This document shows, piece by piece, positions 1-64,000 of a stretch of DNA of 64,000 nucleotides (the first letter of the stretch is position 1; each line of letters starts with the position of its first letter). A model generated the notes under the pieces. That model was not told the origin of the DNA. It ran no database searches and saw nothing but the letters and a program-made list of their open reading frames with translations. Made by a program: the position numbers and the translations under genes. Source of the DNA: Pseudohongiella sp. (GTDB lineage: Bacteria > Pseudomonadota > Gammaproteobacteria > Pseudomonadales > Pseudohongiellaceae); contig NZ_DRFV01000006.1 of the NCBI RefSeq assembly GCF_011050365.1, positions 1-64,000 of the forward strand, written 5' to 3'.

Positions 1-96
1 CATATGCCTGGCTGGTACCTGACGTCAATACTCATGAGCTTTGGGGCTATGTATTTCTTGGGTGGTCAGCGCTGTTGTCAGGCTTTAGACTCATAA
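1..96 (+). CDS. C-terminal end of a cassette gene (cut by window edge)
   Basis: The frame beginning at base 1 is open for 31 codons and ends in TAA at 94-96, which overlaps the inverse core of the first attC, exactly as in the following cassettes. The visible residues include a hydrophobic stretch (WYLTSILMSFGAMYFLGG), so this may be the last membrane segment of a small membrane protein. The start lies outside the window and the family is not recognised. Confidence 0.5.
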   Translation, partial: HMPGWYLTSILMSFGAMYFLGGQRCCQALDS

Positions 97-148
97 CCAT
101 CAATTCCACGCGACCAGCTGCGCTGGCGCGTGAATACGGGCGTTATGG
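91..148 (+). other. attC site 1
   Basis: Inverse core TCATAAC at 91-97, core GTTATGG at 142-148, with complementary arms around CCACGCG and CGCGTG. Its last 22 bases match those of the attC at 9432-9510. Confidence 0.85.
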
Positions 149-160
149 AGACTAACAATA

Positions 161-601
161 GTGCAATCCTCTGAAGCGCTCCGGTACATGAAAATCGCTA
201 TAGAGGAAGGAAGAAAAGCCGTTGCAAAATCCGGTGATAATCCACCGGTTGGCTGCGTTCTCGTCCAGGATGGCGTTTTAGTTGCACGAGGTCATACCGA
301 TAGCCCAGGGAAGGCTCATGCAGAGGCGATGGCCATAAGTCAGTTGAGCGTTGGGATGAGCAACGTTATCGCATTTGTTACGCTCGAACCGTGCTCTTTT
401 AGCGGCCGTACACCGTCATGTGCGCAAGCACTGATAGATGCAGGTATATCTGAAGTATACGTCGGAATAATAGATCCCGACCCTAGGAACAACGGTAAAG
501 GGATCGACAAGCTCGGGGCTGCAGGGATTAGAGTGCACGTTGGTATCATGGGAAAGGAAATTTCCGAAGAACTGGAGGCTTACCTTGGTCGTGCTCCATA
601 A
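161..601 (+). CDS. Cytidine/deoxycytidylate-type zinc deaminase, RibD deaminase-like
   Basis: A 146-residue protein with the zinc-dependent nucleoside/pterin deaminase signature: H53-A-E55 and P77-C78 followed by C87 within PCSFSGRTPSC, the form typical of the deaminase half of RibD (diaminohydroxyphosphoribosylaminopyrimidine deaminase). The reductase half is absent, so it is a stand-alone deaminase domain; its real substrate may be a pyrimidine, a riboflavin precursor or a modified base. GTG at 161 is preferred over ATG 188 because the helix before the PPVGCV motif needs these residues and GGAG lies 10 bases upstream. It is a cassette gene, and its stop TAA overlaps attC 2. Confidence 0.85.
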   Translation: MQSSEALRYMKIAIEEGRKAVAKSGDNPPVGCVLVQDGVLVARGHTDSPGKAHAEAMAISQLSVGMSNVIAFVTLEPCSFSGRTPSCAQALIDAGISEVYVGIIDPDPRNNGKGIDKLGAAGIRVHVGIMGKEISEELEAYLGRAP

Positions 602-673
602 CAATGCGGTGAACTTCGCGCCTACAGCGCCGGACTCGTGCTGCGCACGCGCCGGTTACCTATGGCGTTATGC
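597..673 (+). other. attC site 2
   Basis: Inverse core CCATAAC 597-603, core GTTATGC 667-673; inner palindrome with TTCGCGCC and GGCGCCGGA-like arms. Confidence 0.9.
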
Positions 674-747
674 CTTCTCCAGGTGATAGGGCCGGAACCA
701 GCACCTCGAGAGTGGCTCAATACGACGTGTGAAATATGGAGGTTTGA

Positions 748-960
748 ATGAACGAACGCAATGAAACTAGTAGCGCAAAAAAGTCGCCGAGGTACATTGC
801 TTTTGGCGTTTGCTTCGGGTTGCTATTGGGCACTGCTGCAGGAGTAATTGCCGGGGTATCTACAGGTTCACTTGCTCTGGTTTTGCCTTTGTCATCGGGT
901 ATCGGTTTAATGGCTGGTATTCTTATTGGGCTGTTTTTGGCACATAAGAGCAATGCATAA
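748..960 (+). CDS. Small two-helix membrane protein (cassette gene)
   Basis: A 70-residue protein with a charged N-terminus and two hydrophobic segments (about residues 17-38 and 43-65) that are rich in glycine and alanine, like a glycine-zipper hairpin. GGAGG lies 6-7 bases before the ATG. The stop overlaps attC 3. No family is recognised; a membrane location is the only safe inference. Confidence 0.7.
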   Translation: MNERNETSSAKKSPRYIAFGVCFGLLLGTAAGVIAGVSTGSLALVLPLSSGIGLMAGILIGLFLAHKSNA

Positions 961-1041
961 CAAGGCGCACCAATCCGCTACGGCCTTCGGCCTTCGCCGG
1001 ATGGCCTCCTGCGTCGGCCACCGTTGTGCGCGGCGTTATAT
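955..1041 (+). other. attC site 3
   Basis: Inverse core GCATAAC 955-961, core GTTATAT 1035-1041; arms contain CTACGGCCTTCGGCCTTCG. Confidence 0.9.
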
Positions 1042-1056
1042 TTTTCGAGTTAACCC

Positions 1057-1533
1057 GTGGATACATTAAATAATTACATACCTATCATCTCGCTATTTAT
1101 TGCCGCTCTAGCTGTAATATTCGGGCCTTTGATATCGATCCACATCTCAAGCAAGCAAAATTTGGTTACATCTGCTATCGCAAAGAAAAACATCATCTCT
1201 CCAATTAGACAAAACTGGATAAATGAACTAAGACAGATTTTGGCAAGGATTACTCATTCTTATGCCGCCTATTGGACGGAGGAAGATGAATCAAAAAAAG
1301 AAGATCTTCATATTGCAGTAAGGCAGCTAAGAGCTGAACTAACCTTGTACATAAATCCAAATGAAGAAGATCACCAAGTTTTGCTGGGGCTAGTTGGAGA
1401 AATGGAAGCTGCTATGTTTGGGTCAGATAGCAGTGGTGAGCCCTCAGAATTTTGGTATGCGCATCAAGCGACTGTAGAGCAGGCTCAGAAAATTCTGAAA
1501 ACAGAGTGGGAAACTGTCAAAAATAAAATATAA
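1057..1533 (+). CDS. Single-pass membrane protein of unknown function (cassette gene)
   Basis: A 158-residue protein starting at GTG. One transmembrane helix lies at about residues 8-29, followed by a mostly helical charged cytoplasmic domain. The pattern RQNWINELR after the helix and ILKTEWETVK at the C-terminus resembles a widespread family of small TM proteins of unknown role that I know only as hypotheticals. The stop TAA is part of attC 4. The coding region is A+T rich compared with the core genes in the window, as expected for an acquired cassette. Confidence 0.75.
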   Translation: MDTLNNYIPIISLFIAALAVIFGPLISIHISSKQNLVTSAIAKKNIISPIRQNWINELRQILARITHSYAAYWTEEDESKKEDLHIAVRQLRAELTLYINPNEEDHQVLLGLVGEMEAAMFGSDSSGEPSEFWYAHQATVEQAQKILKTEWETVKNKI

Positions 1534-1602
1534 CAAGCGCAATCAGTTCGCGCCTAACGGCGCCGGACGCGGCAAGCCGCGCCGCTGTTGCGATCGTTAT
1601 GT
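1528..1602 (+). other. attC site 4
   Basis: Inverse core ATATAAC 1528-1534, core GTTATGT 1596-1602; TTCGCGCCTAACGGCGCCGG inside. Confidence 0.9.
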
Positions 1603-1605
1603 GTC

Positions 1606-1657
1606 TTGACCACTCTCATCGATAGGGGTATCGTAATACCTAGTTGTTATCGATAGG
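1606..1657 (+). promoter_or_regulatory. Candidate promoter and operator of the VapBC cassette
   Basis: TTGACC at 1606-1611 and TATCGT at 1629-1634 are 17 bases apart, a fair sigma70-type promoter. The -10 lies inside an inverted repeat GGTAT-CGTA-ATACC (1627-1640). ATCGATAGG occurs twice as a direct repeat (1618-1626 and 1649-1657), 31 bases apart, about three helix turns. AbrB-fold antitoxins normally repress their own operon by binding such sites. Assignment as operator is inference. Confidence 0.5.
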
Positions 1658-1664
1658 TGCCGCC

Positions 1665-1871
1665 ATGACTGAAGTAACTGTATCTCCGAAGTATCAGATT
1701 GTAATTCCTAAAGAAATTAGAGAGTCTATGGGTATTGTGTCAGGACAAAAAGTCCAGATAATGTCCTACCAAGGGCGAATTGAAGTGATCCCTCTAAAGC
1801 CAATTAAGCAAATGAGAGGCTTTCTTAAAGGGATTGATACTTCCGTTACCAGGGAAAACGATCGGATATGA
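1665..1871 (+). CDS. vapB: AbrB/MazE-fold antitoxin (VapB-like)
   Basis: A 68-residue protein with the swapped-hairpin SpoVT/AbrB DNA-binding fold: VSPKYQIVIPKEIRESMGI followed by GQKVQI, the standard signature. The C-terminal part (IKQMRGFLKGID) should bind and inhibit the toxin. ATG 1665 is chosen over an upstream in-frame TTG because the fold begins directly after it. Its last codons overlap the vapC start by four bases (ATGA), so the two are translationally coupled. In an integron array such a module can stabilise the array by post-segregational killing, which is the known view for chromosomal integrons. Confidence 0.88.
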   Translation: MTEVTVSPKYQIVIPKEIRESMGIVSGQKVQIMSYQGRIEVIPLKPIKQMRGFLKGIDTSVTRENDRI

Positions 1872-2248
1872 ATGTCGTTGATTCATCGGCTTGGTTGTCG
1901 TATTTCGCCAGCGACAGGAACTCTGCAATATTTTCTGAGCCAATTGAAAAACTATCTGAGCTACTTGTTCCTAGCATCACGATCACAGAAGTATTCAAGA
2001 ACGTATTGCGACAGCGTGGGGAAGAGGCGGCTTTAATTGTCACCGCCCATATGAAACAAGGGAAAGTAATACCTTTGGATTCAGAGCTGGCAATGGATGC
2101 AGCTAAATTCGGCATTATTCACAAACTACCGTTGGCCGATAGTATTATTTTCGCTACAGCTCAGAAGTACTCGGCTGTGATATGGACTCAGGATAGTGAC
2201 TTCGAAGGTTTGTCGAATGTCAGATACATTTCCAAGAACAACACATAA
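1868..2248 (+). CDS. vapC: PIN-domain ribonuclease toxin (VapC-like)
   Basis: A 126-residue PIN domain, the usual VapC length. Acidic residues expected to bind Mg or Mn are visible: D5 (VVDSSAW), E41 (TEV), D91 (PLADSII) and D109 or D111 (TQDSDF). The predicted activity is site-specific RNA cleavage, blocked by the antitoxin encoded just upstream. The stop TAA overlaps attC 5. A fragment of a second copy of this family (RGEEAALFVTARM against RGEEAALIVTAHM here) lies at 31.2 kb, which links the two cassette regions. Confidence 0.9.
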   Translation: MNVVDSSAWLSYFASDRNSAIFSEPIEKLSELLVPSITITEVFKNVLRQRGEEAALIVTAHMKQGKVIPLDSELAMDAAKFGIIHKLPLADSIIFATAQKYSAVIWTQDSDFEGLSNVRYISKNNT

Positions 2249-2344
2249 CAATCCGCTCCAGAGCGACCAAAGCATGTCGTCATGCCTTTTGCATCCGCAA
2301 AAGCCAAGCCAACATACTTTGGCGCCTAAGCAGGGGCGTTAGAA
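2243..2344 (+). other. attC site 5
   Basis: Inverse core ACATAAC 2243-2249, core GTTAGAA 2338-2344; long arms around AGCATGTCGTCATGCC. It resembles attC 15 (8815-8919) in the outer arms. Confidence 0.9.
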
Positions 2345-2360
2345 AGCACAAGGAGGACCA

Positions 2361-2684
2361 GTGAAAAGATTACACCTCGCAATATCTACTAACAAAATTG
2401 AAGAAACCATTAAGGATTACACCTCTCGATTAGGAATGAAGCCATGCTCCTTTGTTCCAAATGAATATGCATTGTGGAGGACCGAATCACTTAATGTCTC
2501 CATCCGTCAAGATTCCAAATGCAAGCCTGGTGAATTACGTCACTTGGGATGGGAGGACTCAGAAGCTCCTGCATTTAGTCAAGATACAGATACCAATGGT
2601 ATAGTTTGGGAACGTTTCAGTGCACAGCAACAAGCTGACGAGATAAATGAATTATGGCCCGAAGCTAACTATGAACCCGTGTAA
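2361..2684 (+). CDS. Small VOC/glyoxalase-like protein (cassette gene)
   Basis: A 107-residue protein beginning KRLHLAIST with a helix and strand order (TIKDYTSRLGMKP, then NEYALWRTESLNVSIRQ) typical of one vicinal-oxygen-chelate module. The start is GTG at 2361 with a strong AAGGAGG at 2350-2356. VOC proteins bind a divalent metal and act as lyases, dioxygenases or drug-binding proteins; with a single half-length domain it would need to dimerise. The metal ligands are not convincing by eye, so the function is open. Confidence 0.65.
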   Translation: MKRLHLAISTNKIEETIKDYTSRLGMKPCSFVPNEYALWRTESLNVSIRQDSKCKPGELRHLGWEDSEAPAFSQDTDTNGIVWERFSAQQQADEINELWPEANYEPV

Positions 2685-2690
2685 GTGCTG

Positions 2691-2783
2691 TTCTAACAAG
2701 CGGTTTAAATTCGCTACGGGCTACGCCCTTCGCCGGATGCAAAACTGCTTCGCAACTTTGCACCGTTTATTCGAGCGTTAAGC
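2691..2783 (+). other. attC site 6
   Basis: Inverse core TTCTAAC 2691-2697, core GTTAAGC 2777-2783; arms include ACGGGCTACGCCCTTCG. Confidence 0.9.
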
Positions 2784-2789
2784 AACTAC

Positions 2790-3209
2790 ATGAATATCCG
2801 AATATTTGACGAAGATGACAGGAAATCGGTTATCGAGCTATGGGAAGCTTGTGATCTCACTCGCCCGTGGAATAGCCCAGATAAAGATATCGATCGCAAA
2901 ATACAATTCCAGCCGGAGTTATTTCTAGTTGGCACCTTAGATCAAAAAATTATTGCCTCGGCTATGGCTGGTTATGATGGTCATAGAGGTTCAGTATTTT
3001 ATCTTGCGGTTCAGCCTGAGTGTCAAAGTAAAGGTTATGGGCAAGAGTTAATGGTCTATATAGAGTCATTACTTACCAAACTTGGCTGCCCCAAATTAAA
3101 TATCGTAGTGCGTACTAGTAATGTAAAGGTTTTAAAGTTTTATGGTCACCTTGGCTACAGTCCAGACGACGTTGCTAGCATTGGCAAAAGGCTAATACCA
3201 GATGCTTAA
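2790..3209 (+). CDS. ypeA: GNAT acetyltransferase, YpeA-like
   Basis: A 139-residue GNAT protein close to E. coli YpeA over its full length: LWEACDLTRPWN, GYDGHRGSVFYLAV, the acetyl-CoA loop QSKGYG, GCPKLNIVVR and the ending GKRLI are all characteristic of YpeA. The family transfers acetyl from acetyl-CoA to an unknown amine. It is unusual to find this normally chromosomal gene as an integron cassette. The stop TAA overlaps attC 7. The family assignment is firm; the substrate is unknown. Confidence 0.88.
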   Translation: MNIRIFDEDDRKSVIELWEACDLTRPWNSPDKDIDRKIQFQPELFLVGTLDQKIIASAMAGYDGHRGSVFYLAVQPECQSKGYGQELMVYIESLLTKLGCPKLNIVVRTSNVKVLKFYGHLGYSPDDVASIGKRLIPDA

Positions 3210-3323
3210 CAAGGCGCTGCACCCAGACACATTTTTCTACGCTCGTTTTTGTGTATTCCGCTGCGCTCCATTTTTACACAAAAACGCTCTCCGCAAAATG
3301 CGCTGGTGAGCGCGGCGTTAGGT
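3204..3323 (+). other. attC site 7
   Basis: Inverse core GCTTAAC 3204-3210, core GTTAGGT 3317-3323; about 120 bases with long arms (CGTTTTTGTGTA against TACACAAAAACG). Confidence 0.9.
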
Positions 3324-3354
3324 GCAAAGTAGTCTAGAGCAAGGAAGATACAGC

Positions 3355-4176
3355 GTGGAAATGTCGAAGTACAAGGCCGACGAAATTGAGGCGTTCTATA
3401 GCAAGGACGCTGCTCCCGAATGGCGCAGAATGGTTAAGACTCCTGAGGAAGAGGTAAAGCTGCAAGTACACAACCATTACCTCCAATCTTATCTCAACCC
3501 TGGTATGGATGTTCTTGAGGTGGGCGCTGGTCCAGGGAGGTTTACACAGACCTTGCATGAGCTTGGCTGCCGCATTCTCGTGAGTGACATCTCCATGGTG
3601 CAATTGGCAGCAAACCGGGAGAATGCGAAAAATCTCGGATTTTACGAATCCGTAACCGATTGGGTTAAGGCTGACGTAACGAACCTGAAGTCTTTTTCTT
3701 CTGACAGCTTTAATGCCATAGTCGCCTATGGTGGGCCCCTGAGTTATGTGTTTGATCAGGCAGAGCGATCGCTTCTTGAGTGTCACAGGGTGCTAAGATC
3801 AGGCGGTCTGGTGATCGCCAGTGTCATGTCTCTCTGGGGTACTTTACATCGGTTCTTCCATAACATTAGTTCACGCGATTTCTCCGAACTGATCAAGACT
3901 GGTGACGTCACTCCTGAGACCGAGCCATATACAGGGCACTATTTCCACATGTATAGAGCCGAGGAACTCCGGTGTGTACTTGAAGCCACTGGATTTGAGG
4001 TAATTGGCATGTCGGCTTCGAATAGTCTGTCGTCTATACATATCGACACTCTCGAGAATATCCGACAAGATCCAGAGAAGTGGAGGGAGTTGATTGGAAT
4101 GGAAATAGAGGCCTGCGCGTCGCCCGGACTAGTGGAATCAGGCACTCACATTATCGTTGTAGCACGCAAACGATGA
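3355..4176 (+). CDS. SAM-dependent class I methyltransferase (cassette gene)
   Basis: About 273 residues. SAM-binding motif I is VLEVGAGPGR (residues 53-62), followed by an acidic residue at the end of strand 2 (LVSDIS), the motif AYGGPLSYV and LRSGGLVIASV, the standard order of a Methyltransf_11/25 fold. The acceptor cannot be told. GTG 3355 is preferred because AAGGAAG lies 7 bases upstream; ATG 3361 is an alternative, and the longest frame would start inside attC 7. Its stop lies a few bases before the inverse core of attC 8. Confidence 0.8.
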   Translation: MEMSKYKADEIEAFYSKDAAPEWRRMVKTPEEEVKLQVHNHYLQSYLNPGMDVLEVGAGPGRFTQTLHELGCRILVSDISMVQLAANRENAKNLGFYESVTDWVKADVTNLKSFSSDSFNAIVAYGGPLSYVFDQAERSLLECHRVLRSGGLVIASVMSLWGTLHRFFHNISSRDFSELIKTGDVTPETEPYTGHYFHMYRAEELRCVLEATGFEVIGMSASNSLSSIHIDTLENIRQDPEKWRELIGMEIEACASPGLVESGTHIIVVARKR

Positions 4177-4183
4177 GAAATGC

Positions 4184-4257
4184 ACCTAACCAATCAATCA
4201 ACTTCGCGCCTTTGGCGCCGGACGCAGCAAACTGCGCCGGTTATTGAGGCGTTATGA
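4184..4257 (+). other. attC site 8
   Basis: Inverse core ACCTAAC 4184-4190, core GTTATGA 4251-4257; CTTCGCGCCTTTGGCGCCGG inside. Confidence 0.9.
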
Positions 4258-4273
4258 GGCATAGGAGAATTCA

Positions 4274-4576
4274 GTGGTACTCGAGGTAGCGATACTAGAC
4301 GTTAAGCCAGGTCAGGCTACTGATTTTGAGGCCGCATTCAAAGAGGCTAAAATGATCATTGCCAGTATGGAGGGGTATCGATCCCATCAACTGCAGCGAT
4401 GCCTGGAAGACGCCAACCGCTACATCCTTTTGGTTCACTGGGACACCCTGGAACACCACACGGTTGGCTTCCGTGGTTCGGAGCAGTATCAGGAGTGGCG
4501 TGCGCTGCTACACCATTTTTATGATCCCTTCCCATCCGTCGAGCACTACACGCTGGTTAGTGAAGGTCAAACCTAA
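4274..4576 (+). CDS. Antibiotic-biosynthesis-monooxygenase (ABM) fold protein
   Basis: A 100-residue ferredoxin-like ABM domain: a first strand ending in KPGQATDFEAAFKEA, then MEGYRSHQLQRC, YILLVHWDTLEHH, FRGSEQYQEW and a final strand. Such proteins oxidise small aromatic or quinone substrates or simply bind them. GTG at 4274 has TAGGAGA 5-6 bases upstream. No attC separates it from the next gene (10 bases), so this cassette carries two genes, which is uncommon outside toxin-antitoxin modules and suggests that the two act together. Confidence 0.8.
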   Translation: MVLEVAILDVKPGQATDFEAAFKEAKMIIASMEGYRSHQLQRCLEDANRYILLVHWDTLEHHTVGFRGSEQYQEWRALLHHFYDPFPSVEHYTLVSEGQT

Positions 4577-4585
4577 AGGACTGTG

Positions 4586-4933
4586 ATGGCAACCGAAAAA
4601 ATCCACTATATTGAACTGCCGGCGACCGACCTCGAAGCAACAAAGCACTTCTTCGCTAAGGCATTCGGCTGGGAGTTTATTGATTACGGCCCTGATTATA
4701 CGGCGATTTCCGGCGCTGGACTCGATGGCGGCTTCTATAGATCAAACTTGCGTGCTACTACCGATACCGGTAGCGCGCTTGTGGTTCTATATAGCGGAAA
4801 CCTGGAGTCCTCACTCGCAAGGGTTGAAAATGCAGGCGGCATTATCATAAAGCCGATATTTGCCTTCCCAGGCGGCCGCCGGTTCCATTTTGCAGATCCT
4901 AGCGGCAATGAATATGCGGTATGGTCAGAATAA
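4586..4933 (+). CDS. VOC (glyoxalase/bleomycin-resistance superfamily) protein
   Basis: A 115-residue VOC protein with a complete module pair: IHYIELPATDLEATKHFFAKAFGW, then AISGAGLDGGFY, ALVVLYSGNLE and FPGGRRFHFADPSGNEYAVW. The last motif is the typical end of the YdcJ/VOC group. The likely metal ligands are H at the start of module one and E in NEYAVW. It is the second gene of a two-gene cassette with the ABM protein, and the spacing has AAAGGA before the ATG. Attack on an oxygenated substrate made by its partner is a reasonable guess, not shown. Confidence 0.8.
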   Translation: MATEKIHYIELPATDLEATKHFFAKAFGWEFIDYGPDYTAISGAGLDGGFYRSNLRATTDTGSALVVLYSGNLESSLARVENAGGIIIKPIFAFPGGRRFHFADPSGNEYAVWSE

Positions 4934-4953
4934 AGGAGAATGTGGCTAATGCC

Positions 4954-5031
4954 TCATAACCATCGCAATCAGTTCGGCGCTGCGCGCCCGGACGCTCACT
5001 TCGTTCGCGCCGCTGTTGCGGGGCGTTATGC
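4954..5031 (+). other. attC site 9
   Basis: Inverse core TCATAAC 4954-4960, core GTTATGC 5025-5031; GGACGCTCACTTCGTTCGCGCC inside arms. Confidence 0.9.
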
Positions 5032-5052
5032 ATCAATAGAGAATCACAAACT

Positions 5053-5547
5053 ATGGCGAGACTAATTATTGTTACTGGTCCAACAGGTGTCGGGAAAACC
5101 ACATATTCCTTATCTTTGTCGAAGAACATTGGGGCAGTTCGGTTTTCTATCGATCCGTGGATGCAGAACCTATTTTCAAAAGATATGACCTCCCTTGATT
5201 ATGCTTGGATGATTGAGAGGGTGAATCGATGTTATGTTCAAATCTGGCAGGTTAGTGAACAAATTTTGAAATTGGACGGCAATGTGGTTTTAGATTTAGG
5301 CTTCACCACTAAGGAACAGCGCGGTCATTTTTCTGCTCTAGCAAAGGAACTCGACGTTGATTCCGAAGTACATTATTTGAGTGCACCAACAGATGTTCGC
5401 AAAAAGCGCGTAGAAAAAAGAAACGTCGAGAAAGACCCTAGCGTCTATTCCTTTGAGGTTACTGATTTCATGTTTAACTTTATGGAGCCAAAATATGAAG
5501 TCCCCGACGAACAAGAGTTGGCAAATGGCCGTGTCGTAAGTGCATAA
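5053..5547 (+). CDS. P-loop kinase-like ATPase (AAA_33 / zeta-toxin-like fold)
   Basis: A 164-residue protein with Walker A at G9-T16 (GPTGVGKT), a middle acidic strand (VVLDLGF) that can act as Walker B, and a late R-rich segment KKRVEKRN typical of a lid. This is the AAA_33 group, which includes small-molecule and antibiotic kinases and zeta-type toxins. No antitoxin partner accompanies it. It is distantly related to the cassette gene at 9526. The substrate is unknown. The stop overlaps attC 10. Confidence 0.8.
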   Translation: MARLIIVTGPTGVGKTTYSLSLSKNIGAVRFSIDPWMQNLFSKDMTSLDYAWMIERVNRCYVQIWQVSEQILKLDGNVVLDLGFTTKEQRGHFSALAKELDVDSEVHYLSAPTDVRKKRVEKRNVEKDPSVYSFEVTDFMFNFMEPKYEVPDEQELANGRVVSA

Positions 5548-5618
5548 CAAGTGGCAGCACGGTGACCGCTTTTCCGCCGCTCGCGGCTCCAAACCGGCAC
5601 GTGTGTCAAGCGTTAGAG
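5542..5618 (+). other. attC site 10
   Basis: Inverse core GCATAAC 5542-5548, core GTTAGAG 5612-5618; CGCTTTTCCGCCGCTCGCGGC inside. Confidence 0.88.
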
Positions 5619-5659
5619 CCCGCGGCGCCCAGAGGCAAAGGTTGTCCAATTATGGATGA

Positions 5660-6115
5660 ATGGAATCGTTTATGATTTTAGAGTTCGAAGCCGCTTTCCC
5701 AGAGCACTTGGATGAACTTGTGAGAATACGGATAGCTGCTATGCGAGACAGTCTTACGAGAGTTGGGAGATTTGATCCGCATCGTGCCAAAGAAAGATTC
5801 GAATCAGGGTTTAATCCCGAATACACGAGATTCATAAACTTTGGCGGGCTAAGGGTCGGTTTCGTAGTAGTGAAGCCGGAGGAAGATGGCCTAAGACTTG
5901 ACCACTTGTATATTGAACCAGACTATCAAGGACGTGGGATTGGTGGGAAAGTACTTCAAACCATCTTCAGCACAGCAGACCAGCTGGGTCTGCCGACTTC
6001 AGTTACAGCGCTTCGAGACAGTGACTCAAACAGTTTCTGTCAAAGCCATGGATTCAAGTACCAGGATGAAACCGAATGGGACATAAATTATATCCGGATG
6101 CCCAGTACCCATTGA
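5660..6115 (+). CDS. GNAT family acetyltransferase (cassette gene)
   Basis: A 151-residue GNAT protein. The acetyl-CoA binding segment is LDHLYIEPDYQGRGIGGKV (Q-x-x-G-x-G type) followed by a helix, then VTALRDSDSNSFCQSHGFKY where the usual NxxAxxFYxxxGF motif sits. The N-terminal part (LVRIRIAAMRDSL) is like many N-acetyltransferases of unknown substrate. ATG 5672 is an alternative start close to the fold. The stop lies about 22 bases before attC 11. Confidence 0.82.
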   Translation: MESFMILEFEAAFPEHLDELVRIRIAAMRDSLTRVGRFDPHRAKERFESGFNPEYTRFINFGGLRVGFVVVKPEEDGLRLDHLYIEPDYQGRGIGGKVLQTIFSTADQLGLPTSVTALRDSDSNSFCQSHGFKYQDETEWDINYIRMPSTH

Positions 6116-6137
6116 GGACATCGATATTTTGGGGAAG

Positions 6138-6215
6138 CTCTAACAATCTCATGCAGTTCGCGCCTTCGGCGCCGGATGCAACCTGCGGTTGCACCGCTGA
6201 TGAAGGGCGTTAGCC
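6138..6215 (+). other. attC site 11
   Basis: Inverse core CTCTAAC 6138-6144, core GTTAGCC 6209-6215; CGCGCCTTCGGCGCCGGATG inside. Confidence 0.9.
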
Positions 6216-6240
6216 GAAAGCAGTGGGATCAAAGGGATCT

Positions 6241-6708
6241 ATGAGAACCAGAGAAGCGGAAGCAACGGATTTAGAAGCATTATTGGTGCTGAACGAGCAA
6301 ATAGGTACTTTTCATTTCGAAAATGCACCAGAAGCATTTACAAAGCCTTCCGCCGCTGACAAAGAGTTTTTACAAAATACTCTGAGTGATAAATCAAGGC
6401 TTTTTTTGGTAGCAGAAATAGAAGGTAGAGTTGTAGGGTTTCTAACGGCAATAATCACTAAAAACGAGACAATACCGTTTCTAGTTAGCTGCCCGGTTTG
6501 TCGTGTAGGGACGATAGTCGTTGACGAAAAACATCGTGCTTCCGGCGTTGGCACAAAGCTTATGTCGGCCTGTGGTAAGTGGGCTGACTCGCAAGGCGCG
6601 GAGCAAATCAGGCTAGAGGTTATGGCCTTTAACCAATCAGCACAAAAGTTTTATGAAAAGCTAGGTTTTAAAGATCACTCGCACGTCATGTGCAAGCTTA
6701 TCGGCTAA
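6241..6708 (+). CDS. GNAT family acetyltransferase (cassette gene)
   Basis: About 155 residues starting MRTREAEATDLEALL, the usual first strand and helix of GNAT enzymes. The CoA motif reads VDEKHRASGVGTKLM and the substrate-side motif LEVMAFNQSAQKFYEKLGFKD; both are intact. The longer frame begins at GTG 6223 with no better ribosome site, so ATG 6241 is chosen on fold grounds, although GGGA is only 3 bases upstream. The stop TAA overlaps attC 12. The substrate is not predictable. Confidence 0.82.
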   Translation: MRTREAEATDLEALLVLNEQIGTFHFENAPEAFTKPSAADKEFLQNTLSDKSRLFLVAEIEGRVVGFLTAIITKNETIPFLVSCPVCRVGTIVVDEKHRASGVGTKLMSACGKWADSQGAEQIRLEVMAFNQSAQKFYEKLGFKDHSHVMCKLIG

Positions 6709-6777
6709 CAAGTGGTTTAAACCGTTCGCTTCGCTCACTGGGACGGGCTAAAGCCCGCCCCTTAGCCAAACATTAGC
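6703..6777 (+). other. attC site 12 (core with first base changed)
   Basis: Inverse core GGCTAAC 6703-6709; the 3' core reads ATTAGCA at 6771-6777, where GTTAGCA is expected. The GGGACGGGCTAAAGCCCGCCCC hairpin region lies inside. The altered base could reduce recombination. Confidence 0.75.
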
Positions 6778-6833
6778 AACCACCGAGATCCACCTCTCTT
6801 GCCAATTGAGTAAAAAAGGGACAATTTATACTC

Positions 6834-7097
6834 ATGAGCGATTTCGAGTACGATGACGACAAAAGTCAGGCTAATCTGGAGAAGCGTGGAATCGACTTTC
6901 TGGATGCCGAAGCGTTGTGGGAAGACCCTGATCTGCTTGAGATTCGGGTTAGATCCGATGACGAACCTCGGTTTTTGGTTATAGGCCGTATAGGCCACAG
7001 GCACTGGTCTGCCGTCGTCACCTACAGAGACGGAACAATTCGGCTCATTTCTGTAAGGCGTTCTCGTAAAACAGAGGTAGAGCTGTATGAAAGCTAA
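6834..7097 (+). CDS. brnT: BrnT-family ribonuclease toxin
   Basis: An 87-residue BrnT toxin: it begins FEYDDDKSQANLEKRGIDFLDA, then EIRVRSDDEPRFLVIGRI and the ending LISVRRSRKTEVELYE, matching the family (RelE-fold RNase, catalytic His/Arg region). The family cuts RNA and is blocked by BrnA. The reading frame overlaps brnA by 11 bases. As in known brnTA operons the toxin comes first. A TATACT sequence lies just before the ATG, but no good -35 is paired with it. Confidence 0.93.
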   Translation: MSDFEYDDDKSQANLEKRGIDFLDAEALWEDPDLLEIRVRSDDEPRFLVIGRIGHRHWSAVVTYRDGTIRLISVRRSRKTEVELYES

Positions 7098-7356
7098 AGA
7101 TTTTGATAAGAAATTCGACCAAGGCAAAAAAGACATCATTGATGATCTTGATCTATCCACGGCGCGTCGTGCCAACCAGGATCAGAAGCGTATCAATGTC
7201 GACTTTCCGTCATGGGTAGTAGAGTCACTGGATCGTGAGGCGGCTCGTGTTGGTGTTACCCGGCAGTCGATCATCAAGGTCTGGTTGGTTGAGCGTTTGA
7301 AGGCTGAGGCTGCTAACAAGCCGCTGAATGGTGACGCCGCGGGCGGCGCGCATTAG
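7087..7356 (+). CDS. brnA: BrnA-family antitoxin whose C-terminus is encoded by attC
   Basis: An 89-residue BrnA antitoxin. The core RINVDFPSWVVESLDREAARVGVTRQSIIKVWLVERLKAE is the ribbon-helix-helix DNA-binding domain (residue order as in BrnA), which also binds BrnT. The TAAC of the following attC lies in another frame, so translation continues into attC 13 and stops at TAG 7354-7356. The last 13 or so residues (NKPLNGDAAGGAH) are therefore attC-encoded. The operon is very probably self-repressed by the BrnTA complex. Confidence 0.92.
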   Translation: MKAKDFDKKFDQGKKDIIDDLDLSTARRANQDQKRINVDFPSWVVESLDREAARVGVTRQSIIKVWLVERLKAEAANKPLNGDAAGGAH

Positions 7357-7369
7357 CGGAGCGTTAGCA
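7311..7369 (+). other. attC site 13, overlapping the brnA reading frame
   Basis: Inverse core TGCTAAC 7311-7317, core GTTAGCA 7363-7369, only 59 bases; GACGCCGCGGGCGGCGCGC in the middle. Some 46 of its bases are coding in brnA. Confidence 0.85.
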
Positions 7370-7433
7370 AGCAGGTCGTACCACTGAAGTAATTACACCT
7401 TGTTTTAAGGGCACAATCGTTAAGGATTCCGAT

Positions 7434-8084
7434 GTGGTGGCAAGATTTGCATTAGTGTTTCTACTGTTAATTCAAGTATCTTGTGTTGGATCTTCAAGTG
7501 GCCAGGATCCACCCGAGTATTGGGCCGAAATTTTTAGACAATACCCATCTGGAGAAGCATACCAGAGGCTAAATGATTTTCTTGGCGAAAAACCAATTGC
7601 TGAGCAGCTGGAGTTCCGCGACAGAGTCACCGAGGCGCGCTTGAGTACCATTAGAGCTCCATCGCTTGAGGAAGCTGGCTATAAGAGCTACGAAAAGGCG
7701 TATATAGATCTCATAGATGTCATAAATAGAGCGGAGGAGGCAGGGGAGCCAATTCATGGGCTGGAAAATTACTGGCGAGAGATGAAGTTGATGCTTGATA
7801 GCCCGTTTAGATTCTACGGGGACGAGGTTGTAAGCCTTATCCCTGTTAGCAGAATGACTACGGAGCAGCAGAGGCAGTTGGTATTGGTGACAGCTGCCAT
7901 GAACTTTTCTTATGCGAAGAATCTAGCGGTCGAGGGCGTGCCTCTCAGACTAACTGAATCAACCGAAGAAATGGCTGTCTGGATAGGTGCGTTACCTATA
8001 ATTAGGTACGGGAGTGTTCTCTATAGCGCAAAGATTGAGCTGGCCCCGAAATCAGGGGAACCGATTCAGATAGTTCACCGATAG
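7434..8084 (+). CDS. Exported protein of unknown function, possible lipoprotein
   Basis: A 216-residue protein with a hydrophobic leader (VARFALVFLLLIQVSC); the cysteine at residue 17 could be lipidated, though Q at -3 is unusual for a lipobox. The mature part is hydrophilic and mostly helical (PPEYWAEIFRQYPSGEAYQRLNDFL; EEAGEPIHGLENYW). GTG 7434 and the next codon GTG are both possible starts. No family is recognised. It lies in its own cassette, with about 90 bases of non-coding sequence before attC 14. Confidence 0.65.
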   Translation: MVARFALVFLLLIQVSCVGSSSGQDPPEYWAEIFRQYPSGEAYQRLNDFLGEKPIAEQLEFRDRVTEARLSTIRAPSLEEAGYKSYEKAYIDLIDVINRAEEAGEPIHGLENYWREMKLMLDSPFRFYGDEVVSLIPVSRMTTEQQRQLVLVTAAMNFSYAKNLAVEGVPLRLTESTEEMAVWIGALPIIRYGSVLYSAKIELAPKSGEPIQIVHR

Positions 8085-8175
8085 GATTCGGGCGACGCAG
8101 CAACATTTTAGATACCTGAATATGCTCTGGAAATATTACTTGTTGAAGGATCAGCCCAAATTCCGTTCAGAGAGC

Positions 8176-8290
8176 TGCTAACAATTTGCTATACCGGACC
8201 CTGCTACGCTGCGCCAGCTTGTGGTTCGCTTCGCTCACTTTTACCACAAGCTGGCTTCACTACTCTGGGCCGGTAAGCAAGGCGTTATTG
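8176..8290 (+). other. attC site 14
   Basis: Inverse core TGCTAAC 8176-8182, core GTTATTG 8284-8290; long near-perfect inner palindrome with GCCAGCTTGTGG and CCACAAGCTGGC arms. Confidence 0.9.
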
Positions 8291-8313
8291 AGCATATCGA
8301 CTTACGGTGGAAC

Positions 8314-8820
8314 ATGGAAAATTTGCTAATTTCAGTGCTAGGAAATAGAAACTCCGGTAAATCATTTACGTGGAACACGATGTTTGGGAAAACCGTGAAA
8401 TCTGGGACAAAGATTCGAAAATTATTCTTTAACAAATGCGAATATGTAGAAGTGTACTTAGTAAGTGGATCTCCCGAGGAGCGAAATAAGTATGTTGGTG
8501 AATTGATTGGCAGCGCGAAACCAAGGATTGTCCTGTGCTCTGTCCAGTACAAAGAGGAAGCGAGAGAAACTTATAGGTATTTCATAGGCCAAGGTTTTTT
8601 CCTATTTATTCACTGGCTTAATCCAGGATATGGAGACCCCGACACCCCATATTATGATTCTTTGGGATTCGAGAATTGGCTATTAGCATACACCAGCCTA
8701 TTAGGGATTCGCTCAGGAAAGGTTGGCGCAGCTCCAAGAGTTCAAGAAATGAAGGATTTTATTTACGGGTGGGCCAAATCCAGAAATCTGATAGTGAATG
8801 ATTGTGTAAATGCTCAATAA
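8314..8820 (+). CDS. P-loop NTPase-like protein (cassette gene)
   Basis: A 168-residue protein with a Walker A motif GNRNSGKS (residues 10-17) near its start, then VEVYLVSGSPEERNKY, a hydrophobic strand PRIVLCSVQY and LFIHWLNPGYGD. The proportions are of a small nucleotide-binding protein rather than a GTPase, and no GTP-specificity motif is seen. ATG 8314 is chosen because the longer frame would start inside attC 14 and would put the P-loop far from the N-terminus. The stop TAA overlaps attC 15. Confidence 0.72.
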   Translation: MENLLISVLGNRNSGKSFTWNTMFGKTVKSGTKIRKLFFNKCEYVEVYLVSGSPEERNKYVGELIGSAKPRIVLCSVQYKEEARETYRYFIGQGFFLFIHWLNPGYGDPDTPYYDSLGFENWLLAYTSLLGIRSGKVGAAPRVQEMKDFIYGWAKSRNLIVNDCVNAQ

Positions 8821-8919
8821 CAAACCGATCCTGAGCGACAAAAGTATGTCGCCATACCTTTTTCAAAAAGCGCAAAAGGCACGCCAACATACTTTCGCGC
8901 CAGATCAGGGGCGTTATGT
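8815..8919 (+). other. attC site 15
   Basis: Inverse core CAATAAC 8815-8821, core GTTATGT 8913-8919; arms around AAAGTATGTCGCCATACCTTTT. Similar to attC 5. Confidence 0.9.
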
Positions 8920-8941
8920 GCTTCGAGATGGGGAATATAGT

Positions 8942-9427
8942 GTGAGAATACTTTCGTTATCAATGAAAGGGGGGCTAGTGGTAGTGGCCACGCTATTTGC
9001 GAGTGCAAGCTTCGCGTGCACGTGCATTTTTTCTGGTGCATTTGAAGTCTTTGCGGAACAGCATCCAGTCATAGTAAGGGGCAAGGTGCTTCAGCATGGC
9101 GAAAGGATACCAAATAATTCAGGCTACTTTAAAACAATGACAATTGTGGTTTCCGATACTCTGAAGGGGAGCTTTCCCTACTCCACATTCGAGTTCTACG
9201 GAGATACAGGGATGTCCTGTCTCCGATATATTACGCTTGATGACTACCCAGTCGGCAGCGAACACCTATTTATCTTGGCAAGTGATGAATCTCTTCAACC
9301 TCTAATGGTGTGTGGAGAGTCGTCCCTCTTGATAAATGGCGATACTGTGCAAGGACGCGTTCGGGATGGCGGTGGGTATGGAACATACGAGCTAAACCTT
9401 GGCGAGCTAATGGAGCGCGTAAGGTGA
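8942..9427 (+). CDS. Secreted NTR/TIMP-like domain protein (cassette gene)
   Basis: About 161 residues. A signal peptide (LSLSMKGGLVVVATLFASASFA) is followed at once by a mature N-terminus CTCIF, the C-x-C start that defines netrin-like/TIMP domains. The following EQHPVIVRGKVLQHG, VVSDTLKGSF and further cysteines in GMSCLRY and LMVCGESS fit an OB-fold NTR domain held by disulfides. In animals the mature Cys blocks metalloproteases; bacterial versions are poorly studied. GTG 8942 has GGGG upstream; ATG 8963 is an alternative. The location should be periplasm or cell exterior. Confidence 0.7.
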   Translation: MRILSLSMKGGLVVVATLFASASFACTCIFSGAFEVFAEQHPVIVRGKVLQHGERIPNNSGYFKTMTIVVSDTLKGSFPYSTFEFYGDTGMSCLRYITLDDYPVGSEHLFILASDESLQPLMVCGESSLLINGDTVQGRVRDGGGYGTYELNLGELMERVR

Positions 9428-9431
9428 GCGC

Positions 9432-9510
9432 ACATAACAATCGGTTGCACAGCGACGATTTCGGCGCCGCCTTGCTCCACCAAAATTGCGCGTGAATACG
9501 GGCGTTATGC
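9432..9510 (+). other. attC site 16
   Basis: Inverse core ACATAAC 9432-9438, core GTTATGC 9504-9510; shares its 3' half with attC 1. Confidence 0.9.
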
Positions 9511-9525
9511 AATCAGAGGCAAGGA

Positions 9526-10038
9526 ATGAGTAAAGGAGTATTGATATTTTTCTGCGGCAAGATGGGTGCAGGGAAGTCCACGAAGTCCCGTGAAATTGCG
9601 CAGAAGCGAAATGCTGTATTTATTTCCGAGGATGAGTGGTTAGCCTCACTTTACCCCAATAGTATTCTGTCTCTGGACGATTACATTCAGTGCTCTGATC
9701 GGCTTAAACTACAAATGAAGAGGCTGGTTCAATCGATACTGATTTCAGGAACTGATGTGGTTATGGACTTTCCAGCAAACACGATTCCGCAACGAGAGTG
9801 GTTTAGGAGCATTTTTTCTGAGGTACGAGCTCCCCATGAATTGATTTACATCGACCAGCCAAACGATGTTTGCATAAGTCAGATCGAAAAAAGGCGAACA
9901 GAGCATCCGCAGAGAGCAGCGACCGACACTAAAGAGATGTTTGAGCTAGTGACAAAGCATTTTGTAGTGCCGACATCCGATGAAGGGTTCAATACAACGG
10001 TAGTAGTGGGAAATGCACAACAAGCGCTTGCAGACTGA
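9526..10038 (+). CDS. P-loop kinase-like ATPase (AAA_33), C-terminus read into attC
   Basis: A 170-residue protein with Walker A GKMGAGKS (residues 11-18), then VFISEDEWLASLYP, a sequence common in AAA_33 kinases where the acidic pair sits after strand 2, DVVMDFPANT as Walker B-like strand, and a basic lid QIEKRRTEHPQR. It is distantly related to the cassette gene at 5053. The position where other cassettes have TAAC reads CAAC here, so the stop is lost and six extra residues (QQALAD) are encoded by the attC. The substrate is unknown; a small-molecule or antibiotic kinase is one option. Confidence 0.8.
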   Translation: MSKGVLIFFCGKMGAGKSTKSREIAQKRNAVFISEDEWLASLYPNSILSLDDYIQCSDRLKLQMKRLVQSILISGTDVVMDFPANTIPQREWFRSIFSEVRAPHELIYIDQPNDVCISQIEKRRTEHPQRAATDTKEMFELVTKHFVVPTSDEGFNTTVVVGNAQQALAD

Positions 10039-10131
10039 ACCCGAAACCTACGCGTTTTTGTGTTGCTCGCTGCGCTCAAACACTAACATAAAAGCGCCAT
10101 GGCTTCGGCCCAGCTGAAGCGGGCGTAATGT
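10015..10131 (+). other. attC site 17 with both core sites altered
   Basis: Inverse core reads GCACAAC at 10015-10021 (GCATAAC expected) and core reads GTAATGT at 10125-10131 (GTTATGT expected). The palindromic arms (GCGTTTTTGTG; CATAAAAGCGC) remain. Both changes hit recombination core positions, so this site is probably weak or dead. Confidence 0.6.
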
Positions 10132-10184
10132 GTCTAGTAGCATCGGCATCGCACCAGAGTGAGTAGTATTGGGTAATCGAAAAA

Positions 10185-10637
10185 ATGCTGAATATAAAGC
10201 ACAAACTCATTGCTTCTTTGACTGCCGTTACCCTAACCATTGGTCCTGGTTACTACTTCATATCCCCAAGAGCGATAGTGTCGAATCTCTCTGGCACAGA
10301 ATTTGATGAACTTATTATCTCTCTGCCATTCAGTCGGGTATCCTTTGGCCCAATTGAGGCTCAAAGTTCCAGTACAATATTTTACTCTCGCTAACACCGA
10401 CCAGGTATGGGGACCTATTCGCTAAGAAGTGAAAGCTCAGAAATTTCCGGCAGCAGTTTCCCTTATGCAGAGGGGCCTGGATTTGGGAGAGTTCTCCGTT
10501 TCACGATCGATGACTACGGCCAAGTATCGGTAAATGACCAGATGGGGGTGGCCTCCGGCCATCTTATTCGCATTTGTCGCGCGGCGAGACCTGAGCTTTA
10601 TCAAGGGCGTTATGCCCCTGCGAGTACTTTTTCATGA
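10185..10637 (+). pseudogene. Small membrane-anchored protein interrupted by an in-frame stop
   Basis: ATG 10185 opens a 69-codon frame with one N-terminal membrane helix (LIASLTAVTLTIGPGYYFIS) that ends at TAA 10392-10394. The same frame then continues without a break (HRPGMGTYSLRSES ... GFGRVLRFTIDDYGQVSV) in equally protein-like sequence, so a CAA-to-TAA change is likely. The true end is unclear because the frame runs toward an attC-like core at 10609-10615. The family is unknown. If the downstream ATG 10407 is used, a separate 76-residue product is also possible. Confidence 0.5.
10609..10615 (+). other. Remnant attC core
   Basis: GTTATGC in the context AAGGGCGTTATGCC is identical to the end of several attC sites, but no convincing inverse core is found upstream, so only the 3' end appears to survive. 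Confidence 0.35.
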
Positions 10638-10869
10638 AACGTATCTTTCTCACTTCCAGCTCTTCCAGGGATACATTTTACACCCCGATATCACGGCCTG
10701 GGAGTGCCATGCCTGTTCAATCAACAATGCACGGGATTGTATGCGAATTATGAGTGCTTTTCTGTCTGAGCTGGATGCGCGGTTGGTCCCCGCCGAGAAT
10801 ATGTTCTTCAAGTGGCGGCCTTTCTGGTGGGTGTCTCAGCGCGAAATGACCTATAGCGCGGTAGCGTAG
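10612..10869 (+). CDS. Unknown cassette ORF, possibly a gene remnant
   Basis: 85 codons from an ATG inside the attC core remnant. The product is rich in aromatic residues and cysteine (DITAWECHACSINNARDC; NMFFKWRPFWWVSQREM). No ribosome site, family or downstream attC was found, and it may be the 3' part of a truncated gene; the frame is open further upstream to 10534. Confidence 0.3.
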   Translation: MPLRVLFHETYLSHFQLFQGYILHPDITAWECHACSINNARDCMRIMSAFLSELDARLVPAENMFFKWRPFWWVSQREMTYSAVA

Positions 10870-10921
10870 CGAGTTACCTTGACACCTGTTAATCTGTGGA
10901 AACCTAAACGTGGAATAAACA

Positions 10922-11293
10922 ATGACACCATACGAAATGCTCGATCTCGGCCAGAGTAGCTACTCGACTTCGGTTGCCTATGTATCAATCTTTATTACGC
11001 TTCTAAGTGCCTATCTGGTTGCGGCCTATATTGTCGCCGGCCGACTGAGTAAAGCTCAATTTCTGTTAGCGAATAGCCTGTACTTGGTAATACAAACCCT
11101 GACTATCCTTACTATCTACAATTTCAATAGTTCCGCAAGATTTTGGGGTAACCTTGGGCGGTCAAATATGCCTGTGTCTAGCGAGAGTGCCAATGTTACC
11201 TACATACCGGAAGCTGTGGCGCTGGTCCTCATACTTACCATGCTACTCAGCGTATGGTTTATGTGGAAGTCCTGGAATCCAAAGGCTGAATAA
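10922..11293 (+). CDS. Three-helix membrane protein (cassette gene)
   Basis: A 123-residue protein with hydrophobic segments at about residues 19-41, 46-66 and 96-116. The N-terminus is short and polar and the C-terminus ends KSWNPKAE. It resembles other small integral membrane proteins found in cassette arrays but no named family is recognised. Its stop is not followed by an attC; instead about 170 bases lead to the final truncated site. Confidence 0.6.
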   Translation: MTPYEMLDLGQSSYSTSVAYVSIFITLLSAYLVAAYIVAGRLSKAQFLLANSLYLVIQTLTILTIYNFNSSARFWGNLGRSNMPVSSESANVTYIPEAVALVLILTMLLSVWFMWKSWNPKAE

Positions 11294-11368
11294 ACAGGCG
11301 TGTGGCTATTATGAAGCGCTTGCCCGAGCAGAGACATGATCCTCTTAGCGAAATAGAACCCGAACGAT

Positions 11369-11467
11369 ATGGGAGCATATATTGACGGTAAGGATGCTTT
11401 CATTAAGGAGCATGGATGTCGTACATTGCTCTGGGCAGGTGGTGCAAATGAGCAGATATCCGCATAA
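11369..11467 (+). CDS. Short ORF ending on the last attC, likely a gene 3' remnant
   Basis: A 32-codon frame from ATG 11369 stops at TAA 11465-11467, which lies in the inverse core GCATAAC (11462-11468) as in intact cassettes. It probably is the tail of a truncated cassette gene (residues such as DGKDAFIKEHGCRTLLWAGG). No function is assigned. Confidence 0.3.
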   Translation: MGAYIDGKDAFIKEHGCRTLLWAGGANEQISA

Positions 11468-11474
11468 CAATCAG
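11462..11474 (+). other. Truncated attC at the right end of the array
   Basis: GCATAACAATCAG is identical to the start of several attC sites (compare 28980-28991), but the arms and core are missing: a T run follows, then the ribosome site of the GGDEF-EAL gene. This marks a deletion or rearrangement end point. Confidence 0.65.
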
Positions 11475-11490
11475 TTTTTTCAGGAATTAA

Positions 11491-13227
11491 ATGGCTATCG
11501 ACCAGGTTAGAACCTTATCAGAGCAGTTGATTGAATCGGAGCGCCGTCGCATTGAAACGCAGCGACTGTCAGGCGTTGGCTTCTGGGAACTAAATCATAA
11601 AGCGGAATCACTCTATTGGTCAGAAGAGATTTTCGCAATCTATGCATTGGACCCAAATACGGTAGAGCCAAATTATGAAACCTTTGTCAGTCTAATCTAC
11701 GAAGATGACAAAGAACTTGTAGATACAAGTTACAGAGAGTCTGTAAAAACCGGTGAAGAATACAATATTCGTTACAGGGTAATAACCGGTGATTCATACA
11801 AGTGGATTGAGGCGCGAGGTATCACTTACTATGACGTCGAAGGAAACCCGGAAAGATCTATTGGGACTGCACAGGATATTTCAGAAATAATTGATGGGCA
11901 GCAGGAAATTGAGTTTCTGGCAACTCATGATGCGCTGACCAGACTTCCCAATCGCAACCTGTTGTCCGATCGTATCCGGATGGCATTGCGCCTGGCCCAG
12001 CGGAAAAACTCTACACTTTTAATCATGTTTATCGATCTTGATAATTTTAAATTGATTAATGACACCCATGGTCATGACGTGGGTGATGAGGTTCTTCAAG
12101 GTCTTGCAAAGCAGTTCGATAAAATTTCCCGCGCTGGAGATACGTTTGCCCGAATCGGTGGAGATGAGTTTGTAGGTTTGATCTCTGTTGAGCACGAGAG
12201 TAATGTAGATAGAACTGTGAGACGTATTAAAAAATCTATCGAAAGAAACTACGAAACGAGAGTTAGAAGTTTTTTTGTCACGGCCTCTATTGGAGTGGCT
12301 ATTTACCCTAATGATTCTGAAGATGCAGAGAGTTTGATACGCCATGCGGATCACGCAATGTATGAGGCCAAGCAGTTAGGTAAATCTGCAATCTGTTATT
12401 TTGATAGACAAAAGCATCATTCGATAGTATCGAAGAATCACTTGCTGAAAGAAATTCAGCACGCAATACAAAATGATGCTTTTGAGATCTACTATCAACC
12501 AAAAGTGTCGCTGCTGGATGGGTCTTTGGAGGGTGCTGAGGCTTTACTTCGTTGGTTCAGGCCTGAAGGCTCGATTTCTCCTGCCGAGGTGATAAAAGCG
12601 ATAAGTGGAAGTTCTCTTGAATGGGAGCTCGATCGTTGGGTGATTAAAAAAGTACTAGCTGACAAATGTTGCTTCGATCAACTAAATAGAAGCTTAACAG
12701 TGAGTTTTAATGTCATCCCCAGCACAATTGAAAACCCAGCCTTTCCCGAATATATAAGTGAGCTTTTGAGACATAGTGACGCTATACCCGATGGCTTGGA
12801 GGTTGAAATTCTCGAAGTGTCGTCAATCAATAATTTTGAGCATATTGAAAAAGTTCTCGATGGATGTAAAGCGCTCGGTCTGAGCTTATCATTGGATGAC
12901 TTTGGGACAGGTTATTCGTCCTTGAGTTATTTTCATTCGCTTCCGATAGATAAAGTAAAAATTGACGGGAGCTTTATAAGTAAGCTCAATACTGATGATT
13001 CGAGTCTGGTGTTGATCAAAAGTATCTTGGCTATGGCTAAAGCCAATGGGTGTAATGTTACCGCAGAGGGTATCGAGTCAGATGCAATTGCAAAGACTCT
13101 GTCTGGTTTGGGCTGTGATAATGGACAAGGATTTTCAATATCAAGACCAATTCCCATAAATGATTACATTGATCTTGTTAGAAATTGGGATGCCAACTCA
13201 TACATGAAACGCTTGAATGGCACATAA
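11491..13227 (+). CDS. PAS-GGDEF-EAL cyclic-di-GMP enzyme
   Basis: A 578-residue soluble protein. An N-terminal PAS domain (about residues 25-135, with GFWELNHKAESLYWSEEIF and the C-terminal IGTAQDIS) is followed by a GGDEF domain with an intact RIGGDEF (221-227) and an EAL domain with EAL at 350-352, DDFGTGYSS and a late AEGIE motif. It could both make and break cyclic-di-GMP under PAS control. The N-terminus has no membrane segment. AGGA lies 5 bases before ATG 11491. It sits directly against the truncated end of the cassette array, is A+T rich compared with other GGDEF genes here, and may itself be a later arrival. Confidence 0.9.
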   Translation: MAIDQVRTLSEQLIESERRRIETQRLSGVGFWELNHKAESLYWSEEIFAIYALDPNTVEPNYETFVSLIYEDDKELVDTSYRESVKTGEEYNIRYRVITGDSYKWIEARGITYYDVEGNPERSIGTAQDISEIIDGQQEIEFLATHDALTRLPNRNLLSDRIRMALRLAQRKNSTLLIMFIDLDNFKLINDTHGHDVGDEVLQGLAKQFDKISRAGDTFARIGGDEFVGLISVEHESNVDRTVRRIKKSIERNYETRVRSFFVTASIGVAIYPNDSEDAESLIRHADHAMYEAKQLGKSAICYFDRQKHHSIVSKNHLLKEIQHAIQNDAFEIYYQPKVSLLDGSLEGAEALLRWFRPEGSISPAEVIKAISGSSLEWELDRWVIKKVLADKCCFDQLNRSLTVSFNVIPSTIENPAFPEYISELLRHSDAIPDGLEVEILEVSSINNFEHIEKVLDGCKALGLSLSLDDFGTGYSSLSYFHSLPIDKVKIDGSFISKLNTDDSSLVLIKSILAMAKANGCNVTAEGIESDAIAKTLSGLGCDNGQGFSISRPIPINDYIDLVRNWDANSYMKRLNGT

Positions 13228-13448
13228 AAGCCAAAGCAGTTGAGCACTGGGTATAAAACCATCAGCCAGGCATATGTGCCACACTCAATCGAGAACCGTT
13301 CTTACCTGGTCATGCCCACCGACTGGTCTCCAACTTCCTGTATTTTAATAGTAAATACACGGCGCTAGTATTCTTCTTCGGGATTTTCCTGCAAAGTAGA
13401 TAGAAGGCGTGCCACTGCAGGGGGCGGAATTCGGCACTTCGCGCACCG

Positions 13449-13934
13449 TCAGGGCACGCGAGCCGCCCGCACCTCAATTTCAACAAGCCAGCCATCCACG
13501 ACCAGATCTTCAATCTCAACGAAAGAGCGAACCGGCTTCTGTGCATTATCCTCGGTGCCGAAGAACTGGCGATAGGCGCGATTGAAGCCATCAAAATCCA
13601 GCAAGCCGAATTCATCGGCGACACCGAAACCTCTCACCTGGATAATGTCAGACATTGACCAGCCCTCTGCTTCGAGCTTGTCCTTGAAGCCGTTGAAAGT
13701 ATCAATGGTCTGCTGCTCCATGTCTCCCCACGTACCATCTTCCTGAGGTGAAGCGCCAGACCCGCTCAGGTACAGAAACTCTGCGTTGGCGGGTACGCGG
13801 ATGGTGGTGTAGAAATGCCGGGCTTCGCCTTTGCGTTCGATCTCCTGCGCCGATACCACCGCAGCGGATGTCGCGAGCATGCTGCCCAATACCAGAGCCA
13901 GGGGAGTCAGAGATAATATCCTCAATGCTTTCAT
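13449..13934 (-). CDS. Exported RidA/YjgF-family protein
   Basis: A 161-residue protein with an N-terminal signal peptide (LTPLALVLGSMLATSAAVVSA) and a RidA-type fold (VPANAEFLYLSGSGASP; TFNGFKDKLEAEGWSMSDIIQV; PVRSFVEIEDLVVDGWLVEIEVRAARV). RidA proteins hydrolyse reactive enamine/imine intermediates to keto acids; here the leader sends it to the periplasm. The catalytic Arg of RidA corresponds to the R in PVRSF or the final VRAARV, not certain. It is the last gene of a leftward group with a dihaem cytochrome c and an amine oxidase, whose imine product would be a fitting substrate. Confidence 0.85.
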   Translation of the reverse strand: MKALRILSLTPLALVLGSMLATSAAVVSAQEIERKGEARHFYTTIRVPANAEFLYLSGSGASPQEDGTWGDMEQQTIDTFNGFKDKLEAEGWSMSDIIQVRGFGVADEFGLLDFDGFNRAYRQFFGTEDNAQKPVRSFVEIEDLVVDGWLVEIEVRAARVP

Positions 13935-14023
13935 GCGTTTTCCTCTTTTCTTCTGTCAATTCGTGTCAGTTGAACGGGTTGGTGTTTTGACTGGCAGACC
14001 GGGCCAGGTACACCAGCCTGACA

Positions 14024-14680
14024 TTATTCGCTTTCAGTCACGTCCATTGTGCGGATATATGCAACCACATCCTGCAAAGTGCCGTCGACATCCAGATTCT
14101 GCATCATGGCCCGCATCTGCTCGCCAGCGGGGTCGTCGGGGTGCGTGCCCCGGTATCCGGATTTAAAAAGGCGCAGCTGATTCATCAGATACCAGTCACT
14201 TCTGCCCGCCAGCGAGGGTGCGCCGACTGCCTCAATTCCCTGGCCATCAAGGCCGTGGCAAGTGGCGCAACTGTTGTACAGCTGCTGCCCGCGGGCAGTG
14301 TCGCCATCTATTCCCTCATGCCTGGCAATCGGGCGCCAGTCCTCGATGGCGTTGAGGATGCGATCAATGGCCTCATCATCCAGAACGGACGCGGCAGCGT
14401 GCATTTCCAGTCCCGGCGTGTAACTTTTCTGTGTGCCACGCACGCCAGCCCTGAAGTTTTCGAGCTGACGCCGAATGTACCAGCTTTCCCGGCCATCGAG
14501 CCCGGGTGCCCGTATCACCGGGTTGCCGCGCCCATCTGATCCGTGGCAGGTCGTGCAGGTATAAACGGCATCGCTGCGCTGGCTATCGGTTAGCGCCGAC
14601 ACCTGAGCCTGCGCGCTTGCTCCGGCAACAAGGAAGGCAGTAATCAACAAGAGTCGGGTAAAGCATTTGTTAATAAACAC
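14024..14680 (-). CDS. Dihaem cytochrome c (c4-like), exported
   Basis: A 218-residue protein with a signal peptide and two cytochrome c domains, each with one haem-attachment site: C42-TTC-H46 and C138-ATC-H142. Methionines at about 93 and in EQMRAMM are likely distal ligands. The order and spacing are those of c4-type cytochromes, which take electrons from periplasmic dehydrogenases to terminal oxidases. The GTG start is 4 bases after the stop of the amine oxidase gene, which implies co-translation and suggests that this cytochrome is the electron acceptor of the oxidase. Confidence 0.92.
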   Translation of the reverse strand: MFINKCFTRLLLITAFLVAGASAQAQVSALTDSQRSDAVYTCTTCHGSDGRGNPVIRAPGLDGRESWYIRRQLENFRAGVRGTQKSYTPGLEMHAAASVLDDEAIDRILNAIEDWRPIARHEGIDGDTARGQQLYNSCATCHGLDGQGIEAVGAPSLAGRSDWYLMNQLRLFKSGYRGTHPDDPAGEQMRAMMQNLDVDGTLQDVVAYIRTMDVTESE

Positions 14681-14684
14681 GGTA

Positions 14685-16277
14685 TCAGCTCACTCCTGTG
14701 GATTGTTGTTCGCGCGCCATCATGTCGGCCAGAGCGCGGTGGGTTGAAAGAATGGCACTTTCCTGCCAACCGGCATGGAGGGTGACCTGGTCGCCAATGA
14801 TGTAATGTCTGCCGCCCGCCGGCTCGATCAGCCCGTCGAACATGCCTTGCTCGTCCGGAGTCATGTCCAGGCCATAGCGCTGCCAGCGCGCTGCGCAGCC
14901 CAGCATGTTGTTCATCCGGTGCCAGGCTATGGTGATGCCTTTTTCTACTTGTTGGCGGTAATCAGGGTGGACCTTTTCACCCTGCCTGATGGCGGACTCG
15001 ATGCGCTGCTCCTGGCTCAATTGAGTGAAGTGCATGCCACCGCCGAAGTCATAAGCTGACAGAATGACCCCCTTTTTTTTATGAATACCATGGGACGGGT
15101 ACCAGATCTGACGGATAGGCTGGTTGGTCCAGGTAATACCGCCATAAGTGTCATCCTTTTCCCAGAATCGCTCTTTTGACTGGAACGCCGACTTGTACGC
15201 CTGTCCGCGTACGGGGTAATCCAGTGCACGGCGGTATTCGTCGGAAAAATTGTTGTTGATGCCGCTGGTCAGATGGGTTGGGATGCAGTTGAAGCAGTAG
15301 TCAGCGCGTACCATCTGGCGTACACCATCGTGTTCATACTCGACATCGACGCCTGATCCTGTGAGGTTGATGGCGGTTACCACTGCGCTGTACTTGATCA
15401 CGCCGGGCAGTTGCCGCTCGAAGCCTTTGATTATCATGTCCATGCCACCCACCGGTTGGAACAGCATCGGACCGGTTTCGCCTTCATTGGCAGCCAGGGC
15501 AGTGCGGATATAGGGAGTCTGCAGAAGCTCCTTCAGCGCAATCACCTCTTTACGCGTGCCATGTTTCAGGTATCCCCCGGTTGCGTATCCGGAGCGTGTG
15601 CTTCCTCGATAGCGGCCGTCACCGTCCAGATCACCGAATGCGTGAATCGTCTCTCTCAGCTGGCCAGCCTCCCATTCGCTCAGCGGCATGTCGAGATCTG
15701 CTGTGGTGAAGGACTTGGCCATGATCTCCGCCATGAAACCGCGAGCATCCGTGGTGAATTCCTTGTTGCGCACCGGCCTGCCTCCCAGCAATGCGTCATC
15801 CTGGAACCAGGCTTCCTTGTTCTCGTTGATGAATACTTCCAGCTCAACACCCAGCTCACGACAGTAGTGCATCAGGTTTCTGTGACTGCCGGGGATACGG
15901 GCGGGACCGCCGTTGAAGTAGAGATGCGGTTCGTTGTCAAAGTCACAGATCTGCGGATTGCCGATCTCGTCGATAAGGTCGCCGGAGCGCACCGTCATGC
16001 AGCGTCCGCCGGCTTTGCGCGCCGCCTCCAGCACGACAACAGTGTAACCTGCGCGGCGCAGTTCGTAGGCAGCCGTGAGGCCGGAGATGCCGGCGCCGAG
16101 CACGGCCACGGTTCGCCGTTGACCGGGGGGCAGCGGCGGAATCTGTGGCGCAGTGACGGCGGTAGCATCAGGCGTAAGCCCCAGCGCTGTACTGACGCGC
16201 AGGGTAGCAGCGGTGCCGCTGATTGCGCCGATCAGGCCAAGTATCTGACGGCGGGTATACATAGACTTCATGGACAT
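14685..16277 (-). CDS. FAD-dependent amine oxidase family protein, exported
   Basis: A 530-residue flavoprotein. It starts with a twin-arginine-like leader (YTRRQILGLIG), then a Rossmann FAD motif VLGAGISGLTAAYELRRAGY (about residues 59-78) and the AGGRC motif typical of monoamine/L-amino-acid oxidases and polyamine oxidases. C-terminal GGRHYIIGDQVTLHAGWQ is the usual FAD-binding end. The likely reaction is oxidation of an amine or amino acid to an imine in the periplasm, with electrons passed to the neighbouring cytochrome c rather than O2. First gene of the three-gene leftward group; the divergent intergenic region lies upstream. Confidence 0.88.
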   Translation of the reverse strand: MSMKSMYTRRQILGLIGAISGTAATLRVSTALGLTPDATAVTAPQIPPLPPGQRRTVAVLGAGISGLTAAYELRRAGYTVVVLEAARKAGGRCMTVRSGDLIDEIGNPQICDFDNEPHLYFNGGPARIPGSHRNLMHYCRELGVELEVFINENKEAWFQDDALLGGRPVRNKEFTTDARGFMAEIMAKSFTTADLDMPLSEWEAGQLRETIHAFGDLDGDGRYRGSTRSGYATGGYLKHGTRKEVIALKELLQTPYIRTALAANEGETGPMLFQPVGGMDMIIKGFERQLPGVIKYSAVVTAINLTGSGVDVEYEHDGVRQMVRADYCFNCIPTHLTSGINNNFSDEYRRALDYPVRGQAYKSAFQSKERFWEKDDTYGGITWTNQPIRQIWYPSHGIHKKKGVILSAYDFGGGMHFTQLSQEQRIESAIRQGEKVHPDYRQQVEKGITIAWHRMNNMLGCAARWQRYGLDMTPDEQGMFDGLIEPAGGRHYIIGDQVTLHAGWQESAILSTHRALADMMAREQQSTGVS

Positions 16278-16880
16278 GTTCCTGGTACCTGCGTAGTGGC
16301 TTGATAAGAAGGAGGCAAAAATCAGGCCTGATTGGCAGAAGTCCGAAAATTAGTCATATGCATTTGTATTTGATTACATTTTAGGTTTTTCGATAACAGA
16401 TTATTTATGCTAAAGGCGGAATTAGATGAATCGGTATGGTGCGTACGTACTTATTTTGGTGCCTTAAATGGCAGGGCCAGTTCTAACTTCATTCGCGGGA
16501 ACAGATTTCTCAAGCTGACAATGAGGCGTCTGCATAATCCGGGAGACACTCAATCAAGATAAACATGGCGATTCGGGTTCCACACCGGTTTTGTGACAGT
16601 CTTCTATTCAGCCGGCCGCCTTAGACTCATTCCAATATCTTTACGTTCTGACGGCCTGTGCAGCGAAAAATCTTGATTTTGGTTCGCTGCGCTAAGCAAA
16701 TTTACGGATTCTATTTCCGATAATTGAAGCATCCTGTCTCCATCATTCCTGATTTATCAGCGCCGTTCAGGCGATTCACCTAATCTTCATTAAAGTGCCA
16801 CGAAACAGTCGTCTGACTGTCTTGGAAGGATGACATTCTTTGCCCCTAAATTTACAACAAGTGTATTTCGGAGGCACAGC
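16278..16880. promoter_or_regulatory. Long divergent intergenic region between amine oxidase and TonB receptor
   Basis: About 600 bases with no convincing gene. It must hold the promoters of both divergent groups. Visible structure: an inverted repeat ACAGTC-GTCT-GACTGT at 16805-16820 and another ACAGTC at about 16593. A partial match to a PhoB half site (CTGTCAC, - strand near 16596) is present but a full Pho box is not. The A+T-rich stretch at 16360-16430 could hold promoter elements. Confidence 0.4.
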
Positions 16881-19517
16881 GTGGAATCTACTACATCAAG
16901 CACAATCGTCAATATCAGAGCTGCGGATAGCAGGGGCTCTGGCGTTAATCGCCGCTTATTAGGGGCTGCCATCGCGGCAACTATTGCCACAAGTCTGGCT
17001 GGCGGAGCGTTCGCTCAAGAGGGGGCCCCCATCCGGGAGATTCGGGTGGAGGGTAGCTCTACCAGAGGGCTGTCGGATATGGCCATCGATGTAGCCCGAT
17101 TTGGCACACAGGTCCAGGTAATCGATGCTGAGGAGATTCAGACTGGCGGGTTTACAAACTTTGGCGAGCTGGCGTCAGGATTGATCCGAGGCGCCAATAT
17201 TGGTTACTCACCGGACGAAGGCGAGTTCACCATACGAATTGATGGGGGCACCGACCGGGATACACTATTGCTGCTGGATGGCGTGCCAACCTTCGATCGG
17301 GGGACACCGCTGGAGACTATATGGGGTGCCACAGCCATTGATCCGCGCATGATCGAGAGTGTCGAGATCTTCCGGGGAGGTCAGAGTCTTTATTTCGGCG
17401 GTAACGGCGGCCTCGGTGTGGTCAATGCCATCTACAAGAAGCCGGAAGCCGGCGATGAAGCCAATGGCGAGATCGGTGTTTATGCGGGGGCTTTCAACAC
17501 GCGCGAAATGTACGGCAATGTCACGATCCCGTTGGACAAGGCCGGTCGTCATTACCTGATGGTATTTGGTCGCTCCTACGAGACGGATGCTCACGAACTC
17601 TTCAGCGAAGAAGCCTACACCGACAACGTACTGGCATTGGGTGGAAAGCACGATTTTCCCTATAGCTACAACCTGGCTGGCGCCAAATATTTGTGGGCCA
17701 TTGACGCTGAGACGGAACTGCGTGCGGGCTACCAGTTGGCCACTGTCGATTTCAGGGACTCTTTCCCGAACTCCACAATCTACCAGCCGAACTATACCGA
17801 GTTTCCGATTTTTAATGCAGAATTCAAGACCCGTTTTAATGACCGTTTCTCCTACGAGGCAGAGGCTTATTACACGGCTCCAAAGCTTTGGAACACCGAG
17901 CTGGATGCCCGTACCTGCAATATCCCCAGATTGGCCGATTTGCCCGCCGATGCGCAGGCGGCGGCCACTGCGCAGGGTATCAGCCGGTTCAATACCGCAG
18001 CTGAATTCGAAGCTTTCGCGGCCGGTCAACCGAACTTGCCTGCCGGATGTGTCACCAACCCTTATGGTAATCGTGCAGGAGCGGCGGTCGCAGCTGAGCA
18101 GGGTTATTACGTGGACGAGAATGGCAATCCCTACGGCACTGCTGATAACCCATTCCCCATCGGTGCGCCGATCGGTTATGTGATCCAGTCGACGGCTACT
18201 TACGGCAGTGGTGTTCCGACTAAAGGGTTCGGCGATCCTGATCAGTTTCGCGCCGGTTATGTGGACTACGGCTTTAACAACCGTCTAAAAATGACGTTGA
18301 ATGAACAGATTGAGGGCGTAGTCGGTCTGCAGAGCATCAACTATCGTGATGACTCCGCTGTCGAGTACGGTATGAAAGACGACACGATTTCGACCACGGG
18401 CATTTACGCCGACTTGAGAGCCACCGCCTACTGGCTGGTGGAAACCAACTTCTCGCTGGCATTCCGTCAGGACTTCAATAACAAGTTCGAAGATCAGTCA
18501 ATCTGGAAGTACGGCATCCGTCAGGAATTGCCGGGCGGTTTTTATCTACGATCCAACGGGGGTACGTCTTACAGTAACCCCACGCTGACCGAGGCCGGCA
18601 TGCGCAGTAACACGGTCACCAATCCCAATCTGGAGCCTCAGAGTGTCGAAACGTACAGTTTCGGATTTGGCGTGAACGGTGATCTTGCACAGGGTACCTT
18701 CAACGTCGAGGTCAGTTATTTTGATACCAAAATTGATAACCTGTTTGGTTCTTCAGCAATCGAGAATGTCTGTATTAACTACCCTGATGTTTCCAGTGTA
18801 GACATCAATCCGAATATCGTCACGCCAACCGCCTTTTGTAATTTCGCGCTCGATAATGGCGTGCCGCGTGACTCGGTAGCTTTCTTTAATCGGCGTGCAG
18901 TGCAGGACATTGCGGGTATGTCTCTGGATATTTCCTATGATACAGACCAGTGGGGTGTGGATTTCACTTTCACGGATATGGAGTCTTTGGAACCTAATCC
19001 GATCTATGGCCAAAACGCCATGCTGGCCGGTACCGGGCAATCGCTAGACTTTGTTGTACCAGGTGCGGCAGGTTCCGAACGGTTCCGACAGTCCTCCGAG
19101 CGTCCGGAATGGTCGGCAGCGGCACTGGTGTCCTACACGCCCAGAGAAGACTGGATATTCTCGCTGAACCCTAAATGGCAGGGTCCTGAATATGCCTATG
19201 GCAACGGTCGCTCCAGCAGGCTGGTCGATGGCAATGGTAATCGCACCAACCCTGATCTGAACTTTGGTGACTACTTTGTACTTGATGGTTCCATTCAGCA
19301 TTTCATGGGAGATGAAAATCAGCACAGATTCATGATAAGGGCCGTAAACATCCTGGACGAAGAATACTTCGAACGTGCCTCTGCCAGTGCTGATCAGCGG
19401 GTATCGCGCGCAGGCGTTCGTGGTGAGATTGGCGTCAATGATGCCGAATACTACTACCAGTATGGCTGGAATGGTAAACCGCGTTCTTTCTGGGTTCAGT
19501 ATGAATATACGTTCTAA
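16881..19517 (+). CDS. TonB-dependent outer-membrane receptor
   Basis: About 878 residues. A signal peptide (RRLLGAAIAATIATSLAGGAFA) is followed by a plug domain (IDAEEIQTGGFTNFGELASG; LLLLDGVPTF; IESVEIFRGGQSLYFGGNGGLGVVNAIYKK) and a 22-strand barrel that ends in aromatic WVQYEYTF. A TonB box is probably the REIRVEG region after the leader. GTG 16881 is preferred: CGGAGG is 6 bases upstream, while ATG 16830 has its purine tract touching the codon. Ligand unknown; neighbours (PHP metallohydrolase and PhoX) suggest a phosphorylated organic compound. Confidence 0.92.
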   Translation: MESTTSSTIVNIRAADSRGSGVNRRLLGAAIAATIATSLAGGAFAQEGAPIREIRVEGSSTRGLSDMAIDVARFGTQVQVIDAEEIQTGGFTNFGELASGLIRGANIGYSPDEGEFTIRIDGGTDRDTLLLLDGVPTFDRGTPLETIWGATAIDPRMIESVEIFRGGQSLYFGGNGGLGVVNAIYKKPEAGDEANGEIGVYAGAFNTREMYGNVTIPLDKAGRHYLMVFGRSYETDAHELFSEEAYTDNVLALGGKHDFPYSYNLAGAKYLWAIDAETELRAGYQLATVDFRDSFPNSTIYQPNYTEFPIFNAEFKTRFNDRFSYEAEAYYTAPKLWNTELDARTCNIPRLADLPADAQAAATAQGISRFNTAAEFEAFAAGQPNLPAGCVTNPYGNRAGAAVAAEQGYYVDENGNPYGTADNPFPIGAPIGYVIQSTATYGSGVPTKGFGDPDQFRAGYVDYGFNNRLKMTLNEQIEGVVGLQSINYRDDSAVEYGMKDDTISTTGIYADLRATAYWLVETNFSLAFRQDFNNKFEDQSIWKYGIRQELPGGFYLRSNGGTSYSNPTLTEAGMRSNTVTNPNLEPQSVETYSFGFGVNGDLAQGTFNVEVSYFDTKIDNLFGSSAIENVCINYPDVSSVDINPNIVTPTAFCNFALDNGVPRDSVAFFNRRAVQDIAGMSLDISYDTDQWGVDFTFTDMESLEPNPIYGQNAMLAGTGQSLDFVVPGAAGSERFRQSSERPEWSAAALVSYTPREDWIFSLNPKWQGPEYAYGNGRSSRLVDGNGNRTNPDLNFGDYFVLDGSIQHFMGDENQHRFMIRAVNILDEEYFERASASADQRVSRAGVRGEIGVNDAEYYYQYGWNGKPRSFWVQYEYTF

Positions 19518-19603
19518 TAAATGCAGGTCTGCGCTGTAGAAAATACCTTCAGCGATCCCTGTTGGAAATATGGATAACGATTTATTTATAGAGAGTTAGT
19601 GAT

Positions 19604-20947
19604 ATGAAAAGAGCAACTAGGAAAACAGCAGCAACAGCAGCGGCGATAGCCATGCTGCTAGGCGCCTCTCAGCTGGTGGCTGATGAATACAGTGGAGAAC
19701 TACGGTGGTGGAAGGGCAATACCCACACTCACTCCTGGTGGAGCGACGGCGATGCCCCGCCGGAAGTGATCGCGGACTGGTACAAGAGTAACGGTTATGA
19801 TTTCCTCGTGTTGAGTGATCACAATATCATGCAGCAGGGAGAGAAGTGGTATCCCATTGATGAGCCACCTCGCAAGCCAGAACAGGTCCGTGAAGCCTAT
19901 GAGAGTTATGTGTCCCAATTTGGCGCCGACTGGGTTCAGGAGCGGCGAGTGGATGGCAAGCTGGAAGTACGCCTGAAGACTCTGGATGATTTCCGTACGC
20001 TGTTCGAGGAAGCGAATGAATTCATCTTCATCAAGGGCGAAGAGATTACCGATCGGTTCGAAGCCCATCCGATGCACATGAATGGTGTCAATCTGGTGGA
20101 ACTTATTCTTCCCCAGGGCGGTACCAGTGTGGCTGATACCATCCAGAACAACCTGGATGCCGTCGTGGCACAGCAGGAGAAGTACCAGCAGCCCATGGTG
20201 GCACATCTTAACCACCCCAATTTCCATTATGCCCAGACAGCTGAGGATTTTTTCCAGATTGACCACAGACCCGGTGATGGTTTTTTCGAGATGTATAACG
20301 GCCATGCCGGCGTTGACAACCACGGGGACGAGCTACACATCAGTACTGAGCGCATGTGGGACATCGTGCTGTCCAAGCGGCTGGGTGAGTACGAGCGCAG
20401 TGTCATCTACGGTGTGGCCACTGATGATGCGCATGATCATATGTCCTGGGGCGAGGGCATGACCAATCCCGGCCGCGGCTGGATGATGGTTCGCTCCACG
20501 CATCTGACACCCAATGCGATCACAGCAGCTGTCAAGCGCGGTGACTTTTACAACAGCACCGGTGTAACACTTCGCACACTGACGATCACGGATGACTACA
20601 TCGAGCTGGAGATCGAGCCGCAGGACAATGCGGAATATCGCATCGAGTTCATTGGTACGCGTCAGGAGGCGGATCTGGCACCCATCGAGAGATTCTCCGA
20701 ACCTCATGAGCATCGTGGCAATCCTGATCATCACCATCAGACCATCCATCGCTACAGTGATGAGATCGGCGAAGTATTGGACAGCGTGGAAGGAACCCAT
20801 GCGACCTACCAGGTGAGGGGCGATGAGCTGTATGTTCGGGCCCGTATCACTTCAACACGCCGGCATGTCAATCCGTTCGCGGTCGGTGATCTGGAGATGG
20901 CCTGGACACAGCCGCTGGTCGTCAAGGTCAATGACTCTCAGCGATAG
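19604..20947 (+). CDS. Exported PHP-domain metallohydrolase (CehA/McbA-like)
   Basis: A 447-residue protein with a signal peptide (TAATAAAIAMLLGASQLVA) and PHP-type metal motifs: GNTHTHSWWSDGD, FLVLSDHN, KGEEIT, MVAHLNHPNF and VATDDAH. These match the CehA/McbA family and other PHP phosphoesterases, which bind a tri- or dinuclear metal centre and cleave phosphate or carbamate esters. The leader puts it in the periplasm. It lies 86 bases after the TonB receptor and is followed by a terminator and then phoX, so it probably processes what the receptor imports. Confidence 0.85.
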   Translation: MKRATRKTAATAAAIAMLLGASQLVADEYSGELRWWKGNTHTHSWWSDGDAPPEVIADWYKSNGYDFLVLSDHNIMQQGEKWYPIDEPPRKPEQVREAYESYVSQFGADWVQERRVDGKLEVRLKTLDDFRTLFEEANEFIFIKGEEITDRFEAHPMHMNGVNLVELILPQGGTSVADTIQNNLDAVVAQQEKYQQPMVAHLNHPNFHYAQTAEDFFQIDHRPGDGFFEMYNGHAGVDNHGDELHISTERMWDIVLSKRLGEYERSVIYGVATDDAHDHMSWGEGMTNPGRGWMMVRSTHLTPNAITAAVKRGDFYNSTGVTLRTLTITDDYIELEIEPQDNAEYRIEFIGTRQEADLAPIERFSEPHEHRGNPDHHHQTIHRYSDEIGEVLDSVEGTHATYQVRGDELYVRARITSTRRHVNPFAVGDLEMAWTQPLVVKVNDSQR

Positions 20948-20982
20948 GTAGTATGTGGGCAGTCCCCGGAGGGGACATTTGA

Positions 20983-21014
20983 GCACGGCCGCATATCGGC
21001 CGTGCTGCTTTTTT
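20983..21014 (+). terminator. Rho-independent terminator after the PHP gene
   Basis: Stem GCACGGCCG / CGGCCGTGC (9 bp perfect, loop CATAT) followed after three bases by six T residues. It lies 35 bases after the stop codon and 18 before phoX. Confidence 0.9.
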
Positions 21015-21031
21015 GTTACAGGTAAGCAGTC

Positions 21032-22993
21032 ATGAAAAACACCGAACGAAACCATCTTCACCAGATTGACAACAGTGGTCTGGAACCGTTGAGCAATCAC
21101 TCCCAAAACAGCAGCTTCCAGGACGTGTTATTACAACGGCAGATTGGCCGCAGGCAGTTTTTGTGCGGGGCGCTGGCTACTGCTGTATCCGCTTTCATGG
21201 CTCCCGCTTTTAGTGCTCTCGGGAAGAAGGAGCGTCTGGGCTTTGCCGCAATAGCTTCAGGGAAAGACGACACAATACACGTTCCCGAGGGTTATACGGC
21301 ACGGCCTTTTGTGCCATGGGGCACCTGCCTTTACTCTGATCATGTCGGGGATGATGAAAGTCTCACGGCTGCTGATCAGGAGCAGCAGGTGGGCAGTCAT
21401 CACGACGGCATGCATTTTTTCCCCATTGATGGCCGATCGGATGAAGGTTTACTGGTCATGAACCACGAGTATGTCGATCCGCCTAACTTCCACCCCGGCG
21501 GTCCCACCCTGGGTGAACATCGCCCGGCTGGCGAAGTGGCGCTGGAAATGGCCGCTCATGGTGTGTCGGTACTGCATGTGCTGCGTCAGTCTGATGGTGA
21601 ATGGGTGTTGCAGCAGGACAGTCGGTATAACCGGCGCATTACGGGAACGACTCCGATGGAGTTTCGGGGAGCAGTGCGGGGCGCAGAGGGACTGAGAACC
21701 GCTTATAGTCCCGATGGCACAAAAGGACGTGGCACCCTTAATAACTGCTCGCATGGCGTGACTCCATGGGGAACCTATCTGTCCGCCGAGGAAAACTGGG
21801 CTGGTTATTTTGTCAACCATGACCAGCAATTGCCGCGCGAACACAGCCGTTACGGCTTGGGTACAGAAGCGAGCCGGTACCACTGGGAGGTTTCGGATGG
21901 CGGTGAAGACATCCATGGACGCTTTGATGTTTCTTCCCGGGGTTCGACGGCTACCGGGGATTTTCGAAATGAACCATCACAGTTCGGTTGGGTAGTGGAA
22001 ATTGACCCCTTTGATCCGGGTCGTGAGCCGATTAAGCACACGGCACTTGGACGCATGGCACACGAAGGTGTGATTTTTGCCCCGGTGAAAGAAGGGCAGC
22101 CGCTGGTTTGTTATTGTGGTGATGATGCGCGCTACGAATATATCTACAAGTTCGTCTCCAGGCAGCCCTATCGGGCAGTCAGCGCGGGATCCCATCTTCT
22201 GGAAGACGGGGACCTGTATGTGGCGCGTTTTAACCCTGACGGCAGCGGTGAGTGGCTGCGACTGGATGCCAGTGACGCGGCTTTCCTCGCTCGGGCTAAC
22301 ATTGCGGGCGTTATGTTTGGTGATCAGGCGGACCTGCTGATAAATACGCGCCTTGCCGCTGACGTGGCCGGTGCCACAAAAATGGACCGGCCCGAGTGGG
22401 GTGCCATTGATCCGGATACGGGACATGTGTATTTCACATTGACCAACAATGTCGAGCGCACCGAAGCCGAGACCGACACGGCCAACCCGAGAGCCACTAA
22501 TGTGAACGGGCATATCATAAGGTGGTTGGAGGCGGACGGCGATTTCGCCGCGCGTCACTTTGAGTGGGACATCTTCCTGCTGGGAGGGGAGACGGGCACC
22601 CAAACACCGGGTGAGAATTCCGTTACCCTGACAGAAGACAATCATTTTGCCAGTCCCGACGGGTTATGGTTCGATAGTCGCGGGATACTATGGATACAGA
22701 CTGACATGAGCGGCAGCCAGCTCAGTGATGGGCCTTTTGGAAACAATCAGATGCTGGCGGCTGATCCGCTTACCGGCGATCTGCGTCGTTTCCTCGTCGG
22801 TCCGGTCGGCTGCGAGATCACCGGGGTGACGATGACGCCGGATCTTCGCACAATGTTTGTTAATGTCCAGCATCCTGGCGAAGGTAGCGGCCCGATCGAC
22901 GTGAGTAGTCACTGGCCGGATGGCGGCACATCGCGGCCGCGCTCGGCAACGGTGGTGGTCACCCGGCAGGATGGCGGTGTCATTGGTAGCTGA
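21032..22993 (+). CDS. phoX: PhoX-family alkaline phosphatase (Tat-exported)
   Basis: A 653-residue PhoX/DUF839 protein. A twin-arginine leader (GRRQFLCGALATAVSAF) follows an N-terminal cytoplasmic stretch, which is usual for PhoX. Family motifs include FVPWGTCLY, MHFFPIDG, GLLVMNHEYVD, NCSHGVTPWGTYLSAEENW, MAHEGVIFAP, WGAIDPDTGHVYFTLTNN and FASPDGLWFD. PhoX is a Ca/Fe phosphomonoesterase that frees phosphate from organic esters in the periplasm, often under PhoB control. A terminator precedes it, so it may have its own promoter or depend on read-through; no clear Pho box was seen. Confidence 0.93.
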   Translation: MKNTERNHLHQIDNSGLEPLSNHSQNSSFQDVLLQRQIGRRQFLCGALATAVSAFMAPAFSALGKKERLGFAAIASGKDDTIHVPEGYTARPFVPWGTCLYSDHVGDDESLTAADQEQQVGSHHDGMHFFPIDGRSDEGLLVMNHEYVDPPNFHPGGPTLGEHRPAGEVALEMAAHGVSVLHVLRQSDGEWVLQQDSRYNRRITGTTPMEFRGAVRGAEGLRTAYSPDGTKGRGTLNNCSHGVTPWGTYLSAEENWAGYFVNHDQQLPREHSRYGLGTEASRYHWEVSDGGEDIHGRFDVSSRGSTATGDFRNEPSQFGWVVEIDPFDPGREPIKHTALGRMAHEGVIFAPVKEGQPLVCYCGDDARYEYIYKFVSRQPYRAVSAGSHLLEDGDLYVARFNPDGSGEWLRLDASDAAFLARANIAGVMFGDQADLLINTRLAADVAGATKMDRPEWGAIDPDTGHVYFTLTNNVERTEAETDTANPRATNVNGHIIRWLEADGDFAARHFEWDIFLLGGETGTQTPGENSVTLTEDNHFASPDGLWFDSRGILWIQTDMSGSQLSDGPFGNNQMLAADPLTGDLRRFLVGPVGCEITGVTMTPDLRTMFVNVQHPGEGSGPIDVSSHWPDGGTSRPRSATVVVTRQDGGVIGS

Positions 22994-23117
22994 GTACTGA
23001 CAAATCCAGGATCCGGTTCCAAAGGTGTCGTTCCTGATGTAAGGACTCGCAGCACTTTGCGCCTGTTGTCTGAGTGGCAGAAGCTGATGGCCGATAGTGG
23101 ATACTCGGCCATTGAGT

Positions 23118-24797
23118 TCAGAAGGCCCGGCGACGATAGCGACGATATTGCGGTAACCAGAAATTTTTCTCGATCGCTGCCTTCATCGCTTCTTCACTGC
23201 CCGCCAACGCAACTTCGTCAGCCTGGGCCTGCATGCCCACAGCAAAGGCAATGGCTTTACTCACCCGATGGATGTCCGTTAGCGCGGGCAACAGAGCGCC
23301 ATTGCTGGTTTTGCTGACCGGTGCTTCGTTGGCAAGTGCGCGAGACGCTGCCATCAGCATATTGTCAGTCACCCGGCTCGCCTGGGCTGCTATAACTCCC
23401 AAGCCGATGCCTGGGAAGATATAGACGTTGTTGCACTGTGCGACAGGGTGTACCTGATCCCTGAACTGGACCGGCTCGAAGGGGCTGCCGGTGGCGACGA
23501 TTGCCTGGCCATGGGTCCAGGCAAGAATGTCGGCCGGGGATGCTTCCGCGCGGGATGTCGGATTGGACAGGGGCATGATGATGGGGCGAGCGCAGGTCTT
23601 GTGCATCTGTTCGATGGCGTCGCGGGTGAACAACCCAGGTTGCCCGGACACGCCTATAAGTATGTGAGGGTGGTGGCGCTTTATGACTTCGAGCAGGGTT
23701 CCAGACCCTGGCACCTGGTGCTGCGGATCACTTCTTGCCAGGCGCGCCTGAAATTCGTGGAGGCCGGTCATGCCCGAGATCAGTAATCCATCGCGGTCAA
23801 TCATGAATATCTGTGACCGCGCCTCAACCTCGGTCAACCCATCCTCTACCATGGCGCGAACAATATATTCAGCAATACCGCAGCCGGCTGAGCCCGCGCC
23901 AACAAAAACGAACCGTTGCTGGCTGATGCGCTCTTCCTTGGCCTGGCATGCTGCCAGAACCGTGGCCACACAGACGGCAGCAGTACCCTGAATGTCGTCG
24001 TTGAAACAACATACTTCATCCCGGTAGCGCTGCAGCAGTGGCATGGCATTGGACTGCGCGAAGTCTTCGAACTGTAGCAGAACTCTGGGCCATCGGCGCT
24101 TGATAGCCTCGATGAACTCCGCGACAAACTGATCGTACTGGCTCTGTGAAATTCTTTCATGACGCCAACCCATGTACATGGGGTCCTGAAGCAAAGTTTT
24201 GTTGTTGGTGCCAACATCAAGAACGATAGGTAATGTATAGGCTGGGCTGATGCCGCCGCATGCGGTGTACAGAGAGAGCTTGCCAATTGGTATGGCCATG
24301 CCGCCAATACCCTGATCTCCCAGCCCAAGAATGCGTTCTCCGTCTGTTACAACAATAACCTTGACCTTGTCTTTTGTTGCACTTCGCAGAATATCATCAA
24401 GACGGTCACGGTCAGGGTAGGAGACAAACAGGCCCCTGTGATTGCGATATATTTTTGAAAACTCCTCACACGCATCTCCGACAGTTGGCGTGTATATCGC
24501 GGGCAGCATTTTGGTAATATTTTGTTCCAGGATTTTGTAAAACAGTGTTTCGTTGTCATCCTGAAGAGATCGCAGGTAGATATGCCGATCCAGGTCGTCA
24601 GCGAGTTTACCATAGCCCTTATAAGCTCTTTCGGCTTGCTCTTCGATAGTTTCGACCCTGTTGGGTAGCAAGCCGGTAAGATTGAATTCTTGTCGCTCTT
24701 CATTCGTGAAAGCGCTTCCCTTGTTGAGCAGGGGCATGTCGAGAAGGGAAGGCCCGGCGTACGGGAGGTACAGGGAGCGATCGGTAGTTTTTGTCAT
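23118..24797 (-). CDS. maeA: NAD-dependent malic enzyme
   Basis: A 559-residue malic enzyme, close to E. coli MaeA (565). Motifs: [42 protein letters not shown], the metal/acid region [31 protein letters not shown] and the NAD-binding [15 protein letters not shown]. It converts malate to pyruvate, CO2 and NADH in the cytoplasm. It is convergent with phoX and stands as a single gene. With the glyoxylate-shunt genes at the right end of the window this fits growth on C2 compounds or fatty acids. Confidence 0.96.
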
Positions 24798-24969
24798 GCG
24801 GTGTCTCTCTGGTATTACACTTGTTTATTTATGGATACAATCTTACGTAAGGGTCCTGTCCCGTTGCCAGGGACGGTACTAAAAGGCTGAGAGCTTCACG
24901 GCTAAAGCGAGCACTTCTGTAAACAACTGCAACGCCCGGAGACATTTCCTTTTGCGGACATGCAATTAA

Positions 24970-26739
24970 CTATGATTTTGAGGCGACTGTTGTGTCCGTG
25001 AGCCACGAGGCGAAATCCGCCGCTACCACAGGCTTGCTGTACAGATACCCCTGGCCCTTGTCGCAGCCGAGTTGACGGACAATCTCTGCCTGGGCAAAGG
25101 TTTCTATGCCTTCGGCTACCGTGTCCATCCCCAGGCTGTGTGCCACCCGGATCGTGGCGTCAATCAAGATGCGATGATGAAGACTGGTATCCCCGTAGCG
25201 CACAAATGAGCGGTCGATCTTTACCGTGTCCACGGGTATCTGGTGAAGACTGGAGAGCGAGGAGTACCCGGTCCCGAAGTCGTCCAGTGCCAACGTCAAG
25301 CCAAGCGCCTTCAGCTCATGCAGTCGTGTTAACACCGATCCGCTCTGGGCTGCCAGGCTTTCGGTGACTTCCAGTTGCAGGCATGACGCAGGCATGCCGC
25401 TTGAGCGCAGTATTCCGTCCACTATGCCCGCCAGCCCCGGATGGCTGAGTTGTTCGCGTGACAGGTTTACCGCAAGTTTACGTGGCGCACGCGGCCCTAG
25501 CAGCGCCTGCCACGTCATGAACTGGCGGCACGCCGTGTCCAGCACGAATTCGCCGATTGCGTCGATCATGCCGCATTCCTCGGCGATGCCAATGAACTCT
25601 ACCGGCGAAACAACGCCCCGAACCGGGTGTTGCCAGCGCACCAATGCCTCCATGCCGGCGCATGGGTCAATAGCGCCGTCGATATATTGCTCTCCCTGCA
25701 GTCCAACCACGGGCTGGTAAACAACAAAAAGCTGGTTTTTGGCCAGCGCAAGCTGGAGATCGTCCTCTACACTCCTGCGCTGCCGGGCACTTGCGCGCAT
25801 CCCCGGTTCGAAAATCGCATAGCGAGAGTCGCCGGCCCGCTTTGCGTCTTCCATTGCGAGACTCGCATCCTGCAGCAGGTCGCTCGCATTGCCCGAGTCG
25901 CGGTTCTGCACAACGATGCCCATGCTGACGCTGCAATAAATCTTGTGCGGTCCTATTGCGTAGGGCCTTCCCAGCCGGTCAAGTATCCGCTGCGCGACGC
26001 CCGTCACGTTCTCCGGCACCAACAGATCATCGAGCATGACGGCAAACTCGTCGCCGCCGATACGCGCCGTCAGCGGCAGGCCGTCCATCACCTCTCCGTC
26101 TCGCCTGCGCGAGCGCAGCGTGGAGCCCAGGCGGCCGGCGATCAGGCTCAGAAGCTGGTTCCCTATGTTGTATCCAAGCGCATCATTGATGAGTTTGAAG
26201 CGGTTACAGCTAATGTACAGCAACGCACACCCATAACGGGTGTCTGTCGCGGGCCGGTCCAGCGCGGTCTGGAGCAGTTCGAGCGCCGCCACCCGGGTAG
26301 GCAGTCCGGTCAGTTTGTCGACGCGTTCGGCTTCACTGAGTTTTCTGGAGAGAACTTGCTGTTCGTGTTGTACCTCCAGTGTGACATCAACAAAGACTGC
26401 CAACAGCAGATCATCGACCAGCCTCAGCATGCTCAGCGAGAGGATTGGAGACGACGGGCTGGGGGCCGCTTCGGGGTGCAGTGAGATGCGCAGCGATTCG
26501 CAGATGATGCCACTGGCGGGGTCCGCATCAGCAGCCAGCTGGCGTAGCGTCGGCGCGCTGTCCTGCAGCAAGGTATACAGGTTGTCCAGGCTCCCGTCCT
26601 GCGAGAACGGCATCAGCAATTGCGCCGACTTCGGGTTGATCATTTCGATGTCGCCATCGAGCGAGGTCTGCACCAGGCCAATCGGCGCCCGATACATGAA
26701 CTGGAGCAGGGACTCATAGGCGTCGTTGGATGTCGTCAC
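24970..26739 (-). CDS. PAS-GGDEF-EAL cyclic-di-GMP enzyme (third gene of PYP operon)
   Basis: A 589-residue protein: a short N-terminal PAS segment (FMYRAPIGLVQTSLDGDIEMINP), then GGDEF with intact ARIGGDEFAV at about residues 226-233, then EAL with EALVRW near residue 364, NLSREQ, DDFGTGYSS, VKIDRSF and AEGIET. Both catalytic domains look complete. ATG overlaps the stop of the preceding PAS gene by four bases (ATGA), and that gene directly follows the PYP homologue, so the three are one translational unit. Predicted role: c-di-GMP turnover governed by the upstream sensor. Confidence 0.9.
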   Translation of the reverse strand: MTTSNDAYESLLQFMYRAPIGLVQTSLDGDIEMINPKSAQLLMPFSQDGSLDNLYTLLQDSAPTLRQLAADADPASGIICESLRISLHPEAAPSPSSPILSLSMLRLVDDLLLAVFVDVTLEVQHEQQVLSRKLSEAERVDKLTGLPTRVAALELLQTALDRPATDTRYGCALLYISCNRFKLINDALGYNIGNQLLSLIAGRLGSTLRSRRRDGEVMDGLPLTARIGGDEFAVMLDDLLVPENVTGVAQRILDRLGRPYAIGPHKIYCSVSMGIVVQNRDSGNASDLLQDASLAMEDAKRAGDSRYAIFEPGMRASARQRRSVEDDLQLALAKNQLFVVYQPVVGLQGEQYIDGAIDPCAGMEALVRWQHPVRGVVSPVEFIGIAEECGMIDAIGEFVLDTACRQFMTWQALLGPRAPRKLAVNLSREQLSHPGLAGIVDGILRSSGMPASCLQLEVTESLAAQSGSVLTRLHELKALGLTLALDDFGTGYSSLSSLHQIPVDTVKIDRSFVRYGDTSLHHRILIDATIRVAHSLGMDTVAEGIETFAQAEIVRQLGCDKGQGYLYSKPVVAADFASWLTDTTVASKS

Positions 26740-26918
26740 GTTTTCGCGCCTTGGCCGGGACTGACGTCCCGCGCGAGTGGCATCAGTAATTGTGCCGGGA
26801 CCGGGTTGATCATAGCAATCTCGCCATCGAGCGCCGTCCTCACAAACCCGACCGGTGCCATGTAGATGAGCCCAAGTAGTGCTTCGTGCTCATCGTTGAT
26901 CGCCACGTGAGGGTGCAT
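26736..26918 (-). CDS. 60-residue stand-alone PAS fragment
   Basis: A 60-residue protein whose middle (LLGLIYMAPVGFVRTALDGEIAMINPVPAQLLMPL) is clearly related to the N-terminal PAS of the next gene (LLQFMYRAPIGLVQTSLDGDIEMINPKSAQLLMPF). It is therefore a partial tandem duplication. The start ATG directly follows the PYP stop (TAAATG) and the stop overlaps the next ATG, so the coupling is kept although the domain is only about half a PAS fold. It may be a linker protein, a remnant, or an adaptor between PYP and the cyclase. Confidence 0.65.
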   Translation of the reverse strand: MHPHVAINDEHEALLGLIYMAPVGFVRTALDGEIAMINPVPAQLLMPLARDVSPGQGAKT

Positions 26919-27302
26919 TTACTGGAGGCGGTTTACTAGCAGGTAGCGCAACGTCTTGCCAGGAGGGCCTGCCAGCAGTCGCAGTTTGACCTTCACAGGT
27001 TTCATGCGAAACGTAAGTACATAGTTGATAGTTTCATCCAGAGAGTCGCCGGTGGTCGCTGCATCTTCAAACCGCAGAGCGACCATGAAGTTGTTCATGC
27101 AGGGCGCGACTACGGTAAACAGGGGCTGGCCCAACACACGCTGCGGAGACAGCCCGGCAAGCCTGGCTTCAAGAGCGTTGTACCGGCGAACTATCGTTTC
27201 CGCATCGAAACCGATGACCCCGAAATCGAGCTCATCAAGCTCACTCTCGCTGAGTGAGTCGATCCTGTCAAATATGGCATCATCTGTGAATCCAAGGTGC
27301 AT
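26919..27302 (-). CDS. pyp: Photoactive yellow protein homologue
   Basis: About 127 residues, the length of classical PYP (125). Read from ATG 27302 (a longer frame from GTG 27380 adds 26 poorly conserved residues), it follows PYP along its whole length: helix FTDDAIFDRIDSLSESELDELDFGVIGFD, then YNALEARLAG where Y and E match PYP Tyr42 and Glu46, then VVAPC where C matches Cys69 that carries p-coumaric acid, and FRMKPVKVKL near the end. All three align with one constant offset. Arg52 is replaced by Leu. It should be a cytoplasmic blue-light sensor if the host makes p-coumarate and its CoA ligase; those genes are not in the window. First gene of a coupled operon with PAS and GGDEF-EAL genes. 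Confidence 0.85.
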   Translation of the reverse strand: MHLGFTDDAIFDRIDSLSESELDELDFGVIGFDAETIVRRYNALEARLAGLSPQRVLGQPLFTVVAPCMNNFMVALRFEDAATTGDSLDETINYVLTFRMKPVKVKLRLLAGPPGKTLRYLLVNRLQ

Positions 27303-27937
27303 AGCGGCGTTCGTGACTGTGGTTCCGGTTAATTGAACTGGCTGTTGAATGCGATCTGTGAATCCCCGGGTAACCGGCACACGGTGCGCATCGACAACTC
27401 CAGTCTTTTCAAAGACTATTATTAGAATTCATTGTACGCTTGCCAACATCGAAGTGCCAGACCTGGTACTGAAGCGACCGGAATGAAATGCGGTGTTCAG
27501 CGTCACCCGGAGCGCATTTCCATGCCTGACCAGTCTACCTGGCTGACGGTCAATGAACCGGCAATCCGGGGAGAAATTTCAGTTATCAATTGTGGTGGGA
27601 TTTCAGTCGATATCCATGAAAACGTGCTTCTGGCTGCCAAAGGGCGATAGTCACGGTTCGCCAGGGCCCGGGGCCCAGGATGGTTTGTAGCTTCTTGCTC
27701 CGGCCGTGAGCGGTTTCCACAAGGGCGCCCCGGCGTCACACCAAGCAGCGGCTTTTTGTCTGAAACTAGCCCTATGGCTACTTGCGACAACTCTGTGGAT
27801 CTGGTCAGATTAGTCCTGACTTCCACCTAAACTGACGCTAAAACGTAGGTGGCCAACCCATGCGGATTGTACCCGTAGGGCGGTAGCGTGACTGGCGCCC
27901 TGGTTTTCACCCGCGAAGAGCCCGTTTGGCAGGCCCG
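27303..27937. other. Gene-poor stretch between PYP operon and integrase remnant
   Basis: No gene is convincing here; frames of 72 (27432-27650, +) and 107 codons (27503-27826, -) are open but lack ribosome sites and family resemblance. An inverted repeat CCACCTA / TAGGTGG (27823-27829 and 27846-27852) is present. It may be decayed integrase or other mobile DNA. Confidence 0.4.
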
Positions 27938-28075
27938 TTACACTCCTGCTTGAACGCGTAGGCCACGGCCATTAAGCAAACGTATTATCAGTCGGTTGTG
28001 GCCATCGGGCTGAGCTAGAATACGCCTGACTTCATCTAACGATAGCACCACTATCAGAACCGGCGTGCGCTCACC
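27938..28075 (-). pseudogene. intI: Remnant of an integron-type tyrosine recombinase (intI)
   Basis: The - strand frame 28075-27938 encodes 45 residues then TAA. LSLDEVRRILAQPDGHNRL followed by IIRLLNGRGLRV matches the segment of integron integrases just before and including box I (L-x-LLYGxGLR-x-x-E), with the catalytic Arg in GLR. About residues 105-150 of a 320-340 residue enzyme survive; both the N-terminal SAM-like domain and the rest of the catalytic domain are missing. Its orientation, diverging from the + strand cassettes that follow, is that of a normal integron. XerC/D or phage integrases are less likely given the nearby attC sites. Confidence 0.72.
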
Positions 28076-28132
28076 TATTTGACGATATTGCCAGAGGTTT
28101 GGGTTTTGGTTTCCTGGGACAGGGAGGATTTT

Positions 28133-28381
28133 ATGCTCGAATTGAGGCCCAATTGCGAATGCTGTGACAAGGATTTGCCGCCGGACTCCCTTGAGGCTGT
28201 TATCTGCACATTTGAATGCACATTTTGTAAATCCTGTGCGTCTGGCGTTTTGGCCAATCAGTGTCCCAACTGCGGCGGCAGTTTTTCGCCCCGTCCCATT
28301 CGCCCGGTATCACTGCTAGGTAAATATCCAGCGTCAACCCATCGTGTGGTCAAGGCCGGTGGTTGCAGTGCCAAGTCTTAA
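28133..28381 (+). CDS. DUF1272 zinc-ribbon-like protein
   Basis: An 82-residue protein starting MLELRPNCECCDKDLPPDS, with further cysteines in ICTFECTFCKSC and QCPNCGG. These are the diagnostic motifs of DUF1272, a small family with metal-binding cysteines and no established role. AGGGAGG lies about 5 bases before the ATG; a longer in-frame extension upstream is not needed. It is the first gene after the integrase remnant, the place of a first cassette, and is followed by a degenerate attC. Confidence 0.88.
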   Translation: MLELRPNCECCDKDLPPDSLEAVICTFECTFCKSCASGVLANQCPNCGGSFSPRPIRPVSLLGKYPASTHRVVKAGGCSAKS

Positions 28382-28439
28382 CCACTCGCATCAGTGCGCG
28401 GTGGATGGCTGCCGGACGCCACTGTACTCAGCTTTATGT
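28376..28439 (+). other. Degenerate attC-like site
   Basis: TCTTAAC at 28376-28382 overlaps the DUF1272 stop; the far end reads GCTTTATGTGCC where GCGTTATGTGCC would be a normal core. Arms such as CGGTGG and GCCGGACGCC are attC-like. One core substitution explains the difference. Confidence 0.4.
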
Positions 28440-28483
28440 GCCCATAACTGCACTGCCAGCACTGAATATCAGGAACACTAACG

Positions 28484-28984
28484 ATGAGGATCACGCTCAG
28501 GGATTACGAATCTAGCGATGCACCGCGGTTGGTAGAACTTGCAAACAACGAAAATGTGTCGCAATTCCTGATTTATACATTCCCCTATCCCTACACCATG
28601 GAGGATGCCAATTGGTGGATCAGCGTTGGATCACATGACAACGGTACGATAACCAAAGCTATTGAGTACGATGGTGCCTTCATCGGAACTGTCGGAATCA
28701 CGCCTCAGGTTGGCTGGAAAAGTCATACGGCAGAGATTGGTTACTGGCTTGGTGAAGATTTCTGGGGGCGTGGCATCGCCACCGAGGCATTAAAGCTTAT
28801 GACAGAACACGCATTCTCAGAGGGTGTGAGGGGAAAGCTATTCGCGCCAGTACTGGCACCTAATCGAGCATCAGCGCGCGTTCTCGAGAAGAATGGCTAT
28901 CTCCTGGAGGGCGTGCTTAAAAATGAAGTCATTAAAAATGGGCAGATGTTTGACATACTGCATTACGCCAAGCTGCGCACATAA
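28484..28984 (+). CDS. GNAT acetyltransferase, RimJ/RimL-like
   Basis: A 166-residue protein of the Acetyltransf_3 (RimJ/RimL/SpeG-like) type: MRITLRDYESSDAPRLVELAN, IGYWLGEDFWGRGIATEALKLM (CoA loop GRGIAT) and NRASARVLEKNGYLLEGVLKNEV are standard. Members acetylate ribosomal proteins, tRNA-linked or antibiotic amines; the substrate here is open. The stop TAA overlaps the inverse core of a normal attC, so it is a cassette gene. Confidence 0.88.
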   Translation: MRITLRDYESSDAPRLVELANNENVSQFLIYTFPYPYTMEDANWWISVGSHDNGTITKAIEYDGAFIGTVGITPQVGWKSHTAEIGYWLGEDFWGRGIATEALKLMTEHAFSEGVRGKLFAPVLAPNRASARVLEKNGYLLEGVLKNEVIKNGQMFDILHYAKLRT

Positions 28985-29096
28985 CAATCAGTTGCAAACC
29001 GACATCGGGTATTGCAGACCTTCCATGCTCTTCGATGGCGCTCAAAAAATCGCAAAATTCGCTCGATACCAGCTGTGGCTGGACTGGACGTTAGGT
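28979..29096 (+). other. attC site of the second array
   Basis: Inverse core ACATAAC 28979-28985, core GTTAGGT 29090-29096, about 118 bases; starts like the truncated site at 11462. Confidence 0.8.
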
Positions 29097-29104
29097 AGCT
29101 AAAT

Positions 29105-29701
29105 ATGGATTCAATCTCAGCTGCACAATGCAACATGCGTGATGCCTACTACGGTGGAGCCCCTGGCATTGTCTCCTCAGGAAGTGCGTGGCTGTTAGCT
29201 GCGATAGTTGCAGCCTTGGTATCGGAGCGGGCAGGTGTTATCACTCTGGTACTGGCGGGGATGTTCATTTTCCCTGTGTCGGTTGTACTTTGCAGATTGA
29301 TTGGGTGTACCGGAAAGCACAGCAAGGACAATCCTCTCGCTCCGCTTGCCATGGAGGGAACTATCTGGATGCTTCTGTCTATCCCCATAGCAATAGCTGC
29401 TGCTATGTTTAGGGTCGAGTGGTTTTTCCCGGCGATGCTTTTAGTAATTGCTGGCCGTTATCTCACTTTTTCCACTTTGTACGGGATGCGTATTTTCTGG
29501 ATCTTCGGAGCAACATTGGTGGCCTCTGGGCTGTGGCTGATTTATTTGCAAGCGCCCGTGTTTCTGGGTGCATTGACTGGTGCATTAGTTGAGTACATAT
29601 TCGGTGTTGTAATATTCGTGACTTATAAGGCATCGCAAACTAAACAAGCGCTCAACTCGCAGGGTGCGTCTGCCGGGACGCCGCGAGACGGCGCCTGTTA
29701 G
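29105..29701 (+). CDS. DUF7010-like membrane protein
   Basis: A 198-residue protein with about six membrane segments. The motifs MRDAYYGGAPGIVSSG, FPVSVVLCRLIG, NPLAPLAMEGTIWM and PAMLLVIAGRYLTFSTLYGMRIFW are those of a family of hypothetical inner-membrane proteins now called DUF7010. Function unknown. The last 20 or so residues (QALNSQGASAGTPRDGAC) are encoded by the following attC because its inverse core reads ACTAAAC and no longer supplies a stop; the frame ends at TAG 29699-29701 inside the site. Confidence 0.75.
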   Translation: MDSISAAQCNMRDAYYGGAPGIVSSGSAWLLAAIVAALVSERAGVITLVLAGMFIFPVSVVLCRLIGCTGKHSKDNPLAPLAMEGTIWMLLSIPIAIAAAMFRVEWFFPAMLLVIAGRYLTFSTLYGMRIFWIFGATLVASGLWLIYLQAPVFLGALTGALVEYIFGVVIFVTYKASQTKQALNSQGASAGTPRDGAC

Positions 29702-29714
29702 CGTGGCGTTATGT
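29639..29714 (+). other. attC with altered inverse core, overlapping the DUF7010 gene
   Basis: ACTAAAC at 29639-29645 in place of an RYYYAAC core; normal core GTTATGT at 29708-29714; CCGGGACGCCGCGAGACGG inside. Confidence 0.55.
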
Positions 29715-29781
29715 ATCGTGAGCGCTGCTATCGATAGAGGTGTCATTGGTTTTGCGTTGACGTGCCAATCGGCGAGGTTAA

Positions 29782-30248
29782 ATGATTATCAGGCGAGTGG
29801 GACATCGTTACTTTGACTCTGAGTCGAGAGTAACTCTGGATTGCTGGTTTCCCCGTGACAACGAAATAGCGGCCCGGAGCTGTTTGTCTCAAAAGTATGG
29901 GCTCATTCAGAGTGATTCTGTCGAGATCAATATTGGTAACCTTTCCGACGCGCCGACAACCACCGAGGAGGCATACCTTCGTTTACATTTGCTGTCGGAA
30001 TGTGTGGTAGGGCCAAATGAACTGAACCTGGAAGGTATCTTCTCCCTTTTAACCAATGTCGCGTGGACTTCGGCTGGGCCAGTTCTGCGTTTACACTCCC
30101 AGATGGTAGCGTGGTGTCCGCGCGTACTTTATCCGGCAAACCGGGCTTGTTGTTTCGGCGCAATAGCCAATCCGGAGCGGTGGAGGTGAAGCCCACCGAC
30201 TCAGCTCGTTGGGGCGGTATAAACTCCACACTGCATAACAATGATTGA
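29782..30248 (+). pseudogene. dapD: dapD remnant lacking its catalytic left-handed helix domain
   Basis: The first frame (29782-30189) gives TTEEAYLRLHLLSE, NLEGIFSLLTNVAWTSAGPV, which match the N-terminal domain of Pseudomonas-type tetrahydrodipicolinate N-succinyltransferase. From about 30085 a different frame (ending at TGA 30248) gives FTLPDGSVVSARTLSGK and LLFRRNSQSGAVE, the conserved C-terminus of the same enzyme. The whole beta-helix between them, more than 130 residues, is deleted and the frame is shifted. The gene normally acts in lysine and diaminopimelate synthesis; a dead extra copy in a cassette-like position between two attC sites is unusual. Confidence 0.8.
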
Positions 30249-30254
30249 GCAAAT

Positions 30255-30329
30255 GCATAACAAAACAATTAAAAATTTTACTTTTAGCGCTGGATTCGCC
30301 AATGCTTGCCTTTGTTTGCAGCGTTAGGC
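30255..30329 (+). other. attC site of the second array
   Basis: Inverse core GCATAAC 30255-30261, core GTTAGGC 30323-30329; A+T-rich arms (AACAAAACAA against TTTGTTTGCAGCG). A second GCATAAC at 30233-30239 lies just before it, at the end of the dapD frame. Confidence 0.75.
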
Positions 30330-30344
30330 GTTCAGAGGGAATAG

Positions 30345-30722
30345 ATGAAGATCAATTTTAGCTGGCCAACCTGGGTAAAGATCGGAATATTGGTGGCAGT
30401 GCTCATAACTGCGCCGTACTTCATTCCTTTCGCATTGGAGTTCGTCATAGTAGCGGACCTTATGGGGTTGGAGGCACTCGTTGTTTTCCTGGCAGCTAGT
30501 GGAAAATACTGGTGGCGTGCCATTTCACTTAGGTTATCGGCTTTGGCGCAAAACCTCGCCGAGACTGCGGCGCTAGTGGCTGAACTGTATCTGTTCAAGC
30601 CCCGGGTAGTGTTATTGCACGCAACGGTTAGCGGGTTGTGCCTGATTCTGGCTAGTTCAGTGATTCTCTGTTTAGCGGTGTGGATTCCCCCGATGATCTT
30701 GAGTGCGCAGCTTGTCTCTTGA
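30345..30722 (+). CDS. Small membrane protein of unknown function (cassette gene)
   Basis: A 125-residue protein with two or three hydrophobic segments (about residues 11-30, 36-50 and 90-116) and a polar helix between them (WRAISLRLSALAQNLAETAALVAELYLF). GAGGGA precedes the ATG. It directly follows an attC core, as cassette genes do. No family recognised. Confidence 0.6.
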   Translation: MKINFSWPTWVKIGILVAVLITAPYFIPFALEFVIVADLMGLEALVVFLAASGKYWWRAISLRLSALAQNLAETAALVAELYLFKPRVVLLHATVSGLCLILASSVILCLAVWIPPMILSAQLVS

Positions 30723-30869
30723 CCACACGTACGCTCGTTGACGTGCGTGCCTGCGTCCTTCTTTCGCTGGCCTCGTTCTCTTGTGTCCGTTTATCGAGAG
30801 GCTTGAATCAGTGCGGCTCAGACAGGCGGAGCTGATTCCAGGTTTGACCGGGAACGGCAAGTGTTATGT
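30717..30869 (+). other. Degenerate attC-like site
   Basis: TCTTGAC overlaps the stop codon at 30717-30723 (TCTTAAC expected) and GTTATGT ends the region at 30863-30869. The 150 bases between hold short inverted repeats (ACGTACGCTCGTTGACGTGCGTG) but no full attC palindrome. Confidence 0.3.
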
Positions 30870-30879
30870 ATAATCAAGC

Positions 30880-31161
30880 ATGGACAATATTCTAAGAAAA
30901 CTCACAGGCTACACATTCGCGCTGAGAGATGCGCTAGAGCGCACAAATGAATCGAGCGAGCGGCCGAAAATCACCAGGCATCTGGCCGCGGCAGCCGAAA
31001 TGTATGCACTTCTCTATATGCATCAAACCAGTGAGGCAATAGCTCACATTGTGGAAGCAGAGAACCGAGTCCATGGTTGGTCAAATCTATCCGGTGACAA
31101 TGGAGAAAAAGTCGCCAAAAAATGGGCAGAGTTTATCGATGTGGCAGGAATCGAGCTTTGA
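30880..31161 (+). CDS. Unknown 93-residue helical protein
   Basis: A soluble, mainly helical protein (MDNILRKLTGYTFALRDALER; HLAAAAEMYALLYMHQTSEAIAHIVEAENRVHGWS). No motif or family is recognised. TTGACC (30844-30849) and TATAAT (30869-30874) lie upstream with a 19-base spacer; if used, the message would be nearly leaderless. The gene follows a GTTATGT core and so is probably a cassette gene. Confidence 0.5.
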   Translation: MDNILRKLTGYTFALRDALERTNESSERPKITRHLAAAAEMYALLYMHQTSEAIAHIVEAENRVHGWSNLSGDNGEKVAKKWAEFIDVAGIEL

Positions 31162-31167
31162 AACAGA

Positions 31168-31225
31168 TAAGCGGGGAGAAGAGGCGGCCCTTTTTGTTAC
31201 AGCCCGTATGACGAAAGACCCTTTA
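31168..31225 (+). pseudogene. Fragment of a vapC-type PIN toxin gene
   Basis: The frame here encodes RGEEAALFVTARMTK, matching RGEEAALIVTAHMKQ of the vapC cassette at 1868-2248 in residue order and in much of the DNA. Only about 18 codons remain; upstream and downstream PIN parts are absent. Confidence 0.65.
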
Positions 31226-31234
31226 CGGAGTCAA

Positions 31235-31280
31235 ACCAGTGATCAATTCAATCAGATAGCTGGTTGAATTGATCACTGGT
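31235..31280. repeat. Perfect 17-bp inverted repeat
   Basis: ACCAGTGATCAATTCAA at 31235-31251 is followed after 12 bases by its exact reverse complement at 31264-31280. No T run follows, so it is not a standard terminator on the + strand. It lies at the boundary between the cassette remnants and the core genes. Confidence 0.9.
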
Positions 31281-31354
31281 CGTGGCGCCAACAGGCACTG
31301 CAGCGAATACGTTACAAACGCTGGATTTGAGAGCTCACCGATGTAATAACCACC

Positions 31355-33214
31355 TCACTCCTCGCCTTGTTCTTCTGCAACGCCAAGCCAGTCTACACGC
31401 ATACCGCGCACCTGCTCGCTGACATCGTCATCAACTTCAATCTCGTGGTCGCCGCGCACCGGATTCAGTGTCACCGGTACGGTTTTCAGCAGGCCATCGC
31501 GAAACAGCGAGAACTCAACCTCATCGCCGGGGCTGTAGCGCCGGAGCAGGGCATTCAGGTTGCTGCCAATGCGGGCCCCATCCAGTGCCATCAGTTCGTC
31601 GCCGGCATTGATACCGGCGCGCCATGCTGCGCCATTGAGACGGGGAGAAAACACCACCGGGGGATTGCCGCGCAGCGAGACATCCAGCGACACCTGCACC
31701 GGGTCTTCGCTGGTATCTTCACGATCCAGCCTCCAGCCTATTGATTGCAGTGCCTCGGTCAGCGGCAATGGTTGGGTGTCGTATACCCAGCCGTCCAGTT
31801 GTTCGGCGAGCGCGTCACCACCGGCAGCTGCCAGGCGCTCGCGGAAATCGGCATAAGTAAAACCGCCGCCGCCCAGCGGAAAGTCGTCATACAGCGACGT
31901 CATGACGGTATCCAGGCTGCGGTCGCCGTCACTCGTGCGGCGGATTTCCAGATCCAGCACCAGCCCCAGCAGTCCGCCCTGACTGTAAAACGACACCGTT
32001 CGGTTGGGTTTGTCCGGCGCCCGGTCGGCGCCGCGGTGAAAGCCTTTGGTCCAGGCCTCGAGGCTGGCACGGGCCAACGTGTCCTGGTTGTAGCCGGGGG
32101 CATCCACCACACTGCTGATGGCATCGGCAAGCTGATCACGGTAATCATCCACGGGGACCAGGCCTGCACGAACAGGTAGCAATTGATCGTAATAGCTGGT
32201 CAGGCCCTCTGCGACCCAGAGTAGTTCCGTGTAATTGATGTTCTGGTAGTCATATCGGTCGATCGCTGCCGGCCGGAAGCGCTTGACGTTCCAGGTGTGG
32301 AAAAATTCATGGGCCATGAGCCCCAGAAAACTCTGCCAGCGTTCGTCGTCCCAGAACGCGCGCGGGTCGGTATGGACGAGCGTGCTGTTGTAATATTCCG
32401 TACCCCCACCCAGGCCGTCGCCGCTGTGCAGCATGAAGAGGTAATAATCCGTCGGCAGGCCCGTGTTTGAGGCGGCGAATACCTCAGCAGTGGCGGTCAC
32501 GAGAGCACTCATGTCATTGGCCAGACGCTCTTCATCGCCATCCCAGATGCCGTGAATCAGAAAATCGACAGTCATGCCAGCCGCTTCAAAAGTGACCAGG
32601 TCGAAGGTTCCTGCTTCAATCGGTGAGTCCACCAGACGGTCATAATGTGGCGCCACAAAGCGACCCGGATCCGGTTGTTCCATGCCGCTGGCTGCCTGCC
32701 AGTCAGCCGGCAGAGCGATGGAGACTTCTATGGGCTGGCCGCGAAACTCGTCAGCATAAACAAACACAGCGGCCGGATTGAGAAATGCGTGATCAGCATC
32801 GACGTGGCGAGTGCGGTCGGTCAGGCTGTTTGCATATACGCGGTAGCGAACCACAACGTCGCCTGCGCCCGAATCGGGCCTGGTTACCCGCCAGGAAGAC
32901 TTTGCGGTCTGCTCGAAAGCCAGGGCCTCGCCATTTTCATCACTTACCTCCATGCCGGAAACAGTGCCAACGAAGTCCAGCACCAGATAAAGACCGGAGC
33001 GCCAGACGGGCAGGTGAAAATCCAGCGTGTCTCCCGTTGCGTCGCTGAATCGTGCTTCGATGGTGACCTGTTGCATGGCGCGCTCTGACAGGTCGACCCG
33101 GTAGCTGGTTTCAGCGGCGTTCGCTGCCCAGCTCAGGCAAATCAGTACTGCCGACAACAGGGCTGCTGTCAGGGTATGGCGGCCCGGGCCGACATGTGCT
33201 TGCTTAACTCTCAT
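31355..33214 (-). CDS. Exported M61-family metallopeptidase with PDZ domain
   Basis: A 619-residue protein with a signal peptide (LTAALLSAVLICLSWAANA). An N-terminal beta domain is followed by the zinc motif MAHEFFHTWNVKRFRP (about residue 300) and the third ligand region LLWVAEGLTSYYDQL, the hallmark of M61 glycyl aminopeptidases. A C-terminal PDZ domain (AGINAGDELMALDGARI) follows. The location should be the periplasm, where it would trim peptides with N-terminal Gly or Ala. It is transcribed leftward and stands alone. Confidence 0.93.
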   Translation of the reverse strand: MRVKQAHVGPGRHTLTAALLSAVLICLSWAANAAETSYRVDLSERAMQQVTIEARFSDATGDTLDFHLPVWRSGLYLVLDFVGTVSGMEVSDENGEALAFEQTAKSSWRVTRPDSGAGDVVVRYRVYANSLTDRTRHVDADHAFLNPAAVFVYADEFRGQPIEVSIALPADWQAASGMEQPDPGRFVAPHYDRLVDSPIEAGTFDLVTFEAAGMTVDFLIHGIWDGDEERLANDMSALVTATAEVFAASNTGLPTDYYLFMLHSGDGLGGGTEYYNSTLVHTDPRAFWDDERWQSFLGLMAHEFFHTWNVKRFRPAAIDRYDYQNINYTELLWVAEGLTSYYDQLLPVRAGLVPVDDYRDQLADAISSVVDAPGYNQDTLARASLEAWTKGFHRGADRAPDKPNRTVSFYSQGGLLGLVLDLEIRRTSDGDRSLDTVMTSLYDDFPLGGGGFTYADFRERLAAAGGDALAEQLDGWVYDTQPLPLTEALQSIGWRLDREDTSEDPVQVSLDVSLRGNPPVVFSPRLNGAAWRAGINAGDELMALDGARIGSNLNALLRRYSPGDEVEFSLFRDGLLKTVPVTLNPVRGDHEIEVDDDVSEQVRGMRVDWLGVAEEQGEE

Positions 33215-33406
33215 AAACTATCCTCCACAGTACATGAAGGATAACCGAAAACCTGCTCTTGATACACGGTCCCATTGTCAGTGCGCACTCAATGCCGACG
33301 TTGGTATCAGGTTGAACCGAGTGCTTTCCAGCAAGGTTGTTTAGCCACGGATGTAACAATTTTCCGCAATCGGACACAGTTGTTGCTGCACCGCGGACGA
33401 AAAGCG

Positions 33407-34075
33407 CTATAGATTCAGGTGCCCTGTCTTGACATAAATCAGAGCGCCATCGTCTTTTGTGAAAGGTTGATGCTGACTTAGATGGGGGCTGCGCAACCAG
33501 GAGCCTTTGGGATAACTGCCGTACTCATCGTGAAAGGTGCCTTCGATGACAAAAATCTCCTCACCGCCCCAATGTCGATGGCTGCTGAATTGCGTATTGG
33601 GTGCCCACCTGACCAGTGCAACGTGCTCACCTTCAAATTCATGCAATGGCATGACTGTCAGCCCAGCAACAAGACCCTGATGCCATGGTTCCTTATCAGT
33701 GTTAATCACTTTCTGCTCTTTGTCTGCTGCGCTGAACTGGTGCAACTTGACAAAAATTGTCGCGCCATCTTTGCCGATTTTGGGTGTGTGTGACGTCCCG
33801 ATGGGGTTGCGTACATAGCTTCCTTCCGGATAGTCCTGATGTTCATCCGAGAAAACGCCTTGCAGCACAAAAAACTCTTCACCTCCTGAATGATGGTGCG
33901 CCGAGAATTCACTGAATGGAGCGTACCTCACAATTGATGTGGCTCTGGCAATCTCATCCCCGATTCTATCAAGCATCATGCGCTCCACATTGGGCATTGG
34001 GGAGTCGACCCACCGGTAGTCTTCTGGTCGAATCACGATACGCTGATCAAAATCAGCGTTTATACAGGTCGTCAT
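33407..34075 (-). CDS. Double-cupin protein, ChrR-like cupin family
   Basis: A 222-residue protein with two related cupin modules. Each has the H-x-H, E and later H pattern: FSAHHHSGGEEFFVLQGVFSDEHQDYPEGSYVRNP and FSSHRHWGGEEIFVIEGTFHDEYGSYPKGSWLRSP. This is the ChrR cupin type that binds zinc or another metal, but the N-terminal anti-sigma domain of ChrR is absent. Such free-standing proteins are often annotated as cupin or anti-sigma-like; the actual activity is unknown. Confidence 0.85.
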   Translation of the reverse strand: MTTCINADFDQRIVIRPEDYRWVDSPMPNVERMMLDRIGDEIARATSIVRYAPFSEFSAHHHSGGEEFFVLQGVFSDEHQDYPEGSYVRNPIGTSHTPKIGKDGATIFVKLHQFSAADKEQKVINTDKEPWHQGLVAGLTVMPLHEFEGEHVALVRWAPNTQFSSHRHWGGEEIFVIEGTFHDEYGSYPKGSWLRSPHLSQHQPFTKDDGALIYVKTGHLNL

Positions 34076-34496
34076 GTATGTGCCTCAGAGATGAACATTT
34101 CATAAATACAGAATAGTACACAGAGCAGAATCTACTTGAGCAGTGTCATCTGCTGAACCCGCTTCATGGTCCGGTCGGAAGTGGTGCCCATGGCAGTAGC
34201 TGTGCCGTTAGCATCATCGCCTTAAATGGTTGCGGACATTTGATACCGCGCTAAGTGGGCAGGCTCGGAAATCCCGTCCAGAGCATGGGCGCAGCCGGAT
34301 TCTACTCCTTTAACAGGGCGATGAACAACGTAATCAAGGCGGTCAGATCGAGCAATTCCGGTCTCTTGATGGTACTGTTAATTGAGGGCTGGGTTTTACA
34401 GCCAAGTCATCAAGAGATGTATTTTCCGATATAAAACCAAAGCCCTCGGTAATGGTGCAGAACTGCATTACCCGGATGCACCGAAGGAGATAATCT
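34076..34496. other. Intergenic stretch, no clear gene
   Basis: No complete gene is seen. On the - strand, 34134-34220 reads as a protein-like tail (DDANGTATAMGTTSDRTMKRV) with a stop upstream in the same frame, so a decayed gene is possible. An A+T-rich region and GGAG before 34497 serve the next gene. Confidence 0.3.
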
Positions 34497-34838
34497 ATGT
34501 TGCTCAAATTTTACAGTGAGGAGTCGGCCGGTTTTGTCATGCTTGATAGTGCCGCCGATCAATTGCTTACCATGATGGGCCAAGGTGGCAGCAAGAAAGG
34601 GGCCGTCAGTGGTGAAACGCTGACCGCTGCACTGGATCGCCTGACTTCAGCAATTGCGCACGAGCAGGACAAACCGGCCAGCGATAACCCTGATGAAAAA
34701 GCAGGATATGACGACCGGGATGATGAGGACAGTGATGAGCCGGAAGATGTGCCCCTGTCAGCTCGTGCCGCACCGCTGATCGCAATGCTACGGCGAGCCA
34801 GCGATGCCGACGGCTACGTGATGTGGCGTCCGGAGTGA
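34497..34838 (+). CDS. DUF1840 protein
   Basis: A 113-residue protein. LLKFYSEESAGFVMLDSAADQLLTMMGQ, then GAVSGETLTAALDRLTSAI, match DUF1840, small cytoplasmic proteins of unknown role in Proteobacteria. An acidic linker (DDRDDEDSDEPEDVP) separates a C-terminal segment LSARAAPLIAMLRRASDADGYVMW, also typical. A purine-rich GAAGGAGAT precedes the ATG. Confidence 0.85.
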   Translation: MLLKFYSEESAGFVMLDSAADQLLTMMGQGGSKKGAVSGETLTAALDRLTSAIAHEQDKPASDNPDEKAGYDDRDDEDSDEPEDVPLSARAAPLIAMLRRASDADGYVMWRPE

Positions 34839-35091
34839 CGCTGGCACTGGTTGAAGACACCCTGTTTGGTCATGACAGGTCTGAGCGTATACCTGAGACG
34901 GGCCAGCTGTGCGAACCAAACATAACTGCCAGCTAGAAACGGAGGCAAACTCACCCGCTGGCGGGTGGTTCGCCTCGCTCACTTTTACCAAAAGTGACGC
35001 CATTGCATTGAACCCTTTAAGCAGAGTATTTATATGTTTCCCGGTTGCAAAATTTGCGTAAAGGAACCAGCCTTAAGAAAAGGAAAAAAAG

Positions 35092-35682
35092 ATGGGAATC
35101 TCACAATCGCAACTATTGCTGTTATCAAGCCTGGCCATTTTATCGGCCTTGAATACAGCCGAAGCAGACCAAAATTCAGATTCGGGGATCTATGTTAGTG
35201 GGAGTTTAGGTCAGAACTGGATCCAGTCCGGTATTCCGGAAGAAAGTACAACAATTCTTAAAGCAGCAGTCGGATGGCAATTCAATCCCAATATTGGCGT
35301 TGAACTAAGCTACAACGACTTCGGTGAATTTCCCGGTCCTACACCGGTCTTTTCCAACTTTGACCTTACGGGTGTTGCAGTTGCAGCGATCGGGTATCTC
35401 CCCATTTCAGAAAGTGTCGCCCTCTTTGCTAAAGCGGGGCAGGTCTGGTGGTCTGCGGATTCCTCATTTTTCTTTTTTGGTAGAAACTCTGGAATTAACC
35501 AAACCGGAACTTTAAGTTTCAGTGAGTCAGACACTATGTTGGGTATTGGCGCAAGTTATGAACTGACCCAACAGTTGGAGCTCGATCTGGAGTACAACTA
35601 CTACAAATTCAATTTTTCCGATTATCCAAATTTTACCAATAAGAACTCAGCTATAGTTTTATCCTTGAAGCGGGAGTTGTAG
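35092..35682 (+). CDS. Small outer-membrane beta-barrel protein (OmpA-like barrel)
   Basis: A 196-residue protein with a signal peptide (LLLLSSLAILSALNTAEA) and eight alternating amphipathic strands: GIYVSGSLGQNW, LKAAVGWQFNPNIGVELSYNDFG, AIGYLPISESVALFAKAGQVWW, DTMLGIGASYELTQQLELDLEYNYYKF, with the final strand NSAIVLSLKREL. This is the OmpA/OmpW-type 8-strand barrel without the periplasmic peptidoglycan domain. Specific function not predictable. Confidence 0.85.
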   Translation: MGISQSQLLLLSSLAILSALNTAEADQNSDSGIYVSGSLGQNWIQSGIPEESTTILKAAVGWQFNPNIGVELSYNDFGEFPGPTPVFSNFDLTGVAVAAIGYLPISESVALFAKAGQVWWSADSSFFFFGRNSGINQTGTLSFSESDTMLGIGASYELTQQLELDLEYNYYKFNFSDYPNFTNKNSAIVLSLKREL

Positions 35683-35978
35683 GTATTAAAAAAGCAGCCA
35701 AATCAGGCGCTTTGGCAGTGAGAAATTGCTTAAAGATAACGAAGGACGACATTCCGTGTTCGAGCGTTTTCGGAGTAGATGCTTCGAATAAACCGGGGGA
35801 AGGGTGATTTTTTGCTTTCTGTACTCCGGCCTGTTTGAGTGCTCAAAATTTGCTAGTGTGAAATTCTTGACTACTATACTATTTTACTTCATCGTCTCTA
35901 TTTATCATTTTACGAAGCACTTGTTGATCGAAAACCGTTGCCAGCCATTAACGTAACAAGAAAAAAGCCAGGGACAGA

Positions 35979-38519
35979 GTGCGTTGTATGAATCATAAAG
36001 TCAGGCAAGCCATAGCGGATCTATTTGAACTTGCTGCCAGCACCAGCAGCAACAAGTGGCTTGCCCTGGTATTGGATGAGTCGCTTGAGCCAGTCATACA
36101 TACACCTGCCGACAAAGCAGAAATCATATCCTATCTGCAAGCTGCCGGAGAACTGATCGACAGGAGATCGAGAGAGCTTATCAAGGTTGAATTACAGGAG
36201 ACTGTAGCCGTATTGAACGGCGAGACCTCCCGATCCACCTTCAAGGTAGCCAGGACGCTTAGAATTGTTAATTTATTCAATGGTAAGGGAGACCATCAGG
36301 GGCTAATGGTTGCGCTTAGCGTTACGCCGGAACAGACCGATGATCTGAAAGATGACGCGCTGCCGCGCATTGCCCAACTGGCAGAACAGTTTATCTCCGC
36401 CGGTGTGTTGGAAGATCAAAGCCAGCAAGCGATCGAACATAGCTTCAATATCAACCGCGCAATCCTTAACACCCTCTATGATGCGGTTGTCATGACGGAT
36501 CTTGAAGGGCGTATTCAAAGTGTGAACCCTGCATTGGTAAACATGTTCGGGTACCCTGAAAACGAATTGATCGGTGAATCCATCACCAGGCTCATGCCGC
36601 CGGAAGTCGCACACCATCACTCTGGCTACATGCATGCCTATGCTGAAGGGAAAACGCCAGGAAAAATCATGGGCAATATGCGCGCAGTACAGGGTCTCAA
36701 GGCGGACGGCACGCGCTTTACCCTGCAGATTGCCGTTACAGAAGCCCGTGTCGGGTCTGAGCGCTTGCTAGTCGCGGCATTGCAGGACATTACAGAAAGC
36801 GAAGAAATCAGACTGGACCTGAAGCGCTTCCGCATGACACTCGACAGTACGCTGGATTGTGTTTTTATGTTTGATGCTCAGACACTCCGGTTTTTCTATG
36901 TGAATCAAGGCGCGGTTGACCAGCTTGGCTACACCCCCACCGAGCTTCTTGAACTACACCCTTACGATGTGAAGCCGCTCTATAGCGAATCCGAATTCAG
37001 ACAGATGATAGCGCCTCTGCTGAATGGTGAGATCCGCCGGTTGAATTTTCAGACAGTTCACCGCCACAAAAACGGCCACGACTTGCCAGTGGATGTCGCC
37101 ATACAGTACGTCAAAATGGAGAACGAGCCCGCCCGCTTTATTGCCATTGTCAGGGATATAACGCAACAGCAGCAGTACAAGGAAGAGATCGAGCACCTGG
37201 CATACTTCGATCCGCTGACCAACCTGCCCAATCGCAGTCAAATAGCCCTAACACTGGAGAGATGCCTGCACAAATGCGCAGAGAGCGGCTATTTTGGCGC
37301 CTTGATGTTGACCGACCTGGACGATTTCAAGACCATAAACGATACACTTGGTCATCGCGATGGTGATCAATTGTTGGTTGAAATCTCTGACCGATTTGCC
37401 AACGTCCTGGGAGACCGTCATTCGATCTCAAGATTGGGCGGTGATGAATTCCTGGTGGTTATCAATACCTGTCACCGGGACTACAACGCAGCGTTTGAAC
37501 AAGTCAGTCACATGGCTGAGCAACTTCTGGCAGCGGCTGCGCTGCCCACCGCCACTCTGGGCGAGGCCCCGTCCATATCGACGAGTCTCGGCTTCGTGCT
37601 GTTCAACGATGATTCCATCAGCGCCAGCGAGTTGATGAGAATGGCCGATATTGCGATGTACGACGCCAAAAAGAAGGGGAAAAATCATGTCAGTCTTTTT
37701 GACAACATCATGCAAAAAGAGCTGGTTGAAGAGCATCAGCTCACTGCAGACCTGAAAAGGGCCCTGGCGGCAGAAAATGAAATCGTCCCGTGGTTCCAGC
37801 CCAAGGTGGATCGGGACGGCCGGTTTATCGGATTTGAAGCACTGGCCCGGTGGCACCATCCGGAACGCGGACTACTCAACCCCATCAGTTTTATCGGACT
37901 GGCGGAAAAGAAGAACCTGATCGTGCCACTGAGCGATCAGATACTGATAAAAACCTGCCGGCAAATGAGTCGCTGGCGCGAGCAGTTCTCCATCGAAGAC
38001 TGGACCGTGTCGGTGAATATCAGCCAGAGCCAGTTGGCGATGTGTAATTTCCCCGACAAAATAGCCAGGGCGCTGGCTGAAACCGGGCTGCCAGCATCGG
38101 CATTGATGCTTGAAGTGACGGAAAGTGTCATTGCAGAAAGTATAGAGGCCAGTGTTCAGCAAATGGGTCGACTTCGGTCCATGGGTGTACGTTTTTCCCT
38201 GGACGACTTCGGTACCGGGTATTCATCTTTATCCTACATTCGACAGCTTCCGATTGATGAACTGAAAATAGACAGAAGTTTTGTGAACACGTTATTGAGC
38301 GACCCGGAAACCCATTCGATAGTAAAAGTCATTCTGTCATTGGCAGACGCGCTGAAACTGGATGTTATCGCGGAGGGCATCGAACACGAAGAGCAGTGGC
38401 AGGTCCTGCAAGGTCTGGGTTGCTCAGGATTCCAGGGCTACTTTTTCAGCCACCCCCAGCCACCCGAAGTCATCCTCGAAAAGCTGCAGTCCAGCTACCA
38501 GTCTGCTTCTGCCGATTGA
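35979..38519 (+). CDS. PAS-PAS-GGDEF-EAL cyclic-di-GMP enzyme
   Basis: An 846-residue soluble protein. After an N-terminal region without recognised domain (1-160), two PAS domains follow (ILNTLYDAVVMTDLEGRIQSVNPA; TLDSTLDCVFMFDAQTLRFFYVN), each ending in a DIT motif, then GGDEF intact at 487-491 and EAL intact at 620-622 with DDFGTGYSS and IAEGIE. Dual synthesis and hydrolysis of c-di-GMP is possible. GTG 35979 and ATG 35988 are both plausible starts; AGGGA is nearer the GTG. Third GGDEF-EAL gene in the window. Confidence 0.9.
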   Translation: MRCMNHKVRQAIADLFELAASTSSNKWLALVLDESLEPVIHTPADKAEIISYLQAAGELIDRRSRELIKVELQETVAVLNGETSRSTFKVARTLRIVNLFNGKGDHQGLMVALSVTPEQTDDLKDDALPRIAQLAEQFISAGVLEDQSQQAIEHSFNINRAILNTLYDAVVMTDLEGRIQSVNPALVNMFGYPENELIGESITRLMPPEVAHHHSGYMHAYAEGKTPGKIMGNMRAVQGLKADGTRFTLQIAVTEARVGSERLLVAALQDITESEEIRLDLKRFRMTLDSTLDCVFMFDAQTLRFFYVNQGAVDQLGYTPTELLELHPYDVKPLYSESEFRQMIAPLLNGEIRRLNFQTVHRHKNGHDLPVDVAIQYVKMENEPARFIAIVRDITQQQQYKEEIEHLAYFDPLTNLPNRSQIALTLERCLHKCAESGYFGALMLTDLDDFKTINDTLGHRDGDQLLVEISDRFANVLGDRHSISRLGGDEFLVVINTCHRDYNAAFEQVSHMAEQLLAAAALPTATLGEAPSISTSLGFVLFNDDSISASELMRMADIAMYDAKKKGKNHVSLFDNIMQKELVEEHQLTADLKRALAAENEIVPWFQPKVDRDGRFIGFEALARWHHPERGLLNPISFIGLAEKKNLIVPLSDQILIKTCRQMSRWREQFSIEDWTVSVNISQSQLAMCNFPDKIARALAETGLPASALMLEVTESVIAESIEASVQQMGRLRSMGVRFSLDDFGTGYSSLSYIRQLPIDELKIDRSFVNTLLSDPETHSIVKVILSLADALKLDVIAEGIEHEEQWQVLQGLGCSGFQGYFFSHPQPPEVILEKLQSSYQSASAD

Positions 38520-38729
38520 CGATATAGCGTCTATCCTGGATAACGTCTCCCTGATGACCAAAGTCACAGCACTTACGATGGTTTCGATGCGGCACTGGTC
38601 GTCCATACACCCTTGATATTCGTTTTAAGGCCCTTTACCCTATTATTAAGGCTGATGACATACTGACTTTTATATCAGCCTTGGCAATTCATGGATGTAA
38701 CAAACATCCAGATGGAAAGGAGTAGTCAT

Positions 38730-39107
38730 ATGAGTACAACCATTCCAGTAAAATCGATGCTTGCGGCGTTTTTGGCTGCCACATTCGCCATGCCCCTGGC
38801 TGCACAGCCGCCGTTGACGCAGTCATACCTGGAGTATCGGGGACGTATGCAATCTGACGCGGATGAATTCCTGTTTTTTGAAGATGACCGAAAACAGGTC
38901 GTGTCCTACAACAGCGATCGCGTTGTCAGGGTGTGCACCAAAGACAGCCCGCTGGTGACACCGATGCGAATCGAATTTGACGATAAAATGGCCATGCTGG
39001 CCCCTGGCGACTGTATCCGGGTTGAAGCCATGGAGGTTTATCTGGAACCTTCTGAGACACTCCAGCGCAATACCTTTTTAGAGGTTGAAGTCGATACTCT
39101 TAACTGA
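38730..39107 (+). CDS. Small exported protein of unknown function
   Basis: A 125-residue protein with a clear signal peptide (VKSMLAAFLAATFAMPLAAQ) and a compact mature part with two cysteines (VVRVCTKDSP; PGDCIRVE) likely to form a disulfide. ATG 38730 is chosen because GGAAAGGAG lies 8 bases upstream; an upstream in-frame ATG has no such site. No family recognised. A terminator follows. Confidence 0.75.
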   Translation: MSTTIPVKSMLAAFLAATFAMPLAAQPPLTQSYLEYRGRMQSDADEFLFFEDDRKQVVSYNSDRVVRVCTKDSPLVTPMRIEFDDKMAMLAPGDCIRVEAMEVYLEPSETLQRNTFLEVEVDTLN

Positions 39108-39142
39108 CATTGTATCGCCATTAATTACAGATGATTAGTATT

Positions 39143-39177
39143 AAAAAGCTCTCGCTTGTTTGCGGGAGCTTTTTTTA
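39143..39177 (+). terminator. Rho-independent terminator
   Basis: AAAAAGCTCTCGC and GCGGGAGCTTTTTTT form a stem around TTGTTT with one G-T pair and a T run. It lies 36 bases after the stop of the small exported protein. Confidence 0.88.
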
Positions 39178-39216
39178 TGTCTGGTCTATATCGGTCAATC
39201 TAATACGGAGCAATGA

Positions 39217-40335
39217 ATGCCAAATCACAAACGCTTCCGTCGCTACCCAGCAACCCTGCGCCGGGGGCTGCGCATACTCGCAGCGCCGGTAAAGGGCGAT
39301 AATGGCCGTGGAGGGTTTTTCATCCAGCCGTATCGTGGTTATGGCTCACGCGACCGGGTATTCCTGATGGGCCGAGTGTTTCGTCAGCCGGGTTTCGGCG
39401 CGGGCATAAAAGAAGATTCGCTGCGCCGTGACCTGCTGGACCTGGTGCGGCGGCTGTTGCGCAAGCCGGTCGCAGGAGGCCGGGTGAGAGTTCGCTACAA
39501 GGACACATCGGAAATTGTCGAGACTGACCGCCATGGCTTCTTCCGGCTTGATATGAGCTTGGGCGAGATACCCTCGGACGTAGAATGGCATGAGGTGGAG
39601 TTGTCTCTGGATCAGCCTGTCGACGAGCGTGCCACCACTACTGGTGAGTTTTTCACGCCTACCCACAGTGCCGGGTATGGTGTCATCAGCGACGTTGATG
39701 ACACCGTGGTTCATACCGGGGTGGCCAATTTCTTCAAGATGATGTGGCGCCTGTTTGCCCAGGGGGCGGATAGCCGGGTGGTTTTTGACGGCGTTCCGGA
39801 GCTCTACCGGGGCTTTCATGAAGGGCCTGAGGGCAACCAGGGGAATACGCTGGTTTATGTCTCCCGGGGCCCCTGGAGCATCTACCAGGTGTTGGTAGAA
39901 ATGTTTCGGCTGCACCGTATACCCAATGGACCCATTCTGATCCTGCGGGAGTGGGGTATGAAGCGTGGCAGTGTGCTGCCACGCCGGGCCCGTGACCATA
40001 AACTGGACGCCATTCGGCATGTTATGGAGCTGTATCATACGATGAATTTCGTGCTGGTGGGTGATTCCGGGCAACATGATCCGGAGATGTATACCCGAAT
40101 TCTGAGAGAGTATCCCGGCCGCATACTGGCCATCTACATACGCGATGTCAGTCGCAACCCCGAGCGCTCCAGTGCGATCGCGAAGCTGGCCGAGGAAGCC
40201 GGTGATAGCCGTTGCGACCTGGTTCTGAGCGACGACAACCGGGTACTGGCAGAGCATGCGGCGAAGCTCGGACTGATTTCTCAGGCTGCAGTGTCAGCTG
40301 TGCGCAATCGCGTAGTGACTGCGTCAAATGACTAG
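39217..40335 (+). CDS. App1-like phosphatase (DUF2183, HAD-type)
   Basis: A 372-residue protein with the App1 catalytic domain: YGVISDVDDTVVHTGV carries the DxDxT motif of HAD phosphatases, followed by LVYVSRGPWSIYQVL, RSVLPRRARDHKLDAI and FVLVGDSGQHDPEMY. Eukaryotic App1 is a phosphatidate phosphatase; bacterial homologues (DUF2183) are presumed lipid phosphatases. The N-terminal part contains a beta domain (VRVRYKDTSEIVETDRHGFFRLD). No leader peptide, so probably cytoplasmic or membrane-associated. Confidence 0.88.
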   Translation: MPNHKRFRRYPATLRRGLRILAAPVKGDNGRGGFFIQPYRGYGSRDRVFLMGRVFRQPGFGAGIKEDSLRRDLLDLVRRLLRKPVAGGRVRVRYKDTSEIVETDRHGFFRLDMSLGEIPSDVEWHEVELSLDQPVDERATTTGEFFTPTHSAGYGVISDVDDTVVHTGVANFFKMMWRLFAQGADSRVVFDGVPELYRGFHEGPEGNQGNTLVYVSRGPWSIYQVLVEMFRLHRIPNGPILILREWGMKRGSVLPRRARDHKLDAIRHVMELYHTMNFVLVGDSGQHDPEMYTRILREYPGRILAIYIRDVSRNPERSSAIAKLAEEAGDSRCDLVLSDDNRVLAEHAAKLGLISQAAVSAVRNRVVTASND

Positions 40336-40683
40336 ACGTGGATGTAACTGCCGACTTAAGGGCTCAACCTAATGGCAGTGTGTGTGACCAGCCCCTGAGC
40401 ACAGGTGAGGGCAATGATCAGCACTGCCACTGCGGACAGGATGCCCGCCATCAAAGGTAACAGCTCTCGGGTTACCCGGGGCTGAAAGCCCGTTGATAAA
40501 CAAATTCACTGCGCTGGCTACTCTTGCAGTTACCCGCCCTGAACGGTAGGGTGACCAATGGTGTATTGGATGGCGCTGCCTCGAGCAATGATATGTCGCT
40601 ACAAATTTGCTGGTGTTTGCTGCAACAAGATTCTCTGTCTGGATTAGGCAGGCACCAGACTCAAACTAAATTCAGGAGCATTT
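40336..40683. other. Intergenic stretch before the porin gene
   Basis: No gene is seen. A short hairpin CGGGGCTGAAAGCCCG lies near 40478-40493. The promoter of the porin-BCCT cluster should lie here; a regulator site could not be recognised. Confidence 0.3.
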
Positions 40684-41973
40684 ATGATCACAAAATGCGG
40701 ACTTGTCCTGATCGCGGCTGTCGGGTGTATCGCTACACCAGCCTCGTTCGCTGATACTGCAACTGAAACCGATGACATAAAACAACAGCTTGCTCAATTG
40801 AAAGAACAAATTGTTGCGTTGGAAGCACGGTTGGCTGAGCAGGAAGCTTCCCAGGCCGAACTGAGCGAGCAACGAGCACGCGACCGGGTGCCGCTAAATG
40901 ACGATACCAGCCAGGACGGTATCGAGCTCGGCGGTGCCATCAGAACAAACTACAGTCATACCTCCTACAATGATGGCAATACGGATCGTGTCGGCGATTT
41001 TGATTTTGATATCTTCCGTTTCAATTTGTATGGCAGCGTTGGTGACGTATCACTCAATGCTGAGATTCGTTTTTTCGATTACATGACTGCCGTTAAATAC
41101 GCCTATGCAGGTTATCAGCTTAATGATGACTGGCAGGTTCAGGCCGGCATGACGCAAGTGCCCTTTGGCAACTGGCCTTATAATTCGCACAACTATTTTT
41201 TCAGCACAAATTACTATCTGGGTCTGGAAGACGATCATGATCTGGGTGTGCTGTTTAAACGTAGCATGAGTGATAACTGGCAGCTTGATCTCGGTTTTTT
41301 CAAGAATGATGAGCTGGGGGGCGTCGATGGCTATGTCGACAGCCGCGCCGATCGTTATTCGTACGATATTGTCGGTTCCCGCTCGCAGGGTGAGGGTATC
41401 TACGATGAGCCGGCGCAGGCTCTGGGGGAGTACAATACGTTTAGCGGGCGCTTCGGTTACCATCTGCGCCAGGACGGGTTGGAAACCGAGCTGGGCGTGT
41501 CTGCGTTAACGGGCGGCCTGCACGACGGCCAGAGCGACGCTGGCGATTACCATGCGTGGGCTGTGCATAGTAACAGCCACTATCAAAACTGGAACCTGCA
41601 ACTGCAGTACAGTGAGTATCAGTATGACATTAGCGGCGTAGACCGTGTTGCCGTCGGTGCTTATGCCTTTTACGACTCAATGGCCGCCGAGGCAACTTCG
41701 GCGACGGTGAACCTCGCGTATAGCATGCCCGTTGAATGGGGCCCGGTAACCGACCTGCAATTTTATAATAACTACGGACTGGTGTATGACAAATCTGACG
41801 GCAGTGCCGACACCATGATGAATGTTACCGGCATGTCAGTGGCAGCGGGTGGCTTTTTTACTTACTTTGACCTGGTGCACGGTAGAAATCAACCCTTCGT
41901 GGGTGGCAGCGCCAGTGGCAACAGTGATGACACAGAACGTAGATTCAATATAAATATTGGCTATTACTTCTGA
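40684..41973 (+). CDS. Outer-membrane porin with coiled-coil N-terminus
   Basis: A 429-residue protein with a signal peptide (LIAAVGCIATPASFA) and then a heptad-rich coiled coil (DDIKQQLAQLKEQIVALEARLAEQEA), as in trimeric DcaP-like porins. The remainder is a beta-barrel with many aromatic strand ends (IRTNYSHTSYNDG, FDIFRFNLYG, VQAGMTQVPFGNWPY) and the terminal strand FNINIGYYF. It is 67 bases before a BCCT transporter gene, so it probably lets the same solute across the outer membrane. Confidence 0.88.
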   Translation: MITKCGLVLIAAVGCIATPASFADTATETDDIKQQLAQLKEQIVALEARLAEQEASQAELSEQRARDRVPLNDDTSQDGIELGGAIRTNYSHTSYNDGNTDRVGDFDFDIFRFNLYGSVGDVSLNAEIRFFDYMTAVKYAYAGYQLNDDWQVQAGMTQVPFGNWPYNSHNYFFSTNYYLGLEDDHDLGVLFKRSMSDNWQLDLGFFKNDELGGVDGYVDSRADRYSYDIVGSRSQGEGIYDEPAQALGEYNTFSGRFGYHLRQDGLETELGVSALTGGLHDGQSDAGDYHAWAVHSNSHYQNWNLQLQYSEYQYDISGVDRVAVGAYAFYDSMAAEATSATVNLAYSMPVEWGPVTDLQFYNNYGLVYDKSDGSADTMMNVTGMSVAAGGFFTYFDLVHGRNQPFVGGSASGNSDDTERRFNINIGYYF

Positions 41974-42040
41974 TCTTTTGGCGCTCGTTGCGCCGATATT
42001 CATGCATTAAAAAGGTCGATCTGACCTAAAGGTTGTAACA

Positions 42041-43681
42041 ATGACAACAAAAAAGGATCCAATGGTCCCGGACGGTAAAGTTAACCCGATTGATACTGAC
42101 TACCAGGTAGGGCAGGACAATATTGTGGTGACGGTAGGGCCTTTTGGTCTTGATATCCACAACCGGGTGTTTGCGATCTCCGGACTTGCCATTATCGCGT
42201 TTGTTCTGCTCACGCTGGTTTTTCAGGCGCAGGCCTCCACAGTCTTTAGTGGCATGCGCGACTGGCTTACCGGTAACCTGGGCTGGTTCTTTATCAGTGC
42301 TGCCAACGTTTTTGTGTTGTTGTGCCTGGGTTTGATTGTTTCCCCGTTGGGCAAGGTACGGTTGGGTGGTACTGACGCCACACCTGATTTTAGTTATCCG
42401 GCCTGGTTCTCCATGTTGTTTGCCGCGGGCATGGGTATCGGGCTGATGTTTTTTAGTGTCTCCGAGCCACTGTCACATTTTAGCAGCGCTATAACCGGAA
42501 CCACTGTTGTTGATGGTGTACGCATCGACTCGGCCCCGTTGGGTGGTGCCGCTGATGATGCACTGGCGGCGGAACGGCTCGGCATGGCGGCGACAATTTA
42601 TCACTGGGGGCTGCACCCGTGGGCCATCTATGCCGTACTGGCACTTGGGTTGGCGCTGTTTTCCTTCAATAAAGGTTTGCCGCTGACCATTCGATCGGTG
42701 TTTTATCCGTTGCTGGGAGAACGGGTGTGGGGCTGGCCGGGGCATATTATTGATATTCTTGCCGTGCTTGCCACCCTGTTCGGTCTGGCCACGTCGCTTG
42801 GTCTTGGTGCCTCACAGGCCAGTGCGGGTCTGAACTATCTGTTTGGCTGGCCTGAGGGAATAACAACTCAAATTTTGCTGGTTGTCGGCATCACCATGAT
42901 TGCTCTCGTGTCTGTGCTGGCTGGTCTCGACGCCGGGGTAAAGCGTTTGTCTGAACTAAATATGGCAATGGCAGCGTTACTGCTGCTGTTCGTCATTATT
43001 GTTGGTCCAACGCTGGCCATTTTGACCGGCTTTTTTGATAATCTTGGAGCCTATTTTCAATACCTGCCGGCGCTCGCGAATCCCATAGGCCGGGAAGACG
43101 GTCCCTTTATTCAGGATTGGACTGCATTTTACTGGGCGTGGTGGATCAGCTGGTCGCCTTTTGTCGGCATGTTCATCGCCAGGGTCTCGCGTGGACGCAC
43201 AGTGCGGGAATTTCTGGTTTCAGTATTGCTGATCCCATCGCTGGCTTGCGTATTGTGGATGACGGTATTTGGCGGAACCGCGATCAGTCAGATAGTGCAA
43301 GACAATTACATGGCGGCTGCCGAAGCAGTACTGCCACTGCAGTTGTTCATCATGCTGGATGCCTTGCCACTGGCGGGGATTACGTCGTTCCTGGCAATTA
43401 TTCTGGTGGTTGTGTTTTTTGTGACCTCATCGGATTCGGGTTCTTTGGTAATTGATACCATTGCGGCCGGCGGCAAAGTTAATGCGCCGACACCGCAGCG
43501 GGTGTTCTGGTGTACGTTTGAGGGCCTGGTGGCGATAGCGCTTATTCTGGGCGGTGGCCTGGTGGCATTGCAGGCAATGGCGGTGTCAACCGGCTTGCCA
43601 TTCACTCTGGTATTACTGGCGTCATGCGTGGCGGTGGTGAAAGGGCTCATGTCTGAGCCTCGTTCATATAGTCAGGCCTGA
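42041..43681 (+). CDS. BCCT-family (betaine/carnitine/choline) transporter
   Basis: A 546-residue inner-membrane protein with about 12 helices. The signature MLFAAGMGIGLMFFSVSEPLSHF and the aromatic binding region FIQDWTAFYWAWWISWSPFVGMFIARVSRGRTVREF are diagnostic. The family takes up quaternary amines such as glycine betaine, choline, carnitine or DMSP using Na+ or H+. It lacks the long cytoplasmic tail seen in osmoregulated BetP. The next gene starts 2 bases after its stop, so it is in an operon with a cNMP-CBS-nucleotidyltransferase protein and an exonuclease. Confidence 0.95.
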   Translation: MTTKKDPMVPDGKVNPIDTDYQVGQDNIVVTVGPFGLDIHNRVFAISGLAIIAFVLLTLVFQAQASTVFSGMRDWLTGNLGWFFISAANVFVLLCLGLIVSPLGKVRLGGTDATPDFSYPAWFSMLFAAGMGIGLMFFSVSEPLSHFSSAITGTTVVDGVRIDSAPLGGAADDALAAERLGMAATIYHWGLHPWAIYAVLALGLALFSFNKGLPLTIRSVFYPLLGERVWGWPGHIIDILAVLATLFGLATSLGLGASQASAGLNYLFGWPEGITTQILLVVGITMIALVSVLAGLDAGVKRLSELNMAMAALLLLFVIIVGPTLAILTGFFDNLGAYFQYLPALANPIGREDGPFIQDWTAFYWAWWISWSPFVGMFIARVSRGRTVREFLVSVLLIPSLACVLWMTVFGGTAISQIVQDNYMAAAEAVLPLQLFIMLDALPLAGITSFLAIILVVVFFVTSSDSGSLVIDTIAAGGKVNAPTPQRVFWCTFEGLVAIALILGGGLVALQAMAVSTGLPFTLVLLASCVAVVKGLMSEPRSYSQA

Positions 43682-43683
43682 GT

Positions 43684-45549
43684 ATGGAGATAGAGCAGAT
43701 TGAAATACTGGATTTCCTGAAACGGCATTCGCCGTTCAGGGAGCTGCCTGCGGATCTGTTAGAGCAGGTGGCGTGCAGTATTGATATAGGCTATTTCAAG
43801 GCAGGTTCCGAGATTCTTCGGTTTAACGAACCACTGCATGCGTTTCACCTGATCCGTAGCGGCGCCGTTGAAACGTTCCGACGCAACGGTGAATTGTACA
43901 ACCGGCTCAGCGAAGGCGGATTTTTTGCCGAGCAAGGTCTGCTTCGCGGCGGCAAGGTTCGTTTTCCGGCGAGCGCCCTGGAAGATACCCTGATTTACCT
44001 CATCCCCGACAGGATGTTTCTACAGCTGTTTGATGAAAGTGAATTTTTCGCTGATTATGTTGAGGTCGGCTATAGGGAACGGCGTAAAAGCAGCAAAGCC
44101 AGGGAGCAGGCCAGTGCTGACTTACTGGGCGCTACTGTCAGTACCCTGTTAGGTCGGGTCCCGATCAGTATTGGCAGTCATGCCAGTGTCCGACAGGCAG
44201 CACAGCTGATGAGTGAGCAAAATGTGTCCGCGCTCCTGATTCTTCATCATGGCGATGAAACGGCCCCTGATGGCACCCTGGCAGGTATTATTACTGACAA
44301 GGACATGAGAGCCCGGCTGATCGCGCCGGGCCTTGATTCAGAGATCCCGGTGACCGACATCATGTCGGCTGATCCGGCTACCATTGACCATCAACGGTAT
44401 ATTTTTGAAGCAATGGCGTTGATGCTTCGCTACAACTTGCACCACCTGCCGGTACTGATGCGAGGCAAGACGGTGGGGATTATCGCCATTTCCGATATTA
44501 TCCGTTATGAGTCGCAGAACAGTCTGTATGTGGTGAGCAGTATTTTTCGTCAACAAACGGTTGCTGAATTGCAGTCCGTGGTGCCCGATGTGCATGCCTG
44601 TTTTTTGCGCATGGTCAACGAAGATGCCAATTCACAAATGATTGGCAGTGCCATGGCCGCGATCGGGCGCAGTTTTAAACAGCGCTTGCTGGAACTTGCC
44701 GAAGCCGAGCTGGGACCAGCACCGGTACCTTATTGTTTCCTGGCGTTAGGGTCGATGGCACGTGATGAGCAATTGATTTTTACCGATCAGGATAATGCAC
44801 TGATACTTGACAACCGCTTTGATCCGGCCCTGCATGGTAGCTACTTTGAAAAGCTGGCGAGTTTTGTCTGTGATGGTCTGGCAGCCTGTGGCTACACCTA
44901 TTGCACTGGCAAGGTGATGGCGACAAATCCACAATGGCGTCAGCCGTTGCGGGTATGGCAGCAGTATTTCAAAACCTGGATGGAACAGGCGACGGCCGAG
45001 CGCTTACTGCACAGCTCAATCTTTTTTGATATTGATGGAGTATGGGGTCAGACTCAGTGGGCAGAACAGTTGCAAGCCCAGGTGAGCAAACAGGCGCGGC
45101 ACCAACCCCTGTTTCTGGCCAGCATGGCGCGTAACGCGTTGCAACGCACGCCACCGTTGGGATTTTTTAAGGATTTTGTGATGGAGCAGGACGGCAAGCA
45201 GAATAACAGCTTGAACATCAAACGCCGCGGTACTGCGCCGTTTTCCGACCTGATACGGATTTATGCGTTAGCAGTTGGCTCTGATGCCAACAATTCATTA
45301 AATCGTTTAAAAGACATTATTGATGCCGGAGTGCTTCCCAAAGGTCGCGGCGAGGATCTGCGAGATGCCTTTGAGGTCATCGCTCTGACACGAATTCGGC
45401 ATCAGGCCGAGGTCCTGCGCCAGGGTCGTGAGCCTGACAATAATGTGCTGCCCGAACAGTTGTCGGAATTTGAGCGCAAACATTTGAAAGAAGCGTTTCA
45501 GGTTCTGAGTAACGCTCAGAGTTTTCTCAAGTTTCATTTTAAGGCCTGA
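43684..45549 (+). CDS. cNMP-binding, CBS-pair and DUF294 nucleotidyltransferase-like protein
   Basis: A 621-residue soluble protein with a cyclic-nucleotide-binding-like domain (1-130; LHAFHLIRSGAVETFR), a CBS pair (about 155-275; VSALLILHHGD, GIITDKDMRARL, HHLPVLMRGKTVGIIAISDI), a nucleotidyltransferase domain DUF294 (LALGSMARDEQLIFTDQDNALIL, with the GS and two Asp of the fold) and its helical DUF294_C partner. The family resembles GlnD-type regulators. It is usually next to a DnaQ-like exonuclease and a membrane transporter, as here, so control of the transporter by nucleotidylation is a reasonable guess. Confidence 0.9.
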   Translation: MEIEQIEILDFLKRHSPFRELPADLLEQVACSIDIGYFKAGSEILRFNEPLHAFHLIRSGAVETFRRNGELYNRLSEGGFFAEQGLLRGGKVRFPASALEDTLIYLIPDRMFLQLFDESEFFADYVEVGYRERRKSSKAREQASADLLGATVSTLLGRVPISIGSHASVRQAAQLMSEQNVSALLILHHGDETAPDGTLAGIITDKDMRARLIAPGLDSEIPVTDIMSADPATIDHQRYIFEAMALMLRYNLHHLPVLMRGKTVGIIAISDIIRYESQNSLYVVSSIFRQQTVAELQSVVPDVHACFLRMVNEDANSQMIGSAMAAIGRSFKQRLLELAEAELGPAPVPYCFLALGSMARDEQLIFTDQDNALILDNRFDPALHGSYFEKLASFVCDGLAACGYTYCTGKVMATNPQWRQPLRVWQQYFKTWMEQATAERLLHSSIFFDIDGVWGQTQWAEQLQAQVSKQARHQPLFLASMARNALQRTPPLGFFKDFVMEQDGKQNNSLNIKRRGTAPFSDLIRIYALAVGSDANNSLNRLKDIIDAGVLPKGRGEDLRDAFEVIALTRIRHQAEVLRQGREPDNNVLPEQLSEFERKHLKEAFQVLSNAQSFLKFHFKA

Positions 45550-45557
45550 GGTCAATC

Positions 45558-46301
45558 ATGCTCTATCTGGGCCCGAACCAGGCTGACAAGACCCAAAACG
45601 ATAACGCGATCACTGACTGGCAGCGTTATTATCAGCAACAGGCCGCCAGCGTTGAACACTCGTTGTTACAGCATTTTTATGGCGCCGGTATGGTGGCGGC
45701 CAGCACCCCCGTCAGTCAGGTATCATTTGTCGCACTCGACTTCGAAACGACAGGCCTCGACGCCGATAGCAATAGCATTGTCAGCATCGGGCTGGTGCCC
45801 TTTGACCTGCGCTGCATCTACAGCTCCCGCGCTCGCCAGTGGCTGGTAAAGCCGAGATTCAAGCTAACTGACAGTTCGGTTACGGTACACCGCATTACGC
45901 ACTCTGAAATAGACTCGGCGCCTGATCTTAGCCAGATATTGCCCGAATTTCTGTCGCTGTTGGCCGGCAAGGTGGCCGTGGTACATTACCGGTATATAGA
46001 GCGGGAGTTTATGAATGCCGCTTTGCAGGCACGGCTGGGTGACGGTCTGCTGTTTCCGGTGATAGATACCCTGGATCTGGAGGCCCGGCTGTATCGGGCA
46101 AAACCACTCAGCTGGTGGGATAAGCTGCGAGGGCGGCAAAAGGTATCAATCCGGCTGGATGCCAGCCGAAATCGTTTTAACCTGCCGCCTTACCGGCCGC
46201 ACCATGCGGTGACCGATGCTATTGCCTGCGCCGAATTGTTGCAGGCACAGATTAACCACAGGTTTAGCATGGATACCCCGGTCAGTGAATTGTGGTGCTG
46301 A
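45558..46301 (+). CDS. DnaQ-like 3'-5' exonuclease
   Basis: A 247-residue DEDDh exonuclease: ExoI motif FVALDFETTGLDADSNSIVSIG (D-x-E), ExoII VVHYRYIEREFMNAAL, and ExoIII HHAVTDAIACAELL with His and Asp. An N-terminal extension of about 55 residues (DWQRYYQQQ) precedes the domain. It is 8 bases after the DUF294 gene; in many Gammaproteobacteria these two genes occur side by side. It is not the replicative epsilon subunit; its substrate may be a nucleotide-modified product or DNA. Confidence 0.88.
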   Translation: MLYLGPNQADKTQNDNAITDWQRYYQQQAASVEHSLLQHFYGAGMVAASTPVSQVSFVALDFETTGLDADSNSIVSIGLVPFDLRCIYSSRARQWLVKPRFKLTDSSVTVHRITHSEIDSAPDLSQILPEFLSLLAGKVAVVHYRYIEREFMNAALQARLGDGLLFPVIDTLDLEARLYRAKPLSWWDKLRGRQKVSIRLDASRNRFNLPPYRPHHAVTDAIACAELLQAQINHRFSMDTPVSELWC

Positions 46302-46344
46302 TTTTTGAGCAGAGCCTATGCCTTTGGCCAGGCGAGGGAACAGG

Positions 46345-46722
46345 ATGAACCAGGAAACCGGCAAAAATAGCAGGCTGGAAAAGGTGCTCGCCGCTCAACG
46401 CGAGTATATTGCCAAACGTGAATCCGGTTATCGCGAACAGGCACTGAAGTTGTACCCCTGGGTATGCGGGCGCTGCACCCGCGAGTTCGACCGCGCCAAC
46501 CTGCGCGAGCTGACGGTGCATCATGTCGATCACAATCATGACAACAATCCGGTGGATGGCTCCAATTGGGAGTTGTTATGTATTTACTGCCATGACGAGG
46601 AGCACAGTAAATTTGACAGCTTTGTGCGTTATGGCGCGCGTGGCGAGACCGAAGTGAAGCCCGCCACCTACAATCCGTTTGCGGGTCTGAAAGACGCCCT
46701 GGACAAAAAGAAGGGCACATGA
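46345..46722 (+). CDS. yajD: YajD-family HNH nuclease
   Basis: A 125-residue protein nearly matching E. coli YajD: ESGYREQALKLYPWVCGRCTREF, NLRELTVHHVDHNHDNNP, GSNWELLCIYCHDEEHSKF and YNPFAGLKDAL. The HNH metal-finger motif (C..C, HHVDH, N, C..C H) is intact. ATG 46345 is chosen over 46318 because GAGGGA lies 5 bases upstream and the family begins there. Its last bases overlap the next gene (ATGA). Confidence 0.95.
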   Translation: MNQETGKNSRLEKVLAAQREYIAKRESGYREQALKLYPWVCGRCTREFDRANLRELTVHHVDHNHDNNPVDGSNWELLCIYCHDEEHSKFDSFVRYGARGETEVKPATYNPFAGLKDALDKKKGT

Positions 46723-47615
46723 CGATTGTGAACACGGCGCTGCTGGCGCTGGCAGCTCTATTCTGGGGGGTATCAGGCGGGATCGGTGGTATGCTCATTG
46801 CCGATGGCTGGGATCCATACGTGGTTTCCTTCTATCGGGGCGCCATCGGGCTGCTGTTTGTCTTAGTCTGGTTGATACTGCGCCCGCGTGGTAGTGGATT
46901 CGCAAACCGCAGATTATGGTTCTGGTCAGCGGTTGCCGGTGTCGGCGTTGCTGGGAACTTTTCACTGTATTTCTTTAGCATCTCGAAGGTCGGCGTCTCG
47001 GTTGCGGCGCCGCTGATGTACTGTGCTCCGGTATTTGTTTACCTTCTGTCTTTCGGGTTTAAGATCGAGAGTCCCACCCGGCTTAAATGGGCTGCGATCG
47101 GTGTGGTGATTGTTGGCATCGTATTACTGACACGCGTATACGAAGTCGACGTCAGTGGCATCACGCCGATTGGTATCGGCGCCGGATTGCTGGCGGGATT
47201 ATGCTATGCGGTATTCATTTTCGGTTTCAAGTTTGCCGCGCGGCAAGGCAGCCCGCAGGCGATTCTGGTGATAGCCTTCGCGGTACTGGTCTGCCTCCTT
47301 ATCTGGCCGGCCGATATCAACCAGATCGTTGCCGTCCTGAGTACGCCGGATTGGCCGCTGTTCATGAGTTTGGGTGTGCTTGGCGCGGGATTGTCGTTCA
47401 TTCTTTATATTGTCGGCCTCTACTACACTGTCCCCACAGTGGCCTCGATTGTGGCAATGATTGAGCCGGTAGCCGCGTCACTATTCGGTGTGCTGATTTT
47501 GAATGAAAACCTGATCGCTCTGCAGATTCTTGGCATGGCGCTGATCCTGGTCGCGGTGACCACGCTGAGCGTCTATTCCAGCGGTGGTCGACCAGTTTAC
47601 AATTTAACTTCCTGA
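46719..47615 (+). CDS. EamA/DMT-family transporter
   Basis: A 298-residue protein with ten hydrophobic helices arranged as two EamA repeats (first ALLALAALFWGVSGGIGGM; second GIGAGLLAGLCYAVFIFGFK). The motif PTVASIVAMIEPVAASLFGVLILNE near the C-terminus is the hallmark of the second repeat. The family exports small metabolites. Its start overlaps the yajD stop by four bases. Confidence 0.9.
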   Translation: MTIVNTALLALAALFWGVSGGIGGMLIADGWDPYVVSFYRGAIGLLFVLVWLILRPRGSGFANRRLWFWSAVAGVGVAGNFSLYFFSISKVGVSVAAPLMYCAPVFVYLLSFGFKIESPTRLKWAAIGVVIVGIVLLTRVYEVDVSGITPIGIGAGLLAGLCYAVFIFGFKFAARQGSPQAILVIAFAVLVCLLIWPADINQIVAVLSTPDWPLFMSLGVLGAGLSFILYIVGLYYTVPTVASIVAMIEPVAASLFGVLILNENLIALQILGMALILVAVTTLSVYSSGGRPVYNLTS

Positions 47616-47794
47616 TCAGACGTATTCCGGTATCGAATCCTGCGTTTTGATAACTGATATTGGCAAATTCTGCGTTTACTGGCGCCGCTCTAGCCATCGT
47701 CATTCTTTATTGCTCAATCAAAGTGACCGTTCACTCATTTATCCTGTCAGGTTTACTTGACACGGCAATGCAATGCCAGCAATATGTAACATAA

Positions 47795-47819
47795 ACCTTA
47801 CATAAAGTAAGGTATATAT
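47795..47819 (+). promoter_or_regulatory. Candidate XRE operator and -10 region
   Basis: A perfect inverted repeat ACCTTAC-ATAAA-GTAAGGT (47795-47813) runs directly into TATATAT (47813-47819), about 22 bases before the start of the membrane protein gene. It is well placed for self-control by the XRE regulator encoded second in the operon. Confidence 0.55.
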
Positions 47820-47840
47820 GTCATTTGTTGGGGTGATATT

Positions 47841-48245
47841 GTGAAAAAATCTAACTTGGAGGCATTTTTTCTGAAACGCTTCATGGCCGCTATGTTATTG
47901 TTTCTGATACTTATTGCGGTGCAATCCTTTTCTTTGGAATTATTGGACATGCCTGTTTGGCCTAAAGTTGCGGTCACAGTCATGCCCGTATTACCTTTGA
48001 TTTGGGCTTTTATGATTTTTCGGGTGCGCTATCGAGCGCTGGACGAGTACATGAAAGCGCTCACGGGAGAAGCGTTTTTGTGGATGATAGGCATTATTTG
48101 TTTTACATCCTTTATCTATGGCATGTTGGCCATGAAATTTGTTATGCCTCCGGTGAATTTGGCATTGGTGCTTCCCGTTGTGTTTGGTGGTCATGGACTG
48201 ATTCTGGCGCTGTTGATTTGGAAAGACCATGAAGAATCGAATTAA
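47841..48245 (+). CDS. Four-helix membrane protein paired with an XRE regulator
   Basis: A 134-residue protein with helices at about residues 12-31, 41-60, 78-99 and 106-126 (MAAMLLFLILIAVQSF; VAVTVMPVLPLIWAFMIF). It starts at GTG 47841 with GGGGTGAT upstream. It overlaps the next gene by 17 bases. Small membrane proteins coupled to a short XRE repressor are a common arrangement, often for multidrug or stress response, but the job of this one is unknown. Confidence 0.8.
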   Translation: MKKSNLEAFFLKRFMAAMLLFLILIAVQSFSLELLDMPVWPKVAVTVMPVLPLIWAFMIFRVRYRALDEYMKALTGEAFLWMIGIICFTSFIYGMLAMKFVMPPVNLALVLPVVFGGHGLILALLIWKDHEESN

Positions 48246-48441
48246 GGTGCTGCGTGCTGAACGAGATTGGTCACAACAATCCCTTGCAGAAGAAATTGGT
48301 GTTTCCCGACAAGCGGTAAACGCGGTTGAAAGAGGAAAACATGACCCCTCATTACAATTGGCGTTTGATATCGCGGAGCAATTTGGCATGCGCATTGAGG
48401 ACGTTTTTTTTCCTGAGAAAAAATCTACGTCTGCAGTGTGA
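48229..48441 (+). CDS. Short XRE-family transcriptional regulator
   Basis: A 70-residue protein that is one helix-turn-helix domain: IKVLRAERDWSQQSLAEEIGVSRQAVNAVERGKHDPSLQLAF, then IEDVFF, as in the YgzD/YozG type repressors. It binds DNA as a dimer. The overlap with the membrane protein gene shows co-expression, and the inverted repeat at 47795-47813 is a likely target. Confidence 0.92.
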   Translation: MKNRIKVLRAERDWSQQSLAEEIGVSRQAVNAVERGKHDPSLQLAFDIAEQFGMRIEDVFFPEKKSTSAV

Positions 48442-48535
48442 GTCACCCATTGGTAGTTATGTGAAGGTGCTTCACTACAGTAGTCATTTTCGCGCTATGA
48501 TTGAATCCACGCTATAGCCCCCCCTGGGAGCCCCT

Positions 48536-48919
48536 ATGAAACGCACATGGACCATCATCGCCGTCGCTGACGTGGCACGCAGTTTCACCTGGTACCAATC
48601 ACTTTTTGGTCAACCACTGTCGGCGCCGGCACATAACTACTTCGGACAAATTCTCGACACGGACGGTACCGTTCTGCTTTGCCTCCATCAATGGGGTGCA
48701 CACGAACACCCGACTCTGACCAGTGCTGACCGGGCTGAGCCGGGTAATGGTCTGCTGCTCTTTTTCCGCGTCGATGATTTTGATGCCACGTTGACCCGCG
48801 CCAGAGCCCTTGTCAGTGAACTTGAAGAGGAACCCGGGCTGAATCCAGCTACCGGCACCGCCGAGTTTGCCTTGCGCGATCCTGACGGTTATTACGTTAT
48901 GGTCAGTGCGCTCGGTTAA
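48536..48919 (+). CDS. VOC-family protein
   Basis: A 127-residue VOC (glyoxalase/bleomycin-resistance fold) protein: WTIIAVADVARSFTWYQSLFGQ, LLLFFRVDDFDATLTRAR and the ending FALRDPDGYYVMVSALG are standard. The substrate is unknown. GGGAG precedes the ATG. It is convergent with the DUF748 gene, 15 bases away. Confidence 0.88.
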   Translation: MKRTWTIIAVADVARSFTWYQSLFGQPLSAPAHNYFGQILDTDGTVLLCLHQWGAHEHPTLTSADRAEPGNGLLLFFRVDDFDATLTRARALVSELEEEPGLNPATGTAEFALRDPDGYYVMVSALG

Positions 48920-48934
48920 ACAGCGGCGGCTCCA

Positions 48935-51900
48935 TCAACCACCAATCTCGACCTCCAGCGTCATCACAACCTGGCCATCGTCGTTGACGTCGGTTTCGAT
49001 CATTTCCGTTACCTCAACCTGGGCTTGCAGCGCCTCGCGTGACTCGGTGATCACTGCCAGCACCTGCTGCGCCCGCTGTCTTGCCAGTGCGTCCAGCTCT
49101 TCTGCGGGCACTGCCTGTTGTTCCAGCAGGCGCGTGCGCAGCGAGGCCGCATAAGCGAGCTCATCCAGGCTGGCATCCTCGTTGTCCGTCGCAGTGATCA
49201 TGTGCATCAAGCGTAATGTTCCCAGCGATACCGGCCCCTCATTGTCGGCGGCAGGCTCGCCTGTGTCCGGCGCATCTGCCGCCGATTCCTCGGTGGCCAT
49301 GCCTTCATCGACCAGCATCTGCTCGAGCGCTGCCACACGCCTGCCGGTCGCCGTCAGGTCGCCCGCTCCGGACGTCTGTAAAGCACTCATGCGCGTTTCG
49401 ATCTGCTGGTCCAGCAAGCGTTGCGCCAGTGCTTTTTCATCGGCCTGCGTTGAAAGCACCGGCGGTACCTGCAACTTCAGCTGGGGGCGTTGCGTCAGAG
49501 CGTCAGCCAGTTTGATCAGCTTCTGTTGCTCGGCAGGGGACACGTCGCTGCGGCCGGCTGCGAAGCCGATGACCGCCAGGTCCTCATCCTCGGAACCAAC
49601 CAGGCCCGCCAGGAAGCGGAATGGCGAGGACACGATACTGGTGATAGCGCTGGTCAGGGCTCGCCGGATAACCTGCCCGAAACCGAACTGGGGGTTGTTG
49701 ATATCACCGGACACGGGCACTCCCAGGTTAATGACACCATTGCTGTTCTGCAATAACGCCACGGCAAGGTCCAGCGGCAGATCAGCGGCGCCGGGGTGGG
49801 GTACCCGTTCACCAAGTACCAGGTCGCGCATGATGACCTCATTGTCTCCGGCAATCCGCCCATCCTCAATGTTGTAATCCAGGTCAACGTCCAGGGAGCC
49901 GTCATCGATCCTGCGGCCAGCGAAATCGATGACGTAGGGAGACATCGTCGGCATGTCGATATTGCGGAACGCCAGGTTCACCTGCGTGTTTTCGGTATAG
50001 GCAAACGGTCGCAATTCACCACTGATGTTCACCTCACCGAACTCACCCACCTGGCCTTCCAGGTCGATAGCTGCCGGTTGCTCTGAGCGTGTCGACAGCG
50101 CAGAAATGTCACCCCCAAGGCTACTCATGGACACCGCGAACGGCAGCGGCAGGGACCGGTCGGCAAAGTCGACACGCGCCGAATCAATGACCATACGATC
50201 CAGCAGCAGTGCCATCAACTGCGTGGCTGTGCCGGTACTGTCATCACCGGTGTTTGTGCCCGACTCCTGCTCTTGCTCGCTGCCCGTTTCGCTGTCATTC
50301 TCGCCCGAAGAGATCAGTACACTGCCGATGTTGGTAGTGCCATCCTCCCGAATCTCCACCCTGGCATAGGGCGAAACGATGCGGATTTCGTCCACATTCA
50401 GGCTGGGCTCATCACGTTGCTCCAGCACGATGCCATTAACCTGCAGACTGTCGAGACTGAACAGCCTTTCGCTCTCGATCCGGTCGGTCAGTGCCAGGTC
50501 ACTGAGCAGCATATTGCCTCGATAGCGTTGACTGTTGGCGGTCACGGCGATGGTGCCATCCATCCCCACGCGCCCCTGATCAAGGGAGACCCGGGCGAAC
50601 GGGTCTATGTAAGGCTGCAACACAGCCAGCTCAAGGTCCTGCAGCCCGATCTCACCATCGAACTGCAACTGCGGCAGGGCCACCAGTGTGCCGGTCAGCG
50701 ATAGTGCGCCGCCGCTGGCGACAGTCACGCTGGAATCCAGTTGCATCTGCGCATCTGGCATACTGCTGATATCCACCAGCGTGGCGTTCAGGCCCAGTTC
50801 GGCGGTAACGTTCTGTTCCGGCACCCGGTCGTTGAACGCCAGCAACCAGTCCTCCAGCGCAAGTTCTGCCACGCTGATCTGCCAGGGATCGGTTGCATCG
50901 TCGGCATCGCTGGCCTCAGTTTCCGTCGGGCTCTCTTGGCTCTCTTGGCTCTCCTGAGCGGTTTGACTGGCCTGACCGGTTTGACTGGCCGCGCTCGCCT
51001 GCGGCGCTGGCATGGCCTGCATCAGGGCCACGAAGTTGATGGTGCCATCCGGTGCCCGAACCGCCTGAAACTCGGACCCGCGCAGGCGCACGACGTCCAG
51101 GCTGACAGTATTGGCGGGCCAGTGCAGTTCGCCGTTTTCCAGGCTGATTTCGGGCAGACTGACCAGGCGCTCACCACTGTCACCGTCCGACAGCAGGGTA
51201 TCCAGCATACTGAACTGGATGTCAGTGATGTCTGCTGACAGCGACCCGTCCGCATCGGTTCCGACACGATAATCCAGCGCTGCGTCGATCTCGCCACCGC
51301 TCATGTCGAATGGCAGCTGGCTGCGGAAATACTCAAAGGCCAGGCCAGGATAAGCCCCCTGAAGCGTGACGCGACCTTCGGAGTGCAGTGGATAAAGCGA
51401 TGAGGTGCCCGTCCAGTTGAGTACCGCGCCATTACCCATGGTCACCGTCAGGCCCTGACCTGCGGTGTCGTCCGGCAGGGTGCTCAGGTTCTGAACATCA
51501 AGCTCGAGTGCATCCACCCGGGCTTCAAAGCGCTCTTCGGGGACGTTATCCACCAGTGATAAAGAGGCTGACGCCACCACCAGATCGGCAATAACCAGGC
51601 GTACCGGCTCTCCTTCCTGCGGCGGCTCAGGGGCTTCCTCCTGCGGAGCTGCCGTCGCCATCCAGCGCTCGGCGACTGCGCCGACATTGGTGCCACCATC
51701 GCTGTAGCGCTCCAGCGCCACATTCAGGCCGATGATGTGGAACTCATCGAAGCTCCAGGCCCGGCGAATTGCACTGATAAGCTCGAAGTTGACAAATACA
51801 CGCTCGAGCGCGAGCAGCGGCGCCGCCTCGCTGTCGATGACATCCAGTCCTTCCAGGGTGAAGGTCAGTGTGTAGGGATTGATGTCAATATTGTCGACTG

Positions 51901-52060
51901 TGGTCGTCAGGTCTGCGCGCACGGTAGACATGCTCACCAGCTGCCGCTCGATCAGCCAGGGTGCCAGGACAAACCCGGCCAGCGTGTATAACAGCAAGGT
52001 CAGCAGTAGCCAGAGCCACGGACGCCTGGGGCTGAGCTTGTGCCGCGTGCGTTCCAACAT
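48935..52060 (-). CDS. Large DUF748/AsmA-like envelope protein
   Basis: A 1041-residue protein with an N-terminal membrane anchor (WLWLLLTLLLYTLAGFVLAPWL) and a long periplasmic beta-rich body. Repeated units such as LNVDEIRIVSPYARVEIREDGTTNIG and the region AFRNIDMPTMSPYVIDFAGRRIDDGSLDVDLDYNI, with DNEVIMRDLVLGERV and LPLDLAVALLQNSNGVINLGVPVSGDINNPQF, are typical of DUF748, a relative of AsmA bridging proteins for lipid transfer. A Q/S/E-rich low-complexity linker (near 50.95 kb) and another acidic one near 50.25 kb lie between domains. The C-terminal part has an OmpA-like helix (FAAGRSDVSPAEQQKLIKLADAL). Confidence 0.9.
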   Translation of the reverse strand: MLERTRHKLSPRRPWLWLLLTLLLYTLAGFVLAPWLIERQLVSMSTVRADLTTTVDNIDINPYTLTFTLEGLDVIDSEAAPLLALERVFVNFELISAIRRAWSFDEFHIIGLNVALERYSDGGTNVGAVAERWMATAAPQEEAPEPPQEGEPVRLVIADLVVASASLSLVDNVPEERFEARVDALELDVQNLSTLPDDTAGQGLTVTMGNGAVLNWTGTSSLYPLHSEGRVTLQGAYPGLAFEYFRSQLPFDMSGGEIDAALDYRVGTDADGSLSADITDIQFSMLDTLLSDGDSGERLVSLPEISLENGELHWPANTVSLDVVRLRGSEFQAVRAPDGTINFVALMQAMPAPQASAASQTGQASQTAQESQESQESPTETEASDADDATDPWQISVAELALEDWLLAFNDRVPEQNVTAELGLNATLVDISSMPDAQMQLDSSVTVASGGALSLTGTLVALPQLQFDGEIGLQDLELAVLQPYIDPFARVSLDQGRVGMDGTIAVTANSQRYRGNMLLSDLALTDRIESERLFSLDSLQVNGIVLEQRDEPSLNVDEIRIVSPYARVEIREDGTTNIGSVLISSGENDSETGSEQEQESGTNTGDDSTGTATQLMALLLDRMVIDSARVDFADRSLPLPFAVSMSSLGGDISALSTRSEQPAAIDLEGQVGEFGEVNISGELRPFAYTENTQVNLAFRNIDMPTMSPYVIDFAGRRIDDGSLDVDLDYNIEDGRIAGDNEVIMRDLVLGERVPHPGAADLPLDLAVALLQNSNGVINLGVPVSGDINNPQFGFGQVIRRALTSAITSIVSSPFRFLAGLVGSEDEDLAVIGFAAGRSDVSPAEQQKLIKLADALTQRPQLKLQVPPVLSTQADEKALAQRLLDQQIETRMSALQTSGAGDLTATGRRVAALEQMLVDEGMATEESAADAPDTGEPAADNEGPVSLGTLRLMHMITATDNEDASLDELAYAASLRTRLLEQQAVPAEELDALARQRAQQVLAVITESREALQAQVEVTEMIETDVNDDGQVVMTLEVEIGG

Positions 52061-52343
52061 GGTCTTGTCTCCTTGGTGGTCCGGGGCGTCTGAGTAGCCT
52101 GGATGGCCCCGTCTGGCCGTGAGCCATTGTGAATTAGAATATGGTTTACCCGATTCTCATGCAAACAGCAGGTAATGACAATGCATACAGTGTGATGTTA
52201 GACACAGAGCGTGCCGCCAGCAAAGAGGCTTGCTGAGCCAGTCAGAGTGCTATCTACTGGAGCATGATTGTCAATGTGGCCGCGGGGTCAGCGCCAGAGC
52301 GCGGGCTCAGGCGTTTCTCTTACCTTTCTGATTGGAGTTTCCT

Positions 52344-53033
52344 ATGAGGCATGCCGAAAAACACAGGACTGAACGTATTGGCTGGCTCCGTGCCGCAGTT
52401 CTTGGCGCAAATGACGGAATTGTATCCACCGCCAGTCTGGTGCTGGGGGTAGCGGCCGCAGGAGCGGACTCCAGGGCTGTGCTGGTTGCAGGTGTTGCCG
52501 GTCTTGTTGCCGGCGCTATGTCGATGGCAGCAGGAGAGTACGTGTCGGTCAGCTCCCAATCCGATACGGAGCGAGCGGACCTTGCCAGAGAGCGTGCGGA
52601 GTTGGCTGACGCTCCTGAACAGGAGCAAGCGGAGTTGGCGCAGATATACGTCAGGCGGGGTTTGGATCATGAACTGGCAAGCACAGTCGCAACTCAACTC
52701 ATGAAGCACGACGCACTTGGGGCGCATGCTCGTGATGAACTGGGCATCTCGGACGTATCGACGGCTCGCCCGGCTCAGGCTGCGTTTGCGTCTGCAGGTA
52801 CATTCTCGATTGGCGCGGCTCTGCCTTTACTTGTAGTCGTGTTGTTGCCGGCTCCCGTGCTTATGTGGGCTGTTCCGGGCAGCTCTCTTTTGTTCCTTGC
52901 GTTACTGGGCTCATTGGCAGCGAGAGCAGGCGGCGCCCCTGTAATGGTGGCTGCCTCCCGGGTCACTTTTTGGGGCGCACTGGCAATGGCCCTGACCGCC
53001 GGGGTCGGCGCACTGTTCGGGGTTGCCTTGTGA
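52344..53033 (+). CDS. VIT/CCC1-family iron or manganese transporter
   Basis: A 229-residue inner-membrane protein: N-terminal HRTERIGWLRAAVLGANDGIVSTASLVLGVAAAG, then VAGLVAGAMSMAAGEYVSVSSQSDTE, a metal-binding cytoplasmic loop rich in Glu (ERADLARERAELADAPEQEQAELAQIY), and three more C-terminal helices. This order is that of Vit1/Ccc1 proteins that move Fe2+ or Mn2+ out of the cytoplasm. ATG 52344 is chosen since GGAG lies 6 bases before it. Confidence 0.93.
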   Translation: MRHAEKHRTERIGWLRAAVLGANDGIVSTASLVLGVAAAGADSRAVLVAGVAGLVAGAMSMAAGEYVSVSSQSDTERADLARERAELADAPEQEQAELAQIYVRRGLDHELASTVATQLMKHDALGAHARDELGISDVSTARPAQAAFASAGTFSIGAALPLLVVVLLPAPVLMWAVPGSSLLFLALLGSLAARAGGAPVMVAASRVTFWGALAMALTAGVGALFGVAL

Positions 53034-53103
53034 GCACCTGTGATCTGGCACCCCGCGATACTGTCTGGTGCGTGACTGTCGCCAGCCGGACGCTTGCAGC
53101 AGG

Positions 53104-54915
53104 CTAAGAGGACTTCACTTCACGGCTAAGTGAAATCACCGGAATTGCCAGGCTGACCAGGAAGCCGGCCAGGATAATCCACAAACTGGTACGGAACATC
53201 GAGGTGATGGCGTTGGAGAAAGCCAGTTTGACGCCCGTCTCTACATCGCTAACCGTCTGCTCAACGCGCGCTGCGAAAAGTGCACGCAATAGATCAATAC
53301 GCTGCTCGATGGCGGAGGCAGGCAGGGCATCAGCCGCTGAGTGGGGCAGTTGTGACTTTATATCGTCGGGCACCAGAGGGCTCTGTTGCAGCTGTGCGAT
53401 AGCGGCCTCGTCGCCCTGATAGGCGTGCTCGATAGTGACAATCATCTCGTCGAAGGAATCCTGCACCCGCGTCTGCAATGCGCCGGGGTTCATGACACTG
53501 TTCTGAGCCTGACTCATATCGAAACCCTGACCGGAAGCCGACGTCATCATGGGCAGTTGCCTGGGCAACTCCGCCGTCAGATTCAGGGTCAGCAATGTGC
53601 CGAAAATGGCCACGCCCACGGTATTGCCAATCTGGCGAAAGAACTGCGTGGAACTTGTTGCCACGCCTATCTGTGAAGGCGGGAATGCGCTTTGCACAAC
53701 CAGACTTACCAGGCTTTGAGACGGGCCCAGGCCGATGCCGACGACAAACATGCGCAGCGCCAGGTCGATCAGTGAGGTTTCCGGACCGATGCCACTGAGC
53801 AGGAAAACACCCACCAGCAGAATGAAGGCACCACCGACAAGATAGGACTTGTAGTGACCGCTGCGTGAGACCATGCGGCCGCTGAGAATACTGCCCGACA
53901 TCAGGCCGAGCATTAGCGGGAACATCGAGAAACCGCTGTTGGTGGCATTGACCCCCAGCACCACTTGCATGAACAGCGGCATAAACATAATGACGCCGAG
54001 AAACGCCATGCCGATCATGAATGAAGCGAGATTGGTGATGACAAACACGCGACTACGGAACAGATTCAGCGGCATGATGGCTTCTTTCGCACGTGATTCG
54101 ACAAACACAAAAAGCGCCAGTGAGATCAGGCTCAAGGCAAACATGCTCAGCAATACCGGAGAACCCCACGCATATTGATTGCCGCCCCAGGTGAGCGCCA
54201 GCAAGAACGGAATAAACACCACCAGCAAGAGAAAGGCGCCCATAAAGTCGATGGCGCCGCGGTTGCCATGATTCAGGCGCGGCGTCTTGAATATGATCAT
54301 GCACAGCGCGAGAATGCCAAGTGGCACGTTGGCATAGAACACCCAGCGCCAGCCGGCGATTTCATGGCCGAAGAGGGTGGCGGTGGCAAAGTCGGTGAGA
54401 AAGCCGCCAAGAGCAGGACCAACAATGCTGGCGATGCCGAAGATGGCGCCAAACAGCCCCATGAATTTTGCCCGCTGCAGTGGCGGATAAATATCCGCAA
54501 TGATGCCAATGGCACTGGTGAACAGGGCCGCACCGCCTATGCCTTTAATGGCACGGAAGACGATCAGTTGATGCATGCCGTCGCCAAGCAATGGCAATGT
54601 ACCAAATTCGCCGCTGATACCACACAACATTGAGCCGAACAGGAAGATGCTGATGCCAATTACCAGGATGCGCTTGCGTCCGTACAAATCGCCAAGTTTG
54701 CCGTAGATCGGCACCAGCACCGTGGCAGCGAGCATGTAGGATGTGGTCACCCACGCGTACAACTCCAGGCCATCAAGTTCGGAAACAATACGCGGCATCG
54801 CCGTTGACAGGATTGTCATGTCGAGCGCAGCCAGCAGAAATACAATCAACAACGCGATCAGTGTGGTGCGTTTTTCTTTCTCGGTTATCGTCGAGCTGGA
54901 GTCGGGTTCATTCAC
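53104..54915 (-). CDS. MFS multidrug transporter (14-helix, DHA2 type), second pump of the operon
   Basis: About 603 residues with 14 helices: LLAALDMTILSTAMPRIVSEL (motif D1), YGKLGDLYGRKRIL (motif A), and GGFLTDFATATLFGHEIAGWRWVFYANVPLGI (motif C region). A C-terminal loop of about 100 residues (MTSASGQGFDMSQAQNSVMNPGALQT) precedes the last helix. GTG 54915 is preferred: AAAGGTG is upstream and it leaves a 22-base gap to the preceding stop, while the longest frame would overlap it. It is probably a second drug pump with the EmrAB pair. Confidence 0.9.
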   Translation of the reverse strand: MNEPDSSSTITEKEKRTTLIALLIVFLLAALDMTILSTAMPRIVSELDGLELYAWVTTSYMLAATVLVPIYGKLGDLYGRKRILVIGISIFLFGSMLCGISGEFGTLPLLGDGMHQLIVFRAIKGIGGAALFTSAIGIIADIYPPLQRAKFMGLFGAIFGIASIVGPALGGFLTDFATATLFGHEIAGWRWVFYANVPLGILALCMIIFKTPRLNHGNRGAIDFMGAFLLLVVFIPFLLALTWGGNQYAWGSPVLLSMFALSLISLALFVFVESRAKEAIMPLNLFRSRVFVITNLASFMIGMAFLGVIMFMPLFMQVVLGVNATNSGFSMFPLMLGLMSGSILSGRMVSRSGHYKSYLVGGAFILLVGVFLLSGIGPETSLIDLALRMFVVGIGLGPSQSLVSLVVQSAFPPSQIGVATSSTQFFRQIGNTVGVAIFGTLLTLNLTAELPRQLPMMTSASGQGFDMSQAQNSVMNPGALQTRVQDSFDEMIVTIEHAYQGDEAAIAQLQQSPLVPDDIKSQLPHSAADALPASAIEQRIDLLRALFAARVEQTVSDVETGVKLAFSNAITSMFRTSLWIILAGFLVSLAIPVISLSREVKSS

Positions 54916-54937
54916 AGTAAAACACCTTTTGAAATAT

Positions 54938-56470
54938 CTATGCCGGGACAAGGGGTGGGACAGGAGCACGCTTTCGCAATAGCAGAACCAGTGGTGAGGC
55001 AGCCAGTACCACCCACATCATCAATTTAAAGTCATTCAGGTATGCGATGGTGGCAGCCTGGCGCGTGACTTCAGCATCGAGCATCTGCAACATGCCGCCT
55101 GCGTTATCGAGCACCGCGCGGGGTACCTGGTTAAAACCGATGCCGAGCCTGGCGCTGGTAATGTTTTCTGTCAGATAGGCATGGTTGGCAGCCATATTGC
55201 GGCTCAACACGGCCATCACCATGGATATCCCCACACTGCTACCCAGGTTGCGACTCAAACTGAAGACACTGGCTCCTTCTGCGCGGTATTGCGAAGGCAG
55301 GGTTGCGTACGCCACAGTACTCAGGGGCACAAAGATAAAACCCAGGCCGAAACCCTGCAGCATGCCGGTCCACACCAGCGTGTGTGGTGGCACATAGGTA
55401 CTGAAACCGGTCATGGCATAGAGCGAGGCGCCCGTGCAGCCAAGGCCGAACAGAATCAGCGCGCGTGCGTCGGCGTGGTTGCTGATTTTGCCCACTATCA
55501 TCATGGCTATCATGGTGCCAATGCCACGTGGCGCCATGATGATTCCCACATCCAGCACAGGATAACCCATCAGGTTCTGCATATAGGGTGGTAACAAGGC
55601 CATCGTGGCGAGCAGAATGATGCCGATAAAGAAAATGAACACGAGGCTGGTCATCAGATTGCGATCTTTGAAGATGGCAGGCGACAAAAAGGGGTGTTCG
55701 GCGCGCAGCGAATGCACGACATACATCCACAGTGCCGAACCGGCCAGGGCGCAATAAAGCAGAATCTCGCGCGAGTCAAACCAGCCGGCGTGTTCGCCGC
55801 GGTCCATCAATAACTGGGCGCTGCCGATGACAACCGTCAGCATCAGGAAGCCAAAGGTATCGAAGGGACGTTTTACGCGGTCGGAATCGGGCATGAAAAA
55901 CAGCATGCCCAGAAATGCGATAATGCCCAGTGGCAGATTGATGTAAAACACCCAGCGCCAGTTATAGGATTCGGTAAGCCAGCCGCCCAATGTGGGTCCA
56001 AGAATGGGACCGATCATCACGCCCATACCCCACATCGCCATGGCCTTGCCATGATTCTCACGCGGATTGATGTCCAGCATCGTGGCCTGAGCCAACGGCA
56101 CCAGCGCCGCGCCAAAGCAGCCCTGCAGGATACGGAAAAGCACCATTTGCTCGATGGACATAGCCATGCCACAGAGCACGGAGCTGAGTGTGAATCCGCC
56201 CACGGCCACCAGAAAGACGCGCCTGCGGCCAAAGCGGCCGGCAAGCCAGGCGGTGGGCAAAGTCATGATGGCGGAGGCGACGATGTAGGAGGTCAGCACC
56301 CAGGTGATCTGATCCTGGGTGGCCGTAAGGCTGCCCTGCATATGGGGCAGAGCCACGTTTGCGATCGTGGTGTCCAGCACCTGCATGATGGTAGCCAGCA
56401 TGATGGAAAGCGTAATCAGGCCACGAAAGGCTATTTCGGTAGGCTTTGCTTCCGCTGTTGTGCTGGACAT
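54938..56470 (-). CDS. emrB: EmrB/QacA-type MFS efflux pump
   Basis: A 510-residue MFS protein with 14 helices. Motifs: IMQVLDTTIANVALPHM, GRFGRRRVFLV, PILGPTLGGWLTESYNWRWVFYINLPLGI. Similar to EmrB, which works with the membrane-fusion protein EmrA and TolC to expel hydrophobic compounds. It lies between emrA and a second MFS gene, 18 bases after emrA, and is part of the marR-emrA-emrB operon. Confidence 0.93.
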   Translation of the reverse strand: MSSTTAEAKPTEIAFRGLITLSIMLATIMQVLDTTIANVALPHMQGSLTATQDQITWVLTSYIVASAIMTLPTAWLAGRFGRRRVFLVAVGGFTLSSVLCGMAMSIEQMVLFRILQGCFGAALVPLAQATMLDINPRENHGKAMAMWGMGVMIGPILGPTLGGWLTESYNWRWVFYINLPLGIIAFLGMLFFMPDSDRVKRPFDTFGFLMLTVVIGSAQLLMDRGEHAGWFDSREILLYCALAGSALWMYVVHSLRAEHPFLSPAIFKDRNLMTSLVFIFFIGIILLATMALLPPYMQNLMGYPVLDVGIIMAPRGIGTMIAMMIVGKISNHADARALILFGLGCTGASLYAMTGFSTYVPPHTLVWTGMLQGFGLGFIFVPLSTVAYATLPSQYRAEGASVFSLSRNLGSSVGISMVMAVLSRNMAANHAYLTENITSARLGIGFNQVPRAVLDNAGGMLQMLDAEVTRQAATIAYLNDFKLMMWVVLAASPLVLLLRKRAPVPPLVPA

Positions 56471-56488
56471 CGTGTCTTACTCCCGCGC

Positions 56489-57523
56489 TCAGTTCGCTGC
56501 AATCCAGGGCAGAGTGCGGCTGCGTCCGGTGTCTATGTCGACCACGGCGCTCATGCCTGCCGACAAGGGAAGGTCGTGGTTATAGTTGTCCAGGGTGATA
56601 TTGACGCGGATGCGCTGCACCACCTTGATCCAGTTGCCAGAGCTGTTTTGTGCGGGTAACAGGGAGAATTCGGAGCCGGTGGCAGGCATGACGCCGGCGA
56701 CGTGTGCCTGCCAGGTTTGTCCCGGAAAGGCATCTATGCGCACGCTCACTTCCTGGCCGGGGCGCACCCAGGTCAGGTCAGTTTCCTTGAAGTTCGCTTC
56801 CAGCCACATGTTGGCGTCGTCGACCAGGCTGACGAGAGCGGAACCGGCAATGACATATTCACCCGCGTGCACGGCGACATTGACGGCGATGCCATCAGCT
56901 GGCGCACGGATTTCCAGGTGCGTGATATCGAGTCTGGCTTTTTCCAGTTCAGCGAGCGCCTGCAGGTAACGTGGGTGCTGTTCTGCAGGCAGGTCTGGAT
57001 TGATCAGGCGGGCCCGGGAGGCTTGCAGCGCCTGTACGCGATTGTCCAGTGCATTGCGCGCGCTGCGCCAGGCGTATTCGGCCTGGTCGAATTGCGCAGT
57101 GGATATAGCGCTGGTTGCAACCAGGCGGCGTATACGTTCCATTTCCTTGCGACGAAATTCCAGATCCGTATTGGCATTGTCGATGGCGAGCATGGCGCTG
57201 AGGTATTCAGCCTTGTCGCTCTCGATACTGCCGTGCACATTGGCCAGATTCGCCTCAGCCTTGGCCAGGGCAATGCGGTAGGGCTGGTCGTCAAGGCGGA
57301 ACAGCAATTGGTCTTTGCTCACCCGGTCATTATCATGCGCCATTACCTCCACCACACGTCCGGTTATCTCACTGCTGACGGATACAATGTCGGTTTTGAT
57401 ATAGGCATTGTCGGTACTGACAAAACGGCCACCCTGCAGGTAGACCCACAGGGATACACCGGCGATGACGGCCGGCCCCAGAATCAACAACAGCAGATTA
57501 CGAATGGCTACATTGGCACTCAT
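56489..57523 (-). CDS. emrA: HlyD/EmrA-family membrane-fusion protein
   Basis: A 344-residue protein with one N-terminal membrane helix (LLLLILGPAVIAGVSLWVYL), a biotinyl-lipoyl-like half motif (TDIVSVSSEITGRVVEVMAHDNDRV), a coiled-coil hairpin, a second half motif (LEIRAPADGIAVNVAVHAGEYV) and a beta-barrel end. It forms the periplasmic link of the EmrB pump to a TolC-like channel, which is not encoded nearby. It follows marR by 35 bases. Confidence 0.93.
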   Translation of the reverse strand: MSANVAIRNLLLLILGPAVIAGVSLWVYLQGGRFVSTDNAYIKTDIVSVSSEITGRVVEVMAHDNDRVSKDQLLFRLDDQPYRIALAKAEANLANVHGSIESDKAEYLSAMLAIDNANTDLEFRRKEMERIRRLVATSAISTAQFDQAEYAWRSARNALDNRVQALQASRARLINPDLPAEQHPRYLQALAELEKARLDITHLEIRAPADGIAVNVAVHAGEYVIAGSALVSLVDDANMWLEANFKETDLTWVRPGQEVSVRIDAFPGQTWQAHVAGVMPATGSEFSLLPAQNSSGNWIKVVQRIRVNITLDNYNHDLPLSAGMSAVVDIDTGRSRTLPWIAAN

Positions 57524-57558
57524 GAAAATAGTCTCTTGGAATGTATTTGACGACTGAC

Positions 57559-58008
57559 TCAGGTGTCGCGAACGTTATTGGCGGCACTGAGGTTGTCGCG
57601 TATCTGCAGGAGGACCTGCATAAATTTCTCCTCGTCCTGCGGGCTGATGCCGGACATCGCCTGAGCGCGAACGCGTTGCCCCAGGGTCGTCAGCGTTGCC
57701 ATCATCGGCCCGGCCTTGGGGTTCAGATACACCCGTTTAGCACGGCGGTCATCGGGGTCGTCACGGCGCTCGATCCAGGCATCCACTTCCAGACGATCCA
57801 GATGGCGCGCCAGCGTAATCGGCGTAATGTCCATCATGCAGGCGAGCGTTTTCTGCTGCACCCCATTGTTGCGGTGAAGATGCGCCAGCACAGACCACTG
57901 CGCCCGGGTCAGTCCGGTTCCCGACGCCTGGCGATCAAAACTGACGCGCAACAGGCGGGCAACGTCATGTATGGCAAAACCCAGGCTTTTATCGAAGTTT
58001 TTATTCAT
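57559..58008 (-). CDS. MarR-family regulator of the efflux operon
   Basis: A 149-residue winged-helix protein: FAIHDVARLLRVSFDRQ, GLTRAQWSVLAHLHRNNGVQQKTLA, ITLARHLDRLEVDAWIERRDDPDDRRAKRVYL, the usual recognition helix and wing. MarR proteins repress adjacent efflux genes and release DNA when a toxic ligand binds. The operator is visible upstream (58023-58034), inside the promoter, so the operon is probably self-repressed. Confidence 0.93.
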   Translation of the reverse strand: MNKNFDKSLGFAIHDVARLLRVSFDRQASGTGLTRAQWSVLAHLHRNNGVQQKTLACMMDITPITLARHLDRLEVDAWIERRDDPDDRRAKRVYLNPKAGPMMATLTTLGQRVRAQAMSGISPQDEEKFMQVLLQIRDNLSAANNVRDT

Positions 58009-58018
58009 AGTGGAGCTT

Positions 58019-58047
58019 ATAATAAGCTAGCTTACTATAATGGTCAA
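58019..58047 (-). promoter_or_regulatory. Promoter with MarR operator for the emr operon
   Basis: On the - strand TTGACC (58047-58042), a 17-base spacer and TATTAT (58024-58019) form a strong sigma70 promoter. The spacer holds a perfect 12-bp palindrome TAAGCTAGCTTA (58023-58034). Expected transcription start is a few bases before the ATG at 58008, so the message is almost leaderless. Confidence 0.75.
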
Positions 58048-58101
58048 GTCTGACCTGTCGGGCAAGGATACTCAATGCCACGCGTGGCAAGGATATTTGA
58101 G

Positions 58102-59460
58102 TCAATCGCTGGTCGCGTGTCCTGCGGCGGTCCAGGCCTGCATGGAACCTATATACACGTCGACGTTGCTAAAGCCCTGGCGCTTGAGGACAGAGGCGGC
58201 GATGGTGGCGCGAGCGCCACTGCCGCACATGACAGTGACCGGGGTGTCAGGGTCCATATCGTTGACGGCATCAGGCAGTTCACCCACATAGGCATGGCGG
58301 GCGCCTTGCAGGTGACCATTTTCATACTCGTCCTTTGCGCGCACGTCCAACAAGGTCCAGCCATTGGGAGAAGTGTCGAGCCGTGAACGGATGGTTTCGG
58401 TTTCTGCAAAAGGGATGGCACCGAGCGGCCTGTCGTTTACTGCGAGAGGCATGACACCACTGATGTAACCGCCTATGTGGTCAAACCCGATACGATAAAG
58501 CGTTGTGGCAGCATTCAGCGCCTGAGTCTGGTCCCGGGCAATTAACAGAATCGGTTTGTCCACAGGAAGCAGCCAGCCGGCAAAGGCTGCGATCATGTCG
58601 TGGGGTATGCACAGAGAGCCCGGCCGATGACCTCCGGCAAAGTCGAAGATACCCCGTACATCGAGACAAATATGCTCGCCAGGGTCGAGCATCACCGCAG
58701 GGGAGCAAGGCAATGGCGTTGCCGGCGTCGTCTCGGCGCCCAGCATATTACACTGCTCCATTCGCTCGAAATATGGCGGAATATAGTGGTGTTCGGCGAC
58801 TTTTGCGTCGATGAACGATTCCCTGTCGGTCAATTGCAAGCGCGGATTGTTCTTCCTCTCGTGTCCGATTGACGAAAATTCCCGGTCAGCCATACCCGAT
58901 CCGCATACCGATCCGGCACCGTGGGCTGGATAGATAAGGCATTGGTCGCCAAGCGCAATCAGCTTTAGCAGGCTGTCGTAGAGTAGCCCTGCGACTTCTC
59001 TTTTTCTGTCGGGGTAGAAATCTGTCCGTCCTACGTCACCAACGAAAAGCGCGTCGCCGGTAAAGACGCCCACCGGATCTTGCCCGAAACTCTTGTCATA
59101 GAGCACGTAAGACAGACTGTCGTCGGTATGCCCCGGCGTTTCGAGCACTTTCAGCACAGCGCCGCCGATCTCGAAAACCTGACCATCACGGGTCTCATTT
59201 GCGTAGCGGATCGGTTGTTCAGGATGAGGGCCGTGCCAGACCTCGGCGCCGGTGGCGCGCTTAACAAGCGGTGCGCCCGAGATCAGGTCTTCGTTGCGAT
59301 GGGTCTCAAAAACATGCTTGATGACGGCTCCCTCGGCACGGGCGAGTTCAAGGTAGATGTCGATGTCACGACGCGGGTCGATGATGGCGGCTTCGCCATC
59401 GGCACTCAGGAAGTAGGAGAGATGAGCCAGACCCTCGGTCTTTATTTTTTCGATTCGCAT
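58102..59460 (-). CDS. MBL-fold hydrolase fused to two rhodanese domains
   Basis: A 452-residue protein: MBL domain (1-240) with FETHRNEDLISGA, TPGHTDDSLSY, FTGDALFVGDVGRTDFY and YPAHGAGSVCG, followed by two rhodanese domains; the second has an active-site cysteine (VTVMCGSGARATIAAS), the first (ILLIARDQTQA) does not. The arrangement is that of persulfide dioxygenase/sulfurtransferase proteins, probably for sulfide or persulfide handling. The usual HxHxDH metal motif is replaced by HRNED, known in one branch of this family. ATG 59460 is chosen since GGAGG lies 9 bases upstream and the family starts there. Confidence 0.88.
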   Translation of the reverse strand: MRIEKIKTEGLAHLSYFLSADGEAAIIDPRRDIDIYLELARAEGAVIKHVFETHRNEDLISGAPLVKRATGAEVWHGPHPEQPIRYANETRDGQVFEIGGAVLKVLETPGHTDDSLSYVLYDKSFGQDPVGVFTGDALFVGDVGRTDFYPDRKREVAGLLYDSLLKLIALGDQCLIYPAHGAGSVCGSGMADREFSSIGHERKNNPRLQLTDRESFIDAKVAEHHYIPPYFERMEQCNMLGAETTPATPLPCSPAVMLDPGEHICLDVRGIFDFAGGHRPGSLCIPHDMIAAFAGWLLPVDKPILLIARDQTQALNAATTLYRIGFDHIGGYISGVMPLAVNDRPLGAIPFAETETIRSRLDTSPNGWTLLDVRAKDEYENGHLQGARHAYVGELPDAVNDMDPDTPVTVMCGSGARATIAASVLKRQGFSNVDVYIGSMQAWTAAGHATSD

Positions 59461-59649
59461 TTGTTTTTGCCTCCACGTAGATGTTGAGGTAAATGACAAC
59501 TGGCATTCCGACGTTAACACAATCTCCAGTGTCCAGACACGTCCCATCTGGCGCAAAAGGCTCTGTCCATGTATCAAGCAAATGCCTGAATCGTATTGCC
59601 CTGCGTGCGTCCGCGAACCGTCGGTCAGTGGCCTGTCATGAGCAAGGCG

Positions 59650-61221
59650 TTAGCATTCATCGCGAATTGCCTGTTGCATCTTTTCCATCACGGTCAAGGT
59701 ATCGGGTGAGGCGGACTTTGCATAGCAGCCTGGTGTGCGCGGACACACCGCGCCGCGAGAGCAGATGACGCGCGCAGGGTTATCAAGGCCGCGCTGTATC
59801 CAGCCAATGTTGAGTATGCGAGCAGCGCTGAGCAAGTCTTTGCGGATAGCGGCCGGAATGTCTGCATCGCCGCGGCCTTTGATGCAAGCCTGCTTCAGGC
59901 TGGCTGCAATATCCCGGGCGTCGCGGCCCTGAGTGTCCAGAACCGGGTTCAGATCAATGCCAGCACACAGCACGTGCGCATTGCCAGCCATATCTTCGAC
60001 GCTGACAGATTCGCAGCAATAAATACGGGGACCGTCTTTGGTTTCCAGCACCGAGACCTGTGCGGAAGTGCCCGGGCTGCTATTGTTGATCAGGCGGAAC
60101 ACGGCCCAGTTCTGACAGGGGTCTTCCACCAGGCGCATATTTCCCCAGGGCAGAGGGATGCCGTTGCCACGGTAAACGGCCTTGAGTGTGCCGGGCGGAT
60201 AGGCATCAAAATAGTGCCAATGCGGATAGCTGGACACAGCGGTCATGCGCCGCATCACGACTGAGGGTGATACTTCCAGTTGCTTATGCACACTGACTTC
60301 GTAGCTGTGGCGCTCGAGCATTTGTCGGAACGGGACCCGCGGACAAAGCAGCGCGCCGGCAAAAAAACTGCATTCGAAATCGCGCCAGGCGCTGAGAATA
60401 TCCTGCGCATCGGGCCCGAAGGAGAGCGCATTTGCCGAACTACCGGTATTACTCTGATTCTTTCCCGCCAGTAATACACTTTTCAAACCATCCTTGTTGT
60501 GCAACGTGCAATGACCGATGTGCAGCGCCAGGTCATACTTAAGCCGCGCGGGTTCGGTTTTGAGCAATTCATTTAGATACAAGGTGCCGGGCGGATCAAA
60601 AAAAGAGCGCACAGTACTTTTGGAATGTGCGCCGGTTTCGTCCAGAACTTCCTGTGGTGTGCGGTTAAACCATTTAATGGTCAATCCCATTTTCTGCACG
60701 ATGTCCATCAGTTCCGCAACACTCAGGGGCATGCGTTTGAGGCCAATGTTTTCGGCAGCGCGCTCCAGGTCGGGAAAGTGATTACGGTGGTGCTCCTGGT
60801 GGGCCCGGATCAGCAGATGGGCAAACTGGCGGCCGGTGGTGCCGGTTTGAGCCAGCATCTCGGGAATCGCAATTTGCAATATGTTGTCGCTGAACAGGAA
60901 GCCAGGCTCCAGCGCCATACCACTGATGCCGCCATGGCCTGACTTTTCGGGTGTGATGGCCTTTTCCGACAGGGCGTCGTCCATAAACCAGTCGATATCT
61001 TTCTGAAAAACCGTGGCGATAATGCCCAGCATATCTTTGCCGGGCACCCGCTTGCCGCGCTCTATCATTGACAGATAGGACACCGAGGGCGCCGCCTCCG
61101 GGTCAATTTTGACGCAGCGGGCAGACAGGTCTTCCAGTGTCAGATGATGCTGCTTGCGCAGATTGCGGATCTTGGTGCCCAGGAAATGGGACTGGCGAAT
61201 CAGGGTGGCATGGTTTTTCAT
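59650..61221 (-). CDS. Glyoxylate/short-chain fatty acid regulator (RamB/ScfR-like XRE)
   Basis: A 523-residue regulator: an XRE helix-turn-helix (LGTKIRNLRKQHHLTLEDLSARC and SYLSMIERGKRVPGKDML), an IrrE-like peptidase-fold segment in the middle (LYLNELL, LKYDLALHIGHCTLH), and the C-terminal DUF2083 domain of the short-chain fatty acyl transcriptional regulator group. Cysteines cluster at the end (ICSRGAVCPRTPGCYAKS). RamB-like proteins control the glyoxylate and acetate genes; this gene diverges from malate synthase, with repeats in between that may be its target. Confidence 0.88.
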   Translation of the reverse strand: MKNHATLIRQSHFLGTKIRNLRKQHHLTLEDLSARCVKIDPEAAPSVSYLSMIERGKRVPGKDMLGIIATVFQKDIDWFMDDALSEKAITPEKSGHGGISGMALEPGFLFSDNILQIAIPEMLAQTGTTGRQFAHLLIRAHQEHHRNHFPDLERAAENIGLKRMPLSVAELMDIVQKMGLTIKWFNRTPQEVLDETGAHSKSTVRSFFDPPGTLYLNELLKTEPARLKYDLALHIGHCTLHNKDGLKSVLLAGKNQSNTGSSANALSFGPDAQDILSAWRDFECSFFAGALLCPRVPFRQMLERHSYEVSVHKQLEVSPSVVMRRMTAVSSYPHWHYFDAYPPGTLKAVYRGNGIPLPWGNMRLVEDPCQNWAVFRLINNSSPGTSAQVSVLETKDGPRIYCCESVSVEDMAGNAHVLCAGIDLNPVLDTQGRDARDIAASLKQACIKGRGDADIPAAIRKDLLSAARILNIGWIQRGLDNPARVICSRGAVCPRTPGCYAKSASPDTLTVMEKMQQAIRDEC

Positions 61222-61298
61222 GATCTTTCACCGTTCCGCTTTCAGTTTCACGATCCCGTGCTGCCGTGTCCGGCTCGGGCATCGCTATTCCTGTGTTT

Positions 61299-61335
61299 TG
61301 TAAAATTAACAGTGTGAAATTTTGTTTGTGAAATT
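61299..61335. promoter_or_regulatory. Three direct repeats with 14-bp period between regulator and glcB
   Basis: TGTAAAATT (61299-61307), TGTGAAATT (61313-61321) and TGTGAAATT (61327-61335) are exactly 14 bases apart. They lie in the divergent region just before a likely promoter (TATACA near 61350) of glcB. They are candidates for binding by the RamB-like regulator. Confidence 0.6.
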
Positions 61336-61404
61336 ACATTTTTTAATTCTATACACTACGCAGGTCTTAAGCAATCGGCCTGATGAAAGGCAACGGAGAG
61401 CGGC

Positions 61405-63576
61405 ATGCAAGCAGCCACACAATTGAACAGCGCCATTGACGCGCGGTTTTACCGGTTTATCAATGACCAGGTTCTGCCATTGACCACGCTGGATGCTTCG
61501 GCATTCTGGTCGGGGTTTATCAATCTGGTGGCGGAGCTGGCCCCACGCAACCGCGAGCTGCTGGCATATCGGGACACCCTGCAGCAGCAGATAGACCGGT
61601 GGCATCAACAGCATCGTGATCTGCCCCATGATCCTGAGGCCTATCGCCGGTTTCTGGCAGAAATCGGCTACCTGCTACCCGAGCCTGAGGCGGCCACAAT
61701 AGAAACCGGCGCGGTTGATGACGAAATAGCGCGTATAGCCGGTCCGCAACTGGTGGTGCCGGTCAAGAATGCCCGTTTTGCCATCAACGCCGCCAACGCG
61801 CGATGGGGTAGCCTGTATGACGCGGTGTATGGCAGCAATCTGATACCGGATGAAGGGGAGTTGGCCGCTGGGACACACTACAACGCGGTGCGCGGCGCCG
61901 CGGTAATTCGATATGCACAGGATTTTCTGGATCGTGCGTTTCCATTGGTCGACGGCTCCCACCAAGAGGTCAACTGCTATCGGATCGAGCATGCAAAACT
62001 GGTTGCCGGCCTGGCCAATGGCAGCTGGACTGAGTTGTGCCATCCGCAACAGTGGGCGGGACTGACCGGGCCGCAGCAGCAGCCTGATTCAATCATCCTG
62101 CGCAACCATGACTTGCACATCGTACTGGAGTTTGATCGCAGCGGCGCGATTGGCGGCCAGGATCTGGCCGGTGTTCAGGATATCAAGCTGGAGTCTGCGG
62201 TCACCACCATCATGGACTGTGAAGACTCGGTGGCTGCCGTTGATATCCAGGACAAGATCGACGTGTACCACAATTGGTTGGGGCTGATACGCGGCGACCT
62301 GAGTGTGGCGCTGGTCAAGCATGGCAAGTCCCGTTTGCGGTCTCTGAATCCGGACAGGCAGTTCACAGCAGCGGACGGCACACAGGTCAGCTTGCCGGGC
62401 CGGGCGCTGATGTTGATTCGCAACGTCGGTTTGCTGATGAACAGCGAGCTGATGTGCGATGCGCAGGGCCGGCCAGCTCCGGAAGGCATCATTGACGCGG
62501 TGGTCACTTCCCTGATTGCGTCGCTGGATGTGAATGCCAGCAGACCCTTGCGCAACTCACGCTGTGGCAACATTTATATCGTGAAACCGAAACTGCATGG
62601 TCCGGAGGAAGTTGCCTTTACCGTCGATCTGTTTGGGCGGGTAGAGGACTTGCTGGAGCTGCCGCGCAATACCATCAAACTGGGCATCATGGATGAGGAG
62701 CGTCGGACCACCGTCAACCTGACGGCTTGCATTGCCGCCGCCCGGCATCGGGTGGTGTTCATCAACACCGGTTTTCTGGATCGTACCGGTGACGAAATTC
62801 ATACCAGCATGCATGCCGGTGCCTTGCTGCCGAAAACGCAGCTCAAGGATCAGCCCTGCATTCGTGCCTATGAAGACAGGAATGTGGACATCGGTCTGGC
62901 CTGTGGTTTGCCTGGCCGGGCTCAGATTGGCAAGGGCATGTGGCCCATGCCCGATGACATGGCCGGTATGATGGCCAGCAAAATCGCGCATCCACGCGCC
63001 GGCGCCAGCACAGCCTGGGTACCATCACCGACGGCGGCAACCTTGCACGCCTTGCACTATCACCAGGTCAATGTGTCAGTCCGGCAACAGGCTCTGCGTT
63101 CGCGTGCCCGGGCAGCGTTGGCTGACATTCTGCGCATACCGCTGTTGCCCGCCCAGCACACATTGACGGACGCGGCTATTGCCGAGGAACTGGAAAACAA
63201 TATTCAGGGCATCCTGGGTTATGTCGTGCGCTGGATTGACCAGGGCGTCGGCTGCTCCAAAGTGCCGGACATTCATCAGGTGGGCCTGATGGAAGACCGG
63301 GCCACCTTGCGTATTTCCAGCCAGCATGTTGCCAACTGGCTGTTGCACGGTATCTGCAGTGAACACCAGGTGATGTCCACCATGCGTCGTATGGCCGAGG
63401 TGGTGGACCGGCAGAACGCAGGTGATGCTGCCTATCAACCCATGGCCACAAATTCAGACCAAAGCCTGGCCTTCCTGGCCGCCAAAGCGTTGATCTTTGA
63501 AGGACAAAAACACGCAAACGGGTACACAGAGCCTGTTCTGCACCGGTATCGCCGACTGGCCAAAAGCCGGACCTGA
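61405..63576 (+). CDS. glcB: Malate synthase G
   Basis: A 723-residue protein matching malate synthase G (E. coli GlcB 723). Motifs: NARWGSLYDAVYGSN, the Mg-binding and catalytic region VTTIMDCEDSVAAVDIQDK, LMLIRNVGLLMNS, IKLGIMDEERRTTVNL, FINTGFLDRTGDEIHT and AYEDRNVDIGLACGLPGRAQIGKGMW. It condenses glyoxylate with acetyl-CoA to malate. GGAG precedes the ATG. Here it lies immediately before aceA, so it serves the glyoxylate shunt. Confidence 0.97.
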   Translation: MQAATQLNSAIDARFYRFINDQVLPLTTLDASAFWSGFINLVAELAPRNRELLAYRDTLQQQIDRWHQQHRDLPHDPEAYRRFLAEIGYLLPEPEAATIETGAVDDEIARIAGPQLVVPVKNARFAINAANARWGSLYDAVYGSNLIPDEGELAAGTHYNAVRGAAVIRYAQDFLDRAFPLVDGSHQEVNCYRIEHAKLVAGLANGSWTELCHPQQWAGLTGPQQQPDSIILRNHDLHIVLEFDRSGAIGGQDLAGVQDIKLESAVTTIMDCEDSVAAVDIQDKIDVYHNWLGLIRGDLSVALVKHGKSRLRSLNPDRQFTAADGTQVSLPGRALMLIRNVGLLMNSELMCDAQGRPAPEGIIDAVVTSLIASLDVNASRPLRNSRCGNIYIVKPKLHGPEEVAFTVDLFGRVEDLLELPRNTIKLGIMDEERRTTVNLTACIAAARHRVVFINTGFLDRTGDEIHTSMHAGALLPKTQLKDQPCIRAYEDRNVDIGLACGLPGRAQIGKGMWPMPDDMAGMMASKIAHPRAGASTAWVPSPTAATLHALHYHQVNVSVRQQALRSRARAALADILRIPLLPAQHTLTDAAIAEELENNIQGILGYVVRWIDQGVGCSKVPDIHQVGLMEDRATLRISSQHVANWLLHGICSEHQVMSTMRRMAEVVDRQNAGDAAYQPMATNSDQSLAFLAAKALIFEGQKHANGYTEPVLHRYRRLAKSRT

Positions 63577-63622
63577 GACGTCGCCATTACCCATTAACCA
63601 CACCATATTAGAGGAAAGTACC

Positions 63623-64000
63623 ATGTCAACCTATCAGCAAGAGATGGACCAGGCCAATCGCACATTGGCGACACAGGGTGATACCTGGAATGGCATCAAT
63701 CCTGATTACATCGCGCGCATGCGTCTGCAGAATCGTTTCCAGACCGGCCTTGATATCGCCCGTTATACCGCAAAAATAATGCGTGAGGATATGGCGGCGT
63801 ATGACCGTGATCCGTCGCAGTACACCCAGTCGCTGGGCTGCTGGCACGGGTTCATCGGGCAACAGAAAATAATCTCCATCAAGAAGCACTTTGACACCAC
63901 CAAAGGACGTTACCTGTACCTTTCCGGCTGGATGATCGCGGCGCTGCGCTCCGAATTCGGTCCGCTGCCCGACCAGTCGATGCATGAAAAAACAGCGGTA
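63623..64000 (+). CDS. aceA: Isocitrate lyase, N-terminal part (cut by window edge)
   Basis: 126 codons from ATG 63623, with GAGGAAAG upstream. STYQQEMDQANRTLATQGDTW, GINPDYIARMRLQNRFQTGL and YLYLSGWMIAALRSEFGPLPDQSMHEKTAV match the long (about 530-residue) Pseudomonas-type isocitrate lyase. It splits isocitrate into glyoxylate and succinate and shares the operon with glcB. The C-terminus lies beyond the window. Confidence 0.95.
   Translation, partial: MSTYQQEMDQANRTLATQGDTWNGINPDYIARMRLQNRFQTGLDIARYTAKIMREDMAAYDRDPSQYTQSLGCWHGFIGQQKIISIKKHFDTTKGRYLYLSGWMIAALRSEFGPLPDQSMHEKTAV

Follow-up and report, generated by a model that had tools for sequence, protein, structure and literature searches.

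Gene content of the locus

The window, by which we mean the whole 64,000-nucleotide stretch of DNA analysed here, carries on its minus strand three closely packed frames in the order photoactive yellow protein (PYP) gene (27302–26919), 60-aa open reading frame (26918–26736) and gene for a GGDEF-EAL protein (26739–24970). The N-terminal domain of the latter is called NPAS below. The features are as follows:

26919..27302, minus strand: PYP of 127 aa, assigned to clade C; ATG start at 27302, the open frame extending as far as a GTG at 27380
26736..26918, minus strand: 60-aa ORF corresponding to the first half of NPAS; TAAATG junction with the PYP gene and GTGA junction with the enzyme gene
24970..26739, minus strand: NPAS-GGDEF-EAL enzyme of 589 aa; GTG start; predicted c-di-GMP phosphodiesterase
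26350..26739, minus strand: NPAS, residues 1–130 of the enzyme; possibly a PAS fold that has diverged; unmatched in Pfam and NCBIfam
25810..26337, minus strand: degenerate GGDEF domain; signature present, metal Asp replaced by Ser, guanine-binding Asp replaced by Asn, RxxD site incomplete
25030..25764, minus strand: EAL domain; eight of eight checked catalytic residues present

The 127-aa PYP is the ATG-started portion of a listed open frame of 153 aa, and both the 60-aa ORF and the GGDEF-EAL frame are present in the ORF list, as the first-pass annotation of this DNA had reported. The same annotation described the genes as coupled: the TAA of the PYP gene does abut the ATG of the 60-aa ORF, but the junction between the ORF and the enzyme gene, given there as ATGA, reads GTGA in the sequence, with the two frames overlapping. 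A scan of the window with Rfam at gathering thresholds returned no matches. The operon adjoins a gene for malic enzyme, through which an empty insertion site was sought in sister species; good matches to this neighbour (59–60% identity) occur in four of the ten genomes of the genus searched, too few for that comparison.

Identity and clade of the PYP

The Tyr, Glu and Cys residues on which the PYP assignment had originally been based are residues 41, 45 and 68 of the 127-aa protein, or 67, 71 and 94 of the 153-aa frame, so the claimed constant offset of 25 from the reference numbers 42, 46 and 69 holds. The suggested comparison of a PYP model with generic PAS models was run and came out in favour of PYP: TIGR02373 scores 81.3 bits (E 5.8e-23), as against 27.5 bits for Pfam PAS and 26 bits for PAS_4. 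That score is below the curated TIGR02373 cut-off of 143, as are those of three further clade C PYPs (62.6, 78.1 and 86.2 bits); because the model recognises just a small subset of PYPs (PMC9664959), its cut-off was not taken as defining the family. In a phmmer search against PDB the best match was Ppr-PYP (4.7e-20), followed by other PYPs. By these scores, the resemblance of the window protein to the PYP family is far beyond chance.

The relatives compared here are the best 80 of 269 retrieved from a genome collection, with 56–71% identity to the window PYP. Cys69, described as the PYP-defining residue (PMC9664959), is present in the alignment together with Tyr42 and Glu46 in the window PYP and in all 80 relatives. 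Clade C, as characterised in PMC9664959, has lost Phe92, Phe96 and Trp119 while keeping Met100 and the Tyr42/Glu46/Cys69 set. The window PYP follows this pattern, with Ile92, Leu96 and Tyr119 in the three altered positions and Met100 retained; Phe62 is changed as well, and Leu49, Ala50, Leu52 and Thr97 are the family consensus residues given in PMC12826048. A maximum-likelihood tree was built from 83 rows, comprising the relatives' alignment, the canonical PYP of the same genome and canonical PYPs from the ORF scan; in it, clades C and A are divided by one split with support of 100/100, and the window protein lies inside C. On its residue pattern and its position in the tree, the 127-aa protein is a clade C PYP.

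Chromophore supply

If the protein is to function as a PYP, the first-pass annotation reasoned, the genome should offer a route to p-coumaroyl-CoA. A candidate ligase and a candidate tyrosine-type lyase were both found, each scoring under its NCBIfam cut-offs. The genome carries a second, canonical PYP (182 bits, above the TIGR02373 cut-off), and 3 nt after it starts the frame of the ligase, which in NCBIfam scores best with TIGR02372 (4-coumarate--CoA ligase), at 213.5 bits against a cut-off of 334.7. One aromatic lyase was located in the genome, away from the canonical PYP. Its best solved relative is 2o6y, which is listed as a 'putative histidine ammonia-lyase' and which we take to be the tyrosine ammonia lyase of Rhodobacter sphaeroides; an LVHHL stretch is common to the two. 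The position of the second His in this stretch is the one that selects tyrosine, and the related structure 2o78 has Phe in its place. NCBIfam ranks the lyase highest as histidine ammonia-lyase, below the cut-offs of those models, and its gene neighbours in the stretch examined, judged by eye, are unlike a histidine-degradation operon. A route to p-coumaroyl-CoA through these two candidate enzymes, with putative substrates, is plausible. In the examined stretches around the PYPs of the 80 relatives, a ligase match is present at 31 loci (one of them, L112, short) and a lyase match at seven; at 49 loci neither was found.

Predicted activity of the GGDEF-EAL enzyme

GGDEF domains have a metal-binding Asp and guanine-binding residues, and EAL domains have a set of catalytic residues. 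Among the relatives, the metal Asp is present in 72 of 74 GGDEF rows of the cyclase class, the two exceptions (L081 and L102) having NPAS domains that score as the other class, and the RxxD site retains its Arg in 70 and its Asp in 71 of the 74. In the EAL class the metal Asp has become Asn in 64 of 66 GGDEF rows, with L077 and L110 keeping Asp, and at the Asp place of the RxxD site the five most frequent residues do not include Asp. All eight EAL residues are intact in each of the 66 EAL domains longer than 200 residues, that of the window included. The window GGDEF is more degenerate than those of its EAL-class relatives, having Ser for the metal Asp and Asn for the guanine-binding Asp; it retains the signature motif and lacks the residue set of an active diguanylate cyclase. 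Because the metal Asp is Ser and the EAL residues are all kept, the enzyme is predicted to be a phosphodiesterase. Its earlier label of 'cyclase' is too simple.

NPAS, a domain associated with clade C PYPs

The window NPAS matches no family in Pfam or NCBIfam. It aligns over 120–133 residues, at 31–47% identity, with the N-termini of eight enzymes that adjoin clade C PYPs on seven plasmids. The plasmid sample consisted of 13 records with a PYP match, ten of which were examined; one of these (L033) holds a canonical PYP and the other nine hold clade C PYPs. An NPAS gene lies next to the PYP in eight of the nine clade C loci, and at the remaining one, L024 on a Comamonadaceae plasmid, no NPAS was detected within the 12 kb examined. 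Of the 80 genome loci, 79 have an NPAS gene after the clade C PYP, the sole exception (L111) being a contig that ends 152 nt after the PYP.

The association was also examined from the side of NPAS. A search with two profiles, one for clade C PYP (PYP-C) and one for NPAS, covered 30 genomes or records (26 genomes from the 80 loci, reduced operons included, and four plasmids), all picked for carrying PYP-C with NPAS, so that L024 is outside the set: of 54 NPAS matches, 53 have a PYP-C no more than 1514 nt away, the lone distant copy belongs to a genome with PYP-C elsewhere, and all 31 strong PYP-C matches have NPAS 17–93 nt away. Among 398 genomes spread over the phylum, with about ten candidates scored per genome, strong NPAS matches are confined to the genome of the window and to G805, which is Massilia-like by RecA (96%). 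NPAS matches of any strength occur in 17 of the 398, the other 15 at E 1.8e-6 or weaker. PYP-C profile matches were obtained in 11 of the 398 genomes and are likewise strong only in these two; the third-best (E 1.2e-17) lies inside a 900-aa frame. Within the bacterial family of the window genome, a search with the window NPAS sequence found it in one of 137 genomes, and the eleven other genomes of the family that the PYP query hits lack an NPAS match; from this we conclude that NPAS goes with clade C, not with PYPs at large.

When 92 NPAS domains were compared with the Pfam PAS clan at E values up to 0.1, PAS_8 matched three, PAS_7 two, PAS_4 two and PAS one, the window domain not being among them; a VicK-like kinase also gave a weak profile alignment (E 0.7). 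Such weak profile matches suggest that NPAS may be a diverged PAS fold. NPAS and PYP showed no kinship when their profiles were compared with each other.

Operon architecture in relatives

The prediction that c-di-GMP turnover is linked to a separate PYP, not to a fusion, extends to the relatives: 77 of the 80 genome loci have a separate gene for GGDEF or EAL downstream of the PYP, and of the other three, L091 and L111 are contig ends and L104 has no recognised GGDEF. A cyclase (NPAS-GGDEF) followed by an NPAS-GGDEF-EAL protein is encoded at 54 of the 80 loci, two of them with an extra GGDEF. The cyclase is the only such gene, by the classification rule used, at ten loci; NPAS-GGDEF-EAL comes directly after PYP at eight; two have NPAS-NPAS-GGDEF-EAL fusions; and one has a cyclase shortened to 276 aa ahead of NPAS-GGDEF-EAL. 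The remaining five are L081, L091 and L111 (contig ends), L104 and the broken L108. Three cyclases that were scanned have a second, recognisable PAS after NPAS. The usual operon reads PYP, NPAS-PAS-GGDEF and NPAS-GGDEF-EAL, so that a single light sensor is followed by one enzyme predicted to make c-di-GMP and one predicted to break it down.

On the PYP tree, 13 changes are required by the 14 rows whose middle cyclase is absent or changed; few forks are resolved, and some of the rows (L077 and L104) may not represent losses. L089 and L090, which have no separate cyclase, carry an Asp-bearing GGDEF fused to the phosphodiesterase end. Loss of the middle cyclase has probably happened repeatedly.

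Relationships of the 60-aa ORF

The first-pass annotation took the 60-aa ORF for a partial copy of the enzyme N-terminus, with which it shares 59% identity over 46 residues. Its closest kin proved to be a different paralogue. The highest identity of the ORF, 69%, is to cyclase-type NPAS domains of other genomes, and the window enzyme ranks 42nd of 151 at 58%. Scored with class profiles over the 45 homologous residues, the ORF is cyclase-type by +30.9 bits, whereas the NPAS of the window enzyme gets −11.9; the same scoring misassigns 3 of 75 and 3 of 64 rows of known class. A placement test on a fixed backbone (70 rows, 137 placements, 49 columns) put the ORF inside the cyclase clade. As a sister of the window enzyme it is 17.4 log units worse and ranks 94th of 137 (AU p 0.009, SH p 0.077); the test does not reject a position next to L112, whose NPAS is cyclase-like, or one on the branch that separates the classes. 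In a larger, quick tree the two window rows as one clade received p-AU 0.70, but the constrained tree scored 12.5 log units above the free search, which had overlooked it, so that this test did not discriminate. Recent duplication of the enzyme N-terminus is thus disfavoured as the origin of the ORF by the class score and by the fixed-backbone placement, although the SH test of the latter does not reject a sister relationship to the enzyme.

The ORF occupies the position that the cyclase gene has in relatives. It keeps 14 of 19 near-invariant NPAS positions, which is within the range of 13–16 seen in divergent intact relatives; the enzyme's NPAS keeps 17, and 131 of 149 compared NPAS domains keep at least 17. 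The ORF looks like a half-NPAS relict of the lost middle diguanylate cyclase.

Distribution and origin

The window PYP was matched in 12 of the 137 family genomes, its own included. Since the best match outside its own genome (E 2.1e-16, 34% identity) reaches just the level of that genome's canonical copy, we count this genome as the sole carrier of clade C in the family. Of the best 80 relatives, 78 are titled Betaproteobacteria, mostly Burkholderiales, and the other two are metagenome-assembled genomes titled Gemmatimonadaceae (L065) and Gammaproteobacteria (L083). RecA of the window genome is 68–72% identical to that of 11 of these betaproteobacterial genomes, which are 75–93% identical among themselves. 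The simplest reading of these comparisons is that the clade C PYP operon was acquired horizontally.

Proposed mechanism and alternatives

We propose that the clade C PYP would bind p-coumarate, supplied by the TAL-like and ligase-like enzymes whose genes lie at other sites in the genome, and that blue light would change the shape of this separate protein. The PYP would then act on the NPAS of the enzyme encoded by the adjacent gene, as the near-exclusive co-occurrence of the two suggests. Judged by its residues, that enzyme would be a c-di-GMP phosphodiesterase whose degenerate GGDEF is probably regulatory. In relatives, one PYP would stand over two NPAS enzymes, an active cyclase and a phosphodiesterase; here just half of the NPAS of the cyclase appears to be left. 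With the EAL residues complete and the GGDEF degenerate in the one enzyme left in the window operon, c-di-GMP breakdown is most likely the only step under blue-light control there, and an altered rate of breakdown may in turn affect attachment or motility. As a whole, this explanation, from light input at PYP through NPAS to a phosphodiesterase that has lost its cyclase, with docking and photochemistry as the steps that we infer, is in our judgement rather likely. The wider proposal, in which NPAS is the dedicated receiver of clade C PYPs, reversible docking drives a pair of making and breaking enzymes, and the making half has been lost in several lineages including that of the window, we regard as evenly balanced.

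Two alternatives concern the 60-aa ORF. A GGDEF-EAL enzyme under PYP, with the ORF as a partial copy of the enzyme's own N-terminus, would agree with the identity between the two, with the quick larger tree and with the SH value of the fixed-backbone test, but the closer cyclase-type domains elsewhere, the opposite class scores, the AU value and the position of the ORF in place of the missing cyclase gene make this very unlikely. The half-NPAS might also be a working small protein that tunes the light response by competing with the enzyme's NPAS or capping it, in keeping with its open frame, its tight coupling on both sides and its share of near-invariant positions. However, a half-NPAS ORF occurs in one genome only, it falls short of the 17 positions kept by the enzyme and by most NPAS domains, and half of a PAS-like fold would hardly be stable alone, so that such a role seems quite improbable. 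A relict of the cyclase is the reading that we retain for this ORF.

The other two alternatives bear on the link between light and enzyme. Clade C PYPs might no longer be photoreceptors and might use the retained pocket to sense a ligand or redox state: clade C photochemistry is absent from the papers on PYP consulted, Phe62, Phe92, Phe96 and Trp119 are changed, and 49 relatives have neither ligase nor lyase gene in the examined stretch. Against this, Tyr42, Glu46 and Cys69 persist throughout the relatives, ligase or lyase matches do accompany some of their loci, and the window genome has its own candidate chromophore route; we consider a loss of light sensing quite doubtful. It is also conceivable, though unlikely, that PYP and enzyme are merely co-expressed, with NPAS sensing something else and PYP having another target, as might be argued from the second PAS of the three scanned cyclases and from the L024 plasmid, whose PYP-C lacks an NPAS neighbour; the near confinement of NPAS to the neighbourhood of PYP-C in the genomes searched speaks against it. 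Our preferred reading remains one in which PYP would pass the light signal through NPAS to the phosphodiesterase.

If this prediction is true, the locus would provide a compact two-part blue-light tool with sensor and effector as separate proteins. On the wider proposal, a switch by which light acts in both directions would, with the loss of the cyclase, have become one that governs breakdown alone. The window would represent a naturally reduced, phosphodiesterase-only version of the PYP/NPAS operon.

Comparison with known systems

GGDEF-EAL phosphodiesterases with a degenerate, regulatory GGDEF are known, in which the EAL domain is intact, the signature is present and the metal Asp is changed. 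To this arrangement the window enzyme adds an N-terminal NPAS and the coupling of its gene to that of a PYP. The signal chain downstream of PYP is named as an important knowledge gap in PMC12826048. NPAS, which accompanies clade C PYP closely and stands at the N-terminus of cyclase and phosphodiesterase alike, offers a specific candidate for the partner that is missing from this chain. The association of clade C PYP with GGDEF or EAL genes is itself already known, and the interest of the locus is in the partner domain, not in the PYP. Clade C PYPs that adjoin GGDEF or EAL genes have been published (PMC9664959, PMC12826048); among 113 pyp operons, GGDEF was reported in 29 and EAL in 22, and some genomes were noted to carry several PYPs (PMC12826048). 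As of 2022 no clade C PYP had been characterised, and relatives in this clade were misnamed 'phosphonate transporter' (PMC9664959). We found no mention of a shared partner domain, of paired enzymes or of reduced operons in the text consulted of these two papers or in the titles and abstract openings searched, the scope being openly accessible text.

The published clade C PYPs share with the window the hallmarks of the clade, a single-domain PYP, nearby c-di-GMP genes and the misnaming (PMC9664959, PMC12826048), and the window genome differs in lying outside the compared Betaproteobacteria, home of most of the close relatives. The PYP of Idiomarina loihiensis, where blue light lowers biofilm formation, is likewise described as a separate protein that putatively acts on an adjacent c-di-GMP protein, but it belongs to clade A and has a GGDEF partner, whereas the window combines a clade C PYP with a predicted phosphodiesterase (PMC9664959, PMC12826048). 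Ppd of Thermochromatium tepidum resembles the window in having PYP as input and GGDEF-EAL as output; in Ppd, however, these are parts of one PYP-phytochrome-GGDEF-EAL fusion, whereas in the window they are separate proteins encoded in an operon without a phytochrome (PMC9664959, PMC12826048).

Variants of the clade C operon

The usual operon in relatives encodes a photoactive yellow protein (PYP), an NPAS-PAS-GGDEF cyclase and an NPAS-GGDEF-EAL phosphodiesterase, where NPAS is the N-terminal domain of enzymes beside clade C PYPs. At locus L112, an NPAS-GGDEF-EAL enzyme (7108-9129) carries an NPAS of the cyclase type (+40.7 bits), as if the cyclase had been deleted through recombination between the two NPAS copies. 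The phosphodiesterases of L089 (7329-10127) and L090 (5351-8083) combine a degenerate first GGDEF domain with a second, C-terminal GGDEF domain that bears the metal-binding Asp, and a separate cyclase is absent from both loci. At L108 (6169-9236), the cyclase and phosphodiesterase are split over several broken frames; this clade C operon is apparently decaying, unless the assembly is in error.

A clade C PYP without NPAS nearby was found on a Comamonadaceae plasmid (L024, 5983-11045). It is followed, on the opposite strand, by a 4.1-kb gene for a "PAS domain-containing protein" and by one for a BLUF protein, and these adjoining genes possibly represent a different partner.

At positions 1-11300 and 28079-31161 of the window, small genes on the plus strand follow one another in runs. 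Judged by eye, their products are deaminase-, PIN-, glyoxalase- and GNAT-like, and intergenic stretches among them resemble integron attC sites.

Further PYP-like proteins

Genome G416 encodes a PYP-like protein (L016, 1444-1893) with 39% identity to the window PYP; by eye, a MerR-like regulator frame lies on the opposite strand and an AMP-ligase-like frame downstream. Two PYPs, one canonical and one of clade C, occur on the Indioceanicola plasmid of L026, together with an additional PYP-like match within a 912-aa open frame (NZ_CP030128.1, 82683-83006).
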